In this document: one piece after another, positions 1 to 51,291 of the stretch
How positions within the stretch are numbered: the stretch's first letter is position 1
How the letters are laid out: each line of letters opens with the position of its first letter
DNA from: a virus
Virus record (IMG/VR): IMGVR_UViG_3300050011_000335
Span: 1 to 51,291 of that record
Direction: 5' to 3' (one strand)
Length of the DNA stretch: 51,291 nucleotides
The notes under the pieces: model-generated
The model's input: only the letters and a program-made list of their open reading frames with translations
Databases searched by the model: none
What the model was told of the DNA's origin: nothing
Made by a program: the position numbers and the translations under genes

Positions 1-1
1 C

Positions 2-346
2 CTTATTTTTATTAAAGATCCCGATCCACGTAGTGTTGAATGTGCCAATGTTGCAGAGCGATTTGCAAATAATGAGGCTACCCAAGAAGAATTGTCTGCT
101 GCGGAGTCTGCTGCGTGGTCTGCTGCGAGGTCTGCGAGGTCTGCTGCGGAGTCTGCTGCGTGGTCTGCTGCGAGGTCTGCGAGGTCTGCGGAGTCTGCTG
201 CGAGGTCTGCTGCGGAGTCTGCTGCGTGGTCTGCGAGGTCTGCTGCGTGGTCTGCTGCGGAGTCTGCTGCGTGGTCTGCTGCGGAGTCTGCTGCGGAGTC
301 TGCTCAAATTACCAAATTAATTGAGATGATCGAGTGTGACAAATGA
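2..346 (+). CDS. C-terminal part of an Ala/Ser-rich tandem-repeat protein (5' truncated by window edge)
   Basis: The frame is open from base 2 with no stop, so the start lies before the window. The first 32 visible residues are ordinary protein sequence (ECANVAERFANNEATQEEL), and then about 65 residues consist only of Ser, Ala, Glu, Trp and Arg in short units such as SAAE, SAAW, SAAR and SAR. A short tail (QITKLIEMIECDK) follows. The lead-in resembles phage and bacterial proteins in which an 'A-[DN]-G/N-x-A-T-x-E-E-L' segment precedes long Ala-rich repeats, sometimes annotated as immunity-protein-like. I cannot confirm a function. The other two frames across the repeat are also open but give Leu/Arg- and Cys/Val-only peptides, so they are shadows. 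The stop overlaps the next start (ATGA). Confidence 0.7.
   Translation, partial: LIFIKDPDPRSVECANVAERFANNEATQEELSAAESAAWSAARSARSAAESAAWSAARSARSAESAARSAAESAAWSARSAAWSAAESAAWSAAESAAESAQITKLIEMIECDK
103..304 (+). repeat. tandem 9-12 bp repeat tract (tctgctgcg units)
   Basis: Units of TCTGCTGCG followed by GAG, TGG or AGG, interleaved with shorter TCTGCGAGG units, run without interruption for about 200 bases. Unit order is irregular, as expected from slippage or unequal recombination, and every unit is a multiple of three, so the reading frame is kept. Confidence 0.9.
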
Positions 347-519
347 AACCCGGAACAAAAGTTATTGTATTGGTTGAAACTTGGATGGCACCCGAAAGGG
401 CAACTGGAGTCGTTCATGTGAAGAATTTGACGGATGGATTTATAAGCGTTCAGTATGATGAACAATTTGGTGGCAGCATCTTTGATTTTGACGAGTCTTT
501 GTTGGAAGAAATCGTATGA
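343..519 (+). CDS. small SH3/KOW-like beta-barrel protein, 58 aa
   Basis: The start (ATG at 343) overlaps the previous stop as ATGA, and its own stop overlaps the next start the same way. The product begins MKPGTKVIVLVETW and continues with alternating hydrophobic residues and turn glycines (GVVHV, DGFISVQYDE), the pattern of a small SH3- or KOW-like barrel that often binds nucleic acid or protein. The C-terminus is acidic (DFDESLLEEI). The function is unknown. It sits between the repeat protein and a HicA-like gene in what reads as one translationally coupled operon. Confidence 0.7.
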   Translation: MKPGTKVIVLVETWMAPERATGVVHVKNLTDGFISVQYDEQFGGSIFDFDESLLEEIV

Positions 520-725
520 AACCAATGAAGCTGATTGAAGTTGTCAAGATGTTAGAGTTGAATGGATTTACCCTGATTAGGTCGAGTGGCCATAGTATTT
601 ATGGTTGTGGTCATATCAGGATTGCTATTGCCCATCAGAGGATTGTTAGCCCTGGTCTACTGAGAAGTGTTCATAAGGCTATTGAGAGTTCCAAAAGTGT
701 TTTTAAAGGAGAAATGTATGGTTAG
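516..725 (+). CDS. HicA-like (YcfA family) small protein
   Basis: The 69-residue product has the layout of HicA mRNA interferases: an N-terminal helix (KLIEVVKMLELNGF), then the core 'GFTLIRSSGHSIYGCGH' with the family histidine in the SSGH position, a strand with RIAIA, and a basic Leu-rich helix near the C-terminus. HicA toxins have a dsRBD-like fold and cleave mRNA. No recognisable HicB antitoxin follows, since the next product is a small membrane protein. It may therefore be an orphan phage RNA-binding protein rather than a toxin. The start at 516 overlaps the upstream stop (ATGA). Confidence 0.6.
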   Translation: MKPMKLIEVVKMLELNGFTLIRSSGHSIYGCGHIRIAIAHQRIVSPGLLRSVHKAIESSKSVFKGEMYG

Positions 726-870
726 GATTATCAATGTTATCTTTTTTGCTGCCTATGGATATTATTTGGCAAAATTGGGATTCACTATTGAAACCAAAGA
801 GTTTTGGACTTTGTTGGGCTTAACTTTCGCAATATCAATAGCTTCAGGAGTAAGTGCGCTGGAAAAGTGA
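718..870 (+). CDS. small two-helix membrane protein, 50 aa
   Basis: I place the start at ATG 718 because AAAGGAG at about 706-712 lies at good spacing, even though the frame is open further upstream inside the HicA-like gene. Two hydrophobic stretches are visible (INVIFFAAYGYYLAKLGF and FWTLLGLTFAISIASGV), separated by the polar turn TIETKE, with the charged end EK. This is a helical hairpin in the inner membrane. The gene overlaps the preceding stop by eight bases. The role is unknown; small phage membrane proteins of this sort often serve in lysis control or superinfection exclusion. Confidence 0.65.
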   Translation: MVRIINVIFFAAYGYYLAKLGFTIETKEFWTLLGLTFAISIASGVSALEK

Positions 871-891
871 TTTTTAACTGAAAGGATTTAT

Positions 892-1263
892 ATGTTCAAG
901 ACTATTAATGGCTATACTAAAACAAAGATGATTGCCAAGATCAAGAAGTACAATAATGGAAAGAAAGCGATCGAAACAGATGCGTTTGAGATCGAGAGCT
1001 GTGTTTATCAAACAGAAAAAGGTAATAGATGCGCTATCGGCTGTTTTATTCCAATTAAGTATCTTAAAGATGCTGTTCAAGGTGGTGGTGTGGTTAGCGA
1101 TTTGCTAAACAAAGTGCCAGAGGTAGAGGACTATATGCCTTTGGAACATCGTGGATTGGTACATTTTCAGTCAATGCACGATTCATGGGATCAAACCGAT
1201 CCTATGAGTCTTCGCAAAACTCTAATTAAATGGATCGAAAATAACGTGGAGGATTCAGTATGA
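892..1263 (+). CDS. Cys-motif phage family protein (NRCAIGCFIP type)
   Basis: The 123-residue product starts MFKTINGYTKTKMIAKIKKYNNG and carries the motif GNRCAIGCFIP at about residues 45-55. It ends in a helix with LIKWIENN. It is clearly paralogous to the product at 6190-6549, which shares the INGYTK start, KYNNG, NRCAIGCFIP, MPLE and the C-terminal helix. It also shares a looser Cys-hydrophobic-Gly motif plus terminal amphipathic helix with the products at 3975-4403 (CPVCAVGATL) and 4412-4807 (CFCCLGVLAE). Proteins with CCLGVL-type motifs are common unknowns in phages. AAAGGATTTAT precedes the ATG. The stop overlaps the next start (ATGA). Confidence 0.8.
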   Translation: MFKTINGYTKTKMIAKIKKYNNGKKAIETDAFEIESCVYQTEKGNRCAIGCFIPIKYLKDAVQGGGVVSDLLNKVPEVEDYMPLEHRGLVHFQSMHDSWDQTDPMSLRKTLIKWIENNVEDSV

Positions 1264-1445
1264 CTACTAGAGATGATATGGACAATTTTGAGGCTTTCTT
1301 GGACAAATTTGATGATTCTGTTAATGTAGGCTCGTCACCTAGCGCTTTGAAGGGTATTGGAATCGAATACATCGTGGAGAATGGCATAGTTGTATCGAAG
1401 TTTCTAGATGGTAAGCAATATTTTACTATTAAGGAAGAAGATTAA
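1260..1445 (+). CDS. hypothetical acidic protein, 61 aa
   Basis: Coupled to the preceding gene by an ATGA overlap. The product is acidic (pattern DDMDNFEAFLDKFDDS) with a C-terminal half rich in strands (GIEYIVENGIVVSKFLDGKQYF). I recognise no family. It is followed directly by the zinc-ribbon gene at 1446, so the three probably share one transcript. Confidence 0.65.
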   Translation: MTTRDDMDNFEAFLDKFDDSVNVGSSPSALKGIGIEYIVENGIVVSKFLDGKQYFTIKEED

Positions 1446-1637
1446 ATGAAGAAAGAACGTAAGGAATATAAGGATAGATGGACTGCACCACTCGTAAATG
1501 AGCCCACTACGGAGAAAGGTTCAAAGACTGAATGTCGTGAATGTGGTATGCCCTTAGATATGTTTGATCTTTTGGAAGGCACTGTGGTAACAACATGCTT
1601 TGATTGCTATCGAGAGAACTATCGAAAGGGTAAGTGA
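1446..1637 (+). CDS. small zinc-ribbon protein, 63 aa
   Basis: Two CxxC knuckles are visible, CRECGMP (about residues 30-33) and CFDCYR (about 51-54), about 17 residues apart, which is the spacing of a zinc ribbon. The N-terminus is basic. Such proteins usually bind nucleic acid or act as small adaptors, but nothing here indicates a target. The start follows the upstream stop with no gap (TTAAATG), and AAGGAAGAAGATTAA provides a Shine-Dalgarno sequence inside the previous gene. Confidence 0.7.
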   Translation: MKKERKEYKDRWTAPLVNEPTTEKGSKTECRECGMPLDMFDLLEGTVVTTCFDCYRENYRKGK

Positions 1638-1708
1638 TTAACGGTTATACGATTATATAAAACTTATACAGTTATTTGTATTAATAGTGGTAAATTTTAA
1701 GGGCTTTA

Positions 1709-1736
1709 TTGTGGTATTTTAGTTGCATTAGATAAT
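1709..1736 (+). promoter_or_regulatory. candidate sigma70-like promoter for the collagen-like gene
   Basis: TTGTGG (1709-1714), 16 bases, then GATAAT (1731-1736) sits in the only sizeable gap of this operon, just upstream of the lipoprotein gene at 1763. The -10 box is good and the -35 box is weak. The gap is otherwise AT-rich with no other signal that I see. Confidence 0.35.
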
Positions 1737-1762
1737 AACAAGAAGTTTAAAAAAGGAAATAT

Positions 1763-3286
1763 ATGAATCAAATTAGTAAAGAGAATAAGAGAGCAATTGT
1801 TTTTTCACTAGGCATCGGACTTTTATGTGTTGTGTTGAGCATGGTTGGATGTAGCGAACAAAAGTACATTGAGGTTCCAGGACCAGCAGGAAGTCCTGGT
1901 CCAGCAGGAATTGTTGGTCAAAATGGGTCAAATGGAACCAATGGTTCTCAGGGTATCCAAGGTATTGCCGGTTTGAATGGGCACAATGCTTTGTTTGGCA
2001 CTCCTACTGAAGCTCCATTGTCTACCTGTCCTGACAGTGGAATCGATGGAGATGGTGGATATGGATTGGTATTCACTATGGGCGTAGATCTCGATAACAA
2101 TGGGTTGTTGGATTGTACTGAAATTCAACAAACCGCAATTGTTTGCAATGGTCAAGATGGATCTCAGGGCTTGCCTGGTGTGCAAGGTAACACAGGAGCG
2201 AGCGGAACCAATGGCACGAATGGAAGTAACGGTGCAATTGGGGCTACTGGCGGCACGGGTTCACAGGGAATTCAAGGCAATACTGGTGCCAGTGGGCAAA
2301 ATGGAGCTGTGGGAGCCACGGGTGCAAGTGGGAGTCAGGGAAATACGGGAGCGAGCGGCGTTAAGGGCGCTACTGGTGGAACAGGTAGTCAAGGCAGCAC
2401 TGGAAGTCAGGGAGCAACTGGCGGGACTGGCAGTCAAGGAAGTAACGGAGCCACTGGATCACGAGGAGAAAATGGAACTAATGGTACCAATGGTCAAAAC
2501 GGTGCTACTGGAGCCAACGGCAGTAATGGCACAAACGGCAGTAATGGTGTCAATGGAGCTACAGGTTCACAAGGACAAGTAGGGGCCACTGGAAGTAATG
2601 GCACTAATGGCACTAATGGCGTTAACGGATCGACTGGCGCGCAAGGGAATGCAGGAACCAATGGACAAAACGGCGCTACAGGATCTCAGGGCAATAATGG
2701 AGCCACAGGACAAGTAGGTGCAACGGGTAGTCAAGGCGCTGTGGGTGCAACTGGAGCTTCTGGGATTAAGGGTGCAACTGGTGGAACAGGTTCTAGCGGA
2801 ACCAATGGCGTAAATGGTGCAACTGGAAGTAATGGCCAAAATGGAGCGACTGGGTCACAAGGTCAAGTTGGATCTACTGGGTCAAATGGTTCTCAGGGTG
2901 CCCAAGGTAACACTGGTGGAACTGGATCTCAGGGTACTGCTGGAGTTTCGCCAGTCTACAATACGGTAGCAGTGATTCAACCATGTGGCGGATCGTCCAG
3001 TCCTTGGAAAGAAGTATTGCTTGGTCTCCCAGGTGGTTTGATTCTATCAGAATTCAGTGGGAGTTCCGATGCACTAACTGTTCGCAATACCCTATTGCCC
3101 GATGGTAACAGCTATGAGGACACAGATGCTTCGTTGTGCCAATTCTCTGTGAGTACCGATACTTCTGGCAATAGGACAGTGTCTTGGCCAGCACAAAGGG
3201 CCGCTAATGGATATAATGCGGTGGCAGGTAGCACTGTATATACTGTCAGTACTTCTAGTTGGTCTGGAGTTAGCATTTCGTTCTGA
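1763..3286 (+). CDS. collagen-like repeat lipoprotein
   Basis: The 507-residue product begins with a basic segment and a hydrophobic signal (IVFSLGIGLLCVVLSMVGC), where the Cys at about residue 30 could be the lipidated residue. A short insert follows with 'GVDLDNNGLLDCTEIQQTA', a module common in surface proteins of deltaproteobacteria. Then come about 270 residues of Gly-x-y triplets rich in Asn, Thr, Ser, Gln and Ala (GSNGTNGS, GATGGTGSQG), a collagen-like trimer-forming stalk. The last 110 residues form a globular tip (IQPCGGSSSPWKEVLLGLPGG). I infer an outer-surface stalk displayed on the infected host, or a virion fibre whose leader is vestigial. It has its own promoter candidate, the Shine-Dalgarno sequence AAAGGAAATAT and a strong terminator, so it is an independent unit. 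Confidence 0.85.
   Translation: MNQISKENKRAIVFSLGIGLLCVVLSMVGCSEQKYIEVPGPAGSPGPAGIVGQNGSNGTNGSQGIQGIAGLNGHNALFGTPTEAPLSTCPDSGIDGDGGYGLVFTMGVDLDNNGLLDCTEIQQTAIVCNGQDGSQGLPGVQGNTGASGTNGTNGSNGAIGATGGTGSQGIQGNTGASGQNGAVGATGASGSQGNTGASGVKGATGGTGSQGSTGSQGATGGTGSQGSNGATGSRGENGTNGTNGQNGATGANGSNGTNGSNGVNGATGSQGQVGATGSNGTNGTNGVNGSTGAQGNAGTNGQNGATGSQGNNGATGQVGATGSQGAVGATGASGIKGATGGTGSSGTNGVNGATGSNGQNGATGSQGQVGSTGSNGSQGAQGNTGGTGSQGTAGVSPVYNTVAVIQPCGGSSSPWKEVLLGLPGGLILSEFSGSSDALTVRNTLLPDGNSYEDTDASLCQFSVSTDTSGNRTVSWPAQRAANGYNAVAGSTVYTVSTSSWSGVSISF
1877..2943 (+). repeat. Gly-x-y (collagen-like) coding repeat region
   Basis: The DNA is built of nine-base units of the form GGN-NNN-NNN, interrupted by a non-collagen insert at roughly 1984-2145. 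Asn-Gly and Thr-Gly triplets dominate instead of Pro-rich ones, as is usual in phage and bacterial collagen-like proteins. Confidence 0.85.
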
Positions 3287-3293
3287 TATTGTG

Positions 3294-3330
3294 CCCCTTG
3301 TGTTAATTGTGACACAAGGGGTTTTATTTT
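3294..3330 (+). terminator. rho-independent terminator after the collagen-like gene
   Basis: A perfect 10-bp stem (CCCCTTGTGT at 3294-3303 with ACACAAGGGG at 3312-3321) closes an eight-base loop and is followed by TTTTATTTT. It lies directly after the stop at 3286. Confidence 0.9.
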
Positions 3331-3352
3331 GAAGTTTTAATAAGGAGTTAAT

Positions 3353-3769
3353 ATGAAGTCGTTAATGGTTCTGATTATGTTAGTGTCTGTTCCAGCATTG
3401 GCCTATCAGTCTTGTAAGGAAGTGGTGGATTGTAAACAAGCTAAAAAGAAGTTAACTAAAGAGGAGGCTGCTTGTTTTCAGCCAAAAACTAAAATCGTTG
3501 TGGTTGAGAAACCAGTCGAGAAGGTCGTGGTCATTGAGAAAACTATTGTTGTTGAGAAAGAGCGCCGAAAGAATTCTCTTGCCTTACTTGCAATTGCTAC
3601 GCCAAATAAGCTATCTGTCGTCTCAAGTGGTAGCAGTTTTAAGGCTAACACTAACTATCAGCCAGACTTGGGCGTCATGTATCAGCGTGATTTGAGTGAG
3701 AGTTTTAGGGCTAGCGCTGGGGTGAGTCTTCAGGGTAATGCGTTACTTGGTTTGGGTTACAATTTTTAA
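3353..3769 (+). CDS. exported protein with V-E-K repeats and outer-membrane-like C-terminus
   Basis: The product has a classic signal peptide, MKSLMVLIMLVSVPALA, cleaved before YQS. A Cys-containing segment (SCKEVVDCKQAKKK) and short charged repeats follow (VVVEKPVEKVVVIEK, TIVVEKERRK). The last 65 residues alternate polar and hydrophobic residues and end in GLGYNF, a terminal aromatic like the Phe of outer-membrane beta-strand signals. A periplasmic or outer-membrane location in a Gram-negative host follows from this. The role is unknown; remodelling or masking the host surface is possible. TAAGGAG precedes the start. It follows the terminator, so its transcription may start in the short gap. 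Confidence 0.7.
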   Translation: MKSLMVLIMLVSVPALAYQSCKEVVDCKQAKKKLTKEEAACFQPKTKIVVVEKPVEKVVVIEKTIVVEKERRKNSLALLAIATPNKLSVVSSGSSFKANTNYQPDLGVMYQRDLSESFRASAGVSLQGNALLGLGYNF

Positions 3770-3782
3770 TAAAGGAAATAAT

Positions 3783-3962
3783 ATGACCGAAACCATTACG
3801 ATCACTAAAAAAGAATACGATGAATTAAAAGAGGCATATGAGGAAATGAATATGCTAAGATCTCATGGAGTAGACAACTGGGATGGATACGGAGAGGCTA
3901 TGCATGAGCTATACAACGATGATGAGTCAGAGGAAGAGATTTACGGTAAGAAAATTCCCTAA
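3783..3962 (+). CDS. hypothetical acidic protein, 59 aa
   Basis: I use ATG 3783 because AAAGGAAATAAT lies just before it; the frame is open further upstream within the previous gene. The product starts MTETITITKKEYDELKEAYEEM, a strand followed by an acidic helix as in small phage proteins with an 'I-x-x-x-E-Y-x-x-L' opening. It ends in a very acidic stretch (NDDESEEEIYG). The function is unknown. Confidence 0.65.
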   Translation: MTETITITKKEYDELKEAYEEMNMLRSHGVDNWDGYGEAMHELYNDDESEEEIYGKKIP

Positions 3963-3974
3963 ATAGGAGATAAT

Positions 3975-4403
3975 ATGATTAAAGCAAAATACATTAGTAA
4001 GAAGAAAGTTTTGGAAGCTATTAAGAACGAGCCATTGTACAGCGGAGAGTGGGCTAAGATCGATGCCAATGGCAAAGTGATGCGCGATAAGGATTGCCCA
4101 GTTTGCGCGGTTGGTGCAACATTGAGGAAGGCTGGATTTAGCAACAATGAAGTGAGCAGGTTTGGTAGAAAGATGTCAGATCATGGAGATGTGGCTCCAG
4201 ACTTTCTCTCGTGGGAGGGAGCAAAAGATATGAAACAATATGTGTTAAATTGTTTAGCAAATAAAGAATATCTCCATGCCTTAAGCATAAAGTTTGAGGA
4301 TCAAGCAGACAAAACTGGTGTGGGGAAGAAGACCAGAAGTGTGTTGGTTAATTTTGTGGAGAAGAACTTTCCAAACAGGATCAAACTAGATCCAAAATTC
4401 TAG
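3975..4403 (+). CDS. Cys-motif family protein (CPVCAVGATL type)
   Basis: The 142-residue product contains DKDCPVCAVGATLRKAGF at about residues 38-55 and ends in a helix (VLVNFVEKNFP). This matches the general layout of the 892, 4412 and 6190 gene products: short N-terminal helix, 'G-x-W' segment, Cys-x-hydrophobic-Gly motif, and C-terminal amphipathic helix. A good Shine-Dalgarno sequence (TAGGAGATAAT) precedes the ATG. The biochemical role is unknown. Confidence 0.75.
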   Translation: MIKAKYISKKKVLEAIKNEPLYSGEWAKIDANGKVMRDKDCPVCAVGATLRKAGFSNNEVSRFGRKMSDHGDVAPDFLSWEGAKDMKQYVLNCLANKEYLHALSIKFEDQADKTGVGKKTRSVLVNFVEKNFPNRIKLDPKF

Positions 4404-4411
4404 GGAAATAT

Positions 4412-4807
4412 ATGAAAAAAGCAAGAGCGATGAAATGGGTTCGAGCACTTAGGTCAGGTAAATACAAGCAAGGAACTGGCAGTCTTAAGAGACAGGATTC
4501 CAATGGGGATGACTGTTTTTGCTGCCTTGGTGTGTTGGCAGAAATTAATAAGGTTGGGGATGAGTTTCTTTGCCGTGAAGATCTTCTAAATACATCTGCT
4601 GTTCAAAATGCTTGCAACATTAATTCATTTGATGGAACGCCAATGAGCGATGAAGCTGGAGATTACGATACAGAGGACGAAAAGAATGTTAAGATACGAG
4701 TAAAAAATAAAACTATGAAGTTTACAAACTTAGCGGCTGCCAATGATGAAGGGGCTACTTTCCATGCCATTGCCAGTTGGATCGAGAAGAACTACAAACT
4801 TCTTTAG
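4412..4807 (+). CDS. Cys-motif family protein (CCLGVL type)
   Basis: The 131-residue product reads KWVRALRSGKYKQGTGSLK near its start and CFCCLGVLAEI at about residues 35-45. This is the hallmark of a widespread phage and bacterial unknown family whose members begin with a 'W-x-x-A-L-R-S-G-x-Y-x-Q-G' helix-turn. The C-terminus has the phrase LAAANDEGATFHAIASWIEKNYK, also typical of the family. It is adjacent to another member at 3975, which suggests duplication and divergence. The Shine-Dalgarno sequence is AGGGAAATAT. Confidence 0.8.
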   Translation: MKKARAMKWVRALRSGKYKQGTGSLKRQDSNGDDCFCCLGVLAEINKVGDEFLCREDLLNTSAVQNACNINSFDGTPMSDEAGDYDTEDEKNVKIRVKNKTMKFTNLAAANDEGATFHAIASWIEKNYKLL

Positions 4808-4815
4808 GAGATACC

Positions 4816-5055
4816 ATGAGAGACAATGAGACCTACAAGACACAGCATGTCTTAAGAGTGTATGGAGACGATAAGGACGCTTTCCTAGAAATAGGTGAGG
4901 ATAGGGACCATTTAGGTTTGATAGAGATAAGAACTACGACTGAAGATAGCGTAAACTACTATGGAAATACTAGGTTGCCTTTGACTCCAAAGCTTGCCAA
5001 GATGTTAGGGTTGGCTTTAATCAAACTAGCTGGAGAGATGGACGAGGATACATGA
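4816..5055 (+). CDS. hypothetical protein, 79 aa
   Basis: The start at ATG 4816 is set by TTAGGAGATACC immediately upstream; an in-frame upstream codon lies inside the previous gene. The product alternates short strands (HVLRVYGDDKDAFLEIGED, LGLIEIRTT) with a C-terminal helix (LAKMLGLALIKLAGEMDED). No family recognised. The stop overlaps the next start (ATGA). Confidence 0.65.
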   Translation: MRDNETYKTQHVLRVYGDDKDAFLEIGEDRDHLGLIEIRTTTEDSVNYYGNTRLPLTPKLAKMLGLALIKLAGEMDEDT

Positions 5056-5276
5056 TACACAAAGCGATGTCTATTATCGTATTTGCGCCTGCATGGGCCA
5101 AAAAAGATCCAAAGAGAATGCTAAAAGGCCATCCTTTGAAGTATGGAGAGGCTGTGTTATTTCTTGGCAATATCTCTAATGTTTTGGGGCATTGCGCAGT
5201 AGCCAAGTCTTCGGGAGAGGTAGTTTGGATGGTCCATCCTGGAGATTTTAGGAAGGCTAAGGATAGTGAGCTATGA
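5052..5276 (+). CDS. hypothetical protein, 74 aa
   Basis: Starts by ATGA overlap and ends by ATGA overlap with the recombinase gene. Two short strand-forming segments are visible (GEAVLFLGNISNVLGHCAVA and GEVVWMVHPGDF), resembling small phage proteins with a 'L-G-x-I-x-x-x-x-G-H-C-x-V-x-x-x-x-G-x-V-x-x-x-x-H' pattern. The function is unknown. Coupling to the recombinase may be transcriptional only. Confidence 0.65.
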   Translation: MIHKAMSIIVFAPAWAKKDPKRMLKGHPLKYGEAVLFLGNISNVLGHCAVAKSSGEVVWMVHPGDFRKAKDSEL

Positions 5277-5875
5277 TCAAGACAGCCATTTATTTGCGTG
5301 TATCAACTGAAGGTGTTAAGGGAGGACACACTCAGAGTACTGATTCTCAACGTTTAGATATCATGAATTACCTAAAGTCTAAAGAGATAGAAGATTTCGT
5401 AGTCTATGAGGACATAGGTATCTCTGGACGCAAGAAGGATCGGCCAGCTTTGAATAAGCTAATGAAGGATTGCAAGGATGGCAAGATCTGCCGAGTTGTA
5501 ATATATAAATTGGATAGGTTAGCAAGATCGTTAGTTAATTTATTGGAAATGATTACCTTGTTCCAAGAATTAAATATCGAGTTTGTAGCATTGAAAGATG
5601 GTATAGATCTTTCCACAGCTACCGGCAGGCTCATGATGCAAATCGTGGGGGCCTTTGCAGAGTTTGAAGCTTCGGTGATCAAGGAAAGAATTAACAGCGG
5701 CCTAGCCTCTGCTAGGGCCAAGGGAGTCAAACTAGGGCGTCCATATAAGACAGGGCACTCAGTGGTAAGCAAGCTTAAGGAAGAGGGCAGGACGGTCCAA
5801 GAGATAGCGGAAATTACAGAGTTGAGCCGTCAAACCGTATATCGCGTACTGGATAAAGATAAGGCAACTGTATAG
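5273..5875 (+). CDS. serine recombinase (resolvase/invertase family)
   Basis: The 200-residue product is full length for a small serine recombinase. The catalytic Ser is Ser11 in YLRVSTEG, with Arg9 beside it. The conserved Asp-Arg of the active site is in YKLDRLARS (Asp81, Arg82, Arg85). The dimer helix region reads GRLMMQIVGAFAEFEASVIKE, followed by the family phrase ARAKGVKLGRP. A C-terminal helix-turn-helix (TVQEIAEITELSRQTVYRVL, about residues 174-193) binds DNA. The enzyme cuts all four strands through a 5'-phosphoserine link. Possible jobs are resolution of genome multimers, inversion of a fibre segment or integration; no paired inverted crossover site was evident by eye. The start overlaps the previous stop. 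Confidence 0.9.
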   Translation: MIKTAIYLRVSTEGVKGGHTQSTDSQRLDIMNYLKSKEIEDFVVYEDIGISGRKKDRPALNKLMKDCKDGKICRVVIYKLDRLARSLVNLLEMITLFQELNIEFVALKDGIDLSTATGRLMMQIVGAFAEFEASVIKERINSGLASARAKGVKLGRPYKTGHSVVSKLKEEGRTVQEIAEITELSRQTVYRVLDKDKATV

Positions 5876-5966
5876 TTTGTAACCATATTTCTGTATTGGA
5901 TTTGTTGAAATCATTAAAGATATTGGTTGGCATGATGATAGCAATAGATAGGGACAGGAGAATCAA

Positions 5967-6197
5967 ATGACAGACGAACGATTAAGAATTCATAAGAACG
6001 ACTTTCGTGTGATGGATACTGAGGCTCCACATTATGAAGGTTGGGCTCAAATATACGTGATGAATGAATGGATTATACCTGAGAGTTGGCGAGATAGGTT
6101 CTATGATGAGCTTGTTAGTGAGGATCTTGGGTATCGCAGGGATTTAGAAAATGAAATCAGGATTCATGGTGTTAGATGGAGAACGAAAAATGTATAA
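5967..6197 (+). CDS. hypothetical protein, 76 aa
   Basis: Follows a 91-base AT-rich gap and has the Shine-Dalgarno sequence GACAGGAGAATCAA. The product is mostly polar, with aromatic-rich segments (HYEGWAQIYVMNEWIIPESW) and a basic end (HGVRWRTKN). No family recognised. Its last codons overlap the start of the Cys-motif gene at 6190. Confidence 0.6.
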   Translation: MTDERLRIHKNDFRVMDTEAPHYEGWAQIYVMNEWIIPESWRDRFYDELVSEDLGYRRDLENEIRIHGVRWRTKNV

Positions 6198-6549
6198 GGC
6201 TATCAATGGTTATACCAAAGCAAAGATGATTGAAAAGATTCTAAAATACAATAATGGCACTAAAGCATCTAATGATGAAGGTAACTGTTTTTATGAAGAT
6301 TCTCGTAGCAATCGCTGTGCCATAGGTTGTTTCATTCCAGACGAACATATCAAGGTAGCAAAGAGTATCTACGGTGGTATTGGTGCTCTTATGCTTGATA
6401 TGCCTTATCTGAATAGCCATATGCCCTTAGAGCCAGAGGGATTGGAAGAGCTTCAGGGAGTGCATGATTGCTTTTGTAACTATAATATTTTGGATAGAAC
6501 TTTGCATGGTGAATTGGTTAGATGGGTACATCTCAATGTAGAGGATTGA
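6190..6549 (+). CDS. Cys-motif phage family protein, paralogue of 892-1263
   Basis: The start at ATG 6190 is supported by GGAGAACGAAAA and by alignment with its paralogue: MYKAINGYTKAKMIEKILKY here against MFKTINGYTKTKMIAKIKKY at 892. Both continue with KYNNG, then NRCAIGCFIP (about residues 42-51 here), MPLEPEGLEELQ and a C-terminal helix (LVRWVHLNVED). The two copies lie 5 kb apart on the same strand, so this is an old duplication rather than a recent tandem. The function is unknown. Confidence 0.8.
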   Translation: MYKAINGYTKAKMIEKILKYNNGTKASNDEGNCFYEDSRSNRCAIGCFIPDEHIKVAKSIYGGIGALMLDMPYLNSHMPLEPEGLEELQGVHDCFCNYNILDRTLHGELVRWVHLNVED

Positions 6550-6550
6550 T

Positions 6551-6973
6551 ATGAAAACACTACTAATTTTGATGTTTCTAAGTGGGTGTGCTCAACCATC
6601 GATTTCAATAGACCCTAAAGTAGTTCCATATTTTGATCGGTTTGAGGCAAACATAGGTGCCAGCACTTTTGGTATAAACGCTGATATGGCGGACCTACCC
6701 GCTCCATTAGTTGGGGAATGTGTTTTCTTATTGGATGGAACCAAGGTGATACATTTCGATAGAACGTTTTGGAATCAAGCAACTGATAATCAGAGAGAAG
6801 AGTTGACCTTTCATGAGCTTGGCCACTGTGTCTTGGGATTAGGGCATATTTTTACTATCAGGCCTTACATTGGTCCTACCAGTATCATGATTCCATATGA
6901 ATTCGGTAATTGGCCCATCTATACAACGGACAGAGCTTATTATTACAAAGAATTAGCCTCACATAGGAGATGA
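6551..6973 (+). CDS. metzincin-like zinc metallopeptidase lipoprotein
   Basis: The 140-residue product starts MKTLLILMFLSGC, a minimal lipoprotein signal with Cys13 as the predicted lipidated residue. The motif HELGHCVLGLGH (about residues 88-99) supplies a HExxH zinc site with a third His, and SIM at about 111-113 resembles a metzincin Met-turn. The third His is one residue later than in the canonical HExxHxxGxxH pattern; I recall the same longer form in small bacterial matrixin-like lipoproteins. An outer- or inner-membrane-anchored protease in the periplasm is inferred. Possible roles are degrading a receptor, assisting lysis or blocking superinfection. Confidence 0.75.
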   Translation: MKTLLILMFLSGCAQPSISIDPKVVPYFDRFEANIGASTFGINADMADLPAPLVGECVFLLDGTKVIHFDRTFWNQATDNQREELTFHELGHCVLGLGHIFTIRPYIGPTSIMIPYEFGNWPIYTTDRAYYYKELASHRR

Positions 6974-6974
6974 T

Positions 6975-7346
6975 ATGAATTTTGGAGAAACCTTGGCACT
7001 AGTATTTGAGGCTCATATTGAGGATTTAGCCTCTGGATCTAAGGTTGAGAGAAATACTAGATACACTCACAATAAATTAGAATGCGCTCTTAGTGTCATT
7101 TCATGGAAATGGAAGAAAGAAGTATTTTATGAGCTATCTATCTTTCTAGGAGTTATAAGACGCCACATCTTAAAATGTCCCCATAATGAGATCTATGAGC
7201 CCTACAATGGACGCCGACAATGTAATCAATGTGGAGGTCATCAAAGACTTGAGGTCGTTGGTGATGGCTGGGATGAGCGCAAGGAATGGGGAGAATGGGA
7301 AGTATCAATACCAAACATACCTACCATATCACGCGATTCTACATAG
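6975..7346 (+). CDS. hypothetical protein with Cys/His knuckle, 123 aa
   Basis: TAGGAGATGAT precedes the ATG. The N-terminal two thirds look helical (LALVFEAHIEDLAS, LECALSVISWKWKKEVFYEL). A zinc-finger-like stretch follows: CPHNE (about 68) and CNQCGGHQRL (about 82-91). The C-terminus is Trp/Glu-rich (DERKEWGEWEV). I do not recognise the family; a zinc-stabilised adaptor is a reasonable guess. Confidence 0.6.
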   Translation: MNFGETLALVFEAHIEDLASGSKVERNTRYTHNKLECALSVISWKWKKEVFYELSIFLGVIRRHILKCPHNEIYEPYNGRRQCNQCGGHQRLEVVGDGWDERKEWGEWEVSIPNIPTISRDST

Positions 7347-7363
7347 AAGAAGGATTGCAAATT

Positions 7364-7477
7364 ATGGCAGATAAGTTTCCATTTCATTTTGAAGATATTG
7401 TCAAAAATAATGAAGACGCCCTTACAGGAGACGTATTTCTTCAATGCTGTACCCTAGGTGATGTTTTGTATTGGTAG
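7364..7477 (+). CDS. hypothetical small protein, 37 aa
   Basis: ATG 7364 follows GAAGGATTGCAAATT. The 37 residues read MADKFPFHFEDIVKNNEDAL and end in a Cys-pair segment, FLQCCTLGDVLYW. Overlapping longer frames start inside the preceding gene without a ribosome binding site, so I prefer this short version. Evidence is limited to the start signal and the packing of the operon. Confidence 0.4.
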   Translation: MADKFPFHFEDIVKNNEDALTGDVFLQCCTLGDVLYW

Positions 7478-7503
7478 TTTTAAAATAGCCAGGAGTGAAT
7501 TTT

Positions 7504-7707
7504 ATGAGGGAAATGACTATGAATAATAAAAGGGAACGTGTTAAAACATTTATTGTAACATATAAAACTGAAGTTAAGAGAAAAGGAACAATTCTTGCTA
7601 AAAATGAAGAAGAAGCTAGGCAAAAATTTGATAGGGGTGAATCTTCCGATGAAGGTGAGATTTATGGCGATAGTATTTACGATATTTCTATTAAGGAGAT
7701 AATGTGA
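7504..7707 (+). CDS. hypothetical protein, 67 aa
   Basis: CCAGGAGTGAATTTT gives ATG 7504 a proper Shine-Dalgarno sequence; an in-frame GTG at 7495 lies within that element and is unlikely. The product (RVKTFIVTYKTEVKRKGTI, then NEEEARQKFDRGE, then YDISIKEI) has a beta-alpha-beta outline with the phrase 'A-x-x-x-E-E-A-x-x-x-F', like small phage proteins of the 'ANR' or DpnD-like type. That assignment is tentative. It ends by overlapping the GTG start of the next gene. Confidence 0.65.
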   Translation: MREMTMNNKRERVKTFIVTYKTEVKRKGTILAKNEEEARQKFDRGESSDEGEIYGDSIYDISIKEIM

Positions 7708-7919
7708 AATCAGGAGTTTATAAAGTAAGTTTTGTGGTTGAATTGAACGACTGCCTAGATCAAGACGAGGCCGAATCTGCAGTGGCAAGTCTGGTAAGTG
7801 ATATCCTAGATGAGGATAAGTTCCCAGAAGTGAAATTTGAGTTGCTTGAAGAGTTTGATGTAGAATATAATACGGAAGAGAATGAAGTTCCAGAATTGAA
7901 TTTTGAAGGAATGGCTTAA
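7704..7919 (+). CDS. hypothetical acidic protein, 71 aa (GTG start)
   Basis: GTG 7704 overlaps the previous stop, with AAGGAGATAAT in front. The product opens with a strand (VYKVSFVVEL), has a helix (DEAESAVASLVSDIL) and finishes very acidic (EEFDVEYNTEENEVPELNFEG). It is similar in size and outline to 7504-7707 and may be a divergent copy. The function is unknown. Confidence 0.6.
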   Translation: MKSGVYKVSFVVELNDCLDQDEAESAVASLVSDILDEDKFPEVKFELLEEFDVEYNTEENEVPELNFEGMA

Positions 7920-7920
7920 T

Positions 7921-8139
7921 ATGAGTATTTACTATGTAGCCATCTATAAATGGGGTCCAGATAGGACGACCGTTACTGGCATTTGTTATGGAAATAAACT
8001 ATACATATCTTTAGATGAATTGTATACTTTCGAATGGGACTATGAAAAGCATGAACAGCCTGTAGTTGGCCACGCAGAAGTTACGGTATGTCTTCCAACA
8101 CAAGAAGAATTTGAACTAATGGAGGTTTCTAATGACTAA
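7921..8139 (+). CDS. hypothetical protein, 72 aa
   Basis: I start at ATG 7921 (MSIYYVAIYKWGPDRTTVTG), two bases after the upstream stop, with GAAGGAATGGCTTAAT as ribosome binding site. The product is mostly strands (YVAIYKWG, NKLYISLDEL, HAEVTVCLP), suggesting a compact beta fold. It ends inside the next gene's start region. No family recognised. Confidence 0.6.
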   Translation: MSIYYVAIYKWGPDRTTVTGICYGNKLYISLDELYTFEWDYEKHEQPVVGHAEVTVCLPTQEEFELMEVSND

Positions 8140-8446
8140 CGATCAACAAGAATCATTGAATAGGGTTAAGGCTAGCTGGGCTTATGCTAATAATGCTAGT
8201 AACGCTACGGCTGCTTATAGGACTGAGGATATGGGGTTCGTATTGGAGCTATTGGATGAAATGACCCGACTACTGGATAATGTGAGAGAAGATCTACTTA
8301 ATGTCAAGGCTCTCACAGATGAGGAAGCTCTTGATAGTAGCGATTTTGCGCGAACCATTTCTAGCTTACTAGGATCTACTATCACTCTGATGGACTCTGA
8401 TGATATGTCCTATAATACCTTGGTAGACTCTGGAGAAACCTCTTGA
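8132..8446 (+). CDS. hypothetical helical protein, 104 aa
   Basis: Start ATG 8132 has GGAGGTTTCT upstream. The sequence is helical and Ala/Leu-rich (SLNRVKASWAYANNASNATA, LELLDEMTRLLDNVREDLL), compatible with a small coiled-coil or helical bundle. Its stop overlaps the TTG start of a mini membrane protein. The function is unknown. Confidence 0.6.
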   Translation: MTNDQQESLNRVKASWAYANNASNATAAYRTEDMGFVLELLDEMTRLLDNVREDLLNVKALTDEEALDSSDFARTISSLLGSTITLMDSDDMSYNTLVDSGETS

Positions 8447-8541
8447 AAGACTATATTGGTTTGATTATGGTGTCGATAGTAATATGGATATTTTACCAAG
8501 CCGGGGTTGTTATTCTTGCCTTTCCTAACCTTTTTATGTGA
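8443..8541 (+). CDS. mini membrane protein, 32 aa (TTG start)
   Basis: TTG 8443 overlaps the preceding stop (TTGA) and has TGGAGAAACC at suitable distance. The peptide KDYIGLIMVSIVIWIFYQAG followed by VVILAFPNLFM is one hydrophobic helix with a charged start. It is too short for most gene finders. The overlap, start signal and hydrophobic design make it credible; its role is unknown. Confidence 0.45.
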   Translation: MKDYIGLIMVSIVIWIFYQAGVVILAFPNLFM

Positions 8542-8552
8542 AAGTGAATTTT

Positions 8553-8642
8553 ATGATAGTACACGAATGGGCATTATGGGCCGCTTTATTATTTTTTATC
8601 TTAGCTATTGTTGGCGCAATTTATGGAACAAAGGACGAATGA
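8553..8642 (+). CDS. mini membrane protein, 29 aa
   Basis: ATG 8553 encodes MIVHEWALWAALLFFILAIV followed by GAIYGTKDE, a single transmembrane helix with a charged C-terminus. An in-frame GTG at 8538, overlapping the previous stop, is the alternative start. The pair of mini membrane genes at 8443 and 8553 sits between soluble genes and could encode two partners. The evidence is compositional. Confidence 0.4.
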   Translation: MIVHEWALWAALLFFILAIVGAIYGTKDE

Positions 8643-8836
8643 TGACTAACAAAGAAATAATAAATGGTCTGAAGTATAGAATTAAGAATCTTACGGATTC
8701 TATTACATGCTTGAGGGATTGTGGATCTGTTAGTGGGATGCGAGAGGAAGCAGAAGCTAGGTTGGATGAAGTTGAGTCGGTCCTTACTTGGATCAAAGAA
8801 AATGTAAATAATTCTAAACAAAAGGAGATAAAATGA
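8642..8836 (+). CDS. hypothetical helical protein, 64 aa
   Basis: Two in-frame ATGs (8639 and 8642) follow ACAAAGGACGA; I use the second for spacing. The frame is open far upstream but without a start signal. The product is helical (IINGLKYRIKNLTDSITCL, EEAEARLDEVESVLTWIKEN), the outline of small phage coiled-coil proteins. The stop overlaps the next start (ATGA). Confidence 0.6.
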   Translation: MTNKEIINGLKYRIKNLTDSITCLRDCGSVSGMREEAEARLDEVESVLTWIKENVNNSKQKEIK

Positions 8837-9018
8837 ATATCAAAGAATGGAATGAAACTGTAGACGAAGAGACCGCAAAAATTATACCTCTAGTGAGAGA
8901 TGGGTTGGGAAACACTCCTGAAACTTGGGAAGAATATGAAACACTCATGCTCAATTTCCTTAATGTGGTGGGTGAGGCAACTGAAATTTATAAGAAAGAG
9001 AATGGAGTTCAAAAGTGA
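8833..9018 (+). CDS. hypothetical helical protein, 61 aa
   Basis: Start by ATGA overlap with AAAGGAGATAAA upstream. The product (IKEWNETVDEETAKIIPLVR, YETLMLNFLNVVGEATEIYK) is acidic and helical. The stop is overlapped by a GTG start (GTGA). The function is unknown. Confidence 0.6.
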   Translation: MNIKEWNETVDEETAKIIPLVRDGLGNTPETWEEYETLMLNFLNVVGEATEIYKKENGVQK

Positions 9019-9182
9019 AGTATTTAAAGATTGTTTTGAGTCCAATTAAGATTAAGGGTGATTTGGATGATCCAGAAACTCTACAGCATGACGTATACGA
9101 GCGAATTCAGGCAATGATAGAGGGAGAAACATTGACCTATGAAATTGACGAGGACGATGAGGAAGATGAAGGGGATTACTGA
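9015..9182 (+). CDS. hypothetical small acidic protein, 55 aa (GTG start)
   Basis: GTG 9015 overlaps the previous stop, with AATGGAGTTCAAAA as ribosome binding site. The translation is KYLKIVLSPIKIKGDLDDPE, then a helix (HDVYERIQAMIEGE), then a strand (TLTYEIDEDD) and an acidic tail. A strand-helix-strand layout followed by an acid tail recurs in small phage proteins. The next ATG follows the stop directly at 9183. Confidence 0.55.
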   Translation: MKYLKIVLSPIKIKGDLDDPETLQHDVYERIQAMIEGETLTYEIDEDDEEDEGDY

Positions 9183-9410
9183 ATGATTTCTTTAGCTAGT
9201 TTTTATAGAATGCTGGAAGCCCATGATTGGTTTCATATGATGTCCGATGACGCTAGCGTCAATAGGGAGGGAGAGCTGGAAAGATCTAAATTAGATGTTA
9301 TAGCAAAACAATCCGGAGAACATGCAACTTTATTGAAGCTTTTTCTGGACTATAAATGGGATCATAGCAAGAAAACACCAAAGCCCGTGGGACCAATACA
9401 TACTGATTAA
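9183..9410 (+). CDS. phage conserved hypothetical ('HDW-x-SDD' family), 75 aa
   Basis: The sequence SFYRMLEAHDWFHMMSDDAS is the family signature: a short helix, 'H-D-W', then 'S-D-D-x-x-V'. It continues with a helix containing LDVIAKQSGEHATLLKLF. Similar short proteins occur in many phages and bacteria with no assigned function. It is the last + strand gene of the left block and converges on the - strand gene ending at 9416. I see no terminator in the five-base gap. Confidence 0.7.
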   Translation: MISLASFYRMLEAHDWFHMMSDDASVNREGELERSKLDVIAKQSGEHATLLKLFLDYKWDHSKKTPKPVGPIHTD

Positions 9411-9415
9411 TCGTG

Positions 9416-9787
9416 CTAGTGATCGTATTCACCATCGATTACGCGATCTGATATTTTAAAGTCAAAATCTACATGGCATTCAAGCACCATTGTTCCATCC
9501 TCTTGCTTAGGTAGCCATATAAATTCTAAATCTGGACCATCACCGTAACAGCAGTAGCAACCAATTCGCTCAACGGCTTCTGGATAATATTTTTGACAGT
9601 ATTCTTTAGCTTGATTAAACATTTTTTCTATTATTTGAAAATGTAATGTTTCTCCATACCTATCGAGATAGAATGAATAAGAAGGATATCTAGTTAGATC
9701 GTAAGGATCTCCCAAAGAAAGAACAGATGCTTCCATTTGATCTACTAATATTTTAGTTATTACTCTTCTGTTTACTACTTTAAACAC
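9416..9787 (-). CDS. hypothetical protein, 123 aa (probable GTG start)
   Basis: The frame stays open to an ATG at 9820 inside the upstream gene, but TAAGGATTGAT directly before GTG 9787 makes that the better start. The product has a helical N-terminal half (VITKILVDQMEASVLSL), a Cys-rich middle (GCYCCYGDGPDLEFIWLP) and strands at the end (MVLECHVDFDFKISD). No family recognised. It is the last gene of the - strand block that follows the HNH gene. Confidence 0.65.
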   Translation of the reverse strand: MFKVVNRRVITKILVDQMEASVLSLGDPYDLTRYPSYSFYLDRYGETLHFQIIEKMFNQAKEYCQKYYPEAVERIGCYCCYGDGPDLEFIWLPKQEDGTMVLECHVDFDFKISDRVIDGEYDH

Positions 9788-9788
9788 A

Positions 9789-10277
9789 TCAATCCTTAAA
9801 TCCTGCCTTGTTAGCTTCACTCTTAGTTTCCATAGTCTCTAACTCACCAAAGCTCATGCCTCCACTTTTAGGAGTAGCCTTAATTGCCGCTGTTTGAATA
9901 GCCGCATGTATGGTATCTTGAGTGGGGGCTTTTTTCTGAGAAGTTCTTTTTATTTCCTTATTAATCACAGCGTCAACAAGATCTTCTGTTTCCTGAGCAC
10001 TCATCCTAGAGTAAGTAGGATCTTTCATCTTGTAAAGAGTCTCAAGTAATTCCTCAAGCTCCTCATCTACAATTGAGGGAGGGTACTTAGATTCTGATAA
10101 TGCCTGTAAGACATACATTGGATCTAAGTCATCGACCATATGCAAAGGCGTATGAAACATCTCAGAGTAGCTCCTACAGCGCATTCTCCAAACGCTCTCA
10201 GAGGTTGGTTCTAAGGCCACCCCTATAGCTTTTATCTGAGCAAGTTCGACTAACTCGTAGAAGTTAATTTTACACAA
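9789..10277 (-). CDS. hypothetical late protein, 162 aa
   Basis: Starts at TTG 10277, overlapping the upstream stop; no stronger start is visible. The N-terminal 80 residues are globular and acidic (YELVELAQIKAIGVALEP, EELEELLETLYKM). The C-terminal third is polar and low complexity (KKAPTQDTIHAAIQTA, then KSGGMSFGELETM). The position next to the chaperone-like gene at 10737-11189 suggests a tail- or baseplate-assembly role, which is inference. Confidence 0.6.
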   Translation of the reverse strand: MCKINFYELVELAQIKAIGVALEPTSESVWRMRCRSYSEMFHTPLHMVDDLDPMYVLQALSESKYPPSIVDEELEELLETLYKMKDPTYSRMSAQETEDLVDAVINKEIKRTSQKKAPTQDTIHAAIQTAAIKATPKSGGMSFGELETMETKSEANKAGFKD

Positions 10278-10737
10278 CCGATCCAGGTGGGAAAGTTACT
10301 GTACTTGTGATAGAGCCGGTGCCAACCGTTATACCTCCACCTTGTATGGTTCCACCTACATTGACGCTGCCACCAAGAAAATCGGTTGGATTCACATCGG
10401 CACAGGTTATAGTGTAAGGATTTCCAGGAGTCCCTGGAGCACCAATAAAGGGCAGAGTATTGGGATAGACGCCCGGTACCAGTGGTCCTGTTATGGTAGG
10501 AAATGGATAAGGAGGTTGTTGACTAAGTCGTTGAATTTCATTCTTTAGAAATGTAATCAATTCGTTTTGGGTTGAGATGACTTTGTTAAGAGCATCCATG
10601 TGTAATTGTTGATGATCCATAGTTTTTTCCTTTGTATTGTTAAGAGAGCGGCAACCAGGGCATAATTGATCGGCACTTCCAGAGAACCAATTGAAGACCG
10701 TCTGACAATGAGGGCAGGCTAATAGGTAGAGTCCCAT
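10270..10737 (-). CDS. zinc-ribbon plus Pro/Gly-rich C-terminal protein, 155 aa
   Basis: ATG 10737 shares its A with the previous stop (TAATG) and has GTGGAGGAATA upstream. Residues 8-11 (CPHC) and 27-30 (CPGC) form a zinc ribbon. A helix follows (DALNKVISTQNELITFLKN), and then a Pro/Gly/Thr-rich beta-repeat tail (GGSVNVGGTIQGGGITVG) like fibre-type triple-strand repeats. An internal ATG at 10620 also has a start signal (AAAGGAAAAAACT), so a shorter form without the ribbon could be made. I infer a minor virion or fibre-attachment protein. Confidence 0.6.
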   Translation of the reverse strand: MGLYLLACPHCQTVFNWFSGSADQLCPGCRSLNNTKEKTMDHQQLHMDALNKVISTQNELITFLKNEIQRLSQQPPYPFPTITGPLVPGVYPNTLPFIGAPGTPGNPYTITCADVNPTDFLGGSVNVGGTIQGGGITVGTGSITSTVTFPPGSVV

Positions 10738-11189
10738 TATTCCTCCACATCTTCAGCATGAAGGATTTCTTCCCCTACTTTGATACCTCTATCTAGGGCG
10801 CTTTCTCTTTCTTTGGCAATTTTTTCCTTAAACAGGTTTTCGGAACGAATAGCTGCATCTAGAACCATGGCAATAATGTTAAGGTCTCCAATATTTCCTG
10901 ACATACCACTTTCTTGCAAAGTAGAGGTCCAAAAAGGGGGCCCCTTTATAAGTCTATTTTTAACTTGACAGAGAGCAAATGAAATATTACCCTCACTCTC
11001 CGATGCTTGAGCACCAAGGGAGCCGAGAAGCTCCCGGTACTCACGACCAGCCTGGAGTTGCCTTAAAGGATCCAAAAAACATCTAAAAATAAATGTGCCG
11101 GTATATGTCCCACCTAGTTCGCCATCTGTCCTGGGCATAATCCAAGTGGCTTCGGACCCATTAATAATGATATCGGTATCATTTTCCAT
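10737..11189 (-). CDS. possible tail assembly chaperone-like protein, 150 aa
   Basis: The product has the phrase PRTDGELGGTYTGTFIFRC near its N-terminus, then YRELLG, then FALCQVKNRLIKGPPFW, and ends in a charged helix (ENLFKEKIAKERESALDRG). I associate the pattern 'G-x-F-x-x-x-x-x-x-x-P', 'RELLG' and 'AxxLxxxKxRxxxxPPFW' with proteins of tail gene clusters that behave like tail assembly chaperones. There is no frameshift signal, unlike siphophage chaperones. The assignment is moderate at best. The start region overlaps the end of the HNH gene by 11 bases. Confidence 0.5.
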   Translation of the reverse strand: MENDTDIIINGSEATWIMPRTDGELGGTYTGTFIFRCFLDPLRQLQAGREYRELLGSLGAQASESEGNISFALCQVKNRLIKGPPFWTSTLQESGMSGNIGDLNIIAMVLDAAIRSENLFKEKIAKERESALDRGIKVGEEILHAEDVEE

Positions 11190-12051
11190 TTACAGTCTCC
11201 GTCAGTTGTTTTAAATAAATTTTATTGTATTCTATAGAATTAAACTTATTCTTTTTAGAAGAATTCATTGAAGCCGTAACAATTTGAAGATTTTCGGGAA
11301 CATGAAGACCTGAAACATTTTTACCCTGTAGAGGGACAATATGGTCAACAACAAGAGGGTTTTCACTCAGCCATTGAAGCTCGTTAGCTATACAATAAAA
11401 GTTTTCAATCTCTTTAAATTGTTCTTCTGTAAGCCACTTGGGAGTTCTTTGGAGTTTAGCTGCCCGCCTCTTATTACAAGAAGCAATAATTTTTCCCATA
11501 TTCTCTTTAGCCCAAATAGCTTTCTTTATAGAAAGTTGTACTTTGTTTGTTTTATAATAAAACAGCATATATTTTATTTTTTGTTCTTTTTCTTCATCAC
11601 TTAGGTTAGCCCTATATGAAGCTCTCTGGTCGGAAATTTCTTCTTTATTTTCTTTTCTATAACTTAACTGATATGAAACAATTTCTTCTTTTTCCTCTGC
11701 GCTCAAAGAATTTCTATGGGAAGATCTTTGAATAGATATTTTTTCCCTATTTTCTTCAAAATATGCAGCAATTTCTTCTTTATGGCTCTGACGATAATCA
11801 GCATGGACGGCTGAAATATGTTCTTTGTTTTCTGAATAATACGCAGCTTTACGAATAGATATTTTTTCTTTATTTTCTTCTGAATATTTAGCTTGTTTAA
11901 CTAAAATTTCTTCTCTATTACTTTTATAGCGATTTGCATTCCGAAGGTTATCACAAACCTTACAACAAGACTTAAGCCCATCCTTAGATCGACTTCTCTT
12001 ACTAAACTGACCTAATTCTTTGTTTTCCTTACATTTACTACATTTCTTCAT
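11179..12051 (-). CDS. HNH homing endonuclease with zinc ribbon and ENKE-repeat linker
   Basis: The N-terminus has a four-Cys ribbon (Cys4, Cys7, Cys30, Cys33). Residues about 50-200 are imperfect repeats of the form 'Y-x-x-x-x-K-E-E/K-I-S' (SENKEKISIRKAAY, SENKEHISAVHADY), a helical DNA-contacting spacer. The C-terminal HNH nuclease reads VDHIVPLQGK (Asp236, His237), then HVPENLQIVTASMNSSKKNK with the conserved Asn and Lys. It shares all three parts with the 224-residue gene at 22802-23476. It is probably a free-standing mobile gene. Its end overlaps the chaperone-like gene. No canonical Shine-Dalgarno sequence is visible; instead AATCTTATAGT abuts the ATG. Confidence 0.85.
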   Translation of the reverse strand: MKKCSKCKENKELGQFSKRSRSKDGLKSCCKVCDNLRNANRYKSNREEILVKQAKYSEENKEKISIRKAAYYSENKEHISAVHADYRQSHKEEIAAYFEENREKISIQRSSHRNSLSAEEKEEIVSYQLSYRKENKEEISDQRASYRANLSDEEKEQKIKYMLFYYKTNKVQLSIKKAIWAKENMGKIIASCNKRRAAKLQRTPKWLTEEQFKEIENFYCIANELQWLSENPLVVDHIVPLQGKNVSGLHVPENLQIVTASMNSSKKNKFNSIEYNKIYLKQLTETVNGK

Positions 12052-12100
12052 ACTATAAGATTCCTATGCTGACCCAACACTACTATATCACAGAGCCAAT

Positions 12101-12189
12101 GGTTAGAAGCCTTCGGCAACCAAAGATGCAATCCGAGGCGAAACCCTAGCCAAGCAATTCCAAACACTGTAGGCTTCTAATTACTAACC
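12101..12189 (-). other. hairpin-forming leader element in the divergent control region
   Basis: TTAGAAGCC (12103-12111) pairs perfectly with GGCTTCTAA (12172-12180), with GG/CC able to extend the helix across a bulge. The enclosed 60 bases contain smaller self-complementary pieces such as GCCTTCGGC and GGC/GCC arms. On the - strand it would lie in the leader between the promoter candidate at 12304-12331 and the HNH start at 12051. It has no U-tract and does not match a tRNA, a known riboswitch or an intron core that I recognise. Confidence 0.45.
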
Positions 12190-12278
12190 AAGGGTCAACT
12201 GCTAATTCTTCCTGATTAAGAAAGAAACTAATCGATTTACTATATCATATCACAAGCTGCAAAGATGAAAACATGATT

Positions 12279-12300
12279 ATTAAGACAATATTAAGACAAT
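12279..12300. repeat. tandem 11-bp direct repeat, candidate operator
   Basis: ATTAAGACAAT occurs twice in perfect tandem (12279-12289 and 12290-12300). The eleven-base period places both copies on the same DNA face. It lies just downstream of the - strand -10 candidate at 12304-12309, a typical repressor or activator position. Confidence 0.5.
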
Positions 12301-12303
12301 ATA

Positions 12304-12331
12304 ACTATAAAATATCATTAGCAAATTTCAA
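12304..12331 (-). promoter_or_regulatory. candidate sigma70-like promoter for the 12051-9416 block
   Basis: Read on the - strand: TTGAAA (12331-12326), 16 bases, TATAGT (12309-12304). It faces the HNH gene and the three late-type genes behind it, leaving a leader of about 245 bases. Confidence 0.5.
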
Positions 12332-12379
12332 CCAAATATTTATTTTGCATAAAAACAAGTGGCGCTAGAAAGCTATTAG

Positions 12380-12408
12380 TTGACATTTGGGTTCCTCTGC
12401 TCTACTCT
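12380..12408 (+). promoter_or_regulatory. candidate sigma70-like promoter for the 12429-15349 block
   Basis: A perfect TTGACA (12380-12385), 17 bases, then TACTCT (12403-12408). Transcription would start near 12415, just ahead of the Shine-Dalgarno sequence TAGGAGACAAAACTT of the gene at 12429. Together with the - strand candidate this makes 12052-12428 a divergent promoter region. Confidence 0.6.
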
Positions 12409-12428
12409 TTGACTAGGAGACAAAACTT

Positions 12429-12623
12429 ATGTTTGGTCCTACTCGCACTTATACCCACAAGAGAATGCTAGACGCGGCTATTTATGTCCTTAAGGGCTAT
12501 CGTTTGGCCGATGGTAGATATAAGCTCAAGGTTAGGTGGGTCTTGAAGGATGGTAGGGATATGGGTTTTCTAGACAAGATCACTGTTTCTAGGGAAGAGA
12601 TTGGTAATTGGTACGAAATTTAA
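12429..12623 (+). CDS. hypothetical protein, 64 aa
   Basis: First gene behind the TTGACA promoter, with TAGGAGACAAAACTT as ribosome binding site. The product is basic and strand-rich (RYKLKVRWVLKDGRDMGFL, DKITVSREEIGNWYEI), resembling a small beta-barrel. No family recognised. Confidence 0.65.
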   Translation: MFGPTRTYTHKRMLDAAIYVLKGYRLADGRYKLKVRWVLKDGRDMGFLDKITVSREEIGNWYEI

Positions 12624-12632
12624 GGGAGAGAT

Positions 12633-12923
12633 ATGAACGAGAAACACGAAAAGTTTTTGGAGTTGGCCAAGTATAAAGAGATGCTTAAGGAGAGCGAGAG
12701 AAAGGTTCGTGAGGAACTAGAAGCCCTTATGCTAGAATTGGGTTACGGAACCTACATTCAAGATGGTCAAACAGATGTTGTCTATAAGATAGTTAAACCA
12801 GCTGGCAGATTTGTTCATTTTTCAGATGTGGGTTATGTCAGGACTGCTTTTGCAGATGAACGCGCGGGGACTTTGAGTAGGAAAGAGGCCGAAGCTAATG
12901 GTTTTACGGTGAAAAAATCATGA
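12633..12923 (+). CDS. phage conserved hypothetical with N-terminal coiled coil, 96 aa
   Basis: A helical, highly charged N-terminus (KEMLKESERKVREELEALML) leads into a compact domain that ends in FSDVGYVRTAF, then RAGTLSRKEAEANGFTVKK. The phrase 'Y-V-R-T ... G-T-L-S-x-K-E-A-E-x-x-G' marks a phage unknown family. The Shine-Dalgarno sequence is AAGGGAGAGAT. The stop overlaps the next start (ATGA). Confidence 0.7.
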   Translation: MNEKHEKFLELAKYKEMLKESERKVREELEALMLELGYGTYIQDGQTDVVYKIVKPAGRFVHFSDVGYVRTAFADERAGTLSRKEAEANGFTVKKS

Positions 12924-13270
12924 GCAAATTTAAGGTAGGAGATAGAGTGGCGGCTTACGGTGGCGTTGCAGGAACGGACGAGAGCTATAATGGAGAATAT
13001 GGAACCATAATCGCCATTGATACTGATGACGTTAATGACATAACGGTAAAAATGGATTCAGCTTCTTGGAAGTGGAGTTTTTATGCACAACAGCTAAGGA
13101 AACTTATTCCCAAGGAATCTCCAAATCCTAAAGAAGTTTGGATAAACCTTTATTCGAGTAGGGTACCGTCTGATGCTTATTCTACAAAAGAGGCAGCATT
13201 AAAAAACGTAACACAATTTTATTTACTTGAATCTGCTGTTAGGTTTGTAAGAGCAAAGGATCAAAAATGA
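12920..13270 (+). CDS. SH3/KOW-like small protein, 116 aa
   Basis: The opening MSKFKVGDRVAAYGGVAG and the following 'G-E-Y-G-T-I-I-A-I-D ... I-T-V-K-M-D' strands are typical of an SH3-like barrel found in phage proteins (pattern 'F-x-V-G-D-R-V-x-x-Y'). The C-terminal half (EVWINLYSSRVPSDAYSTKE) resembles short phage proteins that begin 'W-V-N-x-Y'. It could be a fusion of two small families. The function is unknown. It overlaps both neighbours by ATGA. Confidence 0.7.
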   Translation: MSKFKVGDRVAAYGGVAGTDESYNGEYGTIIAIDTDDVNDITVKMDSASWKWSFYAQQLRKLIPKESPNPKEVWINLYSSRVPSDAYSTKEAALKNVTQFYLLESAVRFVRAKDQK

Positions 13271-13410
13271 TTACCGAAAACAATAAATTAAAAGTTCTTC
13301 TCTATGTTCTTCTACGAGACCACATAACTCTCGGTGTAATGGAACGTATTCTGGCAGAACACGTAAGTAAGGTTTACTATACTGACGATGTTCAGTTGAG
13401 GCTTGTGTAA
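13267..13410 (+). CDS. phage conserved hypothetical, 47 aa
   Basis: ATGA overlap at the start and TAATG overlap at the end. The sequence LKVLLYVLLRDHITLGVMER, followed by a short helix and strand, matches small phage proteins with 'LLRD-x-(L/I)-x-x-G-x-(V/M)-E'. The function is unknown. Confidence 0.65.
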   Translation: MITENNKLKVLLYVLLRDHITLGVMERILAEHVSKVYYTDDVQLRLV

Positions 13411-13505
13411 TGGCTACAGATAAGCCGAACCACAGTCGGACCGGATGCGAAGCAGAGGGAGACGTGTTTGAGCGAGACAGGAAGGCGAGCGTAGTGGGGA
13501 GGGAT

Positions 13506-14069
13506 ATGGGATTGCGAGTGCTAGTCGTGTGTGAATTTTCAGGCATAGTGCGGGACGCTTTTAGAGCAAAGGGCGTTGATGCCTGGTCTTGCGACCTACT
13601 GCCAAGCGAGTCTGAAAATGAGCATCACATAATTGGAGATGCGAGAAATTGGATGGACAACCGTTGGGACATTTTGATTGCCCACCCACCATGCACGCAC
13701 CTAGCCGTGAGTGGAGCAAGATGGTTCAAAGATAAGCGTAAAGAGCAGAAAGAAGCGTTGGACTTTGTACGGGCCATATTTGCAGCACCAATAGCCATGA
13801 AGTGTGTGGAAAACCCAGTCAGTATTATTTCGAGTCAAATCAGGAAGCCTGATCAAATTATACAGCCGTGGCAATTTGGGCATGGCGAAACAAAGACAAC
13901 GTGTTTATGGCTTGAAGGTTTGCCGAAGTTAATGCCGACAAATATAGTCGAAGGAAGAGAAGCGAAAATACACCGAATGTCGCCAGGAGCGGATAGGTGG
14001 AAAAACAGGAGTAGGACGTATGCGGGTATCGCACAAGCAATGGCATCGCAATGGAGCAATCCCAAGTGA
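13506..14069 (+). CDS. DNA cytosine methyltransferase-like protein
   Basis: The core begins MGLRVLVVCEFSGIVRDAF, equivalent to motif I of C5 methyltransferases (here 'CEFSG-x-V-R'), and carries AHPPCTHLAVSGARWF at about residues 59-74, equivalent to motif IV with the catalytic Cys63. It ends with a compact domain ('SPGADRWKNRSRTYAGIAQA'). Such short, phage-associated proteins are usually labelled DNA cytosine methyltransferase; at 187 residues it lacks an obvious target-recognition domain, so the activity is uncertain. GGGAGGGAT precedes ATG 13506. The frame extends in phase to ATG 13410, which overlaps the previous stop and would add 32 residues unlike the family. Confidence 0.75.
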   Translation: MGLRVLVVCEFSGIVRDAFRAKGVDAWSCDLLPSESENEHHIIGDARNWMDNRWDILIAHPPCTHLAVSGARWFKDKRKEQKEALDFVRAIFAAPIAMKCVENPVSIISSQIRKPDQIIQPWQFGHGETKTTCLWLEGLPKLMPTNIVEGREAKIHRMSPGADRWKNRSRTYAGIAQAMASQWSNPK

Positions 14070-14160
14070 AGCAGGATGCGAAACGCTATCCCGACCCGTC
14101 CCTAACGATGGTTACTTATCTCCTTATGTGGACGAATTGATGGAAAGGCTCGAAAAATGA
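14020..14160 (+). CDS. small overlapping gene, 46 aa
   Basis: ATG 14020 lies inside the methyltransferase-like gene in another frame, with AGGAGTAGGACGT upstream. It runs past that gene's stop to 14160, where it overlaps the next start (ATGA). The second half, RPVPNDGYLSPYVDELMERL, looks protein-like, and without it the 87 bases from 14070 to 14156 would be the only gap of this operon. The function is unknown. Confidence 0.5.
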   Translation: MRVSHKQWHRNGAIPSEAGCETLSRPVPNDGYLSPYVDELMERLEK

Positions 14161-14417
14161 CCGGCATTGAAAGACTAAAGTGGATTCGGGATACTCATAA
14201 AACTTCGCTCAGCGACGACGATTTAAACTGGCTTCTCTCAGAAGTAGAGAGATTGGAGTTGGCTATTAAAGAAACATCTGAAATACTCTTTAAAGGTCAA
14301 AAACCATGCCAAAGATTTGTCTTTGGTAGTGAAGCTGCCCATCTACAGCAAGCAGTAGATAACGCGCTTTCCTTTCTTTATGGAGCACTTCTTGAATCCC
14401 AAGAGGAAAGGTCATGA
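14157..14417 (+). CDS. hypothetical helical protein, 86 aa
   Basis: Starts and ends by ATGA overlaps. The N-terminal half matches the common phage pattern 'R-L-x-x-I-R-x-x-x-x-x-x-L-S-x-D-D-L-x-W-L-L-x-x-V-E-x-L' (ERLKWIRDTHKTSLSDDDLN), a short helical protein of unknown role. The C-terminal half is also helical (AAHLQQAVDNALSFLYGALL). Confidence 0.65.
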   Translation: MTGIERLKWIRDTHKTSLSDDDLNWLLSEVERLELAIKETSEILFKGQKPCQRFVFGSEAAHLQQAVDNALSFLYGALLESQEERS

Positions 14418-14683
14418 AAGAAGATACATCAACACTTTTATCGGGATTGGTGTTAGAAGTAGTCAGACCTTCTGATGTTGCCACCCTTATAGCTGCTTCA
14501 AAAGTCGAGGAGTTTGAACTGGGAGCCAAAATAGAAGTCTTCGTCTCCAATGACTTAATTGAACTTTGCTCACAATGTCCTGCTATTAGCACCCACGTAG
14601 CCCACACTATCCGTGACTGGTCTATTACAGATGAGGCATTTTGCCAAGAACATTGGAACCAAAAGAGGAGGAATCATGAGTAA
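14414..14683 (+). CDS. hypothetical protein with Cys/His cluster, 89 aa
   Basis: The N-terminal two thirds have a strand-helix pattern (GLVLEVVRPSDVATLIAAS, AKIEVFVSNDLIELC). The C-terminal third holds C-S-Q-C and later CQEHW, a possible zinc site. It overlaps the previous gene by ATGA and the next by eight bases. No family recognised. Confidence 0.6.
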   Translation: MKEDTSTLLSGLVLEVVRPSDVATLIAASKVEEFELGAKIEVFVSNDLIELCSQCPAISTHVAHTIRDWSITDEAFCQEHWNQKRRNHE

Positions 14684-14831
14684 TAAAAATACGTTTAATT
14701 TATCTTTTCTTATCATTACAATTGCTACGGTTGCATTTGGTGCATATGGGAATCTATCCGGACTTGGTACGGGTATTTTGTTTATAGGGATGCTCACAGC
14801 GTATATGACTGGAGATAATCCAGAAAATTGA
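14676..14831 (+). CDS. small two-helix membrane protein, 51 aa
   Basis: ATG 14676 has AAGAGGAGGAATC upstream, which fixes the start against a longer in-frame reading inside the previous gene. Two hydrophobic segments (FLIITIATVAFGAYG and GTGILFIGMLTAYM) are linked by NLSGL. It is comparable in design to 718-870. The role is unknown. Confidence 0.6.
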   Translation: MSNKNTFNLSFLIITIATVAFGAYGNLSGLGTGILFIGMLTAYMTGDNPEN

Positions 14832-14833
14832 TT

Positions 14834-15076
14834 ATGCCTATTAAGTTAGTTAAGACCACAGGCGGCAACAACGGGGCTCCCCAGTCATGCAAAGGCTGTG
14901 GGGCCAATCACTTTGTCAAAAGTGGAATTTCTTGGAGTTGTTCTATTTGTGGAGTTTATATCCTTGCTGATTTGGGTACTAAGAGTACTCTAATGGATGA
15001 CTTTCTTAAACTAAAAGAATTACATAGGGATTTCAAAAGAGCTATTGATACTCTGGAGAAATTAACCCAAAAGTGA
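14834..15076 (+). CDS. zinc-ribbon protein with coiled-coil tail, 80 aa
   Basis: Two CxxC pairs (CKGCGANHF and CSICGVYI, 17 residues between them) form a ribbon in the first half. The second half is a charged helix (DDFLKLKELHRDFKRAIDTL). A TTG at 14828 overlapping the previous stop is the alternative start. No strong Shine-Dalgarno sequence is visible for either. Confidence 0.6.
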   Translation: MPIKLVKTTGGNNGAPQSCKGCGANHFVKSGISWSCSICGVYILADLGTKSTLMDDFLKLKELHRDFKRAIDTLEKLTQK

Positions 15077-15106
15077 TTTCGTGATATAGGTAGATGAGGT
15101 ATTCAA

Positions 15107-15349
15107 ATGGAATTTTTAAAGCTTACTGTAACCCATCATGGCGAAACTACTGAAGAAGATCGTCGTATTACTATCTCACCTATGAATGTGGTGGTTGTGG
15201 CAGCTGGAGTTGAAGATACGGCGGTTAATGGAAGAATGCTTCGTAGGGTTACTGTGCTCTTTACTGATGGCGGTAGTGCTGATTTAGTGATTAATCACTC
15301 AGACTTACAGATGTTAGAGTCAGCAATTGGTAGCTATTGTTTGGGGTAG
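15107..15349 (+). CDS. hypothetical beta-rich protein, 80 aa
   Basis: Alternating strands (FLKLTVTHHGE, RRITISPMNVVVVAAGVED, RRVTVLFTDGGSADLVI) lead to a helix (SDLQMLESAIGSY). The outline resembles phage proteins with an 'I-x-V-x-x-x-x-V-x-x-V' core related to FlbD-like folds; the assignment is weak. It converges tail to tail with the - strand gene ending at 15350, with only a poor hairpin between. Confidence 0.6.
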   Translation: MEFLKLTVTHHGETTEEDRRITISPMNVVVVAAGVEDTAVNGRMLRRVTVLFTDGGSADLVINHSDLQMLESAIGSYCLG

Positions 15350-15724
15350 CTATTTAGAATTAACTAGCTTTGTGAGCAATGCTACCATGGAACTATGTTG
15401 GTCTTGCAAATCGGACCGAAGACTTTCTATCTTATCCCCCAAAACCTTTATTTCAGCACCATAAATTTCTTTTAAGTGTGCTAAATCTTTAGAGATATTG
15501 TCTTTTTGGTTCTGGAGTTCTACTTCTAGATTCTTGATTTTTTCGTTTAAAGAAGCTTCGATTTTTGCCATCTCTGTCTTAGCTTCGTTCAGAATGGCCT
15601 GAGAGTGTTCAGCCTTCTTCCTCTTGGAACTGGCTATTACGTGTCTAATCGTAGTATAAACACCGCCAATAGCGGTTACGGCCCCAGCACAGATCCCTAC
15701 AGCAGTATTTAGATCAACGGTCAT
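15350..15724 (-). CDS. membrane-anchored coiled-coil protein, 124 aa
   Basis: ATG 15724 follows ACAAGGACTTTAT; an in-frame extension upstream lacks a start signal. The N-terminus has one hydrophobic segment (TAVGICAGAVTAIGGVYTTI). The rest is a long charged coiled coil (EMAKIEASLNEKIKNLEVEL). One membrane helix plus an extended coil would suit an inner-membrane spanin or a structural tether, but no spanin signature proves it. A GCCAATCTTAC motif lies 18 bases upstream of the start. Confidence 0.65.
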   Translation of the reverse strand: MTVDLNTAVGICAGAVTAIGGVYTTIRHVIASSKRKKAEHSQAILNEAKTEMAKIEASLNEKIKNLEVELQNQKDNISKDLAHLKEIYGAEIKVLGDKIESLRSDLQDQHSSMVALLTKLVNSK

Positions 15725-15740
15725 ATAAAGTCCTTGTAAA

Positions 15741-15751
15741 GTAAGATTGGC
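15741..15751 (-). promoter_or_regulatory. CCAATCTTA motif copy
   Basis: GCCAATCTTAC on the - strand, upstream of the coiled-coil gene starting at 15724. It is one of eight intergenic copies in this window. Confidence 0.4.
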
Positions 15752-15787
15752 ATTATTTCTGTGATATAAGACATGAAAGAGGTTACT

Positions 15788-16063
15788 ATGAAACAAAGTT
15801 TGGCAGATTTTCTAGAAGTGTTCCAAGATGTTAACAAGACAGCTATTATGCTATTCCTACTGGCAGTCAGTGCCTTTTTTAGGATTAAGGGGTATGTTGA
15901 TAGTGATGGATTTGTTTCATTGCTCCAAACTACCACGGTAGCATACTTTGGTACAACTACAGTAGTTCACTTTACAAGTATGGTTAAAGATCATTTGGCC
16001 AATAAATTGGAATCATTGCATGTACAAAATGGCGATATGAAGAAGACTGCTGAAGAGGGATGA
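15788..16063 (+). CDS. small membrane protein, possible holin-like, 91 aa
   Basis: GAAAGAGGTTACT precedes ATG 15788. Two hydrophobic segments are visible: AIMLFLLAVSAFFRI and FVSLLQTTTVAYFGTTTVVHF. A charged C-terminal helix follows (SMVKDHLANKLESL). Size and hydrophobic layout fit a class II-type holin or a small phage membrane protein that I have seen next to lysis-type genes. No lysin is adjacent, so this is tentative. It begins a run of four envelope-directed genes. Confidence 0.55.
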   Translation: MKQSLADFLEVFQDVNKTAIMLFLLAVSAFFRIKGYVDSDGFVSLLQTTTVAYFGTTTVVHFTSMVKDHLANKLESLHVQNGDMKKTAEEG

Positions 16064-16064
16064 T

Positions 16065-16373
16065 ATGTTAGCAAAAGTAAAAGCTTTTTTTGTCACACTC
16101 AAAACCCAGCTTGCTGATATCTGGAATCGTTCCAAGATCTTTATTTTGGCAGTTGGGGCTCTTATCGTAGCCCTGGAGTTCCAGAAGATTAAAGAAGCTC
16201 TTTTGGTATATGCTGGCAAGAAAGAGATCCAATCGGACAATAAGAAAGACACTGTTTTGGCAGACCAAGAAAATAAGGCCAACTCGCAAGCAGATGCCCT
16301 AGTCCAACAGGCCAAAGATTTACCTGGACAAGAAACACAGGTTAAGCCAGACTGGTACAAGGAGGACAAATGA
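16065..16373 (+). CDS. single-pass membrane protein, 102 aa
   Basis: A short amphipathic N-terminus (FFVTLKTQLADIWNRS) leads into one membrane helix (IFILAVGALIVALEF), followed by a polar, Gln/Asp/Lys-rich tail of about 60 residues. It starts one base after the previous stop and ends by an ATGA overlap with a signal-peptide gene. Such pairs of a membrane-anchored tail protein and an exported partner resemble spanin or holin arrangements, but there is no diagnostic motif. Confidence 0.55.
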   Translation: MLAKVKAFFVTLKTQLADIWNRSKIFILAVGALIVALEFQKIKEALLVYAGKKEIQSDNKKDTVLADQENKANSQADALVQQAKDLPGQETQVKPDWYKEDK

Positions 16374-16765
16374 AAAAAATTATTTCAATTATATTGTTGT
16401 CTTGCTTTATCTCCAATATTGCCTTAGCTGATTGTACTTGGTCAACAGGGGTGACTAAATTATCTGAGGAGAGCTGGTATAGATATAGCTCAGATTGTAA
16501 TCTAAGGGTTGGAGAAATGGTTCAGGAGCTAGATACCAAGTCTAAGCAATTGGAGCAATACGATGCTGCTATCACCCTAAAGGACTTAGCTATCCAAAAG
16601 TCAGACGCACGAGTACTTCTTTGGAAGACTACTGCCGAGGATGAGCAGGATCGTATGAACAAACTTTCTACTGAACAAAAACATACAGACTTTTTGTTCT
16701 TTGGCTTAGGGGTATTAGCTGCTATTGGGGCTGGATTTATGGCTAGTAAACTTATTCACCCATAA
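16370..16765 (+). CDS. exported protein with coiled coil and C-terminal membrane anchor, 131 aa
   Basis: The signal peptide MKKIISIILLSCFISNIALA is cleaved before DCTW. The mature part has the phrase 'C-N-L-R-V-G-E-M-V-Q-E-L', a coiled coil (TKSKQLEQYDAAITLKDLAI) and a C-terminal membrane helix (FLFFGLGVLAAIGAGFMASK). I recall this layout, with 'LxVGxxVQxL' and 'LKDLAI-x-K-S-D-x-R-x-x-L-W', from phages and prophages of deltaproteobacteria. It would span the periplasm from an inner-membrane anchor and could act as a spanin-type or envelope-bridging factor. Confidence 0.65.
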   Translation: MKKIISIILLSCFISNIALADCTWSTGVTKLSEESWYRYSSDCNLRVGEMVQELDTKSKQLEQYDAAITLKDLAIQKSDARVLLWKTTAEDEQDRMNKLSTEQKHTDFLFFGLGVLAAIGAGFMASKLIHP

Positions 16766-16773
16766 AGGAATAT

Positions 16774-17280
16774 ATGCGTAAACTATTTACAGTGATTCTT
16801 TCATTGATCCTTCTGACCACTTCTAATTTGGCTTATAGCCGCATGGAGCGTGGCAGGGGAGGCCATGGCCCAGAAAGAGGCCGTGGAGGCTCCCATAGAG
16901 GCCCTGAGCGCGGTAGACCGGGTTATATCGGGCATCCCACCCACATTGTCTTTGGTAGGGCTCCTTATGGAGGTTGGCGAGGTAATAGGTATTATTGGGG
17001 AGGCCATAACTATTTTGTCTGGGCTTGGGGACCTTGGGCTCCATATTACGGATGGAACTATTATTACGGTTGGAGGATTGGCCTAAACTATTATGTTCCA
17101 GAAGGCCTAAGGTGCTATGCTGATAATCCAAGAGTTTCTGGTGAGTGGGCTGGACAAGACACCTACTATGCGTCAGACGATGCAATTAATAGTGCTTTAG
17201 ATTATTGTGCTAACGATCCTAATGTTACAGCTGTCAATGCCTCTAACGATTGTAGAATCAGGAACTGTGTTCGTTGGTAA
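16774..17280 (+). CDS. exported Gly/Arg- and Trp/Tyr-rich protein, 168 aa
   Basis: A signal peptide (MRKLFTVILSLILLTTSNLA) is followed by an RGRGGHGPERGRGG-type basic segment, then an aromatic stretch (HNYFVWAWGPWAPYYGWNYY), then a compact Cys-containing C-terminal domain (RCYADNP to CRIRNCVRW). The end domain resembles small secreted proteins of Gram-negative predators and their phages with 'S-x-x-x-A-x-x-x-A-L-x-x-C'. The location is likely periplasmic or surface. It converges with the - strand gene ending at 17281 with no gap. Confidence 0.65.
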   Translation: MRKLFTVILSLILLTTSNLAYSRMERGRGGHGPERGRGGSHRGPERGRPGYIGHPTHIVFGRAPYGGWRGNRYYWGGHNYFVWAWGPWAPYYGWNYYYGWRIGLNYYVPEGLRCYADNPRVSGEWAGQDTYYASDDAINSALDYCANDPNVTAVNASNDCRIRNCVRW

Positions 17281-17823
17281 TCAAGCAGCCATCCTTACAG
17301 ATAGAGTCATTTCAAATAATTCAGGATGAGCCAGAAATATATTTTCAAGATCGTTTGGAACTATATTTCCATTACCATAACCCTTTAGTACATATTCCAA
17401 ACCACAAGCCTTCAGATAGGCAACACATAGCTGACTACAGATCATTCCAGATGTATTCCAATTATTTTGTGATTTGATATTTTTGCCAAAAAGGTTACAA
17501 ATCCTTTCATATATGAAAAAGGGGTATTGGAGAAAACCATAAGAAATCTGAAGATCATTCAAAATAGACAAAAGTGCTTTATCTTTGATACTTTGGTCTA
17601 TCTTAATATTCCACACTTGATAACCCGAATTCATGTCATTCACATAATTAGTATCAAAACGATCAAATTCTACTCCACTTTGAACCGCCTCAATACACAT
17701 TGGAATGCCCAAAACATCGGGAGCAGTTACTAAACCATGATCAAATTTAGATTCAGTAAACCATTCGATGGCTTGTGCTATGAAACCCGTTTTGGCACTA
17801 ACTAGAACTATATGTCCATACAT
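17281..17823 (-). CDS. permuted NlpC/P60-like cysteine peptidase
   Basis: The 180-residue product has the order of permuted papain-like (YiiX/NlpC-P60) enzymes: an early His in SKFDHGLVT (His29), then the Cys nucleophile in GMICSQLCVAYL (Cys129), and a later polar residue in NIVPNDLENIF (Asp158). Family members hydrolyse amide bonds in peptidoglycan peptides or lipids. At the end of the tail-fibre cluster it could be a virion-associated wall-degrading enzyme for DNA entry. No signal peptide is present, so it is not an ordinary secreted lysin. Confidence 0.7.
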   Translation of the reverse strand: MYGHIVLVSAKTGFIAQAIEWFTESKFDHGLVTAPDVLGIPMCIEAVQSGVEFDRFDTNYVNDMNSGYQVWNIKIDQSIKDKALLSILNDLQISYGFLQYPFFIYERICNLFGKNIKSQNNWNTSGMICSQLCVAYLKACGLEYVLKGYGNGNIVPNDLENIFLAHPELFEMTLSVRMAA

Positions 17824-17824
17824 A

Positions 17825-18592
17825 TTAATTTAACTTTCCCCAGTCTATATTAATTCTCATTGTTCCATTTAAAGCACAAGGACGGTTATATACCAGTGTA
17901 AGATATAGCCCTGAAGGTAGAAACCCATATCCACCAATAGGATTTACTTCACACTCCCCAGCACATGGAGTTGCACCATTTGCTAAAGGCCAAAAATACC
18001 AGCCTTGGTTAGCAGCCGCCATGTCTATATCTGTATAAGTTTTAACCATCGGATAGTTTGGGAAAGCTTGTCCTATTGGAGCTGGCAATACTCCAGCTGC
18101 TATAATAGCTGCATCGGAAAGTGGAGCGGTTGCAGCAGGGTTCATAGCAAGAGCGACAGCCCAAGCTATACATCTGTCCGTATCATCCACTTCCACCGTA
18201 ACATAATCGTCTTTGTCATACAGCTCTGAAATGGCGTATCCACCTAAAACATACCTTCCATCTCCAGATCCAAAGGTTCCTGGTATTCTGAGAGATATCG
18301 TTGTTTGAGTAGCTGGAGCCGTTATTGTCGTCAAACCTCTAGCAAGTCTTAAATCTTTGTTGGTGTTTTCAAAAGCGGTTGTAACGGTAGAATTTGGACT
18401 TATGTTTCCAGCGGTCTTAAAGTAAGTTTCAAAGTCTGTAGTGTCTGCGGTATCAGATTTAGGCAAATTACATTCTAAAACAAACATGCCATCAAATGCT
18501 TTTAGTTCATAAGAATCTGTTAGATCTATCCACTGCATGGAAAGATTTCGACTGACACAGAAAGATTTTATTATTGCCCATGTTACTTGCAT
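17825..18592 (-). CDS. virion/fibre-associated protein, 255 aa
   Basis: The sequence is beta-rich with few Lys and many Thr/Ala/Gly. It has segments such as TISLRIPGTFGSGDGRYVLG and a Cys-containing segment (WPLANGATPCAGECEVNP), ending NGTMRINIDWGKLN. This composition and ending are typical of phage tail or capsid proteins that form beta sandwiches. AGAGGTTTAAT precedes the start. It follows the 599-residue repeat protein with one base between, implying a shared role. Confidence 0.6.
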   Translation of the reverse strand: MQVTWAIIKSFCVSRNLSMQWIDLTDSYELKAFDGMFVLECNLPKSDTADTTDFETYFKTAGNISPNSTVTTAFENTNKDLRLARGLTTITAPATQTTISLRIPGTFGSGDGRYVLGGYAISELYDKDDYVTVEVDDTDRCIAWAVALAMNPAATAPLSDAAIIAAGVLPAPIGQAFPNYPMVKTYTDIDMAAANQGWYFWPLANGATPCAGECEVNPIGGYGFLPSGLYLTLVYNRPCALNGTMRINIDWGKLN

Positions 18593-18593
18593 A

Positions 18594-20393
18594 TTAAACC
18601 TCTGACCATTCCACAGAAATACTAAAAACAGGACCCGTTACTGAAGTTGAATTTAAGTTAATAGCTAATTGCTGTGTGGTTCCTATAAGAAATAAAGGTC
18701 TTTCTGCATCAAAGTCCCATTCAATGATTTGGGCTAATCCTGCAGCAGAAACACTTGTGGTAACAGCCCTAATCACTCCAATAGAGGTACCTAAAGCAGT
18801 AGGATTCACTGTGTAAGAATCAACTGTTGCAGAAGCGGCAGGACTAGTTGAATTGTAAGGAACCGCTATTTGAGCGGTATGAGTACCACCTGTATCTACA
18901 GTAGATCTTTTTACTACACTAAGAGTTACTTTAATAGCAGTACCAGATGTTGTGGTTCCACTAATAATAATTCGATCAATTCTAATAGTTTTAGTAGCAC
19001 TACCAGTTATTGTAAATATGTCTGTTGCTGTTGCAGGAGGAACGAAGGCCGTTGCACAGGCAGAGTACGCAATAGTTTCAAAAGGTATATTCCTAACAAC
19101 TACAGCTGGTGCAGCATAACTTGGAGTGGAAGTAATTGTTCCAACAACCTGAGCATTAAAAGCAGAAGCCACATTGTTGAAAACTGCCATGACATTAGAA
19201 CCTGCACCAGCGTCCCATGCTATAGAAGCCGTACCAGAAGTAAAGGCAGTAGCTATTAGTCGTACTTGAGAGAATCCCCCACAAGGAACCACTACGAACA
19301 CATTGGTGCTAAAAAATTGAGTTGTAACGTCTAAGGCAACTATGCTTCCGTTTGTTGTTTCCCAATTAATTCCATCCACTGTTGCTTGTAGACTTATTGT
19401 GGCTATCCAAACTCCAGTTACATTGAAAGTAACACTACCACATCCATTAGTTGTTGCCACAACAGTACCATTTAGCGCCGTAATGGTACCAGAACCTGAT
19501 TTGTCTAGAAAGGTGTTAATGCCAGTTTGATCTGTTGGAAGAACAACTCGAAGAACTTGAGCGCCAGTAATTCCAGCATTAAAAGCTGCAGCGCCAGTTG
19601 CATTACCAATTTGTGAAGCTGTACGTAAAGTATTTGCGCCTACCGTGCCATAATTAGTATCGTAAGGAAGTGTAACTGCACCAGTAACAATCAACGCACC
19701 AGTGGAATTAAGTTGAAGAGAGGCTTGTTGACCATTGGTGAGAGTTATTCCCGCAGAAGTATAAACTCCGCCAGCTAAATCAGATGAGAAAGCAGCAGTA
19801 CCTGGAGCAACCGGCCCAATTGAAGAAAGGGTGACATTTAATCGTTCTATGCTGTTTATAAGAGTACTTGTAGTTCCTACACCAGTAGAGTCATACATGT
19901 CAGCGACAGTACGGAGAGTTTGAGCAGTTGCTACTCCGGTGCCAAAATCAGCAGCTCCAGTAGCGTTACCGATCTGAGAGGCGGTTCGTAAAGTCTGCGC
20001 GCTAACCGCACCATAATTGAAGCTTGCGGCACCAGTGGCGTTTCCAATTTCGGAAGCAGTTCTAAGAGTATTAGCCCCAACAACCCCATAGTTATGGTCT
20101 TCTGCTAGAATTCCTTGGGTTGTAGGAGCAATTATTAAACGTCCGGAAGAATCTAGTTGAATAGAGCTTTGCTGAGTATTTGTCAGAGTTGGAAGAACTG
20201 TATTGAATTGACCACCTGTAAGATTTGAATTAATCGCTGCTGTCCCAGGAACTACTGGACCAGCAGTCGTAGGAAGAACGAACAGATTACCATTGGCATC
20301 AACATTAGTAAAAAATGTACCAATGCCAGTAGATGGATTTACGCCAGCAATATTAATAGGTAAATCTGATTGCAGTCGTACTAAATCGGCCAA
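18594..20393 (-). CDS. repeat-containing fibre/adhesin-like virion protein, 599 aa (TTG start)
   Basis: Translation begins at TTG 20393 (MADLVRLQSDLPINI), fixed by AGGAGAATAAG. Residues about 100-165 hold repeats of about 21 residues, such as 'NYGVVGANTLRTASEIGNAT' and 'FNYGAVSAQTLRTASQIG', with another copy near 250. The rest is Thr/Val/Ala-rich beta sequence, including FQ(V)-type sandwich segments (GNLFVLPTTAGPVVPG). The same repeats and the 'LTGGQFNTVLPTLTN' segment occur in the 392-residue protein at 20472-21650. It is likely a trimeric fibre or decoration protein. Confidence 0.7.
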   Translation of the reverse strand: MADLVRLQSDLPINIAGVNPSTGIGTFFTNVDANGNLFVLPTTAGPVVPGTAAINSNLTGGQFNTVLPTLTNTQQSSIQLDSSGRLIIAPTTQGILAEDHNYGVVGANTLRTASEIGNATGAASFNYGAVSAQTLRTASQIGNATGAADFGTGVATAQTLRTVADMYDSTGVGTTSTLINSIERLNVTLSSIGPVAPGTAAFSSDLAGGVYTSAGITLTNGQQASLQLNSTGALIVTGAVTLPYDTNYGTVGANTLRTASQIGNATGAAAFNAGITGAQVLRVVLPTDQTGINTFLDKSGSGTITALNGTVVATTNGCGSVTFNVTGVWIATISLQATVDGINWETTNGSIVALDVTTQFFSTNVFVVVPCGGFSQVRLIATAFTSGTASIAWDAGAGSNVMAVFNNVASAFNAQVVGTITSTPSYAAPAVVVRNIPFETIAYSACATAFVPPATATDIFTITGSATKTIRIDRIIISGTTTSGTAIKVTLSVVKRSTVDTGGTHTAQIAVPYNSTSPAASATVDSYTVNPTALGTSIGVIRAVTTSVSAAGLAQIIEWDFDAERPLFLIGTTQQLAINLNSTSVTGPVFSISVEWSEV

Positions 20394-20407
20394 CTTATTC
20401 TCCTAAA

Positions 20408-20447
20408 CTTAAAAGGGGAATTGCACATTTAGTACAACTCCCCCTTT
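20408..20447 (-). terminator. candidate terminator between the two repeat-fibre genes
   Basis: On the - strand, GGGG then AGTTG (with one bulged G) pairs with CAATT then CCCC across a loop, followed by TTTTAAG. It lies in the 78-base gap after the gene ending at 20472. The short U-run makes it weaker than the other two terminators; the mirrored A/T flanks would let it work in both directions. Confidence 0.55.
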
Positions 20448-20471
20448 ATATATCATAGACGAGAGCTAATA

Positions 20472-21650
20472 TTAGATGACATACCCACAGATCGTGCTAT
20501 ACAAATCCTGAGCGCCCTTATCGAGGTTGGTCATTATGACTTCTACTCTAACTCCAGTGGGAACAGCAATCGGACTAGCCAACGTAACATCCATACTAGC
20601 ATCAGCTGTAGAGTTAAACTGAACAAACTTGGTCACAAAGATGCCGGTAGCAACACCAGTCTCAACCTGGACCAACATCTTGGTGAGACCAGATCCAGCA
20701 GCTATCACCTGATCGAAGTAAAAGAAAGTAGTTCCTCCAGCCGTATAAATGTGAGTATCAGAAGCGTTTACAGCAATCGCAACAGCCTGCTTAAAGTCAT
20801 CGACTGTCGTACCAGGAACGGTGTCCACAGATACAAATACTGGATTAGCTGCAGAATTGGCAGCTCCATTACTCGTGATAGAGATGGGCCAAGCATTGGC
20901 CGCAGTATTAGGAGCACCCTGATTGGCAGTAACCCTCAATGTTTGAGCGGTAGTAGCTCCAGCTCCAAAGTCTGCAAGACCGGCAGCATTTCCAACTTCA
21001 GCAGCCACTCGTAAAGTTTGCGCTCCAACGGTTCCCCAATTGAAGTCAGCCGCGCCAGTAGCGTTACCGATCTGTGCAGCAGATCTTATGGCTTGTCCAT
21101 CAATAGTTCCGTAGTTATAATCTATAGCACCGGTTGGATTACCAAGCTGAGCCGCAACTTGAAGGGTTTGTGCATTTACTGCGCCATAGTTGAAATTGGC
21201 TGCCCCTGTTGCATTACCAATTTGGGAAGCGGTACGTAAGGTATTAGCTCCAACAACGCCATAATTAGTATCGTAACCTAAAGTAGTGGTAACTAACAAC
21301 CTACCATGCGAATCAACTTGGATAGCAGATTGTTCACCATTTGTTAATGTAGGCAGAGTCGTGTTATATTGGCCACCAATTAACTCAGAATATGCAGCAG
21401 ATGCTCCAGGAGATGCTGGGCCAGTAGATGGATCCACAACCTGTAACCAATAAGTTGCACTTAGGAGTTGATCCCCGATGAGATTTCCAGCGCTATCAGC
21501 ATTAACGATATATAGACTACCATGAGTATCTACTTTAGCTTGCTGAGTAGTTGGACTGGTCGCATCACCAATTTTGATGATAATATCATCGGGAGCTACT
21601 TGGCCCGGTAAATTACTTCTAACCGGCAATTCACTTGAATAATCAGACAT
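20472..21650 (-). CDS. repeat-containing fibre/adhesin-like virion protein, 392 aa
   Basis: AAGGAGACCTAA precedes ATG 21650. The N-terminus has 'VDTHGSLYIVNADSAGNLI', followed by six tandem repeats of about 21 residues (NYGVVGANTLRTASQIGNAT, FNYGAVNAQTLQVAAQLGNP, YNYGTIDGQAIRSAAQIG, and so on). A C-terminal beta domain (residues about 280-392) is rich in Val/Thr. It is a paralogue of 18594-20393, with six repeats here and three clustered plus one there. I infer a fibre shaft built from the repeats and a C-terminal tip. Confidence 0.7.
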   Translation of the reverse strand: MSDYSSELPVRSNLPGQVAPDDIIIKIGDATSPTTQQAKVDTHGSLYIVNADSAGNLIGDQLLSATYWLQVVDPSTGPASPGASAAYSELIGGQYNTTLPTLTNGEQSAIQVDSHGRLLVTTTLGYDTNYGVVGANTLRTASQIGNATGAANFNYGAVNAQTLQVAAQLGNPTGAIDYNYGTIDGQAIRSAAQIGNATGAADFNWGTVGAQTLRVAAEVGNAAGLADFGAGATTAQTLRVTANQGAPNTAANAWPISITSNGAANSAANPVFVSVDTVPGTTVDDFKQAVAIAVNASDTHIYTAGGTTFFYFDQVIAAGSGLTKMLVQVETGVATGIFVTKFVQFNSTADASMDVTLASPIAVPTGVRVEVIMTNLDKGAQDLYSTICGYVI

Positions 21651-21660
21651 TTAGGTCTCC

Positions 21661-21846
21661 TTAACTAACGACAGCATCGGCAATTTTTGCCGACAATTCT
21701 TGTTCTTTTGCGGTTGAAATTACAATATTGTCTTCAAGACGTTTGATATTGTCCAGGTACTCTTCAATACGTAGCTCTAACCCAGCTTTTGCAGCACTGA
21801 CATTTAACAATTCACATTTTATTTTCTTTAGTTCTAGAGCTGTCAT
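21661..21846 (-). CDS. small coiled-coil protein, 61 aa
   Basis: The product is almost entirely a heptad-type helix (LELKKIKCELLNVSAAKAGL, RIEEYLDNIKRLEDNIVIST). It starts with TTAGGAGTAAT directly upstream and lies between two fibre genes. It could be a fibre chaperone or a trimerisation element, which is inference from position only. A CAATCTTAGG motif overlaps its ribosome binding site. Confidence 0.6.
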   Translation of the reverse strand: MTALELKKIKCELLNVSAAKAGLELRIEEYLDNIKRLEDNIVISTAKEQELSAKIADAVVS

Positions 21847-21852
21847 ATTACT

Positions 21853-21862
21853 CCTAAGATTG
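21853..21862 (-). promoter_or_regulatory. CCAATCTTA-type motif copy (CAATCTTAGG)
   Basis: An eight-of-nine match in the 27-base gap before the coiled-coil gene. Here the motif runs into the Shine-Dalgarno sequence. Confidence 0.3.
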
Positions 21863-21873
21863 TTAAATGTTCG

Positions 21874-22746
21874 TTATGTGATTTCTAATACTTGAATTCT
21901 TCCTTCAAAATCACCAACATAGGGCCTATTATGCAAAACATATACTTTCAAGGTATCTCCTAGACTTAAAACAAACCCTTGACTGGATCCAGTCGTAAAT
22001 TCAAAGTATTCGTTCAAAGAACTTCCGTAAAAAGTCCTACGAGTATCGATTTGAGCAGCATTCCAAAATACAGTGTATTTGGCAATATTTTCACCAGAAA
22101 CCGAGATTCTTTCTAGAACTGTCTCAGTTATGCCCCCAGGTACAGTGTATTGGACTAGGAGGGTGGTAGCGCCGGAAACTACAGAATTGGCCTCATTGTA
22201 AATATTCTTAACAGTATCGCCAGGAGTAGGGACAGAGACTATGTTTACGTTTAAGGAACCGTCTGGATTTGGCTCGACGAAGTTACCATTTGGCCCCTTT
22301 ACCTCAACTGCTCCAATTGATATACTTCCTTCAAATGAAACCGGGAAGGGATTGTCTGCTCCAAAAGGATTGCCAATGCAGTCTACAGCAGTCCCACGCC
22401 AGCTATTGCTGGGTTCCTGCATGTAGGAGGCGTATTTCCTAATTTCATCGGGTAGGACGGCTTTAGGCTGCTCTACAGCGAATATGAAGGATCCAGCAGC
22501 TATTGTATAGGCGCTGACATCGGTCCTATGGTTCATGTTGGCGCTTGGAGGGCCTACCCACAGAATGGTAGAACTAACTACTCTCTTGATTTCCACGTTT
22601 AATGGGGGAAGAAGGGGTGCCTGAAGTACGGCTTGTTGTTTTACGTAGAAACCACAGGTATCGGTTACTGTAACAACGCCTTCGGTTGTGCCGTCAGCAA
22701 TTAATAGAACTGGAGGTACAGCCGAAAGATTCCTTTCAAGTGCCAC
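21874..22746 (-). CDS. conserved large-phage virion protein, 290 aa (GTG start)
   Basis: GTG 22746 (MALERNLSAVPPVLLIADGT) is the likely start, with AAGGAAACGGG at some distance. The N-terminal 100 residues contain 'TVTDTCGFYVKQQAVLQAP' and 'AYTIAAGSFIFAVEQPKAVL', a pattern I associate with a conserved tail or baseplate-region protein of large phages. The C-terminal half is a beta domain (TTLLVQYTVPGGITETVLER) ending in a strand-rich 'VYVLHNRPYVGDFEGRIQVL'. It probably attaches to or forms part of the fibre complex. Confidence 0.6.
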   Translation of the reverse strand: MALERNLSAVPPVLLIADGTTEGVVTVTDTCGFYVKQQAVLQAPLLPPLNVEIKRVVSSTILWVGPPSANMNHRTDVSAYTIAAGSFIFAVEQPKAVLPDEIRKYASYMQEPSNSWRGTAVDCIGNPFGADNPFPVSFEGSISIGAVEVKGPNGNFVEPNPDGSLNVNIVSVPTPGDTVKNIYNEANSVVSGATTLLVQYTVPGGITETVLERISVSGENIAKYTVFWNAAQIDTRRTFYGSSLNEYFEFTTGSSQGFVLSLGDTLKVYVLHNRPYVGDFEGRIQVLEIT

Positions 22747-22790
22747 ATCAAACCCGTTTCCTTAAGGCTTCAACCATATGAAGCTATACA

Positions 22791-22800
22791 GCAAGATTGG
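22791..22800 (-). promoter_or_regulatory. CCAATCTTA-type motif copy (CCAATCTTGC)
   Basis: One mismatch, located directly after the HNH gene stop and 45 bases upstream of the GTG start at 22746. Confidence 0.35.
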
Positions 22801-22801
22801 A

Positions 22802-23476
22802 TTAATATTTCTCGGGGTTGAAATCTACCTTATTGCCTTTTGAAAGATTCTCAGATGCGGTCAATATCTGTAAGTTCCATGGGACATGAAGACCCCTTAC
22901 TAGTTTACCCTGCAATGGAATTATATGGTCTACTTGATGCTTAATTCCAGTTTCTTTAGTTAATCTTGCAGCTTTTACATAAATATCTTGAATTTCAAGT
23001 AGTTGAGTCTCATTAAGCCATTTAGGGGTGGCGTTTATTTTACAAGCCAATCTTTTTGCCGTTAAAGCATTGACCTTACCCGAATTGGCCTTTTTATATT
23101 CTTTTTGACGAGCATGGATCTCATCTTTATGTTTTGCCAAATAGTTAAGGTTGTAGGTCGCAGCCTCTTCTTTGTGTTCGGCTCTATAAGAAACTATTTT
23201 CTCTTTATTTTCAGCTCTCCATTTGGCATCAGATATTCTTTTTTCTTCTTCGTGTTCCGATTTCCATTTAGAAAAGTATACTGCCCGCTCTTCTTTACGT
23301 CCAGCATTGTAAAGAACCGCTTTGGCCAAAATAATTTCTTTGTTTTTATTGTAATATAGAGAATTGTAAATTTTTATACATTCTTTGCATCTAGATTCCA
23401 ACCCGTCTTTATGACCCCTATTTTTAGTAAATTCTACTGATTCTTTATCCTTTTTGCACCCAAAACACTGTTTCAT
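22802..23476 (-). CDS. HNH homing endonuclease, second copy
   Basis: The N-terminal ribbon (MKQCFGCKKDKESVEF, later RCKECIKIY) carries two CxxC pairs. A Lys/Glu-rich spacer with fewer repeats than the 11179-12051 copy follows (SEHEEEKRISDAKWRAENKE, AEHKEEAATY). The nuclease core QVDHIIPLQGK (His184) and HVPWNLQILTASENLSKGNK matches the first copy closely. The gene lies alone between two virion genes and is probably a mobile insertion. There is no visible canonical ribosome binding site. Confidence 0.85.
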   Translation of the reverse strand: MKQCFGCKKDKESVEFTKNRGHKDGLESRCKECIKIYNSLYYNKNKEIILAKAVLYNAGRKEERAVYFSKWKSEHEEEKRISDAKWRAENKEKIVSYRAEHKEEAATYNLNYLAKHKDEIHARQKEYKKANSGKVNALTAKRLACKINATPKWLNETQLLEIQDIYVKAARLTKETGIKHQVDHIIPLQGKLVRGLHVPWNLQILTASENLSKGNKVDFNPEKY

Positions 23477-23496
23477 AACTACTATATATCACAAGG

Positions 23497-24768
23497 TTAT
23501 CTACTTATAGCTACCACTAAGACTGCCCCAGGACCTGGATCTGCTACCCATTCCGCCGTTAAGCCGCCAGTGACAACGGTGTTCCACCCTATGAATGCAA
23601 GAGATGTCCTGGTAGCGGCACCTTGAGTCTTTTGTGTGACTGCGAGAATGGTATCTGTAGTTAATAGTCCAGTAACAGTCATTGCTTCTGAGACAGCCCC
23701 ACCAACACTTGGATTGGAAGTAAGGGCTAAAACCTGTGGTGCAGGAGGAGAAATAGCTGTAGTCCAGGCAGTACCATTCCACCAAAAAGGCTCACTTAAA
23801 TCGGTATCGTACCACTGAATACCATAATCGGTAGCTCCAAGCCCGGCAGATATGGCATAGCTATTCTTTTGGGCAGTTGTTCCAGGTAAAGCCCTGAACC
23901 CCTTGACCCAATCAGCAGAGCCTCCAAAGGTATTTTCAAGCAATCTGTTTTGCCAGTCGATGGACGTGATTCCACTGCTATCTTCCAACAGTCTTTGAGT
24001 CCAATCTAACGAAGTCAAGCCAGCGGCATCTAAAAGAAGTCTGTTATTCCAATAGATGGCTGTCACGTTGGAAGAATCTGTAATAATGTTTCCAAGTAAA
24101 CTTATACTTGAAAAACCAGTGTAAGCTGAAATAGTATTAATTCTAATGCCATTAAAATCGGTATTAGTTCCATTATTTCCTGTCGCAACGGTCATCCAAG
24201 AACTATTGGCTACGCTCCAAATAATCTCTATAGTCGAACCGACCGCCATGGTATAATCAATTTGTCCAGGGAGGACCACGCCATGACCGCTATGCATAGT
24301 AACAGTACCAGGACCATTATTTAATAAATACAATACTTGCCCATCGAAAGTGCCTGCCACAAGAGGACTTCCAAAACGACCGGCTCCCAATATTACAGGA
24401 GTAGAATCAGCTGTAGTGAGAATATTGTAAGATGTTGCCGAGTTAACAGAACCGCCAGTCGCTACAAGTTGAGTTGCAGGAGGCAAGGTCAATGAGTTTA
24501 TATTAGTACTACCAGTAAAATTAGCGTTATTGACAGGAGCCGCCGCCGCTATAGATGCAGATAAAGCGTTTAGGACTGCCTGAAGATCTGTTTGAGCAGA
24601 TAGGGTGCCGGTAATCATCCCCCAAACACCACCTCCGCCCCCGCCACCGCCGCCAGCTGCGACTTCTACTAAAAAGTCTCCTAGCCCAAAACCGCTGGCA
24701 TTGCTGAAATAAACCCCATTTAAGGCACTTTGAATTAAAACTGATTGTGTTTGTAAAGATAGGCTCAT
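23497..24768 (-). CDS. tail fibre protein with duplicated N-terminal adaptor, 423 aa
   Basis: The N-terminus MSLSLQTQSVLIQSALNG, continuing VYFSNASGFGLGD, is nearly identical to that of the neighbouring 24779-25771 product, so both probably dock to the same site. A run of nine Gly (about residues 38-46) is a flexible hinge. Residues about 225-280 contain four 18-residue repeats (DSSGITSIDWQNRLLEN, DAAGLTSLDWTQRLLED). A C-terminal beta domain includes the segment DTDLSEPFWWNGTAW. The 'D-x-x-G-x-x-S-x-D-W-x-x-R' repeat recurs in the giant fibre. I infer receptor or surface binding. Confidence 0.75.
   Translation of the reverse strand: MSLSLQTQSVLIQSALNGVYFSNASGFGLGDFLVEVAAGGGGGGGGGVWGMITGTLSAQTDLQAVLNALSASIAAAAPVNNANFTGSTNINSLTLPPATQLVATGGSVNSATSYNILTTADSTPVILGAGRFGSPLVAGTFDGQVLYLLNNGPGTVTMHSGHGVVLPGQIDYTMAVGSTIEIIWSVANSSWMTVATGNNGTNTDFNGIRINTISAYTGFSSISLLGNIITDSSNVTAIYWNNRLLLDAAGLTSLDWTQRLLEDSSGITSIDWQNRLLENTFGGSADWVKGFRALPGTTAQKNSYAISAGLGATDYGIQWYDTDLSEPFWWNGTAWTTAISPPAPQVLALTSNPSVGGAVSEAMTVTGLLTTDTILAVTQKTQGAATRTSLAFIGWNTVVTGGLTAEWVADPGPGAVLVVAISR
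24676..24768 (-). repeat. fibre N-terminal coding repeat, copy A
   Basis: About 93 bases encoding the shared adaptor. They match 25679-25771 closely; for example, AAAACTGATTGTGTTTGTAA is identical on the + strand. Same orientation, about 1 kb apart. Confidence 0.8.
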
Positions 24769-24778
24769 ATTGTTTCCC

Positions 24779-25771
24779 TTAAGCTGGTATTTCTAAAGCA
24801 TATAAAGTCATTTGAAACGAACTAGTAAGCCCACCCTGGATAAATGGAACTTTCCCTGCTGGAATGTCAGAACTGGTGATTAACGTATCATACTCTGTAT
24901 TCAATTCTACAAATGGCAACACGTTAAATGCTGCAACTTCACCAGGAGTCTTGCCAGCATAGACCGGGTTTATCAATGTGGCTGGGTCTAATTGATCTAC
25001 TGCAGGGGCTCCGCCTAGACCAATAATAGAAAAGGTAAAGCCGGTTCCTGAACCATTATCGCTATTAGCAGTAATTGTTCCACTAAACAAATTAGCCACA
25101 ACAAATACTCCTAATGGCGTAGGACTTGCAATCGCATCATTGACTGCGAAGGGTATGCTGGCATTAATAGTAGACTGTAATGCATCGGCCACTGCCATAG
25201 GGGTAGAATTTGTAGCAAAATCCACTTCAAAGCCTACTCGACTTCCGAAAGGACCTGGATCTGTACCACTTCCGGAAACATTGAACCAAAAGTAGTAACC
25301 ACCAGCATAAGGAGAAGTGGAAGGCATATTGATGAATATATATTTGTTAGTAAGAGAATTTGATACATCTGCTATAGTCGTAATCTGTGTAATTTGTGGT
25401 CCTACTCCAGTAGATGAATCGGCATATCCAAACATAAATCCACCAGAAGTTTTACCGCCTAGAACCCTTAACTTTTTTCCAGCTGGAACGGAATAGGGAG
25501 TTCCTGTACTAGTCCTGGGATCCGAAAACAGAGCCGCATTAGCCCCCAGTCCACCAACCTGTCCAGATGGTAAAATAACAAGGCCGGTCACATTGGTAAA
25601 AGTTCGTCCTGCAAGCGTTACACTGTCTGCAAGCGTTGTACTGTTTGTCATAATTTCTCCTACAATTTCTGCAATGAGATCTCCCAAGCCAAATCCACTG
25701 CTATTACTAAAATAAACACCATTTAAGGCGCTTTGTATTAAAACTGATTGTGTTTGTAAAGATAAGGCCAT
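24779..25771 (-). CDS. tail fibre protein sharing the N-terminal adaptor, 330 aa
   Basis: Starts MALSLQTQSVLIQSALNG, the same adaptor as the downstream fibre, then differs completely: residues about 45-330 form Thr/Ser/Gly-rich beta domains (TNVTGLVILPSGQVGGLGAN, GGYYFWFNVSGSGTDPGPFG). Two fibres with one adaptor and different tips could be carried together to widen host range or form a branched complex. The start lies three bases after the giant fibre's stop, with no clear Shine-Dalgarno sequence, so translation may be coupled. Confidence 0.7.
   Translation of the reverse strand: MALSLQTQSVLIQSALNGVYFSNSSGFGLGDLIAEIVGEIMTNSTTLADSVTLAGRTFTNVTGLVILPSGQVGGLGANAALFSDPRTSTGTPYSVPAGKKLRVLGGKTSGGFMFGYADSSTGVGPQITQITTIADVSNSLTNKYIFINMPSTSPYAGGYYFWFNVSGSGTDPGPFGSRVGFEVDFATNSTPMAVADALQSTINASIPFAVNDAIASPTPLGVFVVANLFSGTITANSDNGSGTGFTFSIIGLGGAPAVDQLDPATLINPVYAGKTPGEVAAFNVLPFVELNTEYDTLITSSDIPAGKVPFIQGGLTSSFQMTLYALEIPA
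25679..25771 (-). repeat. fibre N-terminal coding repeat, copy B
   Basis: Partner of 24676-24768. The direct orientation means recombination between the copies would delete the intervening fibre or swap tips rather than invert it. Confidence 0.8.
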
Positions 25772-25773
25772 AT

Positions 25774-28700
25774 TTATGTACCCACATAGGTCCAGGAAAA
25801 ATAATTCCTAGAATTGCTGGAAACAATAGTAGGAGTTGTTGCTCCACTACTAACCTGTACTTTAATCGTATCTCCTACGGCACACTGAAATAAATCTGTC
25901 ACCAAAGCACTTAGATTGGTAAGACCAGCAGCCCCATCTACTAAAGCCTCACTGATTTGGCTAAAAGTTCCAGTTTGCTGTATTTGTAAGTCTAAAGCAC
26001 TATTTAGGTCTACGGTTCCAGCAGTCGCAATTCCCGCATTAATATGGTATTTTCCAGCTGTTTGAATAGTTAAGATTCCTGTAGAAGTGTTGTATGCAGT
26101 TTGGGCATCCCATCCTTTTGTGGCATAAATGACTGTAGCTAGGGAACCCGAAATAGTACTAACCGAGCTAAAATATCGACCGCTTATCCCAGCAAATAAA
26201 GTTGAGCTTATATTCCCATTTGCATCAGTACTTAACGGTCCCGCAACTGTTAATCCTCTAATCCTGGCATTTCCAACTACATCTAAGGATTGAGTTCCTG
26301 GAGTATTATACCCCAACCCTATTGCCAGCCCTATATTGTCTATTCTGACTCTTTGATTGAGAATTCCATTATATCTTGTCAAGAAATCAAGATGACCGGT
26401 AGATCCACCAGAGGTTACAAGTTGACCCGCAGTGATGCCTGTTGTATTAAGAGCAAGTAGGGAACTATTGGCTGCATTAGTAGTTCCATTTGTTGTTGAA
26501 GTAAAACTCCAAAAAGTCATAACTGCAGTATTAGCGGCAGTAGCAAGATTAGATAGAGTTACTACAAGACCAGAAATAGAGACAACTGTAGTGTTTACTG
26601 GAAATCCGTTTGCATTAAATGTGATCAAGTCCCCAACGGCAATGCCAGCAGTAGACGAAACGGTAACCGTGTTGAGTCCAATTACAGTAGTCACAGTTTG
26701 AGTTGCAGCAGAAGTCCAAAAATTAAATCCAAACGGACTACCTTGAGTACCAACGGTAGCGTTGTTTGACATAGTAACTGAAGTATTTGCTATAAAACTA
26801 GTCACAGTAGTGTTTGCAGGAATTTCGGCACCAGAGATAAATTGAACATTGCCGCCTATAAGTCCTGTTGTTGATGCTACACTGGACATCAAATTACTTG
26901 CTGCTGTAGTAGCGCCAGTAGTTACTAATATTTGGGTATAAAAAGTAACGCTTACTCCAGAGGTGGAGGTTGTAGCCGCACTTGACATTAATACCGTTCC
27001 ACCTCCGACATTGATACTTACAACTGTAGTACTTGCAGGAATGCCTGTTCCAACTATTAATTGTCCAGCAGTAATGCTGGCAATAGAACCTGCAGTAATA
27101 GTTAAAGTAGTGGTTCCATTAGTAGTAGCAGTAGTAGCTACAGAAGGGCTACCGTAAAAACCAAACACATTTCCGTTATTCCCTACAGTAGTGACTCCAA
27201 CAGTATTATTTGTCATTATTACGGAATTGCCGTTAACACTGCCAACGGTTGTACTATTCACAGTTGAGCCTGTTGGTATACCTAGGGCAGGAGCGATATT
27301 GATATCGTATACTCCTTGAATAGCAGAACTAAATGACGTAGCGCCCAAGTTATTTTGAAATACTATGCTGCTGAAACAACCAGCTAAACCTTGGGTGTTT
27401 CTAAGTGCCATTACTGATCCAAAGGCATCTCCTCCAGCAGCAAAAGTGTTACTTCCGGAAAGTGCCGAGTCCGCCGCATTCAGATCAAATTTCCAAATAG
27501 GTGCTGCTGAGCCGTGACTAACTGCATTATTAGCCGATACTAGGCTTGTGTTCAGTACACCTTGATTTACAAAGCTTAAAGTACCAGTAGATATAGCATT
27601 TATTTGCCAGAAACGAGCAATGGAATTGCCCATACCTTCCAATGAAAGGCCATAACCAGATGTATCATTGAGTTGCTGAACATTAAGGGATCCCAAAACT
27701 GTCGCTGCTGCACCGGTAGATCCACCCACTACATTTGGAGAGTCAACTATCCATGTACCGTCAGAAGTACTATTATCTATTAATTTTAGTACTATCATCC
27801 CAGTTTGTGGAACTCTTGCTATCGTAGTAGAGCTATTGTTACTTATAGTTATTTCTATAGGAGTAGCAACTGTAAAATTAGAAAAAGTGGCATTTCCAGT
27901 AACCGGCCCACTAAAATAAGTTAACGTTCCGCTCGCACCAGTAAATGATCCTGAAAATGGCATCCCGGTTCCAACAGAAGTGAGAGACAAAAAAGGAGTA
28001 CTATTGGCAGCGGTTACTGTAAAAAATTGTCCATTATTTTCATAAACAGTCCCTACAGAAGTGGCTAAAGCTATTATGGTAAAAGTATAACTTCCAGTGT
28101 TATTGTAGATCTCAAACTTTTGACCCACAGACATAGTATTGGCAGCCGGTAATTTTACAGTCTGAGCCAATTGTGTAGTCAGAGTAACATCGTTTATTAT
28201 TACCTGTATTTGTTTAGAAATATTGGTTAAAGTTAAAGTTGTGGCAGAACTAATTGTAGTAGCTACTTGTTCAACTATATCTGTAGCCTTTACGGTAGGC
28301 GTAGTTGCAACCCAGTTGGTGCCATCCGATCTAAGTTCAACTGTCCCGTAGTTGCTGGTCATTACATACTGTGTTAACCCGTTAATGGTCTCAGAAGCGT
28401 GTTGTTTGATTGTGATGTTGTTGGTAGAAGCAGTTCCTGTTTTGTCTTCTATGGTCAACTCACGACCGTTAGTGGGGGCTGGCAAAGTAATCGTGATGGG
28501 GTTGAGCGTGGAATCTGTGAAGACGATGTTATCGGTGGTACCACTATCAATAGTATAAGTAGCCGCAGTTATGGTAGCAGTTTTATAATTTATGCCACCA
28601 TTAAATTGATTGATAGTTGATGAGGAAGCAGAGCCAATAGTGGTCATGCTAGTCGGAAAAGAAGACAGAGTGGTATTGCCAGCAAGAGTGTTGGCCATAG

Positions 28701-31700
28701 AGGAACTGCTCTGATTAAGGAAAAAGTTACCCACAAACGCAGAATTATCGGCTAAAATAGCATTATTTGTGCCGTGGTTAAAACCGCCAGCAGAAGCAAA
28801 AAAACCAATTTGATTAGTAACTGCAGATCCTGCACCTATTGTAATTCCTGACACTCCGAATCCTACTGCTATTGGTACAGTAAACGCTGCTGCTGCTGTC
28901 TGAATATTAGAAGAAAAGGCAATCATCTGAGTAGTAGCAGCAGATGATGCGGTAACTGCATTTCTGATACCGAATTGAGAGGCCCCAGTCATTATCGAAT
29001 TATTGAGAAAAAGAGCTGTCGTGGCTGCTGGGGTGCCGCCTATACTGGTTATGCCATCTAAAGTGGTGGTTCCGTTAACATGCAGATTTCCAGTAAAGGT
29101 TTTATTACCCGCAAAACTTTGAGTTGTGGTGGAAACACCCCCAGGATTGGAACCATCTGCGGGTTCCAAGGTCAATACCTGACCAGCTAAGCTCGCCCCG
29201 TCAGAATTGGGGGTAGAGCCAAATGCAGCTAAAGTTAATGATGCTGGAAGTGAGTAATAACCTAAGACGCTAGATCCATTAGTTCCATAGTATTGGGAAG
29301 CTCCAGGAGTTGCAGTATCACCAACTAATGTTACTATTCCGGAATTGTTCACCAAAGAATCTGAGAAAGTAATTCCAGCATCGGCAATACTTCCTTGTAA
29401 TACCCACACACCGGATATAAACTTCCATACACTACCGGTATTAAAGTCAAGATAAAGATTTCCTTCTGTACCGGCGATGCTTGAACCACCAGTCGCAGCA
29501 TAAGAGATAGCTGGAGATGCAGCTTGATGTACCGAGGCACCGGCTTTAATAACCACTCCACCTGGTACGGGGTATGCATTGGATGCAACAAAAATACCGT
29601 TTTTATAATAGTTCATTATACTACCGGTATATTGAACCGTGAATATGTCAGTAGACAGGTAAGGAACTTGAGAAGACAATCCATTCCCATTCTCAATAGG
29701 CTGTGCGCCAATACCGGTGCCGTTGAAGAACCAACCCCATGTGATATCTTGATAAGTATTAAACCCTACTGGATTAGGAACCTCATACCATCCTGCCCAT
29801 GAATCAACCGTATTACTTGCACTAAATGCAATAGTAATAGGTGCGCTGAATGTGGGAGTAGCCCTAGCTAGATTTCCATTAGGGGTTATAGTAGACTCTG
29901 TAGTGCTATTACTAAGGGCTGGAGGAGATGCGCTCAAATCACTGGCATAGAAACCTGAAAAAATATTGAACACTACTGGAGTAGCAGCAGGAGGACCGTT
30001 ACCAAACAACCAAAGAGCGCCAGGAGGAACAGAAGTGGCTTGCCAAGTAGGGGCTGAAGTTGGGCCGTTTGAGGTTAATACGAAACTAGAAGTTCCGCCA
30101 GCAACCTGTTGTAACGGTCCAGTTGTTGTTGTTCCACCGATTACCACCTGTCTGGCTACAAAAGAGGTATCTCCCGTCCCACCATGAGGAACATCTATGG
30201 TTGTACCGTTCCAAACGCCAGAGGTAATAGTACCCACAGAAGATAAACTTGGGGCAGCGGTAAGAGCAGATAGGGTAGTTAATGTAGAATTACTTGAAGC
30301 TGTAATATTAGAAGCCGTTCCAGTAGTGGGCTGATTAAGGATCGGGATGTCGGCTGGAACTATCCCTCTAAATGTAGGCTGACCAGGAGGTCCAGAAGTA
30401 GGGCCAGCAAATATTGTATTTGCAAGCTGGTTTATTAATGCAAATGTCAAAGTTCCAGAACTAGTTACTGGAGTATTCGTTATGGAATAGATAGGAAGAA
30501 CGGAATCATCAAATAGACCGACAGAAGTAACCGTACCTCCTGTGGCCGGATTCAACCATACAGGCAAAGATCCAACAACAGTCAATACTTGACCAGGAGT
30601 TCCAATGGCCAATCTGGCCGGAGCAGGGGTGGCATTTTCATAAATCATGTCACCGGCAGTATTAAGAAGGGTAGGAGTAAGATTTTCAAATGCCGTTACG
30701 GCACTTGCAATATCGCTCAAGTTGTTAGAAGCCAAAAGATCCAATGTGGCATGTCCACCGGAAGTCAAATTGCTGCCAGAAATAGCTCCAGTAGCCACTA
30801 ATACACTGCTCAGAGTAATCGAAGTTCCTCCGAGAGTGCCAGACAGGGTGCCACCAGTTAAAGCCAGATCTAATATTGCATGGCCGCCAGATGTTAAGTT
30901 TGAGCCAGATATTGCCCCTGTAGCAATTAATGTGCTACTCAAAGTCATTGAACCAGCAGTAATAGTTCCCGTTAATGTTGGGCTTGCACTGAAAACTACA
31001 TTACCAATACCTGTAGTTCCCAATACGGTATTTCCTTGAATAGCGGAAATAGTTGCAACCTTAGATTGCGATCCGGAAGCCATAGTCGTAGTAACATCGC
31101 CCGTCAGTTGATTTATTGCATTAACTATAACTGTACCGGTCAAACCGTTAACGCTAGCAACTCCAATAATAGTAGGAACTTGTTGCCACACTGCCAAAGT
31201 AGAATTGTAAATTATCAGATTTCCAACTGAGAAATTGGTCATCGACGGATCGTTTAGTCCAGGAACGGGATTGGGATCCGCTGCGCTTACATAATAAAGA
31301 CTTCCACCTGTGCCGGTTCCATCACTAAGGGTAGGGGTATTGGTATTTGGGTTCCATGCTCCCAAAAACTCTAGTGTGGTGATTGGTACTTGACTTAAAG
31401 GAAGGTGTCCGGTATTATCTAGACTAGCAATACCATTTGCAATACCTATTTGACCCCATTGAAGAGCTTGTCCAGTTGCAGTACCTGAAGCAAGATTGTT
31501 GATATTAAATCCGCCCATGTTGATGACACCAGACATGGTACCACCAGCAAGAGGCAAATATAGAGAATCGTTTCCATTTAATTTCTCTATAGCGGTCAAA
31601 ATTGAATCAGTAGCAGAAACGGTTCCTGGTGTTGAAGTGTAGCCAGTTAACAATTTGCCAGTTACGGCTACATTGCTTAAAGTAAGAACTCCAGTATTGC

Positions 31701-33777
31701 TTATGGTAGCATCCCCAGACAAAGTAACGGCAGTCGCTATATTGGAACCGTTTCCAACCAGTATATCTCCGCTAGGTAAAGTAGCGGTTATAAGAGCGTT
31801 CAATTGGCCTTGAATAGGGGAAGTTACACCAGATAGGTATCCAAGTTCTGTTGGCGTAACAGCGCTAGGAGTCAAAATCTTACTTGCGTTCAAATAAGGA
31901 ACTGTATTTGGTGTCAGGAGACTAAAAATAATATTACCAGAAGACCAATCCAGTGCTACTGCTCCGGCAGCGTCCACCATTTGGCGAGCTTGTCCGTCTA
32001 TAGATGTAATTCCGGTGCTATCTATTGTTTTACGACTGTTGTAGTTAAGAGAGATATGGCCGCTGGTATCATAAAGAAGTCTATTTTGCCAGTCAAGGGA
32101 AAGGATAGCGCTTGAGTCAAAAACAGTACCTAAGTCAAGGTTAATCTCTAAACCGCCGACCAAGTAATGAGAATAAAGGGTGTTCCAAATTAAACTAGCA
32201 GAACCAAGACTCCAAGTGTCACTTACATTTGGTACGATATTTTGATTGACAGCGGTTGGAGATGTAAGGTTACTTAGAAAAGTATTCGCATTTCGGCCAA
32301 GAGCTGTACTAATACCAGCTAATGCACCAGCGATTGTAGCTGAGGTAGGAGCAAAATTGGTATAGGTGATCGCATCCCCAATAAGAGAGGAGCCTCCATT
32401 AATTCCACCAGAAAGCGTAACAGTTTGCAATGATGGAGTTTGAGTTCCATCCCCAGTCGTTAGGATGGCTAAATTCAATGGATTTGCAATATTCCAAGTG
32501 GCAATTTCACCCGAAATGGTATTAGATCCATTAAAAACTAGGGCAATAGAGTCACCCATCGTACCAGGATCGTTTGCCGTAATAGTGACAGGCGTTGAAG
32601 TTCCAGAAATCGTGCCAGTAAAAAATGCATTAAAGCTTGTTTGTGAGAGAAAAGCAACATCCGCAGATGTTAGCGACCTAAATGTAGGCTGAGCAGGAGG
32701 CCCAGAAGTAGGTCCTGCAAATACGGTATTAGCAAATTGATTTACAAGAGTGAAATCCAGAGTTCCAGAACCAGTTACTGGACTATTAGAGATGGAGTAA
32801 ATTGGAGTAGTGCTGCCATCGAATAAGCCGACACTTACTACTGATCCACTGCCCGCAACAGCCCAGGCACCATCAGCTCGTAAGAAAGTGAAAGTTCCTC
32901 CTCCAGAAAAAGGAACTAAGCCATTTGCGATAGCACTAAATACTGGTAAAAAAGCATTTACTTGAGCGCCAGTCAGATCTTGAGGATCGGCAGTTGAAGC
33001 GGTTCCATTTCCTTTAATAGTAAAAGCGGACATTTGGGCTAGGTTAGAATTGCTTATCGTATTTGTAGCTATCGTAGCAACTTGAGATCCCGTTCCAGGG
33101 CCGACCAATACTTGCCCAGTAAGTTGGGTAATTCCGCTGCCAGCAATAATAGAATTGATCTGGGCCTGTATGGAAGAGGTAGCTCCATGAACATACGAAA
33201 GCTCAGTCGCGGTAGTTATAGATGCAATAGGGAGGCCGTTTAAATCAGAAACAATTGCTTGATTTGGAGCAATAGCCGCGTCCTCAACTATGGATCCATT
33301 CCTGGACACCATAACCCTATTATTATTGAGTGCAGCGGAGCTATTAGTGCCGCCTTGAGCAATAGATACGATAAAGGTAAAGTTGGTCCCACAACCGCCA
33401 TTCCCACCAAGATCTGCGGGGATAGTGTCGCCCCAAGAGATTTTTATTCTGGAGGGACCACCCGCTTGACGTGGATCAAAGGCTCCTAATAGGTCCGAAT
33501 TGATGACTTCTGGGAAACCTGCGGCAAAATGAGGATTATGGTGGGATGGTTCAAATTGAACAGCATACCCAAGTGCTTGAAAATATGAAGTAATATAGGT
33601 GCAAGTTACGTTGGGAACCATGAAAGGTTCTACGTGAAACAGGCCATTATTCATGGCACTATTTATTAATACCGTAGTAGATGCTATAAAGGCCGCTTCA
33701 GCGGCAGCTACTGTGGCGGCTATGGCGGCTATGGCGGCGGCATTAGCTTCAGCTTGGGTGGGGAGAGTGATAGACAT
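25774..33777 (-). CDS. giant tail fibre protein, 2667 aa
   Basis: The N-terminus is an Ala-rich helix (AEANAAAIAAIAATVAAAEA) followed by a globular region and then 'AQGGTNSSAALNNNRVMVS', a phage-fibre signature. A 65-residue unit with FAGPTSGPP is present twice (about residues 320-390 and 1090-1160), and a tandem 37-residue unit with ATGAISGSNLTSGGHA sits between. 'D-x-G-x-x-S-x-D-W' repeats occur near 560-620. A lectin/LamG-like region spans about 1245-1430. Late repeats contain 'G-(I/F)-P-x-x-T-T-V-x-S-I'. The last 130 residues (YNTSTGILTIQTAGKYHINA) look like a C1q/TNF-type jelly roll, a known trimerisation and binding tip. No Shine-Dalgarno sequence precedes the ATG; AATCTTATAGT abuts it. 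The gene is headed by a terminator. Confidence 0.85.
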   Translation of the reverse strand: MSITLPTQAEANAAAIAAIAATVAAAEAAFIASTTVLINSAMNNGLFHVEPFMVPNVTCTYITSYFQALGYAVQFEPSHHNPHFAAGFPEVINSDLLGAFDPRQAGGPSRIKISWGDTIPADLGGNGGCGTNFTFIVSIAQGGTNSSAALNNNRVMVSRNGSIVEDAAIAPNQAIVSDLNGLPIASITTATELSYVHGATSSIQAQINSIIAGSGITQLTGQVLVGPGTGSQVATIATNTISNSNLAQMSAFTIKGNGTASTADPQDLTGAQVNAFLPVFSAIANGLVPFSGGGTFTFLRADGAWAVAGSGSVVSVGLFDGSTTPIYSISNSPVTGSGTLDFTLVNQFANTVFAGPTSGPPAQPTFRSLTSADVAFLSQTSFNAFFTGTISGTSTPVTITANDPGTMGDSIALVFNGSNTISGEIATWNIANPLNLAILTTGDGTQTPSLQTVTLSGGINGGSSLIGDAITYTNFAPTSATIAGALAGISTALGRNANTFLSNLTSPTAVNQNIVPNVSDTWSLGSASLIWNTLYSHYLVGGLEINLDLGTVFDSSAILSLDWQNRLLYDTSGHISLNYNSRKTIDSTGITSIDGQARQMVDAAGAVALDWSSGNIIFSLLTPNTVPYLNASKILTPSAVTPTELGYLSGVTSPIQGQLNALITATLPSGDILVGNGSNIATAVTLSGDATISNTGVLTLSNVAVTGKLLTGYTSTPGTVSATDSILTAIEKLNGNDSLYLPLAGGTMSGVINMGGFNINNLASGTATGQALQWGQIGIANGIASLDNTGHLPLSQVPITTLEFLGAWNPNTNTPTLSDGTGTGGSLYYVSAADPNPVPGLNDPSMTNFSVGNLIIYNSTLAVWQQVPTIIGVASVNGLTGTVIVNAINQLTGDVTTTMASGSQSKVATISAIQGNTVLGTTGIGNVVFSASPTLTGTITAGSMTLSSTLIATGAISGSNLTSGGHAILDLALTGGTLSGTLGGTSITLSSVLVATGAISGSNLTSGGHATLDLLASNNLSDIASAVTAFENLTPTLLNTAGDMIYENATPAPARLAIGTPGQVLTVVGSLPVWLNPATGGTVTSVGLFDDSVLPIYSITNTPVTSSGTLTFALINQLANTIFAGPTSGPPGQPTFRGIVPADIPILNQPTTGTASNITASSNSTLTTLSALTAAPSLSSVGTITSGVWNGTTIDVPHGGTGDTSFVARQVVIGGTTTTGPLQQVAGGTSSFVLTSNGPTSAPTWQATSVPPGALWLFGNGPPAATPVVFNIFSGFYASDLSASPPALSNSTTESTITPNGNLARATPTFSAPITIAFSASNTVDSWAGWYEVPNPVGFNTYQDITWGWFFNGTGIGAQPIENGNGLSSQVPYLSTDIFTVQYTGSIMNYYKNGIFVASNAYPVPGGVVIKAGASVHQAASPAISYAATGGSSIAGTEGNLYLDFNTGSVWKFISGVWVLQGSIADAGITFSDSLVNNSGIVTLVGDTATPGASQYYGTNGSSVLGYYSLPASLTLAAFGSTPNSDGASLAGQVLTLEPADGSNPGGVSTTTQSFAGNKTFTGNLHVNGTTTLDGITSIGGTPAATTALFLNNSIMTGASQFGIRNAVTASSAATTQMIAFSSNIQTAAAAFTVPIAVGFGVSGITIGAGSAVTNQIGFFASAGGFNHGTNNAILADNSAFVGNFFLNQSSSSMANTLAGNTTLSSFPTSMTTIGSASSSTINQFNGGINYKTATITAATYTIDSGTTDNIVFTDSTLNPITITLPAPTNGRELTIEDKTGTASTNNITIKQHASETINGLTQYVMTSNYGTVELRSDGTNWVATTPTVKATDIVEQVATTISSATTLTLTNISKQIQVIINDVTLTTQLAQTVKLPAANTMSVGQKFEIYNNTGSYTFTIIALATSVGTVYENNGQFFTVTAANSTPFLSLTSVGTGMPFSGSFTGASGTLTYFSGPVTGNATFSNFTVATPIEITISNNSSTTIARVPQTGMIVLKLIDNSTSDGTWIVDSPNVVGGSTGAAATVLGSLNVQQLNDTSGYGLSLEGMGNSIARFWQINAISTGTLSFVNQGVLNTSLVSANNAVSHGSAAPIWKFDLNAADSALSGSNTFAAGGDAFGSVMALRNTQGLAGCFSSIVFQNNLGATSFSSAIQGVYDINIAPALGIPTGSTVNSTTVGSVNGNSVIMTNNTVGVTTVGNNGNVFGFYGSPSVATTATTNGTTTLTITAGSIASITAGQLIVGTGIPASTTVVSINVGGGTVLMSSAATTSTSGVSVTFYTQILVTTGATTAASNLMSSVASTTGLIGGNVQFISGAEIPANTTVTSFIANTSVTMSNNATVGTQGSPFGFNFWTSAATQTVTTVIGLNTVTVSSTAGIAVGDLITFNANGFPVNTTVVSISGLVVTLSNLATAANTAVMTFWSFTSTTNGTTNAANSSLLALNTTGITAGQLVTSGGSTGHLDFLTRYNGILNQRVRIDNIGLAIGLGYNTPGTQSLDVVGNARIRGLTVAGPLSTDANGNISSTLFAGISGRYFSSVSTISGSLATVIYATKGWDAQTAYNTSTGILTIQTAGKYHINAGIATAGTVDLNSALDLQIQQTGTFSQISEALVDGAAGLTNLSALVTDLFQCAVGDTIKVQVSSGATTPTIVSSNSRNYFSWTYVGT

Positions 33778-33780
33778 ACT

Positions 33781-33790
33781 ATAAGATTGG
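33781..33790 (-). promoter_or_regulatory. CCAATCTTA motif copy at the giant fibre start
   Basis: CCAATCTTAT sits four bases from the ATG and downstream of a strong terminator, so the giant fibre must have its own start of transcription close by. The shared string AATCTTATAGTATG also covers the start of the HNH gene at 12051. Confidence 0.45.
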
Positions 33791-33805
33791 ATCGATTTTA
33801 GGACT

Positions 33806-33837
33806 AAAAAAGGCCCCCAAGATCGCTCTTGGAGGCC
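33806..33837 (-). terminator. rho-independent terminator after the tail tube gene
   Basis: On the - strand, GGCCTCCAAGA (33837-33827) pairs with TCTTGGGGGCC (33822-33812) around a GCGA tetraloop, an 11-bp stem with one G-U pair, followed by TTTTTT. It separates the sheath/tube unit from the giant fibre. Confidence 0.92.
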
Positions 33838-33896
33838 CCCTCAGATCATTCTTTACAGATCGGCTAGGCATAACGTCCCTAGCGCCCGTTTAATAA

Positions 33897-34382
33897 CTAA
33901 GGAAGAGAAGCAGATCCAAACTCGCCATCGCCAACAGATGATTCATCAGAAACTGAAGTTCCTTTGTATGTAATATTGATTTTGCTGGTAGCTCTGGACT
34001 GAAATGAGTTACTATTGGTATCCGGCAGGCAGTTAATGACCGTAGCCATTGGAATCCCAGTGTTTTCTCTATCCATAACCGTGATATTGATAGTTCCAAG
34101 AGAGATTAGCTGAGCAAGAGTCGGGAATTGCCCAAGCAATTTAACCCCAAACCCATAAACTCGAAATCCCGAACATTGGACGTTGACGGCATTGTAGGAA
34201 GTCAAAGTAATTTCCTGCGGAGCGTAAGCCCCAAGGATATGAATATCTTCGCTGGAAATACTTTCACTAATCGTACATGAATCAAAAATACCAATAACAA
34301 CCGGAGAACCAGTCGATCCTTGGATACTGACTACCGTTCTTCCTCCGGTAATTACTTTAGATGCTCCCGCTGGTGTTGCCAT
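33897..34382 (-). CDS. tail tube protein
   Basis: The 161-residue product directly follows the sheath gene, as in most contractile-tailed phages, and has the usual size. It is beta-rich with short strands (GGRTVVSIQGSTGSPVVIGI, FDSCTISESISSEDIHILG, QEITLTSYNAVNVQCSGFRV) and a long loop-and-strand end (KINITYKGTSVSDESS), in keeping with the two-sheet fold of tube subunits that stack as hexamers and conduct DNA. AAAGGAGAAATAAT precedes the ATG. Identification rests on neighbourhood, size and fold pattern rather than on a unique motif. Confidence 0.75.
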   Translation of the reverse strand: MATPAGASKVITGGRTVVSIQGSTGSPVVIGIFDSCTISESISSEDIHILGAYAPQEITLTSYNAVNVQCSGFRVYGFGVKLLGQFPTLAQLISLGTINITVMDRENTGIPMATVINCLPDTNSNSFQSRATSKINITYKGTSVSDESSVGDGEFGSASLP

Positions 34383-34402
34383 ATTATTTCTCCTTTAATT
34401 TC

Positions 34403-37372
34403 TTAGCTAGCCGACTGTTGAACGGAACTAAGTGCCAATTCAATAGCCGCAAAATAAATACTAGTCGTGAGTTTAGCTTCCACATTTATAAAAACAGATG
34501 GAGCTGACAATTGAACGCTTGCGTCTTTAAACCCCAAAGGTGCATCACTGGAAGTAGTTACGATCTTCGTTCTTTTGTAGAAATCGAATCGTTGCTGTAG
34601 TGAACTCAAAATTGAAGCTGCCGATAAATCTGCAACAGATTTTCCAACAATTACGGTTTTAAGATACTGCCCCAAGTCTAAGGTAAGAATATCAGATAGA
34701 TAAACTGCCTGAATTGAGTTATAGACAAAGTTAGTATCCAAACCATAAGTCGTCTGATCCGAAACCCAAGGAATTCCGTTCGTATCCTGCGTAAATACGA
34801 GTAACCCAGCAGTCAACGCATCAGAAACATTATCTGGATCACCAGAATCATAACCAACTGGATCCTGAAATGAGACCACGTTCGCAAGATGGTTACAGAT
34901 GGACTTATAGAAACCACCTGATTGCATACCAGCTGCTACAGCCGCTCCATACCAAGGCAAGAACAACGTGTTAACTCCAGCAGAATTAACCTGAGTGACC
35001 TGCTGACAGGTAAGACCACAATGATAAGTAGCAAGACTCTGAGCTTGCGCTTTGCACTTAATATAGGTATCGTTGTAAGATAGAATAGCCATGCGATTAC
35101 GTTTCAATGTAGGAGTCGAATACTGAATACAATGAGATTTCAGCAATTCGTTAATCGCATCAATCGTGTAGGTAGAACTGGGATCCGTGTTACCAGCGAG
35201 AATGTCTTTCGTAGCATTTTGAGAAAACAGAGGAACGATAATATTAATCTGAATCCCAGCTAACTGAGCAACTACGTTAACGATATCAGCAGCCGAAGTA
35301 GCACCACGAGCGCCGCCTGACAAGTAAATCAGAATGCTTGGCTCAGGAAGCCCCGCTACAGCGGTAGGAATAAAATTCAATGCTGTAGAGGTGTTCATCA
35401 CCTGTTGGAATATGTAAGCTGAATCCTTAACTCGTCCCGGCTCATCGGTAGTAGAAGAAACGATTCCGATAGCCGTTACTTGATCAAGGGCTGAAGGAGG
35501 TAACTGAATAGCTGAAGGGCTAGCCGATGCAGAGTACCCAGGTTGAGAATTAATAAATGCGGCCAATTGGCTAATCGTGGTATATTGGGTTAGAGGAATT
35601 GAAAGATTTGTTCCACTTCCACCAACAACAGTAGTAGTCAAGGTCAAAACCCCAGCAACTAGACCGATGGTCATAGTCCCAGAAGTACCTACATACCCTA
35701 CAGACATAGCTATATTTGGGAATACATTTAAGACTTCGTTAACACCGGTAGTTGTATTAATAATTTGGACTTCAACACCAGGTTCTTGGCTAGAAACAGT
35801 CAGTCCCGTTATTAGGCCCAATGCGGCCAAATCTCCAGGAGTGGAATCAATCAATTCGAAAGATTTGCCCCAGCCACTACTATACATACGTCCAGAAACG
35901 GCAGAGAAAGCAATTGTTGCATCTCCCGTGCCAGTAATTTTAGTCAAAGTACCAGAACTGGAGGGATCCCCGCTTCCAGTAGCTTGCAAAGTAGTCCCAG
36001 CTGCGATGGTCTCCAAAACTGTGAAAGTCTGACCATTATTGGTATACGTAGCACCAGCCGTAGCATTAGCAGAAGTTACTGTAAACGTATATTGTGTCTC
36101 TGTGAGAATTACATTGTTTGAAAGTCCAACAGATGCTACAATTCCAACTGGAAGAACAACATTAAGTTCTGCAACCAATTCGGCAATAGTATTGAGGAGA
36201 GCCCCACCACCAGCATCATTTCTATGAATTGATCCACTATAAGTTCCTGGAGGAAAGCCGGTAATAGAAGTCCCAGGAGCAACACCCAAGTCACCAGTAA
36301 GAACTGTATTCCCAGTATTAGTGACCGCCAACGCGCCTAATACTGCAAAACTACTGGCAGCGCCTAACAAGGGTGCAGATTGAGCAGCAATATTGGTTGC
36401 AACGCCGATAGTAACTGCTCCAGTAAGGGCAATCATGCTACCATTAACAGTTCCACCACCGATTGAAATACTCGCATTTGCAAGAATATTACCATTGAAA
36501 GTATTAGCAGCACCAAGAGTTGCTGAGGTGCCGACCTGCCAATAAATATTTTCTGCAAGAGCGCCACCAGCAAGGGTGATAGTCGCACCGGCCCCAGTAG
36601 TAAGAGAGCTTCCAACTTGAACATAGAAAACGTCAGTAGGGCTACCACTAAAATTGAGATTGGCAGCTGCTGAAAGTGTAGCAGTCGAAGAAGCGGTATA
36701 GGTTCCTGCAGTAAACGTTTGGGAATCAAGAACGCCGCCCACAATGGTGGTTCCAGCTGGCATTCCCAAAATAGTGGCATACTCAGCATGAGCCGCAGCT
36801 TGCGCTGGAATAGAACCAACACTACTACTGAGAGTAACGAGATCGACAGCTCCACCGTTCAAACGAATAGAGAAAGTGGCACCATTCAAAACATCGCCAA
36901 ATGCTGGAACGGTATCACCAGTAACCTGGGGGGTAATTTCTGCATCAAGGGAAGTGATGGTATAGCTAAACAGATTTCCGCCAACACCCCAGTTAAGAGC
37001 GTCAAAAGTTCCATAATTGCCAACATTGGCAGCAACCAAGGCCGAAGCTTGAGTTCCTTTATTTGTCTTAACAATATAAATAGAAGAAGCGGTGCCTTTG
37101 ATATCTGGATCATTGCTAGGAGCCGACAATGCAGCAAAAGCGTCAACAATTGGACCAGAAGTATAAATAGCTCTAACCTGAGTCAAAGCCGTTGGTCCAA
37201 AAAAGTTATTAGCAAGTTTAAGGATGCTATAGTCTGGACCACCAGCTGCTTCACCCATGATAAGAACAACGCCGGAACTAGCCAAACCAGATGCGTTAGA
37301 AATTACCGTAGTGTTAACGTATGCGCCGGGAATGTTTGTATTAAGCCAGGGTGTGACAATTCTTTGCGACAT
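34403..37372 (-). CDS. tail sheath protein with a large inserted beta-solenoid domain, 989 aa
   Basis: The N-terminus (PWLNTNIPGAYVNTTVISNA) and C-terminal third (AYIFQQVMNTSTALNFIPTA, IWASN-free; SSLQQRFDFYKRTKIVTT) follow the layout of contractile sheath subunits, whose C-terminal domain begins with 'G-x-x-N-x-I' type segments and ends in a long helix and strand. It is roughly 400 residues longer than most. Residues about 186-388 look like a circularly permuted DUF3494 (ice-binding-type) domain: the half with TLTTGAG-like strands and IYWQVGTSATLGAANTFNGN comes first, the half with LGAASSFAVLGALAVTNTG and ITGFPPGTYSG second. A second insert (about 425-492, YTNNGQTFTV) recurs in the giant fibre. 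TAGGAGATATTAAA precedes the ATG. Confidence 0.85.
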   Translation of the reverse strand: MSQRIVTPWLNTNIPGAYVNTTVISNASGLASSGVVLIMGEAAGGPDYSILKLANNFFGPTALTQVRAIYTSGPIVDAFAALSAPSNDPDIKGTASSIYIVKTNKGTQASALVAANVGNYGTFDALNWGVGGNLFSYTITSLDAEITPQVTGDTVPAFGDVLNGATFSIRLNGGAVDLVTLSSSVGSIPAQAAAHAEYATILGMPAGTTIVGGVLDSQTFTAGTYTASSTATLSAAANLNFSGSPTDVFYVQVGSSLTTGAGATITLAGGALAENIYWQVGTSATLGAANTFNGNILANASISIGGGTVNGSMIALTGAVTIGVATNIAAQSAPLLGAASSFAVLGALAVTNTGNTVLTGDLGVAPGTSITGFPPGTYSGSIHRNDAGGGALLNTIAELVAELNVVLPVGIVASVGLSNNVILTETQYTFTVTSANATAGATYTNNGQTFTVLETIAAGTTLQATGSGDPSSSGTLTKITGTGDATIAFSAVSGRMYSSGWGKSFELIDSTPGDLAALGLITGLTVSSQEPGVEVQIINTTTGVNEVLNVFPNIAMSVGYVGTSGTMTIGLVAGVLTLTTTVVGGSGTNLSIPLTQYTTISQLAAFINSQPGYSASASPSAIQLPPSALDQVTAIGIVSSTTDEPGRVKDSAYIFQQVMNTSTALNFIPTAVAGLPEPSILIYLSGGARGATSAADIVNVVAQLAGIQINIIVPLFSQNATKDILAGNTDPSSTYTIDAINELLKSHCIQYSTPTLKRNRMAILSYNDTYIKCKAQAQSLATYHCGLTCQQVTQVNSAGVNTLFLPWYGAAVAAGMQSGGFYKSICNHLANVVSFQDPVGYDSGDPDNVSDALTAGLLVFTQDTNGIPWVSDQTTYGLDTNFVYNSIQAVYLSDILTLDLGQYLKTVIVGKSVADLSAASILSSLQQRFDFYKRTKIVTTSSDAPLGFKDASVQLSAPSVFINVEAKLTTSIYFAAIELALSSVQQSAS

Positions 37373-37386
37373 TTTAATATCTCCTA

Positions 37387-37680
37387 TTACTTAACTTTCG
37401 TGAGGCCAAAATTGAAAAGACCATCTTGGAATTGTTCGGGATTATCCATTTTAATAGTCTTAAGATGGAGCCAAAGAGCCTTCTCTAGGGCCTTAGATCT
37501 TCCATACTTTGCTTTATTGCTTGCCCAAAAAATACGAAAAGCTTCTCTTTTTTGAAATTCGTTCATTACTTTAGGGGCTGGTTTATGAAGAGACGCACGA
37601 TAGGCGCGAGCTTCTTCTAAACTCATTTCCTGTTTCTTCGCACTTGGCATAGGTTGAATTATTTTCTTTTCTTTAGCCAT
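37387..37680 (-). CDS. conserved small basic late protein, 97 aa
   Basis: The product reads MSLEEARAYRASLHKPAPKV, then EFQKREAFRIFWASNKAKYG, then LEKALWLHLKTIKMDNPEQF. It is a basic helical protein of a type I recall between neck and sheath genes of large phages, always unannotated. A short adaptor or chaperone role in tail assembly is possible. It starts two bases after the preceding stop. Confidence 0.65.
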   Translation of the reverse strand: MAKEKKIIQPMPSAKKQEMSLEEARAYRASLHKPAPKVMNEFQKREAFRIFWASNKAKYGRSKALEKALWLHLKTIKMDNPEQFQDGLFNFGLTKVK

Positions 37681-37682
37681 AA

Positions 37683-38291
37683 TTATCCCGGAAGCTTTGG
37701 TTTAGACATTTGGTGGATTTGGTCAAGTGTCTGTTCATGAGCACCCTTAGTAGGCGCGGCTTGCTGCATTCTTTGCGCATTGCCTTGCATACGCTCAGCA
37801 TTACCCTCTGGAGTTTTAAGGTGAGCTTCTGCCTGAGCTTGTCCGGCTGCTTGATAGGCGGGTACGGCTGATGTAGCGCCAGGATGAGGTTGATTTTCGC
37901 CTTTGTCCATCTCTTTGGCTTTTTGACTCTTTTTGTGCCTCATCCAACCTACAAACTTGGCTAGTTTAATATGGCCCTTCATACCGGCTTCTTGGCTTTC
38001 AGCGCCAGCATTTTCTTTTTCGTGATCTTCTACGGCGTGCTCTACTTCTTCACCTAACTCCGCATCTGCTTTTTCATCTGGATTCGCAATGGCTTCTTCA
38101 GATTTCCCCATTTTGGCTTTAATAGCGCCATCGATCTTATCCGCAGACTCTTCAGAATAGCCTTCTCTTTTAAGCTTGGAGTGAATTTTGGCCCAATCGC
38201 CTTTTGCGAGATTGCTAGACTTATAAAGCTCTTCAGCTTTAGCCAAAACCATCTGCCCAGCTTCTCTTGGAGTATATTTTTTATCAGACAT
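37683..38291 (-). CDS. KYTPxEA-type linker-rich protein, 202 aa
   Basis: The first 20 residues, MSDKKYTPREAGQMVLAKAE, match the starts of the next two genes upstream (38325-38651 and 38654-39298). A charged helical body follows (KIHSKLKREGYSEESADKID), then acid linkers (ELGEEVEHAVEDHEKENAGA) and the phrase MKGHIKLAKFVGWMRHKK, also found in the 38654 product as MKGHIKLAKFMGRM. The end is Gln/Ala/Pro-rich and disordered. It looks like a small internal or scaffold-like virion protein. The function is unknown. Confidence 0.6.
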   Translation of the reverse strand: MSDKKYTPREAGQMVLAKAEELYKSSNLAKGDWAKIHSKLKREGYSEESADKIDGAIKAKMGKSEEAIANPDEKADAELGEEVEHAVEDHEKENAGAESQEAGMKGHIKLAKFVGWMRHKKSQKAKEMDKGENQPHPGATSAVPAYQAAGQAQAEAHLKTPEGNAERMQGNAQRMQQAAPTKGAHEQTLDQIHQMSKPKLPG

Positions 38292-38308
38292 AGTTTGTCC
38301 CCATATAA

Positions 38309-38320
38309 GCTAAGATTGGC
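38309..38320 (-). promoter_or_regulatory. CCAATCTTA motif copy
   Basis: GCCAATCTTAGC in the gap after the stop of 38325-38651, about 20 bases upstream of the ATG at 38291. Confidence 0.45.
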
Positions 38321-38324
38321 GATA

Positions 38325-38651
38325 CTATTGTTTAGCTTTTCTCTTGTCCAAAAAAGACCTTAAATTTTCAATACTTGACTTCTTAATACCCTTCAACTCT
38401 TCATTTTTCCCAAAGAATACACTAGGTCTGTCCATCGGTTGTCCAGGTTTCTTAGCTTTTGCCGTCTTAACTACTGCTTGACTTCCCACTTTCATAGGAG
38501 ATCCAGTATTTCCATTTGTGGGACTAATCACGCCTTCAACCGGAGTAATAGAAGTAGGTTTAAGGCCACCCATAGCAGATTTGGTCAATTCCTCAGCTTT
38601 TTGAAGAATTTTGATAGCCACTTCTGTTGGGGTATACACTTTAGAGGACAT
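38325..38651 (-). CDS. KYTPxEA-type linker-rich protein, 108 aa
   Basis: Begins MSSKVYTPTEVAIKILQKAE, the second member of the family of three. The rest is Pro/Gly/Lys-rich (GGLKPTSITPVEGVISPTNG, KTAKAKKPGQPMDRPS) and ends in a basic helix (SSIENLRSFLDKRKAKQ). Mostly disordered. It starts two bases after the previous stop without a clear Shine-Dalgarno sequence, so coupling is likely. Confidence 0.6.
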   Translation of the reverse strand: MSSKVYTPTEVAIKILQKAEELTKSAMGGLKPTSITPVEGVISPTNGNTGSPMKVGSQAVVKTAKAKKPGQPMDRPSVFFGKNEELKGIKKSSIENLRSFLDKRKAKQ

Positions 38652-38653
38652 AT

Positions 38654-39298
38654 TTAGGGAAGATTTGGTTTGATTTTAGAACTTTGCATCATTCGACCAA
38701 TGGACTGTTGCTTTGCAGCCCCAGTATCACCTAGTCTAGCCATAGCTCCACCGGTAGAAACGCCTTCTTTAGACTGAGGATTGGGTTTTGTAGCAATACC
38801 GGCCTCATGACCAGTTTCAGCTTTATCTATTTGTCCTCTTTTAGCCTCCATTCGACCCATAAACTTAGCTAGTTTAATATGGCCTTTCATGGGAGTCTCG
38901 GCTTTACCGAAAGGATTGCCAATTTGATCATTAATGGTGGGTGAAGGAGGAGGTGGAGGAGCGGACATATCATCTTTGGCCATAGGTTCTGGGATGTTAG
39001 GTTTGGGCATAGCCCTTGAATGCATTAAAGTGCGTTTAGCCGCACTTTTAGCTGCATATTTAGAATCGTCTACATCTCGTGGGCTAGGGGAGAAGGTGCC
39101 CCCTGCCGGATCCACTCCCGCAGCATTCCTTATGTGGGAACCCATCGTACTAACACCTGGACCCGAACGCTTACTACTGAGATTGACTCCTCTTTCATGT
39201 CCAGTCTCAGCCTTAGCCAAACTAGACATTCCATGCAATTCTTGGACTTTAGCCAGGACGGCCATAGCTGCTTCAGCGGGAGTATATTTTTTAGACAT
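38654..39298 (-). CDS. KYTPxEA-type linker-rich protein, 214 aa
   Basis: Begins MSKKYTPAEAAMAVLAKVQE. The body is low complexity with two copies of 'KAETGHE' (about residues 29-36 and 157-164), a Pro-rich run (MSAPPPPPSPTINDQ) and MKGHIKLAKFMGRMEAKRGQ. Together with its two neighbours it forms a tandem paralogous set that differs mainly in linker content. A virion-internal or scaffold role is inferred from position only. Confidence 0.6.
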   Translation of the reverse strand: MSKKYTPAEAAMAVLAKVQELHGMSSLAKAETGHERGVNLSSKRSGPGVSTMGSHIRNAAGVDPAGGTFSPSPRDVDDSKYAAKSAAKRTLMHSRAMPKPNIPEPMAKDDMSAPPPPPSPTINDQIGNPFGKAETPMKGHIKLAKFMGRMEAKRGQIDKAETGHEAGIATKPNPQSKEGVSTGGAMARLGDTGAAKQQSIGRMMQSSKIKPNLP

Positions 39299-39314
39299 AT
39301 TTGATCACCATGGT

Positions 39315-39325
39315 GTTAAGATTGG
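39315..39325 (-). promoter_or_regulatory. CCAATCTTA motif copy
   Basis: CCAATCTTAAC immediately after the stop of 39326-40312 and 17 bases upstream of the ATG at 39298. Confidence 0.45.
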
Positions 39326-40312
39326 TTATTCTAGACTTTCTACAAAATTTTGGATCGTGGACCAGTTTACTGTGGTAAGATCCTCAAAGGTATCGTTTTT
39401 ATTACTAATTATCTTGAGACCGCCCGTAAATCCGTCCCCATTGCCAAGCCCAACACTTTCTATATAGCGATGTGGCTGATTCAACCACCTAGACTCAACT
39501 TGGCCAGTTAGATTAACTTCACGACTCCATATGACCTGTCCAGCATCGGAATAGTCAGGATTAGGGAATAGCTTACCTGAAGAGATCATGCTTTCGGCAT
39601 ATCCGTCTTTTTCAAGAAGTACCTGTCTATACCTAAGTAAACTATAAACAACAATTGACCATAACCACAAAGTCGTATTTTGGTCCATAGCATTACAGGT
39701 TATTTTATAGGTTTCGGTCATAAACGTATGACCAATTTTAGCTTCATAGGTTTGATACTGAGGTATAACGGCATAAGCGGCTGCGCTTAAAGTCAATCCG
39801 GTCATCAAATTTACCTGGTTCATCATAGTTACGCTTTGGATCACGTAACCATTACCAGTAACGGGATCCACTAGAACCTGTCCAGGAACGATCATACTAA
39901 TATTCACATCAGACGAGAAAGTGAACGCACCTGAAATAGGATCATATGAACCCGGAGTGGGTTTAATAAGGAATGGGATCGGCTTATTGATATCGTTTGG
40001 ATATAGAGTTACACTTTCAGTTGAAAGATCTCCCATGTGTTTCATTTCAGATTTTTCGTTACTGGTTCCCATTTCAATAACAACACAAGGAAATTCTATC
40101 TTGTCATCTCTCTCAGACATGAAAAAATTAATACGGTTATTGGCCAACCACTGTTTGCACGATTCTATTTGAGAACCATAAAACCTTCGCATGTATTCAT
40201 TAGCGACCGTGTCACCAAGAATGTCATTCAATAACCACGGATTCTTGGCAATGTCCTCTAAACCTAATGTAATTGCTGCCTTGATGCGCAGATCTCCCAA
40301 AAATAAGCTCAT
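39326..40312 (-). CDS. conserved virion protein of the neck/tail region, 328 aa
   Basis: The product starts SLFLGDLRIKAAITLGLEDI, has KIEFPCVVIEMGTSNEKSEM near residue 75, a beta middle (GSYDPISGAFTFSSDVNISM) and an alpha/beta end (TLWLWSIVVYSLLRYRQVLL). I recognise the arrangement 'D-x-R-I-x-A-A-I-x-L-x-L-x-D-I ... V-P-C-(I/V)-x-I-x-x-G' from large phages, where it sits upstream of the sheath gene. That position suits a tail-completion, terminator or sheath-connector protein. No motif settles it. Confidence 0.6.
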   Translation of the reverse strand: MSLFLGDLRIKAAITLGLEDIAKNPWLLNDILGDTVANEYMRRFYGSQIESCKQWLANNRINFFMSERDDKIEFPCVVIEMGTSNEKSEMKHMGDLSTESVTLYPNDINKPIPFLIKPTPGSYDPISGAFTFSSDVNISMIVPGQVLVDPVTGNGYVIQSVTMMNQVNLMTGLTLSAAAYAVIPQYQTYEAKIGHTFMTETYKITCNAMDQNTTLWLWSIVVYSLLRYRQVLLEKDGYAESMISSGKLFPNPDYSDAGQVIWSREVNLTGQVESRWLNQPHRYIESVGLGNGDGFTGGLKIISNKNDTFEDLTTVNWSTIQNFVESLE

Positions 40313-40315
40313 GAG

Positions 40316-41131
40316 TTACCTACCTTGATATTTCTGCAATATTTGCGGAAGCCATACATTTGCCCATTGATCTTCTGCCCAAGTCTTCGTTTCTGGAAAT
40401 ATACCGGCTGCCTCTATAGCGTCTCTCATCCACTTACCATCGCCTTCCATAGCTGTTCTAAACGTAGTCATTGTTCTTTGTATTTTCCCAGTTTTTGGAT
40501 GCGGAGTTTGATAAATAGTGAGCCCAAATAGTCTAGGAGTAGTACCCTTACCATAGTCTTTACTGGGTATATCAAAGGAATGGAGCTTACCAAGTCTAGG
40601 ACTTCCCGTTTTGGAATCGATTTCTAACTTTCTGAGTGGAACGTTTTTGGCTTTTAAGAACGTTTTTATATCTTTGATACGCTCTTCTTGTTCTGCAAGT
40701 CTTGTAGGATTAAAGCTCTCAGATGACTTCCCTTGTTGAAAAGGTATAACTCGATATTTTTTACCCTTATTTGGTCCGTTCTGAACTTCTTTTATTTTGC
40801 CCTTACTTCCTTCTCTTTCTGTATGGAGCAATCCACCAGGAGGACCTTTCATATCCCACGCTTTTCTTCCCTCTTCTATATTGGCTGCATCTTTACTTAA
40901 AGTTATTTCCCAAAGATAATCGGTTATCTGTACAGCATGACTGAGATTGGCTTCATATTTTTCACGATCCCAGTCCGGAAGTTTTTTCTTGGTCTCTTCT
41001 AACATATGAAGATGTGCGGATTTGGTCAATCCCTCAACACCATTTTTAATATCCTTAGTAACTTCTTTAGTGAAATTTTCTAAGTATTGGGTAAGAGAAG
41101 AGATATCGATATCGACTTTAAAGTCCCCCAT
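40316..41131 (-). CDS. virion-assembly type protein, 271 aa
   Basis: AAAAGGTTGAT precedes ATG 41131. The N-terminal helix (SSLTQYLENFTKEVTKDIKN, then LTKSAHLHMLEETKKKLP) resembles the opening of HK97 gp10-like tail-completion proteins. A basic, Gly/Lys-rich middle follows (GPNKGKKYRVIPFQQGK) and a conserved-looking end (TTFRTAMEGDGKWMRDAIEA). Candidate roles are tail completion or a head-tail joint. Confidence in any of these is low. Confidence 0.55.
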   Translation of the reverse strand: MGDFKVDIDISSLTQYLENFTKEVTKDIKNGVEGLTKSAHLHMLEETKKKLPDWDREKYEANLSHAVQITDYLWEITLSKDAANIEEGRKAWDMKGPPGGLLHTEREGSKGKIKEVQNGPNKGKKYRVIPFQQGKSSESFNPTRLAEQEERIKDIKTFLKAKNVPLRKLEIDSKTGSPRLGKLHSFDIPSKDYGKGTTPRLFGLTIYQTPHPKTGKIQRTMTTFRTAMEGDGKWMRDAIEAAGIFPETKTWAEDQWANVWLPQILQKYQGR

Positions 41132-41132
41132 A

Positions 41133-41345
41133 TCAACCTTTTGGCGGCTTCACAGGAACCCCAGAAGGCCCCATTACACGCCCCTCTTTCATATTAATGA
41201 ATCTAACTACCCCATTGTTGTCGGTGACCTTCATTTGGCCCTTACCATTAATACCGTGCTCTGGGATTGGATCCTTAGCGACGTGGGTAGTAGTATGGCT
41301 AGTTGGAAGCTTCGAAGCCGAGGGTAGTCCTGCTACCCCACCGCT
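41133..41345 (-). CDS. -1 frame extension of the mCpol-like gene (70 codons, no own start)
   Basis: The frame is open from within the end of 41333-43408 to TGA at 41135-41133 and reads as genuine protein (KLPTSHTTTHVAKDPIPEHG, MKVTDNNGVVRFINMKEG, VMGPSGVPVKPPKG). It has no ATG, GTG or TTG before an internal ATG at about 41229, which would discard the conserved-looking first half. The frame relation and the slippery heptamer at 41351-41345 indicate translation by -1 frameshifting, giving a 758-residue product. An independent 32-residue protein from the internal ATG (AAGGGCCAA upstream) is the alternative. Confidence 0.65.
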   Translation of the reverse strand, partial: SGGVAGLPSASKLPTSHTTTHVAKDPIPEHGINGKGQMKVTDNNGVVRFINMKEGRVMGPSGVPVKPPKG

Positions 41346-41351
41346 TTTGGG
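41322..41351 (-). promoter_or_regulatory. -1 ribosomal frameshift signal (C CCA AAA plus hairpin)
   Basis: In the zero frame the codons are GAC CCA AAA GCG GTG GGG TAG. C-CCA-AAA (41351-41345) fits X-XXY-YYZ. After the 6-base spacer GCGGTG, GGGTAG (41338-41333) pairs with CTACCC (41327-41322) around CAGGA, placing a hairpin over the zero-frame stop. Confidence 0.7.
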
Positions 41352-43408
41352 TCCTGAGAACCCTCTTGAGGTGCTGCCTGTGGAGGTCCTGCTGCTGGGC
41401 TCTCTTGTGGAGCAGCTTGTGGGGGTTGTTCCTGACCAGCTGCCATATTAGGCTCTAGACCAAGAAGCTTACAAAGCTCAATCATAGATTTTAACATTTG
41501 GATACAAGAATTATATAAAGGCTGATTTTGTTCTTTGGTTGCTTCTAGGGATGCCTTGTTGGCCTTGAATCCAGCAAGAGTCTGGCCTACCATATCCAAT
41601 ACTTGTTGTTTTTTCTGTTCGTTTGCATGGTCGTCTAAGCCACCCTGGAGAATGGAGGACATATCAGGTTCATCTTGTCCCAATTCTCCATTTTGTCCTG
41701 GAATCTGAGCATCTTGTCCCAATTCTCCATTTTGTCCCGATTCTTGTCCCGATTCCTCACTCTTAGGACAATTGGGACAATTACAATCATGCGTCTGTTC
41801 TTGAAAGTCTTTATCGGAATCAGAAATATCGTTTTTCTGAGCATCTCCAAAGTTATCAGTAACAGCGGTTCCTTCTTCCATCTGATCGCCTTGAGGCATT
41901 TCCGTATTGTCAATTTTCTTGGCAGCTTGAGCTGGAGTCTGAGCGCCCGTGCCAGGTTCCTGATCCAACAAGTCCAAAACTTCTTCAGCAGTCTCATGAC
42001 CCTGTAAATTTGGATCACCTTGACCAGTTTGTCCTGGCTCATTTTCAACAGCATCAGAATACATTTCTTGACACTGTGGACAATCATCCGGATGTTGAGC
42101 GCCTTGGTCTTCTACTGCCAAATTGCTTTGATCTTTTTGATTAGCAACGCAATCAGGGCAGTTACAGATGTGATCTTGTGGCGCTTCAGGATTGGCCTGA
42201 GCTTCAGTAATATTTTCAGTTTGACAATAAGGGCAATCGTCGATACCACCAGTATTTTGTTGTGAGGCATCGTATTCCTTGCAAGCTGGGCAGTCATGCA
42301 TTCCAGCCGTTCCATCTGCGTTTTCTTCTGCATCTAAATCTTGGCAATAAGCACAATCATCTGTACGATTATCTTCGTTATCGGCGCAATAAGGACACGG
42401 ATCATTAGTGTTTGGTTCAGTATGTGGAGCGTGCTTACCTTCTTCAGATTTATGTAACTCACAAACGTATTGTTCAGATTTTCCCATTTTTGTCCCCACT
42501 TCGATAGAAGACAGATCGTCATGGAGTTTTTTTGCTTTTTCTCCTGCTTCTTTTTGTGCTTTGGCATGCCCTTCATCATTTACGAAGAATTGGTCGGTAC
42601 GATCTGAGGGATGCTTAAGATGCGTTTCGTAAGCACTATGCATGGCATCTGCTTTATGGTGTCTATTAGAAATCTCTACATTTCCTTTTTTATTACTCCA
42701 TCCAGCATTTTGAGGGTCAAATGCCTGTGCCTGACTTCTATGTTTTGAGGCTATATGTCCATGGACATAAGAGGGAACTTTCAGCATTTCTTCATGGCTA
42801 ATAGTGGGCTTAGTTTTACCACCCGTAACTCTAGTTAGGGTATCAACTGGGCGTTTGGTTACAACTTTACCCTCTTTAGCGTTTGTAGATAAAGCTTTTG
42901 TGTCACTTTTATGTAGATCGCACAACATATTTTCCGCCTTTGCTAAGTAGGCTTCACTCAGCTTATATTCATCTGGAGTGGCACGTTTTTCACGAACCCT
43001 CCTTTTAGCTTTTTGGATATCTTTTTTTAGTTTATTGTCAAAATAAACAATACGGTCTTTTCCCCTGAGCTTAGCTACTAGAAGTGAGGTACCAGCTTCG
43101 GAAAGAGATTTTCCAACACCAACAGAAATGGTATAGCCAAAAGATTTTTCAACACTCTTTCTAAGGGCTTCTAGTTTTTTTAAAGCATCTTGTGGAACTG
43201 CTGCAGTAAACTCATCTCCACCGCCAGACACTTTAACTCCGCTTACATCCTTACACCAATGCAAAATAAAATCTTGTGCCGCATCAATTCTATTGGAAAT
43301 CTTATGAAGCTCATCGACATCATTAGCAAGCACGGCTCTGCCAACTTTTTTCCCGACCCCATCCCCATCTGCAGCTATGTAAAACATCCCAGGCTTAATT
43401 TTTTCCAT
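41333..43408 (-). CDS. mCpol/GGDEF-like domain fused to a zinc-knuckle linker protein, 691 aa
   Basis: AAGGAGAAGCA precedes ATG 43408. Residues about 8-124 match a minimal nucleotide-polymerase (mCpol, Palm/GGDEF-type) domain: FYIAADGDGVGKKVGRAVL with metal-binding Asp14/Asp16, then VKVSGGGDEFTAAVP (62-67), GYTISVGVGKSLSEAG and AKLRGKDRIVYFD. In this fold two-metal catalysis joins nucleotides into cyclic or linear oligomers. A basic helical region (about 125-330) follows. Seven CxxC knuckles (about 338-547: CPYC, CAYC, CPAC, CPYC, CPDC, CPQC, CPNC) are joined by acidic linkers, and repeats such as GQNGELGQD and a helical end follow. Short 'KAE/KSE' words recur. The product is probably packaged or assembly-associated, given its neighbours. 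The end carries a -1 frameshift signal. Confidence 0.75.
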   Translation of the reverse strand: MEKIKPGMFYIAADGDGVGKKVGRAVLANDVDELHKISNRIDAAQDFILHWCKDVSGVKVSGGGDEFTAAVPQDALKKLEALRKSVEKSFGYTISVGVGKSLSEAGTSLLVAKLRGKDRIVYFDNKLKKDIQKAKRRVREKRATPDEYKLSEAYLAKAENMLCDLHKSDTKALSTNAKEGKVVTKRPVDTLTRVTGGKTKPTISHEEMLKVPSYVHGHIASKHRSQAQAFDPQNAGWSNKKGNVEISNRHHKADAMHSAYETHLKHPSDRTDQFFVNDEGHAKAQKEAGEKAKKLHDDLSSIEVGTKMGKSEQYVCELHKSEEGKHAPHTEPNTNDPCPYCADNEDNRTDDCAYCQDLDAEENADGTAGMHDCPACKEYDASQQNTGGIDDCPYCQTENITEAQANPEAPQDHICNCPDCVANQKDQSNLAVEDQGAQHPDDCPQCQEMYSDAVENEPGQTGQGDPNLQGHETAEEVLDLLDQEPGTGAQTPAQAAKKIDNTEMPQGDQMEEGTAVTDNFGDAQKNDISDSDKDFQEQTHDCNCPNCPKSEESGQESGQNGELGQDAQIPGQNGELGQDEPDMSSILQGGLDDHANEQKKQQVLDMVGQTLAGFKANKASLEATKEQNQPLYNSCIQMLKSMIELCKLLGLEPNMAAGQEQPPQAAPQESPAAGPPQAAPQEGSQDPKAVG

Positions 43409-44306
43409 TGCTTCTCCTTAGGGTCTCAAGAAGCATAAAAATATTGTCCTCGGTCCAATTACGTGAAAATTTTAAGCGCACACCATCTTCGGATTTTTTA
43501 ATCCATATTTTAGAGCCCATATTTTCTCCAAAACACAGACAACCGCTAAAACTTGAATCTCCAAAAATTGTCTTGCCACAAGAATCGCAATCAATCGATT
43601 CCGACTTTGACATTTCCACATGATGCTCTTTAGGCTTTTTCTTACGAGCTATGAAATCTTTGAGAGGAGAGCCCTTTTTAGGAGCGGCTTCTTTTTTAGT
43701 GATATCCTCAGGCTTAATTTCAAGTGGGGTATGTACTGGAACGGGAGTTGGCGGTTCTTGCACTTTAATAGTCTCATTCAATTTGGCCATCATCATTTTG
43801 TGGATAGCTTCACGCTGAGCCAATTTGTCCTCAACCACCTTACCAACCAATGAATGGAGTTCCATCCTTTCATCAATTAGTTTCTGGACTTTTCTGTCGA
43901 TATTTTCCGATTCTTTCCCAGGCTTAGAAAGCTCTTCTAAATCGTACAACTCAAATGTGGACAAGAGAATAATTCCCAAACCAGGAATCGACCTATTCAT
44001 AAAACTATAGACTAGCTTGTTGTCACTATAAACCGATCCAGTATAATCATCAGCAGCATTCTTATTGAGGCGAATATAGGCGACTTTACCAAAAGGCAAT
44101 TTTATGTCTTTATGGGAGTTGATTTCCATAGGAGACAGCTCGCTAATTAGCATAGCCATCACAGCTCTAGGAACCACCTTCAAACCAATTCGAATTTCTT
44201 CTGGATCCAATACGCTGTTACTGCCGATCTTATAAAGATCTGCTGACTTAGCAAGAGTTCCTAAAAACTCGTCATCTAAGATGGTATTAAGTAGCAAATG
44301 GGCCAT
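43395..44306 (-). CDS. virion-region protein with C-terminal zinc ribbon domain, 303 aa
   Basis: I use ATG 44306 (MAHLLLNTILDDEFLGTLAK), one base after the upstream stop; a TTG further up is in frame but lies inside that gene. Residues about 1-160 form a globular domain. A Pro/Lys-rich linker (EEPPTPVP-like, KKGSPLKDFIARKKKPKEHH) leads to CDSCGKTIFGDSSFSGCLCF and then FSRNWTEDNIFMLLETLRR. This end matches a small phage family with a 'CxxC ... F-x-G-C-x-C-F-G' ribbon that I have seen as a stand-alone protein, so the gene is likely a fusion. It overlaps the mCpol gene by 14 bases. Confidence 0.6.
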   Translation of the reverse strand: MAHLLLNTILDDEFLGTLAKSADLYKIGSNSVLDPEEIRIGLKVVPRAVMAMLISELSPMEINSHKDIKLPFGKVAYIRLNKNAADDYTGSVYSDNKLVYSFMNRSIPGLGIILLSTFELYDLEELSKPGKESENIDRKVQKLIDERMELHSLVGKVVEDKLAQREAIHKMMMAKLNETIKVQEPPTPVPVHTPLEIKPEDITKKEAAPKKGSPLKDFIARKKKPKEHHVEMSKSESIDCDSCGKTIFGDSSFSGCLCFGENMGSKIWIKKSEDGVRLKFSRNWTEDNIFMLLETLRRSNGKN

Positions 44307-44307
44307 A

Positions 44308-44757
44308 TTAACTTTGCGTGACGTAAGGGCCGGTTTCTTGAACAATCCAGGTTGGGTCTTCCATTATATAAACTAAAAGAGTTGCTGCAGAGGTAATAAC
44401 GTATTGATTATTGCTCATAGACAGATAAGTCCAAGCATTAGGGGGGCACGGAACGCCAACATTACCAGAAGCATCAATAGCTCCAGGAGCCAAAGTAACA
44501 ATAGTGCTTCCACCAATTACAACCGATCCTACAGCACCAGCATTGTTATAAACTGCAAGATTTAGGCCTAAAAGAGGAAGGGCTGTTCTTGTAGTAGGGG
44601 TGGTCGTCCAGGTAGTAGATGAAAGAGGAATTGGCAAGAGCCTAGGTCCAACCGTTAAAGTCTTTTGGCCACCAGATGCCGGGTTATACTCTATAGAGTC
44701 AATTTGACTAGGATCTTGTAGAAATTTAATATCTATTGCACGGTTATTTTTCGCCAT
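44308..44757 (-). CDS. small beta-rich virion protein, 149 aa
   Basis: Thr/Pro/Gly/Val-rich (TLTVGPRLLPIPLSSTTWTT, VGSVVIGGSTIVTLAPGAID) and ending WIVQETGPYVTQS. The composition suggests an Ig-like or jelly-roll decoration protein of capsid or tail. No motif. The start has a weak ribosome binding site (GGGGACCTT), and a CAATCTTAC motif lies in the preceding gap. Confidence 0.6.
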   Translation of the reverse strand: MAKNNRAIDIKFLQDPSQIDSIEYNPASGGQKTLTVGPRLLPIPLSSTTWTTTPTTRTALPLLGLNLAVYNNAGAVGSVVIGGSTIVTLAPGAIDASGNVGVPCPPNAWTYLSMSNNQYVITSAATLLVYIMEDPTWIVQETGPYVTQS

Positions 44758-44780
44758 AAGGTCCCCTAAAGGTTATATCA

Positions 44781-44790
44781 GTAAGATTGC
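44781..44790 (-). promoter_or_regulatory. CCAATCTTA-type motif copy (GCAATCTTAC)
   Basis: Eight of nine match, between the stop of 44790-45752 and the ATG at 44757. Confidence 0.35.
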
Positions 44791-45752
44791 TAAGTTTGTC
44801 CGTCTGGAATCCCATCGGCGGTAAAAGAGATCATGTCAACGCTAATAGCTCCTGGAGAGGGCTTAATAGTGTCCAAAGGCTCCTGGACAGCTCTTTTGGG
44901 AGTTGTGGAGGCAGATTGATTCTTAGGATCGCCTCTAGCTTGACTGTGGTAGACGTACTCCCTCTGAATTACAGCGTAATAAGCTAATCTCTCAGGAGTC
45001 CTGACACCATTCTCCGTAATATTGGTCATTCGGGTCTCTTTCGGCAATTCTACAATATAGTGATATGCTTTATAGAGATAACGTATTGAATATACTCGAC
45101 CTTTTCCAGTCTCGGGATCAATTCCTGGACTTTTACCACCTGGCAACCAATTAATGTTGCCATCAGAAGTTATGCAAAAATCAAGCCCTTGTGTATAAGA
45201 AATATTCCTACTATCAATAATAGGTATCTCTAACTCAATTATGGGGAACATAGGCACATTAGTACCAACTTCGTAGGTCATTTTTTGGTAATTTGACACC
45301 TTGACATTGGCTTTGGGATCGGACACATAAATGCGATCACCGGGAGCCATATAGATACGGTTACCGTCATCAACAGGAGCAGTGTTTACGGATCCAGCGA
45401 CAGACTTGGTCTTATTGTAGAAACGAGGGAGAATAAGTCTGCTAACGGATGGATCTACAATTCCCCCGTCAGTTCTTTCCTTCTTGGTGGTATTGTCAGT
45501 CTCACATCCCGTAAAAGTGCCAGCATATACATAAAGCATTCCATTTGAAGTCAGGACATCCAACCCATCACGACGATAATCGCCACGATCTTTTAATCCA
45601 ATAGGAGAAGGCATAGCTTTCCAGTGGCAGTAGTCAATTCCTTGGGAAGTAACAAAATCGTCGTCAAAAAGCAAATTAAAGCTGTGTTGTGTCAGAGGAT
45701 TCCATTGATTAATATCTTGAATCTGCACTCCATGTGGGGGCCTATCACTCAT
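44790..45752 (-). CDS. conserved large-phage virion protein, 320 aa
   Basis: CCTAGGAGATTTAT precedes ATG 45752. The product is beta-rich and has phrases I associate with a conserved late protein of large phages: GIDYCHWKAMPSPIGLKDRG, YRRDGLDVLTSNGMLYVYAG, GLDFCITSDGNINWLPGG, and RVYSIRYLYKAYHYIVELP. It probably takes part in the neck or head-tail interface. An endonuclease gene is inserted directly before it and overlaps its start by eight bases. Confidence 0.65.
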   Translation of the reverse strand: MSDRPPHGVQIQDINQWNPLTQHSFNLLFDDDFVTSQGIDYCHWKAMPSPIGLKDRGDYRRDGLDVLTSNGMLYVYAGTFTGCETDNTTKKERTDGGIVDPSVSRLILPRFYNKTKSVAGSVNTAPVDDGNRIYMAPGDRIYVSDPKANVKVSNYQKMTYEVGTNVPMFPIIELEIPIIDSRNISYTQGLDFCITSDGNINWLPGGKSPGIDPETGKGRVYSIRYLYKAYHYIVELPKETRMTNITENGVRTPERLAYYAVIQREYVYHSQARGDPKNQSASTTPKRAVQEPLDTIKPSPGAISVDMISFTADGIPDGQT

Positions 45753-46431
45753 ATAAATCTCCTAGGAAGTCTAAGCAACGTTTAACACAGTCTTCCTTAT
45801 CAATATTCCAATCCTGTTCTTTAATATGAAGAATTCGAATTTTTTTTGATAAAAAATAATCATCTTTAATTTGATGATAATTTGCGATATCCTCTTCTGG
45901 CCAATATTTTCTATTCCTACTTTTTCTTAATCCCTTAAAAGAATGCCAATATTCGCCATCAAATTCTATCCCCTTATTTCCAATTCTAATATCTAAATCA
46001 AAGCCTTTTATGTGAGGCTTTCCTTCTATTTTAACTTTCACATCCCTAAATTTTTTAGCATCGGGGTAAGCAAGTTTAATTAAAGACAACAGTTCTTTTT
46101 CTGGTAAAGAAGTTCCTTTAGGAGATTTCATATGTTTACAGACTATATCCATTACCCTCATTCTGTTAGCAGCTTGATAAGCGGAATTATTACTTAATTC
46201 AAACTCTCTACGACTTTTATATAGATATGCTATTTCTTGAACTTTTTCAAGAGACCAATAAGTAAAGACGGTCTCCATATGAGAACAAATTTGATCCATT
46301 ATTCCCCTTCTTTGTGCGGCAGCCTGAGCATTCCTACTCCCTATTTGAAATTCCAAACGAGTCCTATATCTTAAAGCTTCTAGGGCCACTTCTTCATTGG
46401 TCCATTTATGTGGCTTGGCCCTTTTACTCAT
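45745..46431 (-). CDS. Vsr-type (EDxHD-like) homing endonuclease, 228 aa
   Basis: ATG 46431 has GGAGAAAACTA upstream; a longer in-frame start has none. Two N-terminal repeats of about 40 residues (KWTNEEVALEALRYRTRLEF with GIMDQICSHM, and YWSLEKVQEIAYLYKSRREF with VMDIVCKHM) are DNA-reading repeats seen in phage endonucleases. The nuclease domain has DLDIRIGNKGIEFDGEYWHS, then YHQIKDDYFLSKKIRILHIK, the Asp/Glu-Asp-x-x-x-His arrangement of very-short-patch-repair-fold homing enzymes. It cuts DNA to promote its own spread. It sits snugly between two late genes with overlaps on both sides. Confidence 0.8.
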   Translation of the reverse strand: MSKRAKPHKWTNEEVALEALRYRTRLEFQIGSRNAQAAAQRRGIMDQICSHMETVFTYWSLEKVQEIAYLYKSRREFELSNNSAYQAANRMRVMDIVCKHMKSPKGTSLPEKELLSLIKLAYPDAKKFRDVKVKIEGKPHIKGFDLDIRIGNKGIEFDGEYWHSFKGLRKSRNRKYWPEEDIANYHQIKDDYFLSKKIRILHIKEQDWNIDKEDCVKRCLDFLGDLYE

Positions 46432-46783
46432 TAGTTTTCTCCAAACACATCTTGGATATTTCACACAACTTGCTATCCGTACTAGCATGTAGAGTAGACA
46501 GACCTTTGACTACTTCGTTTATACTCATTTTTCTTTTCAAATCTTCTAGTCGTCTTTCTAATCTAAAACCGCTAATGCTATTATTGGCATTAACCCTGAT
46601 ATCGGCAATACAACCAACTCCGCTTCTAATCATTCGCTCGATCTGATCGACAAAATGGTCAATCCTGGGATCTAAGGGGTCATAGCTAACCAGAATCTCT
46701 TTAGCCCCAACTATTTGGTGCTCCAATGACATGTTTGGATCAAATTCATATTCGTGATCGGTACAAATAATTTTAACGCACAT
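46424..46783 (-). CDS. hypothetical late protein, 119 aa
   Basis: The product (CVKIICTDHEYEFDPNMSLE, AKEILVSYDPLDPRIDHFVD, then basic RLERRLEDLKRK) mixes short strands with helices and has three Cys. No family recognised. Its start is preceded by GAGGATCTTATAAT rather than a Shine-Dalgarno sequence. Its end overlaps the endonuclease start by eight bases. Confidence 0.55.
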   Translation of the reverse strand: MCVKIICTDHEYEFDPNMSLEHQIVGAKEILVSYDPLDPRIDHFVDQIERMIRSGVGCIADIRVNANNSISGFRLERRLEDLKRKMSINEVVKGLSTLHASTDSKLCEISKMCLEKTNE

Positions 46784-46784
46784 A

Positions 46785-47264
46785 TTATAAGATCCTCACA
46801 CCCTTAAGGCCAGAACTAAGAGCTTTCTCAGAAACAGCTGCGCTAATAGGGGTCACAAACTCTCTAGGAGAATCCAAATGACGAATTACAAGATGGTTGT
46901 TTTCGATAGTGCCATTCGCAGATCCAACCTTAATACTTTGCTTAGTGACAAAGAATTGGACATCATTACCGTTTTGGATAGAATAAACGTCATGACCCGA
47001 TTTACGAAGGGTGTCGGTTAAGAAATGTGAATGGCTTTCGGCGCTGAGCTTAAGCCCTTCACTTTTCATGATCATTGGTTGGAAGTTCGGGAAACGTTGT
47101 TCAATGGTATAACATAGGATAGCTTGATGACTAGCTGCTCCCAGAACTTGATCTCCCATAACTGCCAAATTCAGTCCACCCTTAGTTTTGGTGAGATTGA
47201 CCGGCTTACCGTCCAACATTCCAAAAGGTTCAGTTGATGCAATATCGTTTTCAAGTATTTTCAT
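46785..47264 (-). CDS. hypothetical late protein, 159 aa
   Basis: A globular alpha/beta protein (LNLAVMGDQVLGAASHQAIL, HFLTDTLRKSGHDVYSIQNG, VQFFVTKQSIKVGSANGTIE). It contains one PMIMKSEGLKL word of the recurrent K-[S/A]-E type seen in neighbouring virion proteins. No family recognised. It starts one base after the small gene at 47266. Confidence 0.55.
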   Translation of the reverse strand: MKILENDIASTEPFGMLDGKPVNLTKTKGGLNLAVMGDQVLGAASHQAILCYTIEQRFPNFQPMIMKSEGLKLSAESHSHFLTDTLRKSGHDVYSIQNGNDVQFFVTKQSIKVGSANGTIENNHLVIRHLDSPREFVTPISAAVSEKALSSGLKGVRIL

Positions 47265-47265
47265 A

Positions 47266-47421
47266 TTATTTATCCAACTCTTTCTTTATTTCTTTTTTAG
47301 CTTTTTGTCTTTCTAAAGTTTTAGAGTTCTTTTTGACAGGCATGCATAGGTAACAGTTGCACCAATAACCGCCATTGATCATATAGTTTTTACGTTTTGC
47401 GTTTGAACCATATGGTTTCAT
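47266..47421 (-). CDS. small basic Cys protein, 51 aa
   Basis: ATG 47421 lies one base after the stop of the 793-residue gene (TAATATG). The product MKPYGSNAKRKNYMINGGYW is followed by CNCYLCMP and a very basic helix (KKNSKTLERQKAKKEIKKEL). The three close Cys suggest a metal knuckle, the rest nucleic-acid contact. Filling this gap exactly, with tight junctions on both sides, supports it as a gene. Confidence 0.65.
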   Translation of the reverse strand: MKPYGSNAKRKNYMINGGYWCNCYLCMPVKKNSKTLERQKAKKEIKKELDK

Positions 47422-47422
47422 A

Positions 47423-49804
47423 TTATTTCTTATCCGAGAACAGAGTTCTCAATTCCTTATTATCGTCAATATATTTCTTAAGAGAGTCTCCGCTAAGAGC
47501 CAAAGCTTTACTAAGCGACTCGCTTTTATCCAATAACTGCTGACCAGTGGTAGTTAGCTTATTTCTCAGGAATTGGGCTTTCCCCTCATCTGCTTTATCT
47601 TGGGAAGTGGGGTTTTTAGGTCCGTCCATAGTCGTATGATGTGTGTTGTTACCACCCATAGAGTTATGGTGGCCATTAATAGTATAATTACCAACCTTAA
47701 CACGATATTGTCCTTGTCCATCTTGAGCACCAGCTTTGTGAGGAGTAAATACAGATTCGGCCTTAACTCCAGGAAGCTTACTTAGCCCAGTCACGAATTG
47801 GTGTAAATGACCAGATGCAGCATTAGCATGGGAACCTATAAGCATAGCTCCAGCAACTGCTGCATTCTTAAGGGCACCTTTTTCAAGAGGTTTCTCAGCT
47901 TTACTAATAGAAGATTCGCTTTTCTGAGTAGGAATGTAAGGACTATGAGCTTTTTTATGAGCATCTTCTTTGCCCCATTCAAACTCTTTAGGTTTTTCTG
48001 GAGACGGTTGTCCTAATTTCCAATCTTTATTTTTTTCAGAATATCTTCTCATATGTCCAGAATAGTTACGAGCGTGTCCTTCTATGGCATCCAAGCGTAC
48101 ATTCTTTTTTGCCCTTTTTTCTTCGGGATTTGGTGAACCAATGAGGCGATCCTGATGTCCAGCATGAAGCCCGGCTGCATAAGCATGATCTTCATGGGTT
48201 AAATTTTTATGTTCTGGATGATCATGAGAATCGTAGATATTGTTGCCAGATGGAGCTTTTCCTATGATCTTGTTTTTAGAATGTTCTTTACTTCCGCCCC
48301 AACCGACAGGTTTATTTGGGACAACTTTAGCTTCAACTGACCTAATTCGTTCAGTTGATGGCAGTTTTTCTTCAGCCTTCGCCACTTTCTCAGGCAGCTT
48401 CTTTCCTTTAGTTGCCTCATCCCATTCATGTACTCCAGCTTCTCCACCCAACGCTTCTTTTCCTGCTTGAGTGTGACCCCAACGTCTTTGGGCTTCTGAA
48501 ACGAAAGGCTTCATGAGAGGATTTTGACCAAGAATTTCTTCAGATTTTACAACAAACTTATTTGCAGCGATATCTTTAGCTGAATTTCTCATATTTTGCC
48601 AAGAATTTTTCAATCTTTGATGCGATTCTTTGGGAAGAAGGTTTCGACTTGTCTTATCATGAACAGCATCTCTTACATGATTAACAATCTCTTCCTTCCA
48701 TTGCTGATTACTTAATGGATTTTTACCCGAATCACTATATCCTCTATTTTTAAGAGATTGACTTATATGCTTTACATCCTCGGGATGAATATGGGACATT
48801 AAGGTGTCCAAAACATGGTTTCCTTTTTCATCCCCATGTTTGTATCTGACTTGATTCATAGTATGATGAAAGGCTTCATGTTCTTTATTGATCTGCGGAT
48901 TCCTATTTGGAGCGCTATTTTTATGAGCATCTAAATTTATAGATGGAGTAGATCCCTTTCCAGCGTTGTTTACCATGGTAGTACCTGCACTTTTGGGACT
49001 CAATGCTTTATTAGATACTGCATTCGATACCTTTGTTTTATGTTCTGAAGAAATTTGAGGCATAACCTTATTCGTCCAGCTACGACCAACTATATTCCCC
49101 TGTCTCTCAGTTGCAACATTGGCTACTTCTTGATCTGGTCTGGAACTAGTACCAAGTTTAGGGAAAGTAATTCTTCCTTGATCTTTTTTTAATTCAATTT
49201 CATTACTTTCAGATTTTGTAACAGGAATATTTGCCTTAGCTGTAAAGTCACTTTCATCAGGAACTGTTGGCTCAGTGGTATCTGGCTTATGATGATAAGT
49301 TTTTAAGACTTTGGGACCCTTTTTTAACTCTGCCGGACCAAATTCAATACCGGCCTCATGCGCCGTTTTAGCTCCACTATTTTTAATATTTTGCCAAGTA
49401 TTTTGGTCCAATGAAATATGGGGAGTCCATTCTGTCGTAGATGGAAGACCCATATGGGCAAATTTACCATTATGCTCTTTTAACTTATCTGCAGAATTGC
49501 CTTTTAGCTTGAGAACAAAAACGTCGTTTCCAAAACGATCTTTGAATTGTCCTGGCTCTATTTGGGTATTTTTGGCATCGGGAGGATTCAAGGGAAGGTG
49601 TTGGGCAAGTCCATGAATGGAGTGTGGATGGTCTTTTTGATGATCAAAATCTTTAATAGTAGAGTGATAAGAAATACCATTATCGGGACGACTATCTTGG
49701 CCGTTGATCTTAACTGGATGTCCGAGCAATATTCCTTCATTGGCCATAGCGGCGTAGTCTTCGGGAGATTCGGCTTTGAGGAGATTAGGCAACTTGTTCT
49801 TCAT
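47423..49804 (-). CDS. 2H-phosphoesterase-like domain fused to HExxH and linker regions, 793 aa
   Basis: Residues about 28-172 look like a 2H phosphoesterase: GISYHSTIKDF (His47-x-Thr49) and EWTPHISLDQ (His129-x-Ser131), separated by strands (DVFVLKLKGN), the active-site pattern of LigT/ThpR and of the anti-CBASS nuclease Acb1. Near residue 309 HEAFHHTMNQV is a HExxH zinc site, with a possible third ligand in WKEEIVNHVRD (371-372). Later regions are His/Lys-rich (GHMRRYSEKNKDW, YTINGHHNSMGGNNTHH) and disordered, with repeated 'KAE/KSE' words. The product looks like a polyprotein-type virion or injected protein. Catalysis is unproven. It starts after a weak ribosome binding site. Confidence 0.7.
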   Translation of the reverse strand: MKNKLPNLLKAESPEDYAAMANEGILLGHPVKINGQDSRPDNGISYHSTIKDFDHQKDHPHSIHGLAQHLPLNPPDAKNTQIEPGQFKDRFGNDVFVLKLKGNSADKLKEHNGKFAHMGLPSTTEWTPHISLDQNTWQNIKNSGAKTAHEAGIEFGPAELKKGPKVLKTYHHKPDTTEPTVPDESDFTAKANIPVTKSESNEIELKKDQGRITFPKLGTSSRPDQEVANVATERQGNIVGRSWTNKVMPQISSEHKTKVSNAVSNKALSPKSAGTTMVNNAGKGSTPSINLDAHKNSAPNRNPQINKEHEAFHHTMNQVRYKHGDEKGNHVLDTLMSHIHPEDVKHISQSLKNRGYSDSGKNPLSNQQWKEEIVNHVRDAVHDKTSRNLLPKESHQRLKNSWQNMRNSAKDIAANKFVVKSEEILGQNPLMKPFVSEAQRRWGHTQAGKEALGGEAGVHEWDEATKGKKLPEKVAKAEEKLPSTERIRSVEAKVVPNKPVGWGGSKEHSKNKIIGKAPSGNNIYDSHDHPEHKNLTHEDHAYAAGLHAGHQDRLIGSPNPEEKRAKKNVRLDAIEGHARNYSGHMRRYSEKNKDWKLGQPSPEKPKEFEWGKEDAHKKAHSPYIPTQKSESSISKAEKPLEKGALKNAAVAGAMLIGSHANAASGHLHQFVTGLSKLPGVKAESVFTPHKAGAQDGQGQYRVKVGNYTINGHHNSMGGNNTHHTTMDGPKNPTSQDKADEGKAQFLRNKLTTTGQQLLDKSESLSKALALSGDSLKKYIDDNKELRTLFSDKK

Positions 49805-49821
49805 GATAAAATATTACCTTA

Positions 49822-50754
49822 TTATATTTGACTTATCAAGAACTTAGTTGCAAAAGTTGCCTTTACTTTACCTATAAGCAAATCTCTCTTTTTGCTCAAC
49901 TCTTCTATATAGGGCAAGAACATTCTTATTCCAGGCGAGCTGCTGCTTTGGCTGATCCCATCGCGAGAAAGTGATTGACTTGTAGTTAAAAACATGTTAG
50001 TGATCACAGATAACATATTTATTGCAGCAACGGTACCGATCAGGTCATTTATCACCGTTGGAAACTGACCCTCAATTTTGGATACGCCTGTTTGATAAAC
50101 AATTTGCCAAAATCCGGGTACGAACGTTAACTGGCTAAAAACATTGAGATATGGTATACCCCCATACGCAGAAATTCCGCCACCAGTTGCCACAGAGTAT
50201 GCCCCAAGGATAGGAACCACGTTTACTATCCCTTTACTAAAATTGCTAGATTCTAACCATGCAGATGGAATAGTAAACACTTTATATCCATCGCTCGATA
50301 CAATAGACACATCTTGAACTGCCAATACGGGATTTTGTTCGGTCTTCAAAAAAATAAAAGATTTGTAAAGTGCGATATCAAAAGGTACCTTATCCGTAAA
50401 TTGTTCCCTGGTCAAAGTAATTTTGCAAAGCATTTCAATTTCGTTCATAGCCAAACGAATCTGATCCTTAATATCTTCTGCAGAATAGCTATCGCCATTG
50501 GGAAATGCCAGTGGAATACCCTTCAAATATCTAGAAATTAAAAGTTGGGGAGTAAGGATAGGCTCACACCTACTCATCAATCCTGACGTACGAGAACAGT
50601 GTACGGGATATCCAGCGCTAACAAACTGTTTATCCCTATAAAAATCTGGTGGCTGAGGCGTACCGTCTAAAGACCCTTGTGCTGGTACTGGAAATGGTTC
50701 ATAAGGGGCACCCTGTTCGTCAAATGGAGGACCCGGTTGATTTGGATTAGCCAT
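49822..50754 (-). CDS. conserved head/neck-region virion protein, 310 aa
   Basis: ATG 50754 shares its A with the upstream stop (TAATG). The N-terminus is Pro-rich (NPNQPGPPFDEQGAPYEPF, GTPQPPDFYRDKQF), then HCSRTSGLMSRCEPILTPQL, GIPLAFPNG and VINDLIGTVAAINMLSVITN. I recall this order from large-phage late proteins, usually annotated only as virion structural proteins, near the head-to-tail junction. The helical 'P-x-V-I-N-D-L-I-G-T-(V/I)-A-A' is the most conserved part. Its position at the head of the operon seen here fits a neck or adaptor protein. Confidence 0.65.
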   Translation of the reverse strand: MANPNQPGPPFDEQGAPYEPFPVPAQGSLDGTPQPPDFYRDKQFVSAGYPVHCSRTSGLMSRCEPILTPQLLISRYLKGIPLAFPNGDSYSAEDIKDQIRLAMNEIEMLCKITLTREQFTDKVPFDIALYKSFIFLKTEQNPVLAVQDVSIVSSDGYKVFTIPSAWLESSNFSKGIVNVVPILGAYSVATGGGISAYGGIPYLNVFSQLTFVPGFWQIVYQTGVSKIEGQFPTVINDLIGTVAAINMLSVITNMFLTTSQSLSRDGISQSSSSPGIRMFLPYIEELSKKRDLLIGKVKATFATKFLISQI

Positions 50755-51221
50755 TAGCAACTTCCTTGATTAGTCATTTCGACCGCTAACATATTCACTA
50801 CAGTCCAAGTCCAAGTTTTAGCCCCTTGAGTTAAAGAAAAAACAACATTTCCACTAGCAGGAGAAACTCCAGCATTGGTATACCCAGGCAAATCAAACGA
50901 CCATACCGATCCATCGTTAGGATCCGGAGTAGCATTAAAAGTAAGAGTTTGGGTAGGATCCAAACTAGGAAAGGTAACTGTCATACTAAAAGGCTGATTG
51001 CTTCCGCCCACTCCTGCAATAAATCTTTGTGGGGATGTTTGGATCGCTGCATTGAAGAAGCCACTGTTCATAGGAACATAAGGGGGCTGGCTCATATTGT
51101 CTAAATTAAATAATTGATAATACAGGGTATTTGGATCACTTGCCCTAATAGTCCACTGACTGCCCGTTTGGAAGTCATTGATAGTGCTAAAATTTATGAT
51201 GGGGGTTGAAATTAGTCTCAA
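50754..51221 (-). CDS. beta-sandwich virion protein, 155 aa (TTG start)
   Basis: TTG 51221 with AGAGGTGTACT upstream gives MRLISTPIINFSTINDFQTG, the form in which I remember this family. The sequence is beta-rich (SMTVTFPSLDPTQTLTFNAT, GSVWSFDLPGY, NVVFSLTQGAKTWTWTVVNM), suggesting an Ig-like or jelly-roll subunit of neck or tail. It is the most upstream complete gene of the right block. A CCAATCTTAAC motif lies 25 bases upstream. Confidence 0.65.
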   Translation of the reverse strand: MRLISTPIINFSTINDFQTGSQWTIRASDPNTLYYQLFNLDNMSQPPYVPMNSGFFNAAIQTSPQRFIAGVGGSNQPFSMTVTFPSLDPTQTLTFNATPDPNDGSVWSFDLPGYTNAGVSPASGNVVFSLTQGAKTWTWTVVNMLAVEMTNQGSC

Positions 51222-51245
51222 AGTACACCTCTAAGTAGTTCTTAC

Positions 51246-51257
51246 GTTAAGATTGGC
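51246..51257 (-). promoter_or_regulatory. CCAATCTTA motif copy
   Basis: GCCAATCTTAAC upstream of the TTG start at 51221. The remaining 34 bases to the window edge show no gene start or stop that I can place. Confidence 0.4.
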
Positions 51258-51291
51258 AAAAATGCTTGTAAAAGATGAGTTGTATGGTACA

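Follow-up and report, generated by a model that had tools for sequence, protein, structure and literature searches.

Proteins of the DUF3494 family (Pfam PF11999), which include the type 1 ice-binding proteins of the EfcIBP type (6eio), SfIBP_1 (6bg8), ColAFP (3wp9) and FfIBP (4nu2), are built as a β-solenoid in which a first half, a capping region and a second half follow one another along the chain. In viral contigs from the Arctic surface microlayer, genes with PF11999 have been described as cryoprotective auxiliary metabolic genes (PMC11515562). The sheaths of contractile phage tails, such as those of Staphylococcus phage 812, Myxococcus phage Mx1 and the others covered by PMC9230969, consist of N- and C-terminal core parts with accessory domains between them. 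The accessory domains described are mostly Ig-like β-sandwiches, for which weak carbohydrate binding has been proposed in phage virion proteins, and a solenoid of the DUF3494 family is not mentioned among them (PMC9230969).

The window analysed here is a 51,291-nucleotide stretch of viral DNA (IMG/VR record IMGVR_UViG_3300050011_000335). Its tail sheath shares the layout of the described sheaths, but carries between the core parts a domain of the same β-solenoid family as the ice-binding proteins, which aligns with their structures at 30-36% identity over 135-139 columns (1.3-1.8 Å) and keeps their capping helix and GFPPG..IHxND motifs. Unlike in the known proteins, the two halves are swapped, the domain is inserted in a loop of a virion protein, and ice binding is only a candidate activity. 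Like the Ig-like domains, this module is accessory, spread over unrelated proteins and missing from close relatives (compare PMC9230969), but it has another fold and occurs in sheaths only in permuted form. The viral genes of PMC11515562 are likewise virus-encoded, but were read as protecting the host; since the domain here belongs to a virion structural protein, a PF11999 match in a phage does not necessarily mean an auxiliary metabolic gene. Searches of the open-access literature returned nothing on DUF3494 together with phages, nor on tail sheaths together with ice binding, in agreement with the original prediction that no sheath with this domain had been described. The IMG sample numbers, looked up for the habitat of the contigs, appear in none of the papers searched.

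A divergent tail sheath protein

The gene carrying the insert (34403..37372, minus strand) is a single open frame of 989 amino acids. Since no curated sheath family in Pfam or PHROG matched this very divergent sequence, its first reading as a phage tail sheath needed an independent test. When the whole protein was modelled with AF2 (mean pLDDT 79, pTM 0.57) and the model compared with known structures using Foldseek, the top matches were the phi812 sheath chains (E 1.6e-17), followed by sheaths from further phages and tail-like machines (3hxl, 3lml, Mu, XM1 and T4), and the model has the sheath core fold; DUF3494 proteins were returned for the inserted part, for example 3wp9 (1.3 Å over 135 columns). 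The only homologue in an annotated phage is the Mx1 tail sheath (33% identity), which differs from the window sheath in having another insert with no PF11999 match. Both lines of evidence uphold the reading as a sheath and, on the basis of the modelled fold, we take the protein to be the contractile tail sheath of a large uncultured phage. A search of BFVD with the full model ranked A0A6J7WV38 far ahead of all other structural matches (E 4.3e-44, 16% identity); this 941-residue sheath of an uncultured phage may carry a solenoid insert too.

Alignment to the uninserted sheaths L004, L006, L007 and L010, together with the AF2 strands, places a β-hairpin of the host protein (FSIRLNGG..DLVTL, residues 166-180; 36833..36877, minus strand) immediately before the insert. 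Immediately after it comes a host helix (AELVAELN, residues 395-406; 36155..36190, minus strand), recognised by the same kind of alignment and as a helix in the model. The C-terminal core (residues 500-989; 34406..35875, minus strand) is conserved across all sheath homologues.

Between the host helix and this core lies a second mobile module, the YTNNGQTF module (residues ~424-495), which has low pLDDT and is missing from most sheath homologues. It spans about 75 amino acids (YTFTVTSANATAGATYTNNGQTF..TGTGDATITFSAF; window 35888-36103, minus strand), is not in Pfam, and recurs in fibre-like and sheath proteins (L011, L014-L017, L021 and L224), with copies in other phage proteins being 56-72% identical. 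In L011 it occupies the sheath site adjoining the host helix and in L224 another sheath site, while in L014 and L015 a normal-order DUF3494 domain is nested inside it. Elsewhere in the window, the structural gene block includes a 691-residue protein (41333-43408, minus strand) with an N-terminal mCpol, or minimal CRISPR polymerase, domain (PF18182, E 9e-16) and a GGDEF-like motif, SGGGDEFTA; it may act in anti-defence or be a nucleotide polymerase put to a new use. HNH/homing endonuclease-like and endonuclease VII-like genes also lie among the structural genes (45745-46488 and 22802-23476, minus strand).

Swapped halves in a predicted closed solenoid

The insert occupies residues 186-388 of the sheath (36209..36817, minus strand), as originally proposed, and PF11999 (Ice_binding) is the sole Pfam family found in the protein (E 5.5e-33; family cut-off 28.7 bits). 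The best stretch, residues 189-323, matches positions 65-203 of the profile, which is 208 positions long. A second stretch (36343-36044) matches profile positions 1-74 and, because it lies downstream of the first, the order is second half and then first half. When the halves were re-joined in normal order, the match became continuous over profile positions 1-203, and the score hardly changed (126.3 bits as encoded, 124.8 bits re-joined). Phmmer against the PDB identified 25 chains, every one of them a DUF3494 protein, and in the alignments shown the first part of the query pairs with the second half of the chain, and the reverse. Finally, profiles of the separate halves detected a single second half followed by a single first half in the window sheath and in all sheaths of its clade (clade A, see below). 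Both halves of the family profile are thus covered, but in an order other than the first half, cap and second half of normal members, so that we class the insert as a permuted variant of DUF3494 rather than a standard member. A tandem pair of DUF3494 copies misread as a permutation was ruled out, as each half is present once.

Along the chain, the domain opens with the capping helix (residues 188-202; 36767..36811, minus strand), which is helical in the AF2 model and aligns with the AQxDAxxAYxxL motif of normal-order copies. This is followed by the ancestral second half (residues ~204-330; 36383..36763, minus strand), a short AAQSAP linker that fuses the C and N ends of the ancestral chain (residues ~329-334; 36371..36388, minus strand) and resembles the AQxxPLL-like motif of most permuted copies, and the ancestral first half with its GFPPG and IHxND motifs (residues 335-388; 36209..36370, minus strand). 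All the motifs quoted in the original prediction are present, and the cut falls in the capping region, where it had been placed.

The predicted structure agrees with this arrangement. Residues 183-408, modelled in isolation with 26 permuted copies in the alignment, gave one closed solenoid with pLDDT values of 93-98 through most of both halves and a pTM of 0.85, implying that the mutual placement of the two halves is confident. At E<=0.001, Foldseek returned 16 PDB matches for this model, all of them DUF3494 structures, and the model is a three-sided β-solenoid with a helix alongside. Most of these matches comprise a single contiguous stretch of ~135 columns at 1.2-1.8 Å, with a TM-score of about 0.55. 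Since Foldseek aligns sequentially, and therefore shows one half of a permuted domain at a time, partial coverage of this kind is what a circular permutant is expected to yield. Pfam, phmmer and the structural comparison thus concur with the swapped halves first read from the sequence, and the checks proposed to refute that reading left it standing.

Recurrence, exchange and cut points

Two lineages, with about 33% core identity between them, make up the sheath homologues in viral contigs, and the permuted module was found in both: in 15 sheaths of clade A, to which the window belongs (14 non-redundant sheaths in the core tree, and L078), and in 12 of clade B. The remaining 38 clade-A sheaths in the tree are without the module, including L004 and L007, which have 74% and 71% core identity to the window. 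At these empty sites, the flanking hairpin and helix are separated by only a few residues. Since the flanks are almost directly joined there, the ends of the insert must be close in space, as had been anticipated for the new ends. In clade B, many sheaths also lack the module (for example L219, with 75% core identity to L087), and where present it lies one loop earlier than in clade A, preceding the LSFxLRINGG strand. No normal-order DUF3494 domain was found in a sheath, against 27 permuted sheaths.

These 27 distinct sheaths also bear on whether the order might be an artefact of misassembly, or of a chance join of two DUF3494 fragments within a metagenome contig. The window is indeed a single metagenomic viral contig. 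However, the open frame is continuous across the insert, AF2 closes the fold, and the same order is found, strongly conserved, at two sites on separate contigs, a recurrence on which we reject an artefact as extremely improbable. As sheaths of two distant lineages share it, we regard the domain as a real, conserved and exchangeable virion module.

The module's identity also points to exchange between sheath backbones, since it far exceeds that of the cores. In clade A, L165 and L005 share 90% identity in the domain and 58% in the core, and across clades L012 and L087 share 74% and 30%; the excess amounts to 30-40 points in many between-clade pairs, and in clade A it goes as high as 32 points. 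Furthermore, the presence of the module changes at least 5 times on a quick tree of clade-A cores. Ratios of dN/dS among six domains were about 0.1, ranging over 0.06-0.21 where computable, figures that are rough since synonymous sites are near saturation, and saturated in most pairs. Taken together, the excess identity, the changes in presence and the low dN/dS indicate that the module is under purifying selection and maintained, and that it has apparently moved between sheath backbones.

Outside sheaths, normal-order copies were found in other virion-type proteins of related phages, including long fibre-like ones, while permuted copies were found in two proteins of 530-542 amino acids and in two fibre-like proteins. 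Order is associated with the type of host protein, being permuted in 24/24 sheath rows versus 4/41 others, although the rows are not independent. The 162-kb contig of L012 (G011) encodes four DUF3494 domains: a permuted one in the sheath, two in normal order in a 2,621-residue protein and one in normal order in a 543-residue protein. In the two proteins of 530-542 amino acids (L082 4419-6008 and L083 4335-5960), the permuted domain splits a YAVWFNV..GIEV module, and a CHB_HEX_C_1 domain comes after it in L083.

Turning to cells, we searched 788 genomes from the two phyla that include a Pyrinomonadaceae MAG and a planctomycete MAG with a profile of the permuted junction. DUF3494 was present in 31 of these genomes, and no full-length match to the permuted junction was found in any of the 788. 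All 18 cellular proteins in which both halves could be resolved, drawn from the two phyla and five scan hits, have the normal order, and on this sample the permuted form appears to be phage-specific so far. A tblastn search of 50,697 records of isolated phages with a normal-order phage DUF3494 sequence yielded no match.

Every cut falls where the two halves of the normal domain are connected, but its exact position varies. Clade-A copies run from the capping helix to a point past the HxN motif; clade-B copies start before HxNDA and end after GFPPG, the last part of the first half having been moved to the front rather than duplicated; and in L066 and L013 the helix is at the C end. One explanation is that clade A, clade B and the fibre proteins each received a domain cut at its own place within the capping region, through two or more independent permutations. 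The differing insertion loops and cut points of clade A, clade B and L066/L013 are in keeping with this, as are the maximum-likelihood domain tree, which requires 6 order changes, and the copy in L013, which has a different linker and groups with cellular copies. Against this, the AU test does not reject (p 0.22) a tree in which all permuted copies except L013 form one clade, and an AQxxPLL-like linker is common to most permuted copies (sheaths of both clades, the proteins of 530-542 amino acids, and L066). We give repeated permutation an even chance: these sequences are compatible both with one permutation followed by later shifts and with several. The tandem H1-H2-H1-H2 arrangement of the two half-domains was seen only in L086 (2955-7865), where two normal-order domains are separated by an 11-residue linker; excision of a fragment from such a tandem is one plausible route to a permuted copy.

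Candidate functions and wider meaning

The permuted domain probably works much like an adhesin, as an exchangeable module displayed outside the tail that attaches to a repetitive surface. The sheath core is interrupted, between its N- and C-terminal segments, by an accessory domain, one loop of which holds a complete DUF3494 solenoid. A short linker fuses the ancestral ends and, as the new ends lie at the capping region, the solenoid can be mounted by its cap between the host hairpin and the host helix; the permutation would make the cap the point of attachment, holding the solenoid by its end and leaving a flat face free. By analogy with general sheath architecture, in which extra domains lie away from the tube and have been suggested to serve adhesion or stabilisation (PMC9230969), the domain is expected to project outward. 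Published sheath structures suggest one exterior copy per subunit, which would give many ordered copies per tail. The candidate ligand would be a repetitive surface such as the host envelope, an extracellular polysaccharide or ice, a role similar to that proposed for the Ig-like domains found on sheaths.

The narrower proposal that the ligand is ice itself, with a solenoid-coated tail holding virions on ice or ice-covered hosts, or preserving infectivity through freeze-thaw, draws on the fact that the closest solved relatives (6eio, 6bg8, 3wp9 and FfIBP) are ice-binding proteins; a role in ice adhesion has been proposed for SfIBP_1, according to a title cited in PMC7966756. Membership in DUF3494 does not by itself establish this activity, however, and since neither a repetitive sequence nor a consensus motif marks the ice-binding sites of the family (PMC7966756), sequence cannot decide the matter; on balance we consider ice binding rather unlikely.

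Alternatively, the solenoid might pack on neighbouring sheath subunits and cement the tail with no external ligand, a stabilising role of the kind proposed for extra sheath domains in PMC9230969. Close relatives such as L004 and L007 do without the module, however, and homologous domains are present in unrelated phage proteins. In addition, subunit-specific contacts would be hard to reconcile with a module that is swapped between backbones of only about 30-60% core identity. We therefore hold a purely stabilising role to be unlikely. A bolder form of the adhesin-like reading is that a clade of phages decorates its whole tail with ice-binding solenoids for transmission or survival on frozen surfaces, having re-cut DUF3494, possibly repeatedly, into an end-mounted loop module; this we put forward as a speculation, and a doubtful one.

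What this system offers is a natural and repeated circular permutation tied to the type of host protein: 27/27 sheath copies are permuted, while copies elsewhere are normal in nearly all other phage proteins and in all the cellular ones checked. Because the permutation follows the host protein, nature here provides a setting for testing how the position of the chain ends relates to the geometry of mounting. The range of accessory folds known from tail sheaths is extended beyond Ig-like domains and, as PF11999 in a viral genome can be part of the virion, caution is called for before counting it as a cryoprotective auxiliary gene. Should the module prove to bind ice, it would give virions a new means of interacting with frozen habitats.

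Follow-up and report, generated by a model that had tools for sequence, protein, structure and literature searches.

A probable programmed -1 ribosomal frameshift at the end of a phage structural-cluster gene that usually carries an mCpol domain

Overview

A gene for an mCpol-like protein, on the minus strand of a 51,291-base IMG/VR virus record (the whole stretch analysed, hereafter the window), very probably encodes two proteins by a genuine programmed -1 ribosomal frameshift with a three-part, dnaX-like signal; from comparative sequence analysis we put the probability of this reading at about 0.9. Computation established the signal and its conservation, as well as selection acting on the extension frame. 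The slip signal would comprise an internal Shine-Dalgarno 8-12 nt 5' of the site, a C_CCA_AAR heptamer and a hairpin about 5-7 nt 3' of it (Table 1). We infer both the slippage and its efficiency: most ribosomes would be expected to terminate at the zero-frame TAG, giving 691 aa, and in a fraction of them tRNA-Pro (CCA to CCC) and tRNA-Lys (AAA to AAA) would re-pair one base back, giving a 758-aa form that ends in a conserved, predicted beta-hairpin module. A minority of lineages would make the same join at CCCCACAG, most likely by a -2 shift, and others have the module fused in frame.

Table 1. Features of the gene, its junction and the following gene in the window
Feature	Coordinates	Strand	Remarks
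Zero-frame ORF, 691 aa	41333..43408	-	mCpol, Cys-rich linker and helical block; C-terminus ...DPKAVG, then stop
mCpol (minimal CRISPR polymerase) domain, residues 10-122	43043..43381	-	PF18182; PDB 9mnr/9nwn; L021 fold
Helical block, residues 581-653	41450..41668	-	Conserved, whole or partial in every lineage examined; helices predicted in L021
Internal Shine-Dalgarno-like CAAGAGGG	41361..41368	-	9 nt 5' of heptamer; dG -6.0
Putative slippery heptamer C_CCA_AAA	41345..41351	-	CCCAAAR in 14/14 -1 lineages
Putative stimulatory hairpin GGGTAG-CAGGA-CTACCC	41322..41338	-	6-nt spacer; zero-frame TAG (41335-41333) inside
-1 frame extension, 72 codons including re-read CCC AAA, plus TGA	41133..41351	-	
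Next gene, 271 aa	40316..41131	-	Starts 1 nt past extension stop; Mx1 homologue

The junction in the window

The minus-strand junction reads ...CAG GAC CCA AAA GCG GTG GGG TAG.... The CCCAAAA heptamer lies exactly where the original prediction placed it (41351-41345, in X_XXY_YYZ register), as do the 6-base spacer (GCGGTG, 41344-41339) and the six-pair hairpin over the zero-frame TAG, whose stem pairs GGGTAG with CTACCC (41338-41333 and 41327-41322). The -1 frame, given as 70 codons, is open to a TGA at 41135-41133; its 72 codons with the re-read CCC AAA amount to 70 new residues, and 688 + 70 yields the proposed 758-residue fusion. The original prediction does not mention the Shine-Dalgarno-like GAGGG at 41365-41361.

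Taken alone, the window's signal is not beyond chance. Its Shine-Dalgarno dG is -6.0, against -9 to -11.5 in most relatives, and 8% of the windows of the gene are as good. The 50-nt fold is no more stable than shuffled sequences (z -0.22), although an equally good hairpin 5-7 nt past a position is found at only 2.4% of positions. Over the 18 lineages that recode, however, the signal is far beyond chance, as set out below.

Relatives and shift modes

Scanning viral and genome contigs gave 22 distinct lineages, the window and 21 further, which together make up a family of large, uncultivated relatives of Myxococcus phage Mx1 whose gene usually carries mCpol. In two lineages the contigs were binned with a bog MAG of Deltaproteobacteria. 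The extension is reached by a -1 shift in 14 of the 22 (the window and 13 further, in the same register), the site being either CCCAAAA or CCCAAAG. Another four use the other frame, at CCCCACAG, and in the remaining four (L021, L026, L033 and L037) mCpol, helical block and extension form a single in-frame ORF. At the junctions of these last four there is no CCCAAAR, CCCCACAG or GGAGG/AGGAG, which makes them a natural negative control. The conservation of heptamer, hairpin and both frames, named in the original prediction as its check, is thus seen in the relatives, and the -1 reading is supported. In some lineages the site differs and the shift is probably -2.

All of these sequences come from metagenomic contigs or a MAG, and recoding might be mimicked by gene decay or by an indel from sequencing or assembly. 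Such an origin is extremely improbable: the CCCAAAR junction is common to 14 diverged lineages, some of them seen in two assemblies (L001/L002, L003/L007, L004/L005), purifying selection on the extension is strong, and the in-frame junctions have no such signal. We consider indel or decay refuted by the comparative data.

Components of the signal

In nine of the ten full-length -1 genes the in-register CCCAAAR is unique to the shift site, and the zero-frame stop always follows within 1-9 codons. A Shine-Dalgarno-like element stands 8-12 nt 5' of the site and is strong in most recoding lineages; in 14 of the 18 no other window of the gene equals it, the weaker elements being those of the window, L023, L034 and L020. 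The downstream hairpin is present in all 18 and starts 5-7 nt past the site in 17, the exception being L029, in which the stem begins 9-10 nt past it. Fisher combination of hairpin placement across the 18 gives p ~7e-19, a value that is overstated because the lineages share ancestry and are not fully independent. Between L028 and L031 the stem has also undergone a compensatory G-C to A-U change (GCCGATAGG/CCTATCGGC against GCCAATAGG/CCTATTGGC).

Could the frames be joined by transcriptional slippage rather than on the ribosome? CCC is followed by A7 in L029 and by A6 in L001, as such slippage would favor, but most sites have only 3-4 A. Runs of that length are too short for polymerase slippage. 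The geometry of internal Shine-Dalgarno and hairpin, moreover, fits ribosomes, and on these two grounds we rejected transcriptional slippage, which has very little probability left. On the ribosomal reading, the A7 of L029, where the hairpin also starts later, means that the shift there may be at A_AAA_AAA.

At CCCCACAG the join could in principle be made by a +1 or a -2 shift. Both spacings in this group equal those of the -1 group (Shine-Dalgarno 11-12 nt, hairpin 6 nt), and two bases back the first two pairs are kept in both codons (CCA to CCC, CAG to CAC). Since the spacings match and re-pairing is better at -2, we disfavor +1 and regard a -2 tandem slip as most likely.

The extension

The extensions of the closest relatives are 68-78% identical to the window's; across the 22 lineages the range is about 45-78%. 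Pairwise dN/dS in the extension frame, where computable, is 0.05-0.2 (two pairs are saturated at synonymous sites), and differences concentrate at third positions of the -1 frame, with the reverse in the other two frames. These comparisons indicate that the extension frame is under purifying selection. The extension is predicted to be a beta-hairpin; modelled alone it has a pLDDT of 74. It has no Pfam or PHROGs match and no convincing PDB fold match, and neither the whole protein nor the extension matched anything in annotated phages.

The extension might instead be an independent small gene with its own or a coupled start codon, the heptamer being coincidental. There is an internal ATG at about 41234 in the window, an ATG overlaps the zero-frame stop in L003 (TAATG), and the upstream GGAGGG could serve initiation. 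But the -1 frame of the window has no ATG, GTG or TTG before that internal ATG, just as had been claimed, and most -1 lineages have none before the conserved core (the window, L001, L004, L006, L022, L024, L025, L028 and L029). Conservation starts well upstream of the internal ATG, and L001, L004 and others have Lys in place of its Met. In none of the relatives found is the extension a separate gene, and in four it forms one ORF with the upstream protein. A separate start codon, largely refuted by the start-codon and in-frame-fusion evidence, was rejected, and an independent gene is very unlikely.

The mCpol domain and the rest of the protein

The label mCpol-like given to the N-terminus is well founded: PF18182 matches with E 9e-16, above the family cut-off, and PDB 9mnr with E 6e-8. 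In the model of L021, an in-frame relative, a confident palm domain (TM 0.85 to 9mnr, OptS) is followed by a long low-confidence linker, the helical block and the C-terminal beta-hairpin. The closest solved structure to the mCpol domain is that of OptS of Panoptes, in which mCpol is the synthase (PMC12657218, PMC12657230). D11, D13 and D62 are invariant in 17 phage members and, by alignment to 9nwn, match the active-site aspartates, including the equivalent of D57; the D57A change inactivates mCpol (PMC12657230). The domain is a genuine mCpol, and the CRISPR-polymerase-like cyclase is apparently intact. No OptE/2TM-beta effector gene was recognised in the searched part of the neighboring genes in the window.

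The signal was originally taken to control the tail of a putative signalling enzyme. That is only partly apt, since L003/L007, on a 166-kb contig without an mCpol match, lacks the mCpol region and keeps the helical block and the frameshift signal. The signal accordingly belongs to the C-terminal module (helical block and extension) and not to mCpol. L003:5623-6990 retains the helical block, the frameshift and a similar start region upstream, with mCpol cleanly missing.

Genome context

The mCpol gene directly precedes the 271-aa gene, which is followed by a predicted tail terminator (weak Pfam match) and the sheath; sheath and candidate tube lie further downstream. Searches with the sheath and with the 271-aa neighbor both led to Myxococcus phage Mx1, where the neighbor has a homologue (E 1e-13). 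At the equivalent position Mx1 has a gene (WNM70340.1) whose mCpol match is weak and degenerate and whose match to the extension is not significant. A literature search on Mx1 found nothing.

Several other features of this region were recorded. Residues 189-323 of the window's tail sheath homologue (34403-37372) match Ice_binding-like (PF11999). Proteins around the mCpol gene (37683-49804, minus-strand genes) contain the tripeptide K[SA]E more often than expected: for example, it occurs 8 times in 47423-49804, where 1.1 would be expected, and 4 times in the mCpol protein, where 0.8 would be. Mx1 proteins show a similar excess (for instance L039:10799-11671, 4 against 0.5). The tripeptide may be a motif for capsid targeting or for a prohead protease. 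The protein of 47423-49804 has an N-terminal HSTIK...HISL pattern which gives the impression of a 2H-phosphoesterase-like domain, and no Pfam match at E 0.1. In Mx1 a separate gene annotated 'nucleotide cyclase' (L039:9174-9905), with a GGDEF-like motif (RNGGDEF), is in the capsid gene cluster.

Are two products needed?

On the tree of the lineages the modes are interleaved, -1, probable -2 and in-frame changing repeatedly. The in-frame L021 and L033/L037 sit within well-supported clades containing shifting members; the number of changes is not fixed, as several deeper branches are poorly supported. In-frame lineages do without the short form, which means that a ratio of two products is not always needed. 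This variation suits a reading in which shifting is real but the ratio has no function: the extension would have landed out of frame by recombination or an indel, slippage would have been selected merely for expression and only the long form would matter, much like the indifference described for phage Ig-like extensions (PMC5009743). Against this, a single indel gives an in-frame fusion, yet deeply diverged lineages have kept Shine-Dalgarno, heptamer and hairpin together, and the stop always lies close behind the site. We treat a functionless ratio as a real possibility, at somewhat less than even odds.

Our best guess, offered tentatively, is that the long form serves as a minor virion or assembly form of a structural-cluster protein. 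A more elaborate and rather improbable version is that the frameshift sets the share of a phage Cas10-like cyclic-nucleotide synthase that is given a C-terminal virion-targeting module; a fixed number of copies, carried in the particle and injected, would then flood host cyclic-nucleotide immunity (CBASS, Panoptes) or act as its decoy, and the short form would act or assemble elsewhere.

Whatever its role, a different gene family here keeps the complete three-part signal over deep divergence; the switching between -1, probable -2 and in-frame joins is a natural experiment on why recoding persists; and an apparently intact CRISPR-polymerase-like cyclase is encoded inside a phage structural gene cluster. 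In the literature searched, including the mCpol papers, we found neither this frameshift nor an mCpol gene in a phage structural cluster described.

Comparison with known systems

The closest precedents are the frameshifts of phage tail chaperones and of Ig-like extensions on coat and tail proteins, the two settings in which phage frameshifting is best known. The tail assembly chaperone genes G/GT of lambda, Mu and HK97 resemble the present case in their place in a structural cluster and in adding a C-terminal part near the zero-frame end. The direction of their shift differs between phages (-1, -2 or +1; PMC5009743). The mCpol gene, however, precedes a predicted tail terminator instead of lying between tail tube and tape measure, its product has a Cys-rich linker and an mCpol enzyme domain, and no similarity to the tail chaperone G/T families was found by PHROGs or Pfam. 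Ig-like C-terminal extensions (of T3, A2, A118 and PSA coat or tail proteins) are likewise modules reached by -1, by another direction (+1) or in frame (PMC5009743); here the module is a short, conserved and predicted beta-hairpin, carried by something other than a coat or tail tube protein.

With Panoptes OptS/mCpol (PDB 9mnr, 9nwn; PMC12657218, PMC12657230) the phage protein shares the mCpol fold and the conserved active-site aspartates, whereas its gene is phage-borne, in a structural gene cluster and fused to a long C-terminal region. The signal has the same three parts as that of E. coli dnaX, with a Shine-Dalgarno about 10 nt 5', a heptamer, a 3' stem-loop and the -1 direction (PMC5009743, PMC3711429). 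The genes are unrelated, the heptamers differ (A_AAA_AAG in dnaX, C_CCA_AAR here), and the shift leads to a shorter product in dnaX whereas in the phage mCpol gene it would lead to a longer one.

Follow-up and report, generated by a model that had tools for sequence, protein, structure and literature searches.

The evidence assembled in this study identifies, in an IMG/VR virus record of 51,291 nucleotides (hereafter the window, meaning the whole stretch analysed), a 691-residue protein whose first approximately 125 residues are with near certainty a true minimal CRISPR polymerase (mCpol) domain. The mCpol domain and the polyvalent-protein strategy are each already known, and it is their combination, encountered here among the particle-building genes of a phage, that we did not find in the literature examined. 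We propose that the protein is a virion-associated cyclic-dinucleotide synthase that would be delivered at infection and would there perturb host nucleotide signalling, and we give this account, taken in full, an even chance of being correct.

Domain identity and predicted active site

The segment singled out in the first-pass annotation (positions 43037-43408) comprises exactly codons 1-124 of a minus-strand open reading frame, 41333-43408, which starts with ATG and encodes 691 amino acids. The start codon is placed 5 nt past a strong Shine-Dalgarno sequence (AAGGAG-AAGCA-ATG), and the first 14 nt of the gene are shared with the end of the virion-block gene upstream of it. The DGDG and GGGDEF motifs from which the annotation had derived an mCpol-type domain are present at residues 14-17 and 62-67, and the profile comparisons bear the derivation out: the Pfam mCpol family PF18182 matches residues 10-122 (E 9.1e-16; 58.7 bits against a curated cut-off of 26.4 bits; profile positions 1-113 of 114) and the NCBIfam mCpol family NF033576 likewise matches above its cut-off (E 6.5e-14; 52.6 against 40). 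A phmmer search of PDB sequences with the window protein returned both Panoptes mCpol crystal sequences, that of OptS at E 1.1e-7. The features concerned are as follows.

41333-43408, minus strand: whole gene of the 691-residue virion-block protein with N-terminal mCpol (open reading frame; syntenic orthologues in L002, L004, L055, L026, L032, L033, L034, L073, L078 and others)
43414-43419, minus strand: Shine-Dalgarno sequence AAGGAG of the mCpol gene (from the sequence)
43034-43408, minus strand: mCpol Palm domain, residues 1-125 (PF18182, NF033576, AlphaFold2 model, match to OptS 9pd0)
43367-43369, minus strand: codon of D14, first metal-binding Asp, in DGDG, equivalent to KpOptS Asp6 (OptS alignment)
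43214-43216, minus strand: codon of D65, second metal-binding Asp, in GGGDEF, equivalent to KpOptS Asp57 (OptS alignment)

The AlphaFold2 model of the domain, computed from 24 homologues with the Mx1 row left out (mean pLDDT 94.8, pTM 0.86), has the predicted topology strand-helix-helix-hairpin-helix-strand-helix. The annotation had made its reading hang on whether the best structural match would be a catalytic protein; that match is Panoptes OptS, a catalytic one, ranked first by both Foldseek and VIA-align (9pd0: Z 18.4, 1.6 Å, 118 residues) and followed by GGDEF domains, nucleotidyl cyclases, Y-family polymerases and Cas10, all at Z about 13-14. With the GGDEF diguanylate cyclases the domain thus has a related Palm fold and a GGDEF-like hairpin in common, yet it matches mCpol far better, and the identity of a standard diguanylate cyclase is rejected because neither the window protein nor the window record is matched by PF00990 (GGDEF). 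A chance occurrence of the motifs is also rejected, being contradicted by the HMM matches, the predicted fold and the synteny alike. PHROGs gave no significant family for the 691-residue protein, and tblastn with the window protein no matches among 50,697 phage records, Mx1 included. Scanning of the window proteins with Pfam and PADLOC recognised no 2TM-beta (OptE) effector, Acb protein or defence partner; a weak PADLOC match to CARF_HEPN_mCpol falls on the same mCpol domain.

The likeness to Panoptes OptS (9mnr, 9pd0, 9nwn) extends from domain family and fold to individual residues. D14 and D65 align with Asp6 and Asp57 of KpOptS, named as the metal-binding pair in PMC12657218, and K113 and K117 align with near-invariant lysines of the mCpol/OptS alignment. 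The two base contacts of OptS are S30 and N34, according to PMC12657230; the serine is kept in the window protein (S38) and the asparagine is changed to aspartate (D42), such that base preference and product may differ from those of OptS. PMC12657218 describes S30 as a position that varies among mCpol proteins. In contrast to OptS, the window mCpol is phage-encoded, is fused to a virion-type protein and, as the tree described below suggests, groups apart from the cellular domains.

Separately, an mCpol-like fold is seen in BFVD entry A0A6J5L1I5, an uncharacterised protein of an uncultured Caudovirales phage that scores TM 0.86 against the window domain.

The virion block and the phage mCpol family

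That an intact domain is encoded by a phage within its virion gene run, as the annotation had it, agrees with the origin of the window from a virus record and with the conservation of the block in Myxococcus phage Mx1. In the window and its relatives the mCpol genes are encoded among late virion genes, in the head/neck part, and the relatives exhibit a fixed gene order of 318 aa, 155 aa, 348 aa, mCpol gene, 266 aa and 344 aa. The following window genes of the block are referred to here.

47423-49804, minus strand: multi-KSE protein, 793 aa, whose syntenic counterpart in L002 is the SLT-transglycosylase protein
43395-44345, minus strand: upstream virion-block gene, 316 aa, with KSE motifs and Cys pairs, overlapping the mCpol gene (synteny)
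40316-41131, minus strand: downstream conserved virion-block gene, 271 aa (synteny)
39326-40312, minus strand: neck/terminator-like protein, with a sub-threshold SP10_terminator match, and phrog_1000 (profile searches)

Gene order is kept at about 70% identity in the mCpol domain for L002-L005 and at 77-78% for L055. In L002 the block follows, at a distance of ~7 kb downstream, the gene of a major capsid protein (467 aa) that is 46.5% identical, over the full length, to the capsid protein of Mx1, and Mx1 itself carries a matching virion block, closed by the tail sheath gene. L055 (PLEQ01000059.1) is filed as a Deltaproteobacteria MAG contig; since its content is an Mx1-like phage block, we take it to be a phage contig, whose host link to that MAG may or may not hold. 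This Deltaproteobacteria MAG, from a bog, holds two different Mx1-like mCpol phage contigs, L055 and C461 (L073), which may reflect mis-binning or a host link.

Some further genes of the window deserve mention. Three free-standing HNH/endonuclease VII-type genes are inserted in it (45745-46488, 22802-23476 and 11179-12051, all minus strand), and other homing-type genes occur at different sites in L002, L055 and G008. The late-block end has a gene (17281-17823, minus strand) with a weak enoyl-CoA hydratase-like match (phrog_1128, E 3e-9). Roughly 2 kb separate a DNA invertase/resolvase gene (5273-5875, plus strand) from a tail fibre gene (1763-3286, plus strand), and the two may together give a switchable fibre.

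The family was assembled by searching the viral collection with a profile of the window, L002, L004 and OptS domains, which gave L022-L028, and by reaching further relatives through capsid and neck proteins; Mx1 was reached via its capsid gene and later directly by tblastn with the L024 domain (E 3e-9). L007 was set aside, its short match falling in an ORF that is unrelated and contains no mCpol domain. About 15 distinct related phage contigs, the isolated phage Mx1 among them, carry mCpol in the virion head part, and a profile of eight phage domains finds it in 15 of 20 related records. A tree built from 16 phage domains and 12 cellular ones (OptS included) parts the two sets by a branch whose support (92/93) suggests, short of being decisive, a separation between phage and cellular mCpols.

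Loss of the catalytic aspartates was looked for in close relatives, and both are kept there. The window clade retains D14, D65, K113 and K117, as do L022, L023, L024, L025, L026, L027, L032 and L073, at about 30-77% identity; L011 (DAD) and L033 (DFD, GGDQ) also keep both aspartates. Within the window clade, where synonymous change is unsaturated, the dN/dS of the domain is 0.03-0.15, indicative of purifying selection. The expectation of activity does not carry over to the whole family. Asn replaces the first Asp in L034 (G019), and all four residues are replaced in the Mx1 protein WNM70340.1 and in one relative, G010, as expected once selection for catalysis is lifted; WNM70340.1 is still homologous to mCpol (PF18182 E 4.6e-4; phage profile E 2.6e-21). 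The G008 orthologue is without mCpol altogether: it starts at about the module junction and keeps the Cys-rich and C-terminal parts. The major capsid proteins of G008 and L002 are 86% identical, and the profile of eight phage domains finds no mCpol elsewhere in the G008 record. Activity is hence not universal and the function dispensable. Considering that the carrier stays where the domain is absent, and that the active site is usually kept elsewhere, the mCpol appears to be an accessory enzymatic module; by these comparisons the carrier behaves as the constant piece and the mCpol as an optional one, its active site mostly retained where present.

The carrier and its candidate processing sites

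Past the mCpol domain, the 691-residue protein divides into the parts below.

42914-43033, minus strand: conserved basic helix after mCpol, residues 126-165, closing with the KAE/KSE junction (alignments)
42902-42940, minus strand: module junction, KAE (157-159) and LHKSD (165-169) (alignments)
42464-42913, minus strand: variable segment, residues 166-315 (alignments)
41759-42406, minus strand: CxxC-rich, zinc-knuckle-like region, residues about 335-550 (sequence and alignment)
41450-41683, minus strand: C-terminal helical-looking segment, QTLxxFKANK...IQMLKSMIELCKLLGL (alignments)

The variable segment is present in the window, L002 and L078 and absent in L004 and L055. The fusion to a zinc-knuckle linker described in the annotation is real as regards the CxxC repeats (approximately residues 338-548); it is lineage-specific, the linker of L026, L032, L033 and L034 being acidic, not CxxC-rich. 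Of the annotation's overall reading, the mCpol assignment, the intact active-site residues, the place in a head/neck virion block and the Cys-rich linker fusion all stand; the cyclic-nucleotide product and the effect on host immunity that it envisaged stay conjectural. The C-terminal helical-looking segment is conserved in the family, even in G008, and the G008 protein starts with CKLHK/CDLHK, similar to the LHKSD of the window junction. WNM70340.1, annotated as a hypothetical protein, is the syntenic orthologue in Mx1, with an mCpol-like N-terminus and the same C-terminal segment; it differs in the loss of the catalytic Asp and Lys residues and in an extra C-terminal part, and the phage has a separate GGDEF protein, WNM70324.1. 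The proteins of L022-L025 are larger and carry other regions (fusions read by eye).

The head-block proteins of both phages (window 37683-49804, minus strand; Mx1 13002-39282) are enriched about 5-7 fold in the tripeptide KSE. The late proteins of the window contain it 13 times, compared to 2.4 in shuffles, of which 0 of 2000 reach 13, and other orders of the same three letters 1-3 times. Independently of the window, Mx1 has it 15 times in the head block (2.2 expected), 0 times in the tail and 2 times elsewhere (2.0 expected). It is often found between modules. All members of the window clade have KSE or KAE at the junction directly past mCpol, and the window protein has further KSE tripeptides at 310, inside the variable segment, and at 320, just beyond it; directly after mCpol, KSE is absent in lineages such as L022, L026 and L032-L034. 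On these statistics we infer KSE to be a candidate prohead protease site.

Proposed role and alternative explanations

The domain, its modelled fold, its active-site residues and their conservation, the place in the virion block and the modularity of the protein are the direct support from which our proposal departs. The 691-residue protein would belong to the virion of an Mx1-like tailed phage, as a protein of the polyvalent type in which a catalytically competent mCpol would dimerise and make a cyclic dinucleotide from NTPs. The Cys-rich or acidic linker, together with the C-terminal helical segment, could tether the enzyme to capsid or neck; made late, it would be assembled into the particle, where in the window lineage the prohead protease would probably free it at the KAE/KSE site just past the domain. 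Entering the host with the DNA, the enzyme would add a cyclic dinucleotide that perturbs host signalling, most plausibly as decoy or antagonist for nucleotide-sensing defence effectors. A more tentative generalisation, which we put forward as possible and still rather unlikely, is that Mx1-like phages load their particles with synthases of the mCpol and, in several phages, the GGDEF type, inject them as infection begins, counter nucleotide-based immunity by decoy messengers, not by destruction or sequestration of those of the host, and free the enzyme through cleavage of the carrier at KSE by the prohead protease.

Other enzymes accompany the mCpol in these phages. NUDIX, ART-PolyVal, GNAT and kinase-like domains are found in the virion block of Mx1. 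Mx1 and G010 have a GGDEF cyclase gene next after that of the prohead protease, whereas in G013 and G014 the cyclase forms the last part of the protease protein itself; the GGDEF assignment is above cut-off with Pfam and below it with the NCBIfam GGDEF model. The loci of these GGDEF-type cyclases, with a GGDEF-like motif and adjoining or fused to the protease end in four Mx1-like phages, are listed here.

L006, 3174-3905 (Mx1 17173-17904)
L074, 13739-17536
L075, 5121-8831
L076, 6059-7333

Compensation by the GGDEF cyclase for a dead mCpol would fit Mx1 and G010 and is rejected as a general rule, for G008 has neither enzyme and G013 and G014 have both.

The co-occurrence of GGDEF-type cyclases lends some credit to an active cyclase serving host takeover, its nucleotide imitating or disturbing a housekeeping second messenger (e.g., c-di-GMP, c-di-AMP) so as to alter host physiology, or regulating a phage protein. 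So does a survey of 58 genomes from the phylum of the L055 MAG, in which nucleotide defence looks uncommon: a SMODS-family enzyme is found in 3 only and no mCpol outside phage contigs. We nonetheless regard host takeover as doubtful, because the synthase is of the Panoptes/Cas10 type, not a standard diguanylate cyclase, and because the sampled phylum may not be that of the true host and may hence be irrelevant. The same survey leaves a specific anti-Panoptes role unsupported by the sample. Such a device would supply an OptS-type cyclic dinucleotide that keeps host OptE off even when phage sponges are made, consistent with OptS being the closest relative of known structure in fold and sequence, with the conserved S30 equivalent and with the finding of PMC12657218 and PMC12657230 that cyclic dinucleotides hold Panoptes effectors off. 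The replacement of N34 by D42, the suggested position of the phage domains outside the cellular group, the failure to find host Panoptes in the sampled phylum and the failure to identify an Acb gene among the window proteins scanned all speak against it, and we judge it highly improbable.

A purely structural explanation would have the mCpol fold co-opted as a nucleotide-binding or structural part of head or neck, catalysis being incidental. The domain does persist in Mx1 and G010, where its active site is dead, and the gene position is fixed among virion genes; yet most lineages keep the whole active site though identity drops to about 30-45%, and in G008 the rest of the protein remains without the domain, which is therefore not structurally required there. 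Structural co-option alone is thus disfavoured by active-site conservation and the G008 deletion, and seems unlikely to us. The delivered synthase remains our preferred reading.

In relation to known systems, the Panoptes (OptSE) operon consists of two genes, whereas the window gene has virion-block genes as neighbours and an OptE partner was not found among the proteins scanned. The polyvalent proteins of Iyer et al. 2017 (PMC5512222) offer the closer parallel in architecture, an enzyme module fused to unrelated domains among virion genes, to which Mx1 adds its ART, NUDIX, GNAT and kinase-like domains; in that paper GGDEF is noted in injected proteins and use in signalling already proposed. 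Its main text makes no mention of mCpol, while in the phages studied here the putative cargo is a Panoptes-type synthase that turns up in many lineages. In the literature examined (the parts consulted of PMC12657218, PMC12657230, PMC5512222 and PMC7824862), mCpol is described solely as a prokaryotic enzyme of defence-type systems, and neither its combination with polyvalent proteins nor the recurrence nor the natural dead and deleted forms were found. If our proposal is true, phages also produce immune-type second messengers, by way of particle-building genes in which the mCpol active site has outlasted deep divergence. The family also shows that mCpol diversity extends outside bacterial genomes, with virion cargo as a candidate delivery route. 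Some phage genomes pair mCpol with a GGDEF cyclase in their particle-building genes. Mx1, as an isolated phage, and its relatives embody natural intact, dead and deleted versions of one module and so make a clear test possible.

A separate observation concerns L027 (IMGVR_UViG_3300009503_000022), where a 2002-aa ORF at 5667-11672 appears to combine ligase, mCpol, complete GGDEF and primase-like parts, the GGDEF match being strong.
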